From: a virus
DNA: 21,378 bases
Virus record (IMG/VR): IMGVR_UViG_3300036841_000062
Span: 1 to 21,378 of that record
Strand: one strand, 5' to 3'
Shown here: positions 1-21,378 of the stretch, piece by piece
Numbering within the stretch: position 1 is the stretch's first letter
How the letters are laid out: the number at the start of each line of letters is the position of its first letter
The notes under the pieces: model-generated
Databases searched by the model: none
Told to the model about the DNA's origin: nothing
Seen by the model: only the letters and a program-made list of their open reading frames with translations
Position numbers and translations under genes: made by a program

Positions 1-3000
1 AGAACGTTCGTCTTCGGAGCGTAGCGGTAAACAGTCCCGTCCAAGGTTACGAAGTCGGTAGGATCCGTGAACGGCTTCTCCGTGAAGGTGTCATAGCCGC
101 CCCTAGTCTCGATGAGTACCTTGACGAAAGGGTTGTTTGCCGGATCGATCAGCTTCGGGATCTTGATGCCGCCCATCTCCGTCACCTGAACGGCATCGAA
201 TGGGTTGAAGCTGCCAACCCGCATGAAGACTGTCTGCCCGTCCTGAGTGCCACCAATCGGGATGCTGTTCCGGTAGCGCGTCGGAAGGCGGTCGTCGTTC
301 GCCCCGTCGATCATCATCTTGGCATACTGGTTCCATAGGAACGCCGTCTTGGGGCGGATAAATGGAAGCTGGAAGAGAAGCTGATTCATCGTCCGGATGA
401 ATGTCCAGAAGGGGATGGCCCGGCGAATCCATTCCCGCTCCAGAGGGTGAAGTCTGCCGTAGTTCCCGAGGAATCGCTCCATCTCCTTGACCGCCGTTTC
501 CGCCTTCGCGGCCACCGGAGCAAGAGTCTGACGTCTGGCGGCGATATCTAGGAGCTTTTGGACGTCCTCTCCGATGCCTCCAGCGGAGCGGGTGTAGGGG
601 TACGCCCCAACCACGCTCTCTCGCTGCTTCGCCAGGGATTCCAATTGCGACTGGAGTTCTTCAAGTCGACTTCCACCACCAGAAGGGACAAGCTCCGCCT
701 GCTTGTGAAGGGTATGAATCTCGTCAGCCGAAGCGTTCTCCCCGATCTTGTCTAGGATCTTATTTTTCACGTCCTGAGCGTTCGACAGGCTGCGCTCTGT
801 GTTCATCTGCTGCTGGACGCGCTCCATGTCCATGTCGATCTGCGCAAGGCGCTTCTCTTCCTGAAGCCCGAGGCTGACCTTCTTCGCCTGGATGGCCTGC
901 TGGGAGGTAAGGCCCATCAACTCCTGACGCGCCTGGAAGGCGCTGCGGACCGCATCGTCCATCGTGCCCTGAGCGAGGAGCGCATTCGAGACGGCGTCCC
1001 CCATCTTCGCCTGACTGTCGATGGCCTCCCGGAGCTTGGTTTCCACGAGTAGGTGGCGCGGGATTTCATCAGACTTCCCAAGGAAATCGGTCAGCTTCGT
1101 GACAGCGCCGTGAGGTCCGAAGCCTGGGACGCGTGAGAGAAAGTCCGAGGCGTACCCTTGTTCAGAGAGGAGGCCGGATGCCGATAGAGCCTCCGCCGGT
1201 AGGATCTTGGAATCGGCAACCGTCTTCGACCAAGGGAGGTGCCCACCCGTCATCAGCAGGAGCGAGTTCCCGAGGAGGTTGTTCATGTAGTAGCGCGGCA
1301 TAAGCCGCAGGACCGAGCTACGCCAAGTGTTCAGGATCTTGTCGTAGAAGCGGAGCGGGCCGCTGACGCCACGGAGCTGACTCTCAATCAGGTAGGCGTC
1401 TTCCTTCGGAATCGCCACCCCCCAGTTCCTTGCGTCGTTCGCCGCCATGTGGGCTTCCTGGAGGAGCTTATCGCCCAAGGTTTCCTCGACGTGACTGAGC
1501 GAGTTTTTGATCGCATCAAGATTCGTCGATCCTTTCGCCATCTCGTCGGCCATCTTGGACATCATGGCCTCATGAGCCGGGATGAGGCCCTTTTCGATGT
1601 ACTTGGAGAGAACGGGGTCCATCCACACATGGCCCGCAGGGAGTTCTCCGCCAGCCTTGACGATCTTCCCTGAGTTCTGGATGGTGTCGGTGATGAAGTT
1701 CACCATCCCCCGAAGCTCCGCCGTCTGAACCGTTCTCCGCGCCTGGATCTCCTGCGGGTTCCGGATGATGCCCTCTCCGATCCCCTTCTTATTGAAGCGG
1801 GCCACGTTGCTCAAGTTCTGGCCGTCGTACTTGACCCCTTCCAGCATGTCTAGAAGGCCGTTAGCGCGGTCCGAAATGTACGGCATGTAGGAGGGCTTCG
1901 TCGCGGTACCCCAAGGGTTCGCGCCTTCCGCCCACGCCTTCGCAGCGTCTAGCCCTTCGCGGGTATAAGTAATCTTCCCTTTCTCGTCGAAGTAGACGTG
2001 GTCGGAAATCTTTCCGTCGGCGGCCAGCCGGTCCGCCAGAGGCTTTAGCGCGGCGTCATCAAGCTCCGCCTGGTTCTTGATGCCCATGTCCTTCATCCAC
2101 TCTTCGTTGTGGATGTTGTACTTCTGCCAGTTCTGGGCGTGTTCAGCGAGTTCAGGCTTGGAGGCCATCTCCATAGGCTTGTATCCCGTGGCAAGCTCCC
2201 AGTACTCGTCCCAGTCCTTCTTCGAGATGGACGCCTTCCAGAGGTCTTCGGACTTCTGGGCGGCCTGGACGCGCTCGTTTAGGAGGTAGGACGCCATCTT
2301 GTCCTTCCTCATGAGCCCGTACGGGGTGAGGGCAACCCCCTCCGCCGCGCTCTTGATGGCCGGGACCTTGAGGAGCGCCTTCCCAGTAGCCTCGAAAGGA
2401 AGGGCGAATAGCTTTCCGGGGGCCCGCTGGATGCTGTCCCCGTACCGGATCAGCTTCGTAGCGACGGACTCGCCAACCTCCGCGCCAGCACGAAGGGCAG
2501 CGCGTTCCGCTGCCGAGAGGGCGGCGGTCCCAGCCCCCTTCACGAAGCCGCCGACGCCATCCACGACGGTAAGGGCGTCCATCAGGACGCCGAAAGGATG
2601 CCTGTAGAGCGCCTCCCCTACCCCGTCCTTATAGGTGTCCGTGATGCCCTTGATAATGTCCGTGCCGGTCCGCTGAAGCTCCTTGGTCAGGAACTCCGGG
2701 TGTGCGTATAGATCCCGGACGCCGTCCAGATTCTTGGACAGCCACTTCCCGTTCTTCCAGGCAACCTGGATCATCGCCGGGATGCCCTCCACGAAGTGGC
2801 TCACGTCATCACCGAAGTTCTTGAGCCAGCCCTGAAAGGACTTGGTCGAGTCGGTAGGCGGATTCTCGAACGGTGCCGAAGGGGTATCCTTCGGGTTGAT
2901 CGGCATCATCCGCATCCTGTCAAGGGCCATGTCGCCCTGATCTGGAGCGAAAGACTGCATGGCCGGAAGGGATGCCTGCCCCATCTGGCCTAGAGGAGAG

Positions 3001-3101
3001 AGGGACGGCTTGTTAAAGGCTGGAGCCCCACTCTCGAAGCCGGTAACCGGCTGGATGGGCCTCTGAGGAGGAAGCGGACCCAACCCCTGATCCATCGGCA
3101 T
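1..3101 (-). CDS. Giant internal virion / DNA-ejection protein, C-terminal end outside window
   Basis: One frame stays open without a stop from the ATG at 3101 to the left edge, giving about 1,033 residues with the C-terminus missing. The first 90 residues are rich in Pro, Met and Gln. Near residues 170-200 lie Gly/Ala-rich hydrophobic segments (GVGGFVKGAGTAALSAAERA) that could enter membranes. Coiled-coil-like helices follow at about 735-830. Near residue 895 is the stretch WIRRAIPFWTFIRTMNQLLF, a type of motif seen in very large phage internal proteins. The gene starts 3 bases after the preceding stop, with GGGG six bases upstream. An alternative ATG lies two codons later. Position after two Gln-rich proteins and the nozzle matches P22 gp16, an ejected virion protein, but I see no sequence kinship to gp16. 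An embedded lytic or polymerase domain beyond the edge cannot be excluded. The reading frame is certain; the function is inferred from size, composition and place. Confidence 0.85.
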   Translation of the reverse strand, partial: MPMDQGLGPLPPQRPIQPVTGFESGAPAFNKPSLSPLGQMGQASLPAMQSFAPDQGDMALDRMRMMPINPKDTPSAPFENPPTDSTKSFQGWLKNFGDDVSHFVEGIPAMIQVAWKNGKWLSKNLDGVRDLYAHPEFLTKELQRTGTDIIKGITDTYKDGVGEALYRHPFGVLMDALTVVDGVGGFVKGAGTAALSAAERAALRAGAEVGESVATKLIRYGDSIQRAPGKLFALPFEATGKALLKVPAIKSAAEGVALTPYGLMRKDKMASYLLNERVQAAQKSEDLWKASISKKDWDEYWELATGYKPMEMASKPELAEHAQNWQKYNIHNEEWMKDMGIKNQAELDDAALKPLADRLAADGKISDHVYFDEKGKITYTREGLDAAKAWAEGANPWGTATKPSYMPYISDRANGLLDMLEGVKYDGQNLSNVARFNKKGIGEGIIRNPQEIQARRTVQTAELRGMVNFITDTIQNSGKIVKAGGELPAGHVWMDPVLSKYIEKGLIPAHEAMMSKMADEMAKGSTNLDAIKNSLSHVEETLGDKLLQEAHMAANDARNWGVAIPKEDAYLIESQLRGVSGPLRFYDKILNTWRSSVLRLMPRYYMNNLLGNSLLLMTGGHLPWSKTVADSKILPAEALSASGLLSEQGYASDFLSRVPGFGPHGAVTKLTDFLGKSDEIPRHLLVETKLREAIDSQAKMGDAVSNALLAQGTMDDAVRSAFQARQELMGLTSQQAIQAKKVSLGLQEEKRLAQIDMDMERVQQQMNTERSLSNAQDVKNKILDKIGENASADEIHTLHKQAELVPSGGGSRLEELQSQLESLAKQRESVVGAYPYTRSAGGIGEDVQKLLDIAARRQTLAPVAAKAETAVKEMERFLGNYGRLHPLEREWIRRAIPFWTFIRTMNQLLFQLPFIRPKTAFLWNQYAKMMIDGANDDRLPTRYRNSIPIGGTQDGQTVFMRVGSFNPFDAVQVTEMGGIKIPKLIDPANNPFVKVLIETRGGYDTFTEKPFTDPTDFVTLDGTVYRYAPKTNV

Positions 3102-3104
3102 GGG

Positions 3105-4406
3105 TTACCCCAGTCCTAGCATTCTGGCGACGTCAGGAGAGACTCCAACTTCGTTGTTTCCGGGCTCCCCGAGCTGCTTGTTGAAGTACTCGATGCGCTT
3201 CTGGAGCTGCTGCATCTGCTGCATCACTTCAGGCGGGGCTTTAAGCGGAGCTGGGTACTGCTGGCGGAGCGCGTTCAACTGCTGGAGAGCTGCGCCACGC
3301 CCAGACTTGAGACGCTGGAACTGGAACTCTTGGGCCTTGCTCTGATCGACACGCTGTTCTTTCTGCTGCTCCCTAGCCTGCTGACCCATGAGCATCTGAA
3401 GCTGCCGGTACTCCGACTCCCCGAGACGGCGCTGCTCCTGACGGTCCTTGATCTTCGCGCCCTCAAGCTGCATCACGTCGTTCAACGCACCCTGCTCGTT
3501 CCTCATCTTCTCGCCACGGCGGGAGATCATCTCCGCAGCCTGAAGCGGGTGGGCCCCGCCCAGCATGAGGAGGGCGTAGCCGAGGTAGTCGGTAATGCCG
3601 GGGGTCTTCCCGGATTCCGCTCTCGCGTCAGCGTACCGGCTCTTGGCCTCCTGAAGGACGCCTTCAAGATACGGGTCGTCCTTGAACTCCATGCGGAGGT
3701 AGTTGTCCGCCTTCTCCGGAGTGTTGACGCCGTTCTTGGCCGCCTCCTGAGCGTGACTCCTGACCAAGCCCTCGAAGTCGTTTTCAACTCCACGGACGAC
3801 TTCCCCGAAGCCCTGATGCTTCGCCATCTCAAGATCGGCCAGAGACCCGCCGCGTTCGGCATTTAGACGCGCAAGCAATCCCTGCTCCGCTTGCGGCATC
3901 GGCATCCCCTGGGCGCTCATACTGGGGCCAGGAGTCGCCTTGGAGAGGATCTCCGCCGCCGAAGGGCTAGGATCATCGGCCTGAGAGATGTCTCCGCCGA
4001 TCATCTTGTTCGCACCGCCAGCCAGCAACTTCAAGCCAGGTGCCACCGCATCGGACGCCTGCTGAAGCATCGCCTTGGAACCCTTCTGCATCCTAGGGCT
4101 AGGCATGAAGAACGGCATCGAGGTAGCCATCGGCGGCGTGTTAGCAGCCTCAGGATTCTGGGCCTGCTGCTGCACGTTCAGGAACGGAAGGAAAGGATGC
4201 TCGAAGGCCGGAGACTGCGCTGCCGCCGGAGGCGGACCAGAAGAAGGCGCTGGCCCGGTCGGAGGAAGGGTATTGTCCTTCCAAGGATAGTTCGGGTCGT
4301 TCGCCATCAATCTATTCAGGGCGGCCTGCTGATCGAACGGCGCTGCGGCAGGAGGCGGATTTTCGCCGCCGAAGAGCGCAAGGATATCCTTCAGATTGTA
4401 AGGCAT
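3105..4406 (-). CDS. Probable ejection/internal virion protein, Gln-rich
   Basis: This 433-residue protein is not recognised as a named family. Its first 100 residues are Pro/Ala-rich and probably disordered. A central helical part (about 165-330) includes a hydrophobic patch, YLGYALLMLGG, near residue 280. From about 320 to 410 it is strongly helical and Gln/Arg/Glu-rich, typical of coiled coils. The start is taken as the ATG in a TGATG overlap with the upstream stop; a GTG one codon earlier would make a GTGA overlap instead. It lies between a smaller Gln-rich protein and the giant left-edge protein, the order of gp7, gp20 and gp16 in P22, whose products are packaged and ejected with DNA. 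Length is close to that of P22 gp20 (about 470). I infer an ejection-protein role from order and composition only. A tail-assembly chaperone or other structural role is possible. Confidence 0.85.
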   Translation of the reverse strand: MPYNLKDILALFGGENPPPAAAPFDQQAALNRLMANDPNYPWKDNTLPPTGPAPSSGPPPAAAQSPAFEHPFLPFLNVQQQAQNPEAANTPPMATSMPFFMPSPRMQKGSKAMLQQASDAVAPGLKLLAGGANKMIGGDISQADDPSPSAAEILSKATPGPSMSAQGMPMPQAEQGLLARLNAERGGSLADLEMAKHQGFGEVVRGVENDFEGLVRSHAQEAAKNGVNTPEKADNYLRMEFKDDPYLEGVLQEAKSRYADARAESGKTPGITDYLGYALLMLGGAHPLQAAEMISRRGEKMRNEQGALNDVMQLEGAKIKDRQEQRRLGESEYRQLQMLMGQQAREQQKEQRVDQSKAQEFQFQRLKSGRGAALQQLNALRQQYPAPLKAPPEVMQQMQQLQKRIEYFNKQLGEPGNNEVGVSPDVARMLGLG

Positions 4407-4912
4407 CACTCACCACCATTCCCACCGAATTGACTCAGATATCCCGAGTCATAGCTTGTCCCGTCGCCCCAGCCTCCTGTCGTCTGCGGCCACATGCCGT
4501 AGGCCCCTGCGGCAGCTCCAAGAAGATGAAGACCCATGTTTCCGTAATAGGCCCCACGCTGCGCCCTAATGTGCTTCTTGATCATCGAGAGCTGTTTCTG
4601 GGCAAGCGTTTCCTGCTGTGCCGCCGCCTGCTGCTCGATGGCGTTTTCGTCCTTAACGCGGTTCACCGCCTGGACGCCGACGTTGTTCGCTTCTGACGGG
4701 TCGTAGACGCCACTGGAGTTCGCGGCCTCCTCCGCCTTCCGCTGGTTGAGGCGGGCGTTGAAGTCCGTCATCATGCGGTTCCTGACCGCCTGACTAAGCG
4801 CCATCTGCCCCTGAAGCTGCTGGAGCTGGCCCTGCTGACGGGCTACCCGATTGTCGAAGTAGCCGCCGACGAGACCGCCGAGACTTCCGCCAAGCCCGCT
4901 CAAATCAAGCAT
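4406..4912 (-). CDS. Probable small ejection/internal virion protein (P22 gp7 position)
   Basis: This 168-residue protein begins with a glycine-zipper-like hydrophobic segment (LSGLGGSLGGLVGGYF, about residues 4-19). A long Gln/Ala-rich helical region follows (about 22-115), then a second small-residue hydrophobic stretch, GLHLLGAAAGAYGMW, near 127-141, and a Gly-rich tail. Hydrophobic glycine-rich segments beside long helices are typical of phage proteins that leave the capsid and associate with membranes during DNA entry. The ATG lies two bases after the nozzle stop codon, and the gene's own stop overlaps the next start as TGATG, so it is translated within the same operon. Assignment as an ejection protein rests on gene order and composition, not on a recognised domain. 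Confidence 0.85.
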   Translation of the reverse strand: MLDLSGLGGSLGGLVGGYFDNRVARQQGQLQQLQGQMALSQAVRNRMMTDFNARLNQRKAEEAANSSGVYDPSEANNVGVQAVNRVKDENAIEQQAAAQQETLAQKQLSMIKKHIRAQRGAYYGNMGLHLLGAAAGAYGMWPQTTGGWGDGTSYDSGYLSQFGGNGGE

Positions 4913-4914
4913 GT

Positions 4915-6792
4915 CTAGGCACTCCTCTGAGTTCCAGGCTCATGAGCCTTTGCCGTCACCTTCAGTCCGTAAACGATGGTCTGGCCGTTGGTCGAGTTGT
5001 CCCGAAGACGGACCCGATGGAAGGTCGCCCTATTGCCTAGGAAGTTCTTCAGCTTCTTAATGGGACCCTCCGAAGACACCGCCATTGTATCCGAGTAGGA
5101 AGTAACTGTCCCGTCGGCATAGTGCGTTGCGGTCAAGGTGCTGGATGTCCCTGTATCCGCATGGAGGTAAGCCCACCGGAGGGTTGCCGGACACCATCGC
5201 TCGTCAAAGGTCATGTCCGGAGTTTCGTAGATGAAGTCGATGGCCGAGCCGTCGTCGTTGTTTCCGTTCTCCGCCTCCCAGACCAAGATGGAGGTACCGG
5301 AGGTACCGAAGAGCATTCGCCCGTCAGGATGGTTGGCGTAAACCCTGGGGGTCTTCCCGGTGTTCATCGTCCACGAAGACCGCTCGACGTCCACCACAAG
5401 TTCCCGGTTGTTAGCCGAGCTTGTCGGGTAGCCGAAGTAGAGCTTGGTCTGGTACCGCCCGATTGCGATGGACGACTTGGAGGAGATGGCAAGATACGTC
5501 TGCTGGATGGGCTCCGAGAGCTTGTACGGGTAGCGGCCCTGGATGCCGTAGATTCCACGATTCGTCGCCACGACGACGAAGTTGTCATAGGCCAGCATCG
5601 CCTCATGGCTGACCGCGCCGACGTTCAGGATCTTCCGGGCGCTCCAGTCGAACGGAGACGAGCCGAAGAGGATGTAGAGATTCCCCTCCTTGCCACCGGA
5701 CGCCGGGGAAATCTTCGAGAAGATGGCGAAGTCGACGCCGCTGCACATGCCGTTCAGGACCATGCCGTCGTTCTTGCTGAAGGTCAAGGACCCGGCATTG
5801 TCGGAGGTCGTATAGTCTTCCTCGTTCAGGAGCGCGGAATGGGTGGCTACGCTGTTCGCGCCCGTGCCGAGGAAGACGCGGTTCCGGTGAACCATCCCGA
5901 ACTGGGCTTTAGACGGCGGCGATCCGCCGAGAGAGGAGGAGGAAACCCCGTCCGTCGTATAGAACGGGCCGCCGCCCTCGTTCAGGATGATGATCTTGTC
6001 GTTCGACATGAACATCCGGACCATCTTGTCTACCGTGATGGTCAGCCCGGTAATCGGCGTATTCCAAGTGCCGTCCGAGATGTCCTGTACGGTGGACCCT
6101 TCGGCGGCCAGGGTGTACGGGACGCCGAAGAGGGAGCCGGACGAAAGGACGGGATTCGTACCGTAGGTTCCCGTCACCCGAGCGCGGACGTAGTAGAGCG
6201 TGACGCTGTTCAGGCTGACCGTGGCCCAGTCCGAGGGGATGGTCCAATAGACCTTGTAGGTAGTCGAGCCAGCGGACGCCGTGAAGCCGGTCGTTCCATC
6301 CGTCACTCCAGAAAGCGCCGTCCAAGCGGACCCGTTCCAGTACTCCCAAGCCACGGTTCCGCCAACGCCAGCGGTCGAAATGATGATCGTCAGGCCGCTG
6401 TACTTGACCCGGCAGCCGATGGCGAAGTAATCCCCGACTGCCTCGACAGCGGGAAACGGGTCTACGTCGCCAGCGGCGGAGCTATTGAAGTCCGTCGTCT
6501 CATCAACGAAGGTCAATGGGCTGGCATCCACCTGCCACGCCTTAATGGCCCCGCCAGCGGCGGACGTCCCGGAGAACAGGCCGCTGACAAATGTTCCCGT
6601 CGGGCTGACCTTTGCCGAGCCCGTGAACTTGATATGCCCAAGACGCTTCTTGACTCCGCCGTTGTAGGTCGGGTCCGTGTTCTGGAGCGTCGGGGACTGG
6701 TTCTTCTTGAGCACATGAGCGGGCCTCTGGGTATAGAGGCCGCCGTCCGGCTCGAGAACCTCGTACGTCTTGAGTTCCTTTTCCAAGCCCAT
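4915..6792 (-). CDS. Tail nozzle / DNA-stabilisation protein, beta-propeller (P22 gp10-like position)
   Basis: This 625-residue beta-rich protein contains repeated strand-turn units such as HRNRVFLGTG, YDNFVVVATNRGIYGIQG and GRYQTKLYFGYP between about residues 290 and 500. The pattern fits the propeller of podoviral nozzle proteins. An insertion at about 149-208 carries the signature WEYWNGSAWTAL and ends YYVRARVTG, a beta-sandwich module that recurs in phage and surface proteins. The conserved-looking N-terminus ends with a VKKRLGHIKF segment, typical of this neck region, where proteins start by mapping onto the adaptor ring. The start ATG overlaps the adaptor stop as TGATG. It would sit below the adaptor, close the DNA channel and carry the tail fibres. 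The family call is from architecture and gene order; a tail tubular B type name would describe the same role. Confidence 0.85.
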   Translation of the reverse strand: MGLEKELKTYEVLEPDGGLYTQRPAHVLKKNQSPTLQNTDPTYNGGVKKRLGHIKFTGSAKVSPTGTFVSGLFSGTSAAGGAIKAWQVDASPLTFVDETTDFNSSAAGDVDPFPAVEAVGDYFAIGCRVKYSGLTIIISTAGVGGTVAWEYWNGSAWTALSGVTDGTTGFTASAGSTTYKVYWTIPSDWATVSLNSVTLYYVRARVTGTYGTNPVLSSGSLFGVPYTLAAEGSTVQDISDGTWNTPITGLTITVDKMVRMFMSNDKIIILNEGGGPFYTTDGVSSSSLGGSPPSKAQFGMVHRNRVFLGTGANSVATHSALLNEEDYTTSDNAGSLTFSKNDGMVLNGMCSGVDFAIFSKISPASGGKEGNLYILFGSSPFDWSARKILNVGAVSHEAMLAYDNFVVVATNRGIYGIQGRYPYKLSEPIQQTYLAISSKSSIAIGRYQTKLYFGYPTSSANNRELVVDVERSSWTMNTGKTPRVYANHPDGRMLFGTSGTSILVWEAENGNNDDGSAIDFIYETPDMTFDERWCPATLRWAYLHADTGTSSTLTATHYADGTVTSYSDTMAVSSEGPIKKLKNFLGNRATFHRVRLRDNSTNGQTIVYGLKVTAKAHEPGTQRSA

Positions 6793-7646
6793 CAGGAGTA
6801 CGGCGTCGAAACCTTTCGGTTCCGGACGTCCCTCACCTGCCTGCGGATCTCCCTTTTCGCAACGACCTTCTCCGCCTGATAGATCTGAAGGGCAGTGGCT
6901 GCGGCCTCTTCATTCCCGGACTGCTTGTGCGCCAAGTAGAGAGCGTAGTTCACGATCATCCGATGGAAGCGGCTGGAGAACTCCGGCGTGTCCGAATCGG
7001 CGGACATATACTTGTGGGAGTAGGCGTAGGTCATCACAAGGTCGCAGCGGTACACCGTGTCGCAGGAGTTGTGAATGGCCGCGGTCGTCCCCCCCTGACC
7101 ACGAAGGCAGAGGGTCAGGTTATTGGTCGTCGTGTTGTTGTACTGGTAGGCAATCTGTTCGGACCCTACGAGGACGATCCCGGCATTCTGGTAGAAGTCA
7201 GAACTGGACGTGAAGGCCAAGCTTGTGGAACTGCTGGTAACCCCCGAAAGTAGGATCTTCGTGTTCCCGCTCGACGATGGAGCCGGGCCTAGATAGATGT
7301 CGTTGTCGATGATGGTGTATCGCTCAGGGATCGAACGAGGGGCCCGCTTCCACAGGTACCCCTCCTGCTTGAACTCCTGCGGGGAGAGGTAGTCAATCGG
7401 CGTCCCAACGCCGTTCTGGTACCACATCATGGCGCGGGAGTGGACGTAGTCGCTGGGCAGGTCGTACCGGAACTGATAAGCCGTGACGTAGTAGCCGAAC
7501 TCCCGGAAGCAAGGCTGCGCATCGCTCTGGAAGTCATCGCAAGCCATGTTGATGTAGAGGTTCGCGGGAGTGGCGGAAAGGAACCCGCCGTTCTTATCCT
7601 GGAACCTCGTCTGGAGGTCCGCTCTCAGCGCGGAGAGAGTCGCCAT
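6792..7646 (-). CDS. Head-to-tail adaptor / neck protein with inserted beta domain
   Basis: This 284-residue protein lies just upstream of the nozzle gene. Its N-terminal helices (1-60) and C-terminal helices (about 222-265, including FHRMIVNYALYLAHKQ) fit the helical ring adaptor that docks under a portal. Between about residues 121 and 202 is a Ser/Thr-rich beta insertion ending LCLRGQGGTTAAIHN, a motif seen in inserted domains of phage neck proteins. I start it at the ATG in a TAATG overlap with the upstream stop, because GGGGAGAAGG lies directly upstream. The possible start seven codons earlier falls inside that ribosome-binding site. The role is inferred from position and helical ends; P22 gp4 has the same position but is shorter. 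Confidence 0.85.
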   Translation of the reverse strand: MATLSALRADLQTRFQDKNGGFLSATPANLYINMACDDFQSDAQPCFREFGYYVTAYQFRYDLPSDYVHSRAMMWYQNGVGTPIDYLSPQEFKQEGYLWKRAPRSIPERYTIIDNDIYLGPAPSSSGNTKILLSGVTSSSTSLAFTSSSDFYQNAGIVLVGSEQIAYQYNNTTTNNLTLCLRGQGGTTAAIHNSCDTVYRCDLVMTYAYSHKYMSADSDTPEFSSRFHRMIVNYALYLAHKQSGNEEAAATALQIYQAEKVVAKREIRRQVRDVRNRKVSTPYS

Positions 7647-7981
7647 TAAACCTTCTCCCCTCTCCACCCTTTGACGGTGGCTTCGGGATGCTTCTCTATC
7701 TCATGGACGGCATCGGTAAGCGCCTTGAAGGCCACTTCCCCGCCGCCGTAGACGAACTGGAAGGCGTATTTCACGATCATGTGGAACTGCTTCCCGAGGC
7801 GGTAATACTGGTCCGTGTCGAGGGCGACGAGGGCGATCCGCTGGCCGTCCTCCTGCTTCCCACGGGCGATGTCCTTCAGGGCGTGACGGTAGGAGGCCAG
7901 GACCGCGTCGGCGGCGTTGCACTTGGAGCACTCGGGATTCCCGACGTTCCTGTCCTTGGCCTTCTCTAGATCAAGTCCCAT
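7646..7981 (-). CDS. Hypothetical phage protein with CxxC pair
   Basis: This 111-residue protein is not recognised. A CSKC pair stands at residues 18-21 with no clear second pair, so a zinc site would need a partner or dimer. The middle is alternating helix and strand, with FHMIVKYAFQFVYGGG near 66-81, and the C-terminus is charged. It starts three bases after the stop of the second Rossmann-like gene and its stop overlaps the adaptor start, so it is coupled to neck protein synthesis. It could be a small head-completion protein by position, or a companion of the two Rossmann-like proteins. Neither is shown by motif. Confidence 0.75.
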   Translation of the reverse strand: MGLDLEKAKDRNVGNPECSKCNAADAVLASYRHALKDIARGKQEDGQRIALVALDTDQYYRLGKQFHMIVKYAFQFVYGGGEVAFKALTDAVHEIEKHPEATVKGWRGEKV

Positions 7982-7984
7982 TCT

Positions 7985-8749
7985 CTAGTTCCTGACGATC
8001 AACTGTTTTTTCTTCGGAAGCCCACCCGTCGCCCACAAGTGCTTGTAGAAGGCGTCGAGAGAGTCGAACTCCTGCGGGATGGTCGTCTTCGGAAGGTCCA
8101 GCTCTCCCCATTCCGTTCCGGTATGGGAGGCGTCCGCCAGCATGACCTTGGGGTGCATCCACACGGCCCGGTTCTTCAGGGCCTCCGCGATTCGGGCGAA
8201 GGTGAAGACGTAGATGCTCCGCCAGTTCTTCGTCACCTTGCCGTTCTTCTGGATGTCTTCCGCCTCTTTGATCTTGAGGTACTCCTCATTCATCCTGTTC
8301 TCGCAGCCGACGAAGACGATCCGAAAGGCCCCGAGGTGCCAAGCCAGCGAGGACGCCCCGACGGCGGAAACCCCGTTCCACGCCAGCTTCCCGGCCTGGA
8401 CGTCCTTGAAGAAGGCTTCCCGAACCTCCGGCCCCTTCTTATCCGGGTCCCCGGCCCGCTCCCAGATGTACGTTTCCGAGTCGTAGTGATCCTTGAACAA
8501 GTCAACCCCGCATCGAATCGCCGCCTTCGCGTTCGGATGGTCCTTGGAAGTCTCGTAGGCGTCAAGGTCCATCCAGAACCAGTAGTCTGCGGGAACGCGC
8601 TCGATAGCCCGGTTGATGGCGATGGTGAAGGCTCTAGGGTGTCTTTCCTTCAGGTGCTTCTCCGCGTTGGCGATAGATTCGCCCATGCCGACGACGAAGC
8701 AAAGCTCGCCGTTTCTGGAGTCGAAGATTTCCCGGATGTCTTTAGGCAA
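7985..8749 (-). CDS. Rossmann-like protein of DUF115/GT42 sialyltransferase type, copy 2
   Basis: This 254-residue protein shares its layout with the gene just upstream. It has a glycine-rich loop GMGES at 21-25, AINRAI at 44-49, a DYW-x3-DLD segment at 55-63 and DHPNA at 70-74. Further on comes NGVSAVGASSLAWHLGAFRI near 125-144, before GCEN. These correspond to GxGxS, the conserved Asn, and the small-residue helix before the second strand in DUF115 (MptE-like) and Campylobacter CstII-type GT42 proteins. In copy 1 the last element reads GHDY, so copy 2 may have lost or changed an active-site feature. The start is a TTG, chosen because GGAGG lies six bases upstream and no ATG precedes the conserved core. 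It overlaps the previous gene by 8 bases. A transferase acting on a nucleotide-activated sugar is plausible but unproven. Confidence 0.8.
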   Translation of the reverse strand: MPKDIREIFDSRNGELCFVVGMGESIANAEKHLKERHPRAFTIAINRAIERVPADYWFWMDLDAYETSKDHPNAKAAIRCGVDLFKDHYDSETYIWERAGDPDKKGPEVREAFFKDVQAGKLAWNGVSAVGASSLAWHLGAFRIVFVGCENRMNEEYLKIKEAEDIQKNGKVTKNWRSIYVFTFARIAEALKNRAVWMHPKVMLADASHTGTEWGELDLPKTTIPQEFDSLDAFYKHLWATGGLPKKKQLIVRN

Positions 8750-9524
8750 GAGCCGCCTCCAAGTTCACTTTCGGAAGAGGAAGGAACCCGCCGGGGGTCG
8801 CGTCCACGATCTCTACGGGGCGCTCAAGCCACTGAGGCTTCTCCGCTTCGGAGAACATCTCCAGAAGCCTCTCCATGACCCCGAAGTGCTGTCCGAGCTG
8901 CCAGACCTTGTCCCGTCCCGCCTGGACGTAGTCGTCGAAATGGCCGTTCCCAGGGTAGTCGTGACCGTAGAGGACGATCTTCTTCGCCCCCATGCGGATG
9001 GCCAGATGGATGGCCCACCCTGTGGTAGACTCCGCCCAGTAGAAAGGCCGCAGCGCCGGATCTCTCCAGCGGTTCGGCTCCCCGTTCACTTCGACCAAGT
9101 AGGCGGGTCGGTCCTTGAGCCAGCTATAAAGCTGGATGCAGCACACCCAAGGGACGCCCTCCGCGTTCGGATGGTCCATGTTCTGGGCCAGCGTATCCAC
9201 GTCGTGAAGGCACCAGTAGTCAGGCTTGAGGTGCCTGACGGCCCGATTCACCGCCAGCGTGACGACGCCTTCGGGGATCGTCTTCAGGTAGGAAAGGCTC
9301 TTGCCGGAGCCGAGAATAAGGACCGTCTTCCCTTCGGCTGCGCCACGGAGATCGTTCGCGTTCTTCCAGGGCTGGGTGGGATTCCGCCGCATCACCGCCT
9401 TCCAAGTGTCCACACGCACCTGATTGGTCCAGACGTCCTCTTCCCACGACTCGCCAAGCGCAGTCCGAGGCATCGCCTTGATGCGCGGGTCGTTCAGCTT
9501 GCCCTTGGTGGTGATGTAGAGCAT
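8742..9524 (-). CDS. Rossmann-like protein of DUF115/GT42 sialyltransferase type, copy 1
   Basis: This 260-residue protein has a helical N-terminal extension of about 65 residues. The core follows: VLILGSGKSL (68-77), AVNRAV (91-96), PDYWCLHDVD (101-110) and DHPNA (117-121). TTGWAIHLAIRMGAKKIVLY at 167-186 precedes GHDY. The C-terminal VEIVDATPGG near 237-246 resembles the closing strand and loop of the same fold. In CstII-type GT42 sialyltransferases the matching elements are GNGPSL, an Asn-containing strand, and an SGVYMC...ALGYKEIYLSGIDFY-type segment; DUF115 proteins share this plan. I therefore call it sialyltransferase-like, without claiming CMP-sugar activity. It is the first gene after the capsid genes and starts six bases after a strong stem-loop. 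An MptE-like diphosphokinase role is an alternative but makes little sense in a virion operon. Confidence 0.85.
   Translation of the reverse strand: MLYITTKGKLNDPRIKAMPRTALGESWEEDVWTNQVRVDTWKAVMRRNPTQPWKNANDLRGAAEGKTVLILGSGKSLSYLKTIPEGVVTLAVNRAVRHLKPDYWCLHDVDTLAQNMDHPNAEGVPWVCCIQLYSWLKDRPAYLVEVNGEPNRWRDPALRPFYWAESTTGWAIHLAIRMGAKKIVLYGHDYPGNGHFDDYVQAGRDKVWQLGQHFGVMERLLEMFSEAEKPQWLERPVEIVDATPGGFLPLPKVNLEAALA
8756..8760 (-). promoter_or_regulatory. Ribosome-binding site deciding a TTG start
   Basis: The minus strand reads GGAGG six bases before the TTG at 8749. This supports TTG as the start of Rossmann-like copy 2, inside the end of copy 1. Confidence 0.65.
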
Positions 9525-9530
9525 TTGGAG

Positions 9531-9558
9531 GGGTAGCCCCCGATAAAGAGGGCTACCC
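9531..9558 (-). promoter_or_regulatory. Perfect 9-bp stem-loop before Rossmann-like copy 1
   Basis: GGGTAGCCC and its exact complement GGGCTACCC flank a 10-base loop. The hairpin fills most of the 45-base gap between the decoration protein and Rossmann-like copy 1 and ends six bases before that ATG. There is no T tract after it, so it is not a standard intrinsic terminator. The only purine-rich stretch that could serve as a ribosome-binding site (GGGGG) is in or next to the 3' arm, so the structure could restrict translation. It could also protect the 3' end of the abundant capsid message. The structure is seen; the role is inferred. Confidence 0.75.
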
Positions 9559-9569
9559 GACCGAATGTA

Positions 9570-10136
9570 CTATTCGCACTCCACGTAAGCCGCGCCGGTA
9601 GCCGTGGTCGAGCTGACCGTGGCCGCCGCGTAGCCGACATGGCGTTCGAGGGCCGCCCGGAGTTCAGCGCCGCTGACCTTCGTGGTAGCGGCAAGCTTGA
9701 TCCGGTACGCGAACCCGTCGTCCGTCGCCGCGCCTCCGGCATAGACGTAGTCGCCCTTGGTCCAGCCGAGGCCCGAACCCGTCTTCTTCTTCAGGTTCGA
9801 CTGGTAACCCTTGGTCTTGATCCAGCCGTAGTACACGTCCGTCAGAACGCTCTGAAAGCACCCGGCAGCGAACGCCGAATCGACGTCCGAAACGTCCGAA
9901 GTGACGTCCCAGAACGTGGACTTGGACGTGATGCCGCGATAGCACAGAGCGCCCGCCGCAGCCGCGACGTTGCCCGCGCCGTTGTCGAACTTCACGTAGC
10001 GGTACGTCGAGCAGCCGATGACGCTGGATTGCTCCTCAACCCGGAGAGTCCCGAGCGGATAGAGCGCCGTGGCACTGCCGGTCGTGCTCACGTCGTCCGT
10101 GAAGCACATGGCAATCCCGCATCTGTTGATGGCCAT
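9570..10136 (-). CDS. Probable capsid decoration / minor head protein
   Basis: This 188-residue protein follows the major capsid gene by 15 bases and has a strong GGGGAGG ribosome-binding site. Its N-terminal half reads like small head-cementing proteins: YPLGTLRVEE near 26-35, then YRYVKFDNGAG and a Gly/Ala-rich stretch AAAAGALCYRG. The rest is beta-rich with many Thr, Ser, Gly and Ala. No membrane segment or enzyme motif is visible. Together with its place directly after the coat gene, this supports a protein that coats or stabilises the expanded capsid. A neck or fibre role is less likely. The exact family is not recognised with certainty. Confidence 0.8.
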   Translation of the reverse strand: MAINRCGIAMCFTDDVSTTGSATALYPLGTLRVEEQSSVIGCSTYRYVKFDNGAGNVAAAAGALCYRGITSKSTFWDVTSDVSDVDSAFAAGCFQSVLTDVYYGWIKTKGYQSNLKKKTGSGLGWTKGDYVYAGGAATDDGFAYRIKLAATTKVSGAELRAALERHVGYAAATVSSTTATGAAYVECE

Positions 10137-10151
10137 ATCGTTAACCTCCCC

Positions 10152-11099
10152 TTAGGGCTTGAGAACCGAGAAGGAAGCCACCGTCCGGCGGTTCCGGAAG
10201 ATGAAGTTACCCGCGAAGAACTTCTGCCAGATGCGAATCCACTGGTTGGCGGGACGCGGGACACGTTCCACCTTGAAGTTCACATCCTTGTGCACGATCA
10301 TGTTCATGTGACGGCTATTGAGCCACCACAGATAGTTCGTGGCAGAGCCCGCCCCCGAGCCCGGCGAGTGCGAGTCGTGGAAGATGGGGATGTCGTTGAG
10401 AAGGATGTACTTGAAGCCGCCACGAGCCGTCTGCTCACCGCCGAACCGCTGGTTCGCCTGGAGCAGGGCCCAGACCTTCTTGTACACCGCCTTGTTCGTC
10501 ACGCCCATGTCCGGACCGTCCGAGGCCACGGTGGCATTCAGGATGCCGCCCTCGAGCGTAGACAGGGCAATCGTCGAGGTGGTCGTGTTCACCTGCGCGA
10601 TCCAGTTGGAGAAGTCCGCAACCGGGATCGAGTGCAGCGTGGTAGACGCCGAAGCGACGTTGCGAAGCCCCGTCACGCCGGTAGCCGAATCGGCGTTCGT
10701 CGAGAAGAGGTCGGTGGAAATCTGGTCCGCCATCTTCAGGTCGCCGTTCTTCGTCTTGGTCTGGATCAGGTCCACGACCGCCTCGTCACCGCTGTTCCGG
10801 AGGATGTCATGCTCCGTCAGGACGATGGAGACGTAGTAGAGCTTCCAGTCCAACTGGACCGCCGTGTCGGTGTCCGTCGGGCTGTAGTTCAGGAGGTCCG
10901 CTCCCTGGAACGAGCCAGCCGACGCGATCTTCTGGTAGATGATGGAAGACTGGATCTTCGATCCGCCCTGATAGGTGATCTGACCCGTCTCCCGCATGTG
11001 GTAGAAGAGCGAGGCGGAATCGTAGACGTTGTCTTCCGACCCGCTCTCCAGAATGTTGAGGGTCGTTGCCTCAACCTGACTGGTAAACGGAAGAGCCAT
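10152..11099 (-). CDS. Major capsid protein, probable HK97 fold
   Basis: This 315-residue protein has the usual coat-protein length and place, after the scaffold gene and before a decoration protein. It begins LPFTSQVEATTLNILESGS. Features typical of coat proteins are the TYQGGSKIQSSIIYQKI segment near 42-58 (E-loop region), LYYVSIVLTEHDILRNSG near 87-104 leading into a spine helix with EAVVDLIQTK, and a C-terminal part ending in a beta strand (FIFRNRRTVASFSVL). The mid-region YILLNDIPIFHDSH near 231-244, followed by WWLNSRHMNMIVHKDVNFK, is common in capsids that refer to a bound partner region. AGGAAA precedes the ATG. No N-terminal delta domain or protease is evident, matching use of a separate scaffold. 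Confidence 0.9.
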   Translation of the reverse strand: MALPFTSQVEATTLNILESGSEDNVYDSASLFYHMRETGQITYQGGSKIQSSIIYQKIASAGSFQGADLLNYSPTDTDTAVQLDWKLYYVSIVLTEHDILRNSGDEAVVDLIQTKTKNGDLKMADQISTDLFSTNADSATGVTGLRNVASASTTLHSIPVADFSNWIAQVNTTTSTIALSTLEGGILNATVASDGPDMGVTNKAVYKKVWALLQANQRFGGEQTARGGFKYILLNDIPIFHDSHSPGSGAGSATNYLWWLNSRHMNMIVHKDVNFKVERVPRPANQWIRIWQKFFAGNFIFRNRRTVASFSVLKP

Positions 11100-11115
11100 A
11101 GGAGTTTCCTATCTG

Positions 11116-11937
11116 CTACTTCTTGTTCGCATTAGCGCGGAAGACCTTCTGGGCCCAATCGCGCTCCTGCGCTGGCGTTGCATGACGGGGACGTTCCGGG
11201 AGTCCGGTAGGCTTGGCCCCGGCAGTCGGCGCTTGAGACCCAAGGAAGGCGGACTTGCCGCCGTTCTTGATCTCCTCTTCCTTCTGCTTCTGGCCCATCT
11301 CCAGCCACCTGGCGGACAGGGTCGGAACGACCGCTTCGGAGTAAGCCAGCGCAAGCTGACGATTCGGAGGAAGGTTGCCGCACCAGCTCTCGTTCTCCTT
11401 GAGCCAGCCTTCGATGGCACCCCATTCCTTCTCAGTCAGTTCCTTGTGCGACTTTGCGAAGTCGTCGATTGCCGCGCCCTGTTCGCGTTCCCGCTCTCTG
11501 CCCTCAAGAAAGCCGATGCGCTGCATGACCTCCGGAGGAAGATTCTGCTCGGCGGCCTGCTGAATGGCCTGCTGGGGCGGCATCCCGGCTTTGATGGCCT
11601 GAACGACCTGATCCCGGAGGGCCGGATTGCGGTTGATGGCGGCGACGACCGATTCGTACTGTCCGATCTTATTCGCCGTATCCCGATCCCTCTGGGCGCG
11701 TTCCTGGTTCTTCCGGGTAACTTCCGCTTCCCACTTCTTGGCCGCTTCGTGGAATTTGTTCGGATCGGTGTAGGTGTTCCCGCCGAAGTCGAACTTCCAC
11801 TGCTGACCCGCCGTGGCGGAAGTGTTCTCACTTCCGACCGTTTCCGAGGTCTGAGACTGGGAGGTGACTTCGGAGGCCGCTTGCTCAGTTCCCTGAGCCT
11901 CGACCGCCGCTTGGTCGCTCATGGTCTCGTCTGGCAT
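11116..11937 (-). CDS. Scaffolding protein
   Basis: This 273-residue protein is acidic and helix-rich and lies 16 bases before the major capsid gene, the usual place of a scaffold. The first 45 residues are Gln, Ser, Thr and Glu-rich and probably disordered. WKFDFGGNTYTDPNKFHEAA near 47-66 is a short ordered module common in phage scaffolds. A long charged helical middle follows (about 70-230), and the tail ends basic (RANANKK), as expected for a coat-binding helix. I choose the ATG at 11937, preceded by AAAGGGA. The frame extends 32 codons further upstream, but that part crosses an inverted repeat and has unlike composition. It is probably present in the procapsid and removed on maturation. 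The call is by position and composition. Confidence 0.85.
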   Translation of the reverse strand: MPDETMSDQAAVEAQGTEQAASEVTSQSQTSETVGSENTSATAGQQWKFDFGGNTYTDPNKFHEAAKKWEAEVTRKNQERAQRDRDTANKIGQYESVVAAINRNPALRDQVVQAIKAGMPPQQAIQQAAEQNLPPEVMQRIGFLEGREREREQGAAIDDFAKSHKELTEKEWGAIEGWLKENESWCGNLPPNRQLALAYSEAVVPTLSARWLEMGQKQKEEEIKNGGKSAFLGSQAPTAGAKPTGLPERPRHATPAQERDWAQKVFRANANKK

Positions 11938-11972
11938 CGAGTTCCCTTTCGAGCTTTTGCATGACGCCTTTT

Positions 11973-11999
11973 GTTCCGCGCTTCGACAGGGGGCGGAAC
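11973..11999. repeat. Inverted repeat in the scaffold leader
   Basis: GTTCCGC and GCGGAAC form a 7-bp stem around a 13-base loop, 36 bases before the scaffold start. It could be a stem-loop in the leader RNA or a protein-binding dyad. Nothing in the sequence decides between them. Confidence 0.5.
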
Positions 12000-12021
12000 A
12001 CGCCCTAAGTTTTCGGGAAAG

Positions 12022-12062
12022 AAAAAAGGGCACAGCGATGTAGCGGCACCGCTATGCCCTTT
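12022..12062 (-). terminator. Rho-independent terminator between the small basic gene and scaffold
   Basis: On the minus strand AAAGGGCATAGCG pairs with CGCTGTGCCCTTT through 13 positions, one of them a G-U pair, around a 12-base loop. The stem runs straight into TTTTTT. The G-U pair exists only in minus-strand RNA; the plus-strand copy has a C-A mismatch, so it is built for right-to-left transcription. It should end or reduce read-through from the packaging genes before the capsid genes. A separate capsid promoter must then lie at or below this site, or read-through must be partial. I cannot see a clear promoter. Confidence 0.85.
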
Positions 12063-12076
12063 ATCTTTCCTGCCTA

Positions 12077-12104
12077 GGCCCCCGGGGATCAGCCGGGTAG
12101 GGCC
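12077..12104. repeat. GC-rich hairpin just before the terminator
   Basis: GGCC-CCCGG pairs with CCGGG-GGCC around a 7-base loop, with a 3-base bulge in the second arm. It lies 13 bases after the stop codon of the small basic protein. It has no T tract, so it may assist the following terminator or protect the upstream message. Confidence 0.5.
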
Positions 12105-12117
12105 CTAACTATGCGCT

Positions 12118-12315
12118 CTACTTGCCGTCAACCCTCCAGATGGGGAGGCCACTCATCCCCTTGGGCTGCTTCCGGACGAGGGGCTCCTTGTCCGACCTCT
12201 TACCCTGAGATATTCCGGACGCTTCCTTCTGCTCCGGGGACGCCTTCGGCCCCGGCCCCTTCGGAGCTTCCCGATGGCGGGACCGATGCTTGCTGACCGC
12301 TTCGTGCATACTCAT
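12118..12315 (-). CDS. Small basic hypothetical protein
   Basis: This 65-residue protein is rich in Lys, Arg, Pro, Ser and His, with no hydrophobic core (EAVSKHRSRHREAPKGPGPK). It looks unstructured and could bind nucleic acid or the procapsid interior. The ATG is preceded by GAGGAAAC at about nine bases, and an alternative ATG lies two codons on. It is the last gene before the terminator, 12 bases after the glycine-zipper gene. No family is recognised. Confidence 0.65.
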   Translation of the reverse strand: MSMHEAVSKHRSRHREAPKGPGPKASPEQKEASGISQGKRSDKEPLVRKQPKGMSGLPIWRVDGK

Positions 12316-12327
12316 TTCATGTTTCCT

Positions 12328-13191
12328 CTACGCGCTAACCGTCTGAGCGTCCGTCCCAACCGTCGGCTTATCCGTGTCGTACTCGGCGGACGCCTCCCCG
12401 GCGCTGCGGCGTACGCGACGTTTCCGGAGCTGCTCCACAAGGCTCTCGTCGTTGCGCTGCTGCTCGTTGTACTGGTCCATCGCGTCCTTCTGGGCTTGGA
12501 ACGCCTCGTCGGACTGATCCTGAGACCTCTTCCCGGCGGCGTAGCCACCGACACCGCCAAGGACGGCTCCGATAGGGCCCCCGGTCACGAATCCAAGGAG
12601 GGCCCCGGCACCTGCCGCATACGCAGCCTTGTTCCGATCTAGGCTTCCTTTCAGTCCTCCAGCGTACCGGTGGGCGTCCGTGTTCTTGACGTACATGTCC
12701 TCGCCGGTCAGGTTGTTGTGGATCGTGTCCCAGTAGTTCTGGGACTTCATGTCGATGCCGCTGATACCGGCGTCTCCGAGCTTCTTGAGCTGCTCAGGGT
12801 CCGTAACTCTGTACTCTGAGTACAGATTGTTCATGATCGAGTCTTTGTACGCATCACCGAACATCTGGTTTCTGAGTTCCTCTGCCCGCTGGGCGTTGTT
12901 CGTTTTCCAAAAGCCCCTACCAGTGTCTTGCTTCAACTGAGGAACGCCCTGAGTATTCCCAAACCTAGTGACAGCGGGTTTGAAAAGGCTCTTATATTCT
13001 TTAGCGGCAGCGCCAACGCCATAACCAACGCCGCCGACGCCAAAACCGCCCTTCAATGAAGATGCATAGCTGTCAGCGTTGAAGTCGCCGCCACTCAACT
13101 TCTTGTATGCGCTCATCTGGTCAGCAAGGGACATGCCCTTGTTCTGATCAAGGTACTGCCGCGCATAGTAGGACGCTAGATCCTTGCCCAT
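12328..13191 (-). CDS. Glycine-zipper hypothetical protein between portal and scaffold
   Basis: This 287-residue protein is not a recognised family. The N-terminal 45 residues are helical, followed by a Gly-rich segment (GGFGVGGVGYGVGAAA near 48-63). A strong glycine zipper lies at about 189-220, with alternating Gly/Ala and hydrophobic residues (AGALLGFVTGGPIGAVLGGV). The C-terminus is a charged helix rich in Gln, Asp and Arg (about 224-265). Such zippers pack helices in membranes, so it may be an internal virion protein that joins the ejection set, even though it lies near the portal. Part of the gene (about 12.83-13.08 kb) looks more AT-rich than its neighbours. GGGGG precedes the ATG by seven bases. 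Confidence 0.85.
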   Translation of the reverse strand: MGKDLASYYARQYLDQNKGMSLADQMSAYKKLSGGDFNADSYASSLKGGFGVGGVGYGVGAAAKEYKSLFKPAVTRFGNTQGVPQLKQDTGRGFWKTNNAQRAEELRNQMFGDAYKDSIMNNLYSEYRVTDPEQLKKLGDAGISGIDMKSQNYWDTIHNNLTGEDMYVKNTDAHRYAGGLKGSLDRNKAAYAAGAGALLGFVTGGPIGAVLGGVGGYAAGKRSQDQSDEAFQAQKDAMDQYNEQQRNDESLVEQLRKRRVRRSAGEASAEYDTDKPTVGTDAQTVSA

Positions 13192-13212
13192 GAGACGACC
13201 CCCAAGAGATGA

Positions 13213-13398
13213 CTAGTCCAGAGGCGCAGGACCGCGCCCGCCGGGATAGCTGTCCATCGGCATCCCCTTCTGGCCCTGCTCCGATGGAACAACGATACCG
13301 CGATTCTTTCCGGGGAAGCTCGTCTTGAGGCCAGGAGGGATGCCCTTCTGGCCCTGCTCCATAGGAACCACGATCTTGCCGCTCTTCTTCTCAGCCAT
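13213..13398 (-). CDS. Small protein with a duplicated IVVPxEQGQKGxP unit
   Basis: This 61-residue protein contains the same unit twice: IVVPMEQGQKGIP at about 9-21 and IVVPSEQGQKGMP at about 35-47, a 26-residue period. The DNA is also repeated (near 13264-13282 and 13343-13360), suggesting a recent internal duplication. The start is well supported by AGAAGGAGA before the ATG. It has no enzyme motif. A repeated short epitope directly after the portal gene suggests a linear binding partner for two identical sites, but no partner is known. Confidence 0.75.
   Translation of the reverse strand: MAEKKSGKIVVPMEQGQKGIPPGLKTSFPGKNRGIVVPSEQGQKGMPMDSYPGGRGPAPLD
13343..13360. repeat. Direct-repeat copy inside the 61-residue gene
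   Basis: The stretch CCCTTCTGGCCCTGCTCC recurs about 78 bases away at 13265-13282. It is the DNA basis of the duplicated protein unit. Confidence 0.7.
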
Positions 13399-13457
13399 GT
13401 CTCGTCTCCTTCTTACTTCCTATAATTCAATGGGAAACGCATGAAACTTGCAAACGC
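13399..13457 (-). promoter_or_regulatory. AT-rich gap after the portal gene, weak promoter candidate
   Basis: This 59-base gap is one of only three real gaps in the window and is AT-rich against its surroundings. On the minus strand it has TTGCAA at 13453-13448 and ATTATA at 13426-13421, but the spacing (21 bases) is too long for a standard sigma-70 promoter. A phage-specific promoter could exist. Apart from the ribosome-binding site for the next gene I see nothing firm. Confidence 0.2.
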
Positions 13458-15368
13458 CTAGGCCGCATTTTGACGCCCAAGATTAATCTGGTCCGGCATC
13501 ATGGCGATGTCCTGCGGAGTGGGCCCCTGCTGTGCGCCCATCATCGCTTGCTGCTGCATCATCATCCGCTGCTGCTCCATCTCCCCGGCGATCTCCTCCC
13601 AGCGGTCCCAGCCAGCAGCACGGAGGAGTTCACGGAGCGGAAGCGCGCCACGGTCGAACAGCGTGATGGCCTGCTGGAACTTCGCGGTACGGGAGACCGG
13701 CAGCGTAGAACCGGCCCCGATCCTAACATCGAACTCCGCATCCGGAGGAATCATGTTCGATGTCTGGTCGTAGACGTTCTGTTGCTGCGGCATCCCGTCT
13801 TCTCCGATGACCGGGAATCCGCTATCGTCCGTCACCGTCTCCGTTCCAACGGGCTTATTGATGACGAAGCTATTCTGCATCACTTGTGCAGCCGGGACCG
13901 GAGAGCCGTCCGCGCCGAACTCGCTGCCGACGATTCGGAAGATGCGCATGGACGTGTAGTGCTTCTGGATGAACTGGATGAGGATTTTGCCGCAGCGTCG
14001 CAGGGCTGCCTCCATCAGGCGGACCTTGAGGCGAAGGCGGGTATTCGCCGCATCGCCTAGAGTTTCAAGAGCGATGCCCGCCTCGACGCCTACAGGCCGT
14101 TTACCCTGGATAATGTCCACGTTCCCGAGGATGTCGTTGATGTCCTGCTTGTCGCGGTCGTTCACGCCGAAAAGGCCCGTCAGGTCCATATGCGGGACCA
14201 GCCAGTTAGCGGCCTGTGGGCCGCCCTCCGCCGGGATCGAGATGCCCGGCTCCATCTGAAGGTCTTCGAGGTCCGCACCCGCGCCAGGGTCATAGATGAA
14301 CACCGGGGAGGAGCAGAAGCGGAGGATATCGAGGATCATGCCTCGGCGCTTGTTGATTTCGTACTGAAGGTTTTCGACGAGGGCAATTTCTCCGGTTCCC
14401 CAGATGGACCAATGCGTCTTGTAGTCCGGGAAGTGGACAAAGGGGGCCATGTCGAAGTCGGTAATGTCCGGACCTTCAAGCAGCACGTCGTTTGCAACAA
14501 CCGTGCGCTCCCAGCGTTTGGTTTCCCTGTCGAAACGCCAGCGTTCCCCGACCGTCGCGGAGGTCTTGCTATTCTGAGGAGCTTCCCGCTGTAGAGTGTC
14601 GCCCCCGTAGAGCCAGGTATCAGAACCAGTTGTTGTGGTAACCGCGTGACTGCCGCCCTTCCCGACGCCCTTCTGGGCGACCTGTGGACGGTAGATGACG
14701 ACGTCATTGTCCTTCACCTTGGCAGTCACTTCCGCGCCCTTCTCGGGCCACAGGACTGCGATGCGATCGAGCCCGATCTGCTCGACGTGCCAAATCTCCG
14801 TCGCGTCGTCGATGTCCTTCGCTTCGGGGTTGAAGAACATGCACGTCGGGTCGACGTCGACGATCTGGATATCTCCAGTCCCCTTCCTGAGCGCAGGGTT
14901 CCAGAGGATCTTCCAGAAGCCGTTCCCGAAGACGAGAGAGTTCAGGATGGTTGCCGGAAGCTTGACGTCGCAGTTGTTCTCCTCCCAGAGCCATTCCACA
15001 ATGGCCCGGAGAACGTCGGCAATGCGCTCGTCTTCCGGGTTTCTTGGAACGATGGCGATCTGTGGGCGGTTGTCCGTGATGACGGGAAGGATGGAGTTGA
15101 CGGCTGCGGTAGATAGCGGAATGGTCGGGGTACTCTGCCAGGGCTTCTGGTTGCCGTTCCAATGCTGGCAGTAGTAGATTTCCGCGTACCGCTTCTGATC
15201 GACGGGGTTGACGATGGCGTACTTGTGCTGCTTCGACTTCCGCCAGTCTCCCCAGAACTTCTCGACAAGCTCCGTTTCGTCTGGGCGTGCGGCAGTAGAG
15301 GAAGTCTGAGAGAGCGGCGGAGCGCCCTTCTCTTCGTACAGCGTCGGCTGAGTAACTACTTCAGGCAT
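13458..15368 (-). CDS. Portal protein
   Basis: This 636-residue protein follows the large terminase by two small genes, the place of a portal. It has the long mixed-fold body of podoviral portals: an N-terminal charged lead (WGDWRKSKQHKYAIVNPVDQ near 40-59), TPTIPLSTAAVNSILPVITD near 80-99, and LVFGNGFWKILWNP near 143-156 as a portal signature. The clip/stem part around INKRRGMILDILRFCSSPVF near 340-359 is helical. The C-terminal helix is rich in Met and Gln (QQRMMMQQQAMMG), like a barrel or crown. As a dodecamer it would form the DNA entry ring and bind terminase and the adaptor. AAGGAG lies seven bases before the ATG. Large portals of this size fit P22-like podoviruses. Confidence 0.9.
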   Translation of the reverse strand: MPEVVTQPTLYEEKGAPPLSQTSSTAARPDETELVEKFWGDWRKSKQHKYAIVNPVDQKRYAEIYYCQHWNGNQKPWQSTPTIPLSTAAVNSILPVITDNRPQIAIVPRNPEDERIADVLRAIVEWLWEENNCDVKLPATILNSLVFGNGFWKILWNPALRKGTGDIQIVDVDPTCMFFNPEAKDIDDATEIWHVEQIGLDRIAVLWPEKGAEVTAKVKDNDVVIYRPQVAQKGVGKGGSHAVTTTTGSDTWLYGGDTLQREAPQNSKTSATVGERWRFDRETKRWERTVVANDVLLEGPDITDFDMAPFVHFPDYKTHWSIWGTGEIALVENLQYEINKRRGMILDILRFCSSPVFIYDPGAGADLEDLQMEPGISIPAEGGPQAANWLVPHMDLTGLFGVNDRDKQDINDILGNVDIIQGKRPVGVEAGIALETLGDAANTRLRLKVRLMEAALRRCGKILIQFIQKHYTSMRIFRIVGSEFGADGSPVPAAQVMQNSFVINKPVGTETVTDDSGFPVIGEDGMPQQQNVYDQTSNMIPPDAEFDVRIGAGSTLPVSRTAKFQQAITLFDRGALPLRELLRAAGWDRWEEIAGEMEQQRMMMQQQAMMGAQQGPTPQDIAMMPDQINLGRQNAA

Positions 15369-15371
15369 AAC

Positions 15372-15830
15372 TTATCTCCTTGACCCATCCGACATGTGGT
15401 TCCTCTTTTCTTCCGTTATGCTAGTGTCGGGGAAAGGATCTCGCAAACGGTCGCCCGGAATTCCAAGCTCCCGGAGGTCTTTCATGCTGTTCATGTCGTA
15501 GGACTTGCCGCGCTTGTAGCCTGGGGCCAGGTGAGGGTACCGGCTTGTGAAGTCGTAGAGGTTGGCCTCCACGTCTGCCGTGGTCCGCATCTTCGCCGCC
15601 TTCTTCTTCCCGAAGACGTGGCGGTACAGTTCCCTCTGCTTTCGGTCAAGCGGCAGGTTCTTGACGGCTCCGGTCGTCACGCCACCGGGGGCCAGGCCGA
15701 GACTAGCCCGCTTGCCGCACGTCTCGCACTTCGCCCACTTCGGAATGTTGTGGATGGAGGCCATGCGCGGCGTTACGTGCTTCCAGCCATTGCCGTCTTT
15801 CTTCAGGCAGTAGAAGTAGTACATAGGCAT
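15372..15830 (-). CDS. Hypothetical phage protein with zinc-ribbon-like N-terminus
   Basis: This 152-residue protein starts MPMYYFYC and has CETC at about 35-38, with C8 as a third cysteine. This resembles the opening of FmdB-like zinc ribbons, but a fourth ligand is not obvious; a histidine (H27) could serve. The rest is basic and helical (RKQRELYRHVFGKKKAAKM near 63-81). GGGGTAA precedes the ATG. It lies between the terminase and portal genes and ends three bases before the portal start, so it may act in packaging, but no role is established. Confidence 0.75.
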   Translation of the reverse strand: MPMYYFYCLKKDGNGWKHVTPRMASIHNIPKWAKCETCGKRASLGLAPGGVTTGAVKNLPLDRKQRELYRHVFGKKKAAKMRTTADVEANLYDFTSRYPHLAPGYKRGKSYDMNSMKDLRELGIPGDRLRDPFPDTSITEEKRNHMSDGSRR

Positions 15831-15834
15831 GGCG

Positions 15835-16023
15835 TTACCCCTTCTTTAGAAGTTCCACTGGGACGTTGTTCCCGACGCTGACGGCCCCTACGGCGGACTT
15901 GGCGACGACAGCGATCAACTTCCCGTTGTTATCCGTGTAGTGATCGACCACGTAGGCCAGCCTGCCGTTCCAGAGGACGCGGCCTTCGGTCTTGAGCAGC
16001 TCCATGAACTCCTGTTCTGTCAT
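15835..16023 (-). CDS. Small hypothetical protein after the terminase
   Basis: This 62-residue protein has a short acidic helix (TEQEFMELLKTEG) followed by beta strands (GRLAYVVDHYTDNNGKLIAVV), suggesting a small SH3-like barrel. I start it at the ATG in an ATGA overlap with the terminase stop; a TTG three codons earlier is less likely. No family is recognised. Confidence 0.7.
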   Translation of the reverse strand: MTEQEFMELLKTEGRVLWNGRLAYVVDHYTDNNGKLIAVVAKSAVGAVSVGNNVPVELLKKG

Positions 16024-18095
16024 GCCGTCCAACCGGACCTATTGCGCCCGGGTCTCCTAATCAATTTCACGATGCCTTCCAAGTTCCTTGAGGTTTCCGC
16101 GCTGATATTGGCAATCTCCGGAGGGGCCTTTCCGGCGTAGCGAGTCTCGACGACGTCCCCAGCGTCCGCCTTCTTCTCTCCAGGCATCTTCGGCTTGTAG
16201 AGGCCCTTCACGAATTCCGAGACGATCAGGTATTCGAGTGCGTCCGTTCCGTGGTCGTCGCCTGGTGCGAAGTCGTCTCCGGCATTCCGGTCCACCTGCT
16301 TACCCTTCAGGTCGATGACCCGGACCACGCCGTCTTCGCCTTCCGCCTTGTACCGCTTCCACTTCCTGTTCTCGAGGTCATGGACCAGACCCTTGCAAGC
16401 GGTCGTGTTGACGCGCAGGAAAGGCCGGTCCTCTTGATTCCTGCCGACAATGAGCGAGTTCAAGACCTCGTAGCGGTAGACGAGCCAGCGCGTCCCGGTC
16501 GCCGTCCGCTTTCTTGCGGACTTCATGGGGCGCAGTCCGTATCGGGAAAGCTCCATCGCCGTGATGCGCCCCGAAGGGTCGTGCCACCAGCTCCGGATTT
16601 TGTTGAAGAGCGGGCCGCAGGCGCGGCGGATGCCTTCGACGTGGTCGCGGAGCGTCTTCGAGCGGTCGTCGTCGTAGTATTCCGACACGACGTGCCAGAC
16701 GTCCTTGATGCGGGCCGCGATGGTGCAGACGAACGGGTCGTTCGCCCCGAAGTCCAGGCCCGCGCAAACGTAGGCATCCGGCGGAACGGTGCTTGGGGTA
16801 AGCTGCGTCGTGTGGAGTTGCCTGTCGAAGCGGGAGTAGACGATACCTTCAAAGCCCGTGTACTCCGCGTAGAGTTCTCGGCGGGCGATGATGGGATCCT
16901 TCATCGCGTAGTCCCGCCGGAGCTGCTCGACGTTTTCCCGGGAGAGGAAGGTATTGTCGAAAGACGAGCAGGTGATGACCGCGATTCTTGGATCCCCGTA
17001 GCAGTCTACTGGGTCGTGATCCTTCGGGACGTAGCGGCGGGTCTCCTTCCCGGTCGCGTCCTTCTCCGGTTCTCCGTCGGGCCCCTTGGCCAGGTCGTAG
17101 TGGTCGTAGACGCAGACGTGACACCTGCCGCAGCGGTAGGCGCGGTCGATGACTTCCGTTTTCGTCCAGTGGCCAGGGTAGCTTGCCGTCCCGGTCAGGA
17201 TGATGACGCCGCCGGATTCCATGACGCGGCCACGGAGGACGTCCATCACTTCGGGCTTGGCGATCTGGCATTCGTCCACTAGGGCCGCGCAAATCGTTTC
17301 GCCTCGCATTCGGTCGGCGTGTTCACCGGAGTGCATCTCGCATGTGAAGTAGAGATGCGGGATCGACTTCGACGGCTTGAGGAGGAAGTGGGCTGGCCCG
17401 GCATCACTCGCCCGCTTTTCCGTCACCAAAGCGTCCCCAGCCGCAGCCGTGAACCGACGCTTGGAGGCTGGCATCATGCCGTTGGTCGGGGCAACCAGAT
17501 ACATCAAGTTCGGAACGGAGTCGTAGACGTAGGGCTGCTTGATGAGTTCACGAACACCCCAGACCGTCTTCCCGCTACGGACGCCAGCCGAGAAGAGGAT
17601 GACCTTTGCCCCGGCCTCGATGGCCTGAGATGCGATGACCTGCTTCGGGTGCGCTTCCCAATCGAGGCGGACGACCTGCGTTGCAACGCCGTCGGAGTGC
17701 CCTTTGTTGTGAGCAGGATACTCCGCGATCAGGTTATGGAGGTTGACGTGCTTAGGGCCAGCCTGAGCACCGTCTCCCAAGAGGCGGGTCTTCGGGATCT
17801 CCAACCCTTCGTGGCCGTAGTGCTCCTTCTGAACGATGGCGACTTGTGAGCCGGACGCCTGAATCTTCTGGATTCTTTCCTTCTGGCGTCTCTTCAGATA
17901 GGCGGCGTGGGACCTGCACTTCTGGGAGCAATGGATGCTCCTATGCGTCGGTGGCTCAAATTCAGTCCCGCAGACTTCGCACTTGATCTTCTTTGGCCCA
18001 GCGATGTTTAGATAAGGCTCATCTAGCGGAATCTCGGGCGCTGGCACGTCCGGATTCGGCTGCTTCCGAAGATAATAAGGGACCTTCTTTTTCAC
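16020..18095 (-). CDS. Terminase large subunit with N-terminal zinc-knuckle segment
   Basis: This 691-residue packaging motor has the ATPase Walker A (SAGVRSGKT near 169-177), Walker B ending in acidic residues (CAALVDE near 269-275) and a TGTA coupling motif near 301. The C-terminal RNase H-like nuclease has GLDFGANDPF near 447, WWHDPSG near 504 and DDHGTDALEY near 614. It cuts and pumps DNA into the capsid through the portal. Two extras stand out. The first 150 residues, outside the usual motor, hold C39, C42, C56 and C60 in a CxxC-x13-CxxxC pattern like a treble-clef zinc knuckle. Near residues 322-328 is CGRCHVC, between ATPase and nuclease. The start is GTG, in a GTGA overlap with the upstream gene. 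Confidence 0.93.
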   Translation of the reverse strand: MKKKVPYYLRKQPNPDVPAPEIPLDEPYLNIAGPKKIKCEVCGTEFEPPTHRSIHCSQKCRSHAAYLKRRQKERIQKIQASGSQVAIVQKEHYGHEGLEIPKTRLLGDGAQAGPKHVNLHNLIAEYPAHNKGHSDGVATQVVRLDWEAHPKQVIASQAIEAGAKVILFSAGVRSGKTVWGVRELIKQPYVYDSVPNLMYLVAPTNGMMPASKRRFTAAAGDALVTEKRASDAGPAHFLLKPSKSIPHLYFTCEMHSGEHADRMRGETICAALVDECQIAKPEVMDVLRGRVMESGGVIILTGTASYPGHWTKTEVIDRAYRCGRCHVCVYDHYDLAKGPDGEPEKDATGKETRRYVPKDHDPVDCYGDPRIAVITCSSFDNTFLSRENVEQLRRDYAMKDPIIARRELYAEYTGFEGIVYSRFDRQLHTTQLTPSTVPPDAYVCAGLDFGANDPFVCTIAARIKDVWHVVSEYYDDDRSKTLRDHVEGIRRACGPLFNKIRSWWHDPSGRITAMELSRYGLRPMKSARKRTATGTRWLVYRYEVLNSLIVGRNQEDRPFLRVNTTACKGLVHDLENRKWKRYKAEGEDGVVRVIDLKGKQVDRNAGDDFAPGDDHGTDALEYLIVSEFVKGLYKPKMPGEKKADAGDVVETRYAGKAPPEIANISAETSRNLEGIVKLIRRPGRNRSGWTA

Positions 18096-18391
18096 GCTTT
18101 CTTCTTTGCCAGAGATGTTGGAACCTTTGGTTTCTCAATCTGGACTTTTGAATACTGCGCGATCTGAACGCCTTGGCGCATCTTCTCCCGCTTGTTGAGG
18201 GCCGCGGGGCCGACGTAGCCCTCCAACTTGGCAAGAGCTTCCCCAGCCCTGATCTTTTCTTCAGGGCCGAAGTCAGGGCTATCGATGATGTCCTGATAGA
18301 TTTTCCGGATGTAGGACTTCGGGACTGCCTCGTCTCCGATGAAGGCTCCGTCCTCTAGCGTGATCTCCTGCTTACAATGCGGGCAGTTCAC
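18092..18391 (-). CDS. Probable small terminase subunit with CPHC knuckle
   Basis: This 99-residue protein directly precedes the large terminase, the usual place of the small subunit. It opens MNCPHCKQ, half of a zinc-binding pair. The centre (DIIDSPDFGPEEKIRAGEAL, about 35-54, followed by AKLEGYVGP) resembles the helical segment of Terminase_2-type small subunits, in which a run like PxxRIKALELLGKxLGLF is common. The basic C-terminus could contact the large subunit. It lacks a clear helix-turn-helix and is shorter than typical small terminases. The GTG start overlaps the upstream stop as GTGA. The position and motif support the call moderately. Confidence 0.75.
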   Translation of the reverse strand: MNCPHCKQEITLEDGAFIGDEAVPKSYIRKIYQDIIDSPDFGPEEKIRAGEALAKLEGYVGPAALNKREKMRQGVQIAQYSKVQIEKPKVPTSLAKKKA

Positions 18392-18699
18392 TTCTTCGCC
18401 ATGGGAGCGAAGGTCTCCTCCTTCGACTTCCCATCGCCCTCCGGAATATAGGTTTCCCTAGGACGCGGAGGCGGCCCTTCCATGCCGTCCAAGTGCGCGA
18501 AGGGATTGGACATCTGGAAGGACTTCCGGAGCATCTCGTCGGCCAACTGCTTGACCTGGGACTGGCTTGCCGTCTGCCCCTTCGGACGGTAGAGCGGCGA
18601 AGCGGCCAGCATCCTGACGCCGTGGTAGGCCATGGCTCCGAGAGCGAAGAGCAGGAGATGCGAGACGATCAGGACGGCGAATAGCCAGTAGGGCATCAT
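18388..18699 (-). CDS. Small single-pass membrane protein
   Basis: This 103-residue protein has one hydrophobic N-terminal helix (WLFAVLIVSHLLLFALGAMA, about 5-24) followed by a charged, Pro-rich tail inside or outside the membrane. There is no lipobox or clear signal cleavage site. Single-pass proteins of this length can be phage spanins or holins, but no holin motif is seen and the position before the terminase is unusual for them. It starts at ATGA overlapping the previous stop; the next ATG is one codon on. Confidence 0.75.
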   Translation of the reverse strand: MMPYWLFAVLIVSHLLLFALGAMAYHGVRMLAASPLYRPKGQTASQSQVKQLADEMLRKSFQMSNPFAHLDGMEGPPPRPRETYIPEGDGKSKEETFAPMAKK

Positions 18700-18992
18700 G
18701 CGTCGATGTCCACTTCCTTCTCGTGCTGGCGCGGGTCAAAAGACTTCTCGAAGTCCTGCCGGTCCTGATCCAGGAGTTCGCGGCATTCCTTGGAACCGGC
18801 CATGATGAGCTTCCCGCCGGAACGCATCCTGTCCGGGTAGACCCAGCGTTCCCCGCACATGACGCAGGTGAGATGGTGGACCCAAGGGAACTGCCGGTCG
18901 TTCGCCATCATCATGGCCCGGCCATCCTTGTAGGCCTGGAAGACCGGAGCTGCGGCGAAGTAGTCAGAGCCGCACGTACAATTCATGCTCAC
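18696..18992 (-). CDS. Small CxCG/CxxC protein
   Basis: This 98-residue protein has C5, C7 (CTCG) and C43, C46 (CVMC), enough for one zinc site. The middle has MMMANDRQFPWVHHLT and the C-terminus is acidic. The start is a GTG overlapping the previous stop as GTGA; an ATG two codons later is an alternative. Its CxCG opening is shared with two nearby small proteins. No function is recognised; nucleic acid binding is possible. Confidence 0.75.
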   Translation of the reverse strand: MSMNCTCGSDYFAAAPVFQAYKDGRAMMMANDRQFPWVHHLTCVMCGERWVYPDRMRSGGKLIMAGSKECRELLDQDRQDFEKSFDPRQHEKEVDIDA

Positions 18993-19591
18993 TTCTTGCC
19001 GCCTTTCTCATGCTGGGCAACCGCATCCCCGGCGGTCTTGCCTTCGTTCAAGTTCTTGATGACAGTCTGAATAACTTGGTTTGAGGGGTTGGCGACCTCG
19101 ACCTGACCGGAAGCCTTCCGCTTGGCGAACTCTTCGCGCTTCACTTCGCCAACGCGGCGACCAACGAAGATAGGCACATCGATCTTGACCTTGCGCTTGC
19201 GGCCCGTGAATTCGTCCATCACTTCGATGACTTGGACTTCGGTGATGTCCTCATGGATCTCACCGCCGGTTTCGTCGAACTCGCCGGTCGGCTTCCGCAT
19301 CCTGCGCCATTCGATGTCGCACTCCGTCTTTCCGTCTGTCCAGCCGCCGCGCTCACAAAAGAAGTTTGTCTCCTCGCCAACGACGCGGCGCTTGTGGCCG
19401 CAATGGCAGATGAAGATGAAGCCGCCGGGAGGATCGGCTACGAGACGGCGGGTCCAACTGCCGTTCAGCGCATTGGCTTCATCCTGCTCGAAGTCCACCT
19501 TGCCAGCCCCACCCATCTGACTCGATGGGACCTGCTCGACGAAAGAGCCGCGGGTCTTGACGCCCTTGGGCTTAAAGACTTCACCGGCCAT
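18989..19591 (-). CDS. Hypothetical protein with CxCG zinc-ribbon-like core
   Basis: This 200-residue protein has C62, C64, C79 and C91 in the core FICHCGHKRRVVGEETNFFC, followed by C91. The same layout is found in the 108-residue protein two genes upstream. After the core comes an acidic region (FDETGGEIHEDITEVQVIEV) and a basic stretch (GRKRKVKIDVPIFVGRRVG). The first 50 residues are variable. The start is sure: AAGGAGG lies six bases before the ATG. It could bind nucleic acid or scaffold packaging, but neither is shown. Confidence 0.82.
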   Translation of the reverse strand: MAGEVFKPKGVKTRGSFVEQVPSSQMGGAGKVDFEQDEANALNGSWTRRLVADPPGGFIFICHCGHKRRVVGEETNFFCERGGWTDGKTECDIEWRRMRKPTGEFDETGGEIHEDITEVQVIEVMDEFTGRKRKVKIDVPIFVGRRVGEVKREEFAKRKASGQVEVANPSNQVIQTVIKNLNEGKTAGDAVAQHEKGGKK

Positions 19592-19853
19592 GGGAAACCT
19601 CCTTCAAGTGTTCGGAAAGGGCATATAAGGTTCTGCTTGGAGGGACGAGTCGCATGGTGTCCTGAAGGGACACGCCTGCGTGGATGCACTTCTTCGCAGT
19701 CTCGCCCGCCGTCTTCGACGACGGGTCGGACACGGCAAGCGGACGCTGGTACTGACCGCGCACCTGAATCAGAAAATTAAGCCCGTCATCGCGCCTTCCG
19801 GAGGCGGCGATGCTATAGGGCTGCGTCAGGAGGCAGCAGATAGGGACCTGCAT
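19581..19853 (-). CDS. Small hypothetical protein
   Basis: This 90-residue protein (91 with a GTG one codon earlier) shows no known domain. Cysteines cluster near the N-terminus (ICCLL), and the middle contains a basic, Ser/Thr-rich part. The ATG forms TGATG with the upstream stop, and the gene ends 11 bases inside the next one, which supports translation in the operon. It is the weakest of the small genes here, because composition alone cannot prove it, but no better frame covers this interval. Confidence 0.6.
   Translation of the reverse strand: MQVPICCLLTQPYSIAASGRRDDGLNFLIQVRGQYQRPLAVSDPSSKTAGETAKKCIHAGVSLQDTMRLVPPSRTLYALSEHLKEVSHGR
19598..19604 (-). promoter_or_regulatory. Strong Shine-Dalgarno for the 200-residue gene
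   Basis: The minus strand reads AAGGAGG six bases before the ATG at 19591. It lies within the end of the preceding 90-residue gene and fixes the start of the next gene despite the 11-base overlap. Confidence 0.75.
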
Positions 19854-20179
19854 CACCGCTTCGGCCCCCGCTTGAGCTTCTTGGGCTCCGCCGGAACTTC
19901 AGCGATGATCCTCCGCGCCTCGGCCAGCTTGTCGTCATGGGTGGCGACAAACTCCTCCGCGTCCTTCCGCTTCTCCTTCATCTCGAGCTGCTCGATAAGC
20001 CTGGGAAGGTTATGGATGATCTTGCATGGAGGTACCTTCGGCTCTACCGGACGTTCGCAGGTGAACCAGACCTCAGCGTCGATGACGGTCCTTCCGGTAT
20101 ACCCGCAGTCGCACGCAAAGGCGTAAGCGCCTGGAATCAGGTTCTTCTGCTTGTCTTTGGCGCGGTCGATGACGGCCAT
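19853..20179 (-). CDS. Hypothetical protein with CxCG zinc-ribbon-like core
   Basis: This 108-residue protein has C23, C25, C41 and C52 in FACDCGYTGRTVIDAEVWFTC followed by C52. Its spacing nearly matches the core of the 200-residue protein two genes downstream, so the two are probably homologous. The second half is a charged helix ending in a basic tail (KKLKRGPKR). It overlaps the stop of the NeuB-like gene as TAATG. The role is unknown; single-strand or RNA binding would be consistent with the ribbon and basic tail. Confidence 0.8.
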   Translation of the reverse strand: MAVIDRAKDKQKNLIPGAYAFACDCGYTGRTVIDAEVWFTCERPVEPKVPPCKIIHNLPRLIEQLEMKEKRKDAEEFVATHDDKLAEARRIIAEVPAEPKKLKRGPKR

Positions 20180-21024
20180 TAAGCAACCTCCGATTTCATC
20201 TTTCTTGGGAGTTCAGGGACCTCACAGGGAAGGACATCGCGGCGGAAGTCCATCGCCGCGCCGACGGCGTGGACATCGCGGACGAGTTTTCGCAGCGCGT
20301 CGGGCTCTAGGGATGCGGCGTGGTCCCGGCCCTTCATGGCGCGGTCTAGCGTGAAGTGCCGCTCCACCCACGTAGCACCCAAGGTGACGGCGGCCATGTC
20401 GAGGGCGATCCCCAAGTGATGCCCGGAGAAGCCGCGCTCCTGCCAGCCGCACTCCCGCAGGAAACGGGGGATGTCAAGAAGCTTGACGTCCTCCATTTTC
20501 GCCGGGTACGTGGCCGTGCAGGCATAGGGGATGAGATGGGCTCCGCGCTTGACCTCAAGCCTCGCCCATTCCGCTTCCGTCGCTGGGGTGGCCATCCCGT
20601 TCGAAATGTGGATCGGCTTTTTCCAGAGTGAGAAGACTGTGTTCAGGAGCTTCCAGTCTTCGTTGTGCGCCGAAGGTACCTTGATGTAATCCGGGTTGAG
20701 CGAGGCCACTTCCCGGAAGCTGGTGAGGTCCCAGACGGAACAGGAGTATCCGACACCGAGACCCTCCGCGAACGACTTCAGCTCGTGGTGGGCGTCGATG
20801 GAAAGTTCGAGCCTCTCCCGGTGCTCCCCGTAGGTAGCACCGAAAGAGTGTTCGGAGAGATAGGGACTGGAGTACCTTTGGGAGGAAAGGCACTCCTGTG
20901 GATTGCGCTTCTGAAACTTGACGTAGTCCACGCCGCAACCGGCGGCAACCGCGATCATGCGCTTCGCGGTATTGAAGTCGCCGTTGTGATTCTGGCCGAT
21001 CTCCGCGATGATCTTCACGTTCAC
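20179..21024 (-). CDS. NeuB-family nonulosonic (sialic) acid synthase, no SAF domain
   Basis: This 281-residue protein matches the catalytic barrel of sialic acid synthases, which join phosphoenolpyruvate to a six-carbon amino sugar to make a nine-carbon acid. Seen in order: AEIGQNHNGD (7-16), KFQ (36-38), YIKVPSAH (113-120), SNGMAT (141-146), CTATYPAKMEDVKL (169-182), GFSGHHLG (198-205), ERHFT (221-225), then RDHAASLEPD (233-242). These are the NeuB, SpsE and pseudaminic/legionaminic synthase hallmarks, including the metal-binding His of the HFT motif. Usual enzymes are about 340-350 residues with a C-terminal antifreeze-like SAF domain, which is absent here. I start at the GTG that overlaps the methyltransferase stop as GTGA, with GGAG upstream. 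The exact sugar substrate is unknown. Confidence 0.9.
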   Translation of the reverse strand: MNVKIIAEIGQNHNGDFNTAKRMIAVAAGCGVDYVKFQKRNPQECLSSQRYSSPYLSEHSFGATYGEHRERLELSIDAHHELKSFAEGLGVGYSCSVWDLTSFREVASLNPDYIKVPSAHNEDWKLLNTVFSLWKKPIHISNGMATPATEAEWARLEVKRGAHLIPYACTATYPAKMEDVKLLDIPRFLRECGWQERGFSGHHLGIALDMAAVTLGATWVERHFTLDRAMKGRDHAASLEPDALRKLVRDVHAVGAAMDFRRDVLPCEVPELPRKMKSEVA

Positions 21025-21378
21025 GTCTTCGGCTCCGCTGCAATGGCGACGAGGCAACCGGGCCGATTCTGAAAAGTGACCTGAGCGAAGAAGCGTTCGA
21101 GTAGCTTCCGAAGCTCCTTCTCCTGGTACTCATGCAGGTGCCATCGATTGTCCGGATTCCTTCCGTCGTCCCGCTTCGCTTGCGGGGTCGTGATGAAGAG
21201 AACCCCTTCCGGACTGAGCCATCCGGCAAGCTCTTGAAGGAGGACGGGGGCGAGATGTTCTGGGATGTGCTCGAGAGCTTCGATGATCGTGATGAAGCCG
21301 ACTCGCTTGTTGAACTGATTGGTGTCGAAATCCGGAGACAGGAGGTACTCCGTTCCCGCCCTAGAATGGAGGAGGCGG
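21021..21378 (-). CDS. Class I SAM-dependent methyltransferase, N-terminus outside window
   Basis: The visible 118 residues are the C-terminal part of a Methyltransf_11/23-type enzyme. They contain the typical IIEALEHIPEHL segment, then LSPEGVLFITTP, and the late RWHLHEYQEKELRKLL ending in a hydrophobic strand. The SAM-binding GxG motif lies beyond the right edge. It overlaps the NeuB-like gene by four bases and was probably translated in the same unit. Such enzymes often modify sugars or lipid carriers in surface-glycan clusters, so methylation of a glycan or its precursor is possible. A DNA or small-molecule role is not excluded. Confidence 0.82.
   Translation of the reverse strand, partial: RLLHSRAGTEYLLSPDFDTNQFNKRVGFITIIEALEHIPEHLAPVLLQELAGWLSPEGVLFITTPQAKRDDGRNPDNRWHLHEYQEKELRKLLERFFAQVTFQNRPGCLVAIAAEPKT

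Follow-up and report, generated by a model that had tools for sequence, protein, structure and literature searches.

Short-tailed phages such as T7 and P22 offer the closest described systems for the locus considered here. In T7, the genes run gp14-15-16 and then the tail fibre; in P22, gp7-20-16 come after gp10, from which genes 26 and 14 separate them. For podophage proteins of the gp16 type, the available text of PMC8954989 gives a trio order of small-medium-large with size ranges of 181-240, 431-982, and 609-1,337 aa, the last extending from P22 (609 aa) to phiKMV (1,337 aa). That text also describes the gp16-like proteins of P22 and epsilon15 as having little similarity to that of T7 despite matching synteny; hence, as far as this source goes, similarity to a known gp16 is not a strict requirement. 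The absence of cysteine has been remarked for the N4-like virion RNA polymerases in the accessible portions of PMC3915230 and PMC4837373; that remark was the only one found among the openly accessible papers listed, in the parts available, and a general cysteine rule for ejection proteins was not found there.

We analyzed a 21,378-nucleotide stretch (the window) that is the entire virus record IMGVR_UViG_3300036841_000062, such that its left edge is the end of the record. Of the three ejection (internal virion) proteins of a short-tailed phage, the long frame at this edge very probably encodes the last and largest, which takes the place of gp16 in a gp14-gp15-gp16-type trio. The earlier note, made from the letters of the DNA, had predicted a last ejection protein here, and the prediction is supported by gene order in four phages, a P22-type portal, a SU10-type adaptor, and a complete absence of cysteine that most known ejection proteins also show. 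Judged by its sequence, the large protein is a new family within a function class that is already known.

The open frame at the left edge of the record

The frame (3..3101, minus strand) begins with an ATG at position 3101 and continues through 1,033 stop-free codons to position 3 and off the left edge. The giant frame of more than 1,030 codons reported in the earlier note is thus real and does leave the window; however, since it lies on the minus strand, the part cut away is the C-terminus. A stop-free run of this length has a chance of about 1e-15 given the base composition, and the other five frames of positions 1-3101 contain 15-45 stops each. That it is coding is supported by 58% protein identity to the relative L002; the DNA differences between the two fall as 326/254/539 over the three codon positions, with position 3 the most frequent, and the codon changes comprise 272 synonymous and 428 non-synonymous ones.

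Because the window is the whole record, it cannot be read further leftward, and relatives were used instead for the protein end. Three complete relatives (58, 49, and 36% identical; lengths of 1,119, 1,166, and 1,175 aa) all have their stop 121-124 residues beyond the point corresponding to the window edge. The window protein is expected on this comparison to measure about 1,155 aa, with some 120 residues lost at the contig end. An extra lytic, polymerase, or DNA-handling domain past the edge, which the earlier note had envisaged, is not supported in view of these ends, and the domain search of the full protein proposed with it, run as family searches on the complete relatives, found none. The protein is indeed larger than P22 gp16, but P22 lies at the low end of the gp16-type range in the available text of PMC8954989, within which the three relatives and the expected window length all fall, so that its size is ordinary rather than unusual.

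Searches of PHROGs, Pfam, NCBIfam, PDB, and the phage collection gave no significant match of the large protein to a known family, and no relatives were found in genome contigs. Similarity to known gp16-type proteins was not detected by sequence, profile, or hhalign, nor did profile comparison with gp14/15/16 of model phages return a match. No recognizable enzyme domain was found in the window protein and its relatives; the lytic transglycosylase domain, N-terminal in T7-type gp16, was found in none of the four family members.

Earlier impressions of the protein's texture stand in part. A single Gly/Ala-rich stretch is present (2469..2561, minus strand; residues ~181-211, with Gly or Ala at 16 of 30 residues), but it is too weakly hydrophobic for a classical membrane helix, and a membrane-like character is not supported. 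The best 19-residue hydropathy, 1.42, is reached by 72% of 300 shuffled copies, and no membrane-grade segment (at least 1.6) was found in the large protein, a level that T7 gp16 and P22 gp16 likewise fail to reach; a transmembrane protein is not supported by this analysis. Coiled-coil helices remain plausible on weak evidence for a poorly conserved, length-variable stretch with approximate limits of 528..1088 (minus strand), where the signs are long helices at residues 687-852 in a very-low-confidence AlphaFold model of the L002 protein and alpha-actinin matches at E 0.16 or worse. The AlphaFold models of the L002 protein (pLDDT 36) and of the C-terminal module (pLDDT 47) were too poor for use.

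Gene order, absence of cysteine, and alternative readings

The terminase large subunit (16020..18095), the portal (13458..15368; P22_portal family), the major capsid protein (10152..11099), and the head-tail adaptor (6792..7667; SU10_adaptor family) are encoded on the minus strand. A separate scaffold candidate (11116-11946) adjoins the capsid gene. The adaptor gene is followed, also on the minus strand, by that of a nozzle-position protein (4915..6792; 625 aa) and by two genes assigned by position to the small, first (4406..4912; 168 aa) and medium, second (3105..4409; 434 aa; no family match) ejection proteins. The order adaptor-nozzle-small-medium-large, established by position and reading, recurs in four of four phages, with the large protein the last and largest of the three-gene cluster behind the nozzle in each. 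In the three complete relatives, a fibre-like gene comes directly after the large gene; "fibre-like" is our reading of the translations, for one of which alone the family search gave a weak virion-structural match. The window trio measures 168/434/~1,155 aa, its small member being slightly under the 181-240 aa that the available text of PMC8954989 gives.

The small protein's relative in L013 has a weak T7 gp14/phrog_418 match, below the Pfam cut-off and in that one relative only, which profile comparison did not confirm. The nozzle-position protein's relative in L013 gave matches to phrog_3287 and phrog_8040, both annotated "head closure Hc3," as is P22 gp10. The nozzle-position protein of the window itself falls to phrog_511 (E 1e-5), a family with the description "internal virion protein," which counts against the trio reading.

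Across the four phages, the 12 trio proteins contain no cysteine in 6,932 aa (window trio, 0 in 1,635 aa, with the large protein accounting for 1,033; relatives' trios, 0 in 5,297 aa), compared with 57 in the 4,568 aa of the 14 other window proteins. As a control, we took T7, P22, N4, phiKMV, P-SSP7, SP6, and epsilon15, dividing their proteins ourselves and choosing epsilon15 gp14-17 by position: the 22 ejection proteins hold 7 cysteines in 17,623 aa (16 of 22 with none), and the 73 other listed late proteins 226 in 28,920 aa (13 of 73 with none). Three small proteins that all carry the annotation "internal virion protein" (T7 gp13, epsilon15 gp13, and P-SSP7_032) were counted among the others; if they are moved, the figures become 16 in 18,063 versus 217 in 28,480 aa, or 0.89 versus 7.6 per 1,000. 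The gp16-type proteins of T7, P22, phiKMV, P-SSP7, and SP6 have none and epsilon15 gp17 has one, the large epsilon15 candidates having 1-2 each. The absence of cysteine is not exclusive to ejection proteins: in the window, the capsid protein and the 12328-13191 protein also lack it.

The third place in the trio behind the nozzle, together with the cysteine-free trio, is what argues for a gp16-position ejection protein. A structural protein inside the head, scaffold-like or part of a core, that assists assembly without being ejected would accommodate the lack of a membrane segment and of any known ejection homologue, and some scaffold and capsid proteins are likewise cysteine-free. Nevertheless, the position of the large protein and the presence of the separate scaffold candidate beside the capsid gene speak against it, as does the finding that, when the listed model-phage late proteins with 600 aa or more are compared in our sets, cysteine is missing from 11 of 14 ejection proteins but from none of 12 non-ejection proteins; we regard this alternative as improbable. 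The adjacent fibre-like gene in all three relatives might imply a long protein at the virion exterior, associated with the tail or serving to attach the fibres, but this appears very improbable given the mainly helical prediction (of very low confidence) and the lack of cysteine, compared with 3, 1, and 11 in the fibre-like neighbours. That the frame is only the N-terminal part of a multi-domain giant, such as an N4-like virion RNA polymerase, is scarcely credible: the frame is open at the edge, and proteins of 1,100-2,300 residues bear a related C-terminal module, yet all three complete close relatives end shortly past the edge, and the distance from the C-terminal motif to the protein end, detailed below, also speaks against it.

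As an ejection protein, which we infer by analogy, the large protein would act in a sequence of steps modelled on other phages. Copies of it would be packaged inside the head, close to the portal; once the phage adsorbs, the nozzle would open, and the trio would exit ahead of the DNA and prolong the tail across the envelope. The large protein would be threaded unfolded through the narrow channel and then refold, its C-terminal module perhaps acting at the cytoplasmic membrane by holding or passing the incoming DNA. The absence of cysteine fits such a course because the protein must unfold, cross an oxidizing space, and refold.

The C-terminal module and its possible reach

The best conserved part of the large protein is a C-terminal module (3..530, minus strand; from about residue 858 to the edge), which resembles the C-terminal parts of other large phage proteins. 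At its core is the RRAIPFWTF segment that the earlier note had picked out (399..425, minus strand; residues 893-901), and it is a genuine signature: of 11 viral-contig matches to the motif pattern, 9 fall within long frames and have similar surroundings. In all eight complete-ended long frames (the three relatives and five further matches), the motif stands 205-300 aa before the C-terminus; the window already holds 141 aa from the motif on, its own motif-to-end distance being predicted, as the end is cut.

Joint profile matches (E 2.7e-9 and 2.6e-11) were obtained for Microbacterium phage Shocker gp37 and a Cellulosimicrobium phage DS1 protein, whose motif versions are IPFYSW and MPFYSW. Since the motif pattern, or peptide patterns containing it, served to select the new module members, motif agreement among them is not independent evidence. 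L015 and L016, rather than the motif pattern, led to four named phage proteins (L017-L020), of which the one in MW202803 departs from the motif expression applied. With the nine motif residues masked, the window family and the other members showed no match at E<5; a motif-masked hhalign gave a collinear alignment at E 0.0033 with a probability of 9.6%. The motif tentatively connects the window protein with phage proteins of large size (1,100-2,300 aa), among them some from actinobacteria phages.

A wider proposal, which we hold with somewhat less than even confidence, is that the RRxIPF(W/Y)(T/S)(F/W) module defines a superfamily of cysteine-free last ejection proteins of ~1,100-2,300 aa, found in phages whose hosts differ widely and extend to actinobacteria, which lack an outer membrane (Shocker, DS1). 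On this view, the module would act on the incoming DNA or at the cytoplasmic membrane rather than as the periplasmic tunnel, the exclusion of cysteine would mark tail-threaded proteins in general, and the giants of the Microbacterium podophages Burro and ArMaWen would also be ejected. These giants (>4,400 aa) have no cysteine in 4,491 and 4,483 aa; the module profile does not match them at E up to 10, so that the absence of cysteine is their only connection to the window family. The link, if true, would suggest a function for the Microbacterium podophage giants, whose role is called unclear in PMC7302621, and make it possible to study how short-tailed phages pass DNA through the cell membrane of hosts that have a single membrane. 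More generally, the podophage infection machine gains, in its least conserved part, a family not described before, and the C-terminal motif and the absence of cysteine offer two simple handles for ejection proteins where homology fails.

Comparison with known systems

The N4 virion RNA polymerase (3,500 aa) is an ejected protein that also lacks cysteine; it differs in that the window family has no polymerase match, and the module profile gives no convincing match in N4 (best E 2.7). Shocker gp37 (1,743 aa) and the DS1 protein (1,783 aa) are each the last of three cysteine-free genes and carry the C-terminal module with a version of the motif; however, they are longer, the similarity is confined to the module, and the link depends chiefly on the motif. 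The two lysis genes that come after gp37 in Shocker are cysteine-free as well. The literature searches listed no paper on Shocker or DS1 that would confirm their virion shape.

MW202489, Bradyrhizobium phage ppBjS10J-1, and Stenotrophomonas phage BUCT555 have a capsid protein related to that of the window. The first two also have three cysteine-free genes in a row, but the third gene is shorter, at 717 and 481 aa; in BUCT555, no more than two adjacent genes are cysteine-free (1, 0, 0, and 3 cysteines at the place of the trio). The window-family profile finds nothing in these three records or in one viral contig searched with them.

P22 gp16 is about half as long as the window protein and shows no detectable sequence relation to it, yet it too is the third of a trio behind the portal, coat, adaptor, and nozzle genes and lacks cysteine. 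T7 gp16 (internal virion protein D, 1,318 aa) differs in having no sequence or profile match and in its lytic transglycosylase domain, not found in the window family. Nonetheless, like the window family, it is the last and largest of three, adjoins the tail-fibre gene, has a similar length and no cysteine, and reaches no 19-residue hydropathy peak of at least 1.6.

Extent of the window protein and of its relatives

The window protein occupies a minus-strand frame that opens with an ATG at position 3101, runs for 1,033 codons without a stop, and leaves the left edge at base 3. The chance of such a frame, computed from the base composition, is ~1e-15, and the remaining five frames of 1-3101 each contain 15 to 45 stops; the earlier note was thus right to see a giant open frame in the left 3.1 kb. 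Since the window is the complete 21,378-bp record of the virus contig, there is no DNA to its left. Searches of viral contigs gathered relatives, three of which are complete: proteins of 1,175 aa (L002:8692-12216), 1,119 aa (L012:7496-10852), and 1,166 aa (L013:9992-13489), which are 58%, 49%, and 36% identical, respectively, to the window protein over aligned residues. In all three, a stop codon closes the frame, and the alignment places their ends 122, 121, and 124 residues beyond the window's last residue. The gene that follows encodes a long product (776, 855, and 1,010 aa) labeled fiber-like from a reading of the translations; only the second of these (855 aa) gave a match in family searches, a weak virion-structural one. 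Family and domain searches found no enzyme domain in the window protein or in the three complete relatives. Because the relatives stop only 121-124 residues past the edge and enzyme domains were not found, the suggestion that extra domains may follow is unsupported. The hoped-for surprise, an extra domain, is absent; the interest of the protein lies in a family without a match in the libraries searched, in a C-terminal module that may connect it with actinobacterial phages, and in the lack of cysteine as a marker.

The membrane-like Gly/Ala stretches of the earlier note survive in part: such a stretch does exist (near residues 181-211), although it does not qualify as a classical membrane helix. 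The top 19-residue hydropathy of the window protein is 1.42, a value attained by 72% of 300 shuffles. The large proteins of the relatives likewise stay below 1.6, as do T7 gp16 (1.44) and P22 gp16 (1.18), and hence hydropathy speaks neither for nor against membership in the gp16 type.

Absence of cysteine

The cysteine count is the most informative test applied. Over 1,635 aa, the window trio, i.e., the 168-aa, 434-aa, and window proteins encoded behind the nozzle gene, contains no cysteine, and neither do the 5,297 aa of the nine corresponding proteins in L002, L012, and L013. The 14 other window proteins contain 57 cysteines in 4,568 aa, and the relatives' other listed head and tail proteins, 22 in all, contain 66 in 7,828 aa (1 of the 22 is cysteine-free). 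Given the cysteine rate in the window, 1,033 aa would lack the residue entirely with a probability of ~2e-6. In the control phages (T7, P22, N4, phiKMV, P-SSP7, SP6, and epsilon15), 22 ejection proteins hold 7 cysteines in 17,623 aa (0.40 per 1,000; 16 of 22 cysteine-free) versus 226 in 28,920 aa (7.8 per 1,000; 13 of 73) for the other listed late proteins, under a division that is our own and in which N4 gp51 and gp52 and epsilon15 gp14-17 were placed by position or from background knowledge. Counted among the others, despite being annotated "internal virion protein," are T7 gp13 (3 cysteines), epsilon15 gp13 (2), and P-SSP7_032 (4); moving them to the ejection set gives 0.89 versus 7.6 per 1,000. 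The largest of the 13 cysteine-free others has 568 aa, and at sizes of at least 600 aa all 12 listed others have at least 2 cysteines versus 11 of 14 ejection proteins with none. Exceptions are gp14 of T7, P-SSP7, and epsilon15, whose sole cysteine is residue 2, and epsilon15 gp15, gp16, and gp17, with 2, 1, and 1. The ejected N4-like RNA polymerase has been described as lacking cysteine, and the explanation offered is that disulfides would obstruct its way through the tail (PMC3915230); a second paper also remarks on the absence of cysteine in it (PMC4837373); among the literature matches listed, we found no general statement of cysteine-free ejection proteins.

A 287-aa, Gly-zipper-like protein between the portal and the scaffold candidate (12328-13191, minus strand) is also cysteine-free. 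Its hydropathy peak (KD19, 1.57) is reached by 1% of shuffles, and no other peak in the window stands so clearly above the shuffled copies; the protein may be another that is ejected or acts on membranes. A similar-looking small protein lies in a like position in L013 (1268-1735).

A C-terminal module probably shared with other large phage proteins

The RRAIPFWTF segment belongs to a C-terminal module. A degenerate DNA pattern for RRx(I/V)PFWTF matched 11 stretches of the viral-contig collection, nine of them inside long frames (454-1,397 aa, several truncated where the stretch ends); the other two, in frames of only 13 and 49 aa, are chance matches. Of these nine, four had been identified before (the contigs of L002, L012, L013, and L016), and the five new ones show a sequence context like HFDYS...RRxIPFWTFMSRN.PLQ. 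In all eight long frames with a complete end, the motif is 205-300 aa from the C-terminus. A profile built from 11 modules finds four named phage proteins outside the building set: those of MW202803 (E 2.8e-26), MW202795 (7.5e-13), and Cellulosimicrobium phage DS1 (2.6e-11), and gp37 of Microbacterium phage Shocker (2.7e-9), with the best reversed decoy at 4.2. The two MW records are titled Podoviridae. All four proteins are cysteine-free, and each comes third in a listed series of three genes without cysteine, with genes under ~130 aa left out; two lysis genes after Shocker gp37 are also cysteine-free. The chance that the protein has no cysteine, calculated from the rate in each phage, is 4.5e-5 (MW202803), 2.3e-6 (MW202795), 5.7e-4 (DS1), and 1.6e-3 (Shocker), making the signal weaker for the last two. 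The MW202803 protein (13499-17437, 1,312 aa) bears the database name "chromosome segregation," which is probably misleading for a protein with this module.

Built from the other members without the window type, a profile recovers the four window-type proteins at E 8e-7 to 2.6e-5; the window-type profile finds seven of seven others at 3.9e-5 to 0.0098, MW202795 at 0.017, and MW202803 only at 2.6. The members were mostly chosen by the motif itself, and with its nine residues masked neither profile finds the other, the sole remainder being a collinear profile alignment (E 0.0033, probability 9.6%). We count as independent support the relationship of the MW202803 capsid protein to that of the window (E 2e-8). 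The module had no match in T7 or P22 at E up to 10 and nothing better than 2.5 in N4, epsilon15, phiKMV, P-SSP7, and SP6. The window type and the others likely share the module through common descent.

Microbacterium podophages are reported to encode proteins of >4,400 aa, whose role was called unclear, and a large virion protein of ~250 kDa presumably derives from Burro gp27 (PMC7302621). Six module proteins (1,104-2,261 aa) together with Burro gp27 and ArMaWen gp31 have no cysteine in 18,283 aa; for the two giants, the rate in 16 further listed late proteins per phage predicts 10.9 and 15.2. Neither giant matches the module profile, and we propose from composition that they may be ejected.

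Gene order and comparison with T7 and P22

On the minus strand, the window encodes a terminase, portal (P22_portal, E 3e-36), scaffold candidate, capsid, several further genes, adaptor (SU10_adaptor, 5.7e-15), the nozzle-position protein, and the trio; position and a reading of the translations give the same series in L002, L012, and L013. Two things underlie the nozzle label: gene position and the match of the L013 relative to "head closure Hc3" (7.9e-6), the name that P22 gp10 also bears in its annotation; the counterpart in the window hits phrog_511, a family described as "internal virion protein" (1e-5). This window counterpart (4915-6792) carries an insertion of ~140 residues, at about positions 83-225, which the L002 relative lacks; outside it the two are 66% identical. 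Elsewhere on the minus strand, the terminase (16020-18095) has an N-terminal HNH/NinG-like stretch at residues ~32-85 (NinG, 0.0012; HNH phrog_1271, 3.7e-5). Adjacent overlapping genes between capsid and adaptor (7985-8749 and 8742-9524; 254 and 260 aa), paired also in the three relatives, look alike by eye in GMGES/GSGKS-like and DYW-D-like stretches and are perhaps a duplication. NeuB-like synthase and methyltransferase genes (20179-21057 and 21021-21377, minus strand), like the NeuA-like, aminotransferase, and epimerase genes of relatives (L012:15583-18085, L013:19484-23297, and L034:10684-13133), were named from their translations and would point to biosynthesis of nonulosonate-type sugar acids on phage genomes.

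The small trio protein of L013 matches T7 gp14 weakly (Pfam, E 0.0082, under the curated cutoff; phrog_418, E 0.0013), a match that separate profile comparison left unconfirmed; the comparison with model phages brought up no resemblance to known gp15 or gp16 proteins. A podophage review describes gp15-like proteins as matched mostly through size and synteny, and the gp16-like proteins of P22 and epsilon15 as little similar to that of T7 (PMC8954989). It lists the trio in the same order and puts gp16-type proteins at 609-1,337 aa; hence the length of the window protein is ordinary, with P22 gp16 at the lower end of that range. T7 has gp14 (196 aa), gp15 (747 aa), and gp16 (1,318 aa) before the tail fiber, a small, medium, and large series as in the window; in P22, gp7, gp20, and gp16 follow in order, with genes 26 and 14 separating them from gp10. 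The trio order in four of four phages and the absence of cysteine support the proposal of a last ejection protein, with ejection itself drawn from T7 and P22. We are confident, short of certainty, that the frame, which the contig edge cuts, encodes a third ejection protein of ordinary size belonging to a new sequence family.

The order of the genes and the ends, composition, and conservation of the proteins can be read directly from the sequences; head packaging, ejection, and contact with membrane and DNA would follow by analogy with T7 and P22 (PMC8954989). As in those phages, the three proteins would lie in the head and leave it ahead of the DNA. The window protein, the largest, would thread the channel unfolded and refold at the cytoplasmic membrane, and this is the best-supported account of the trio.
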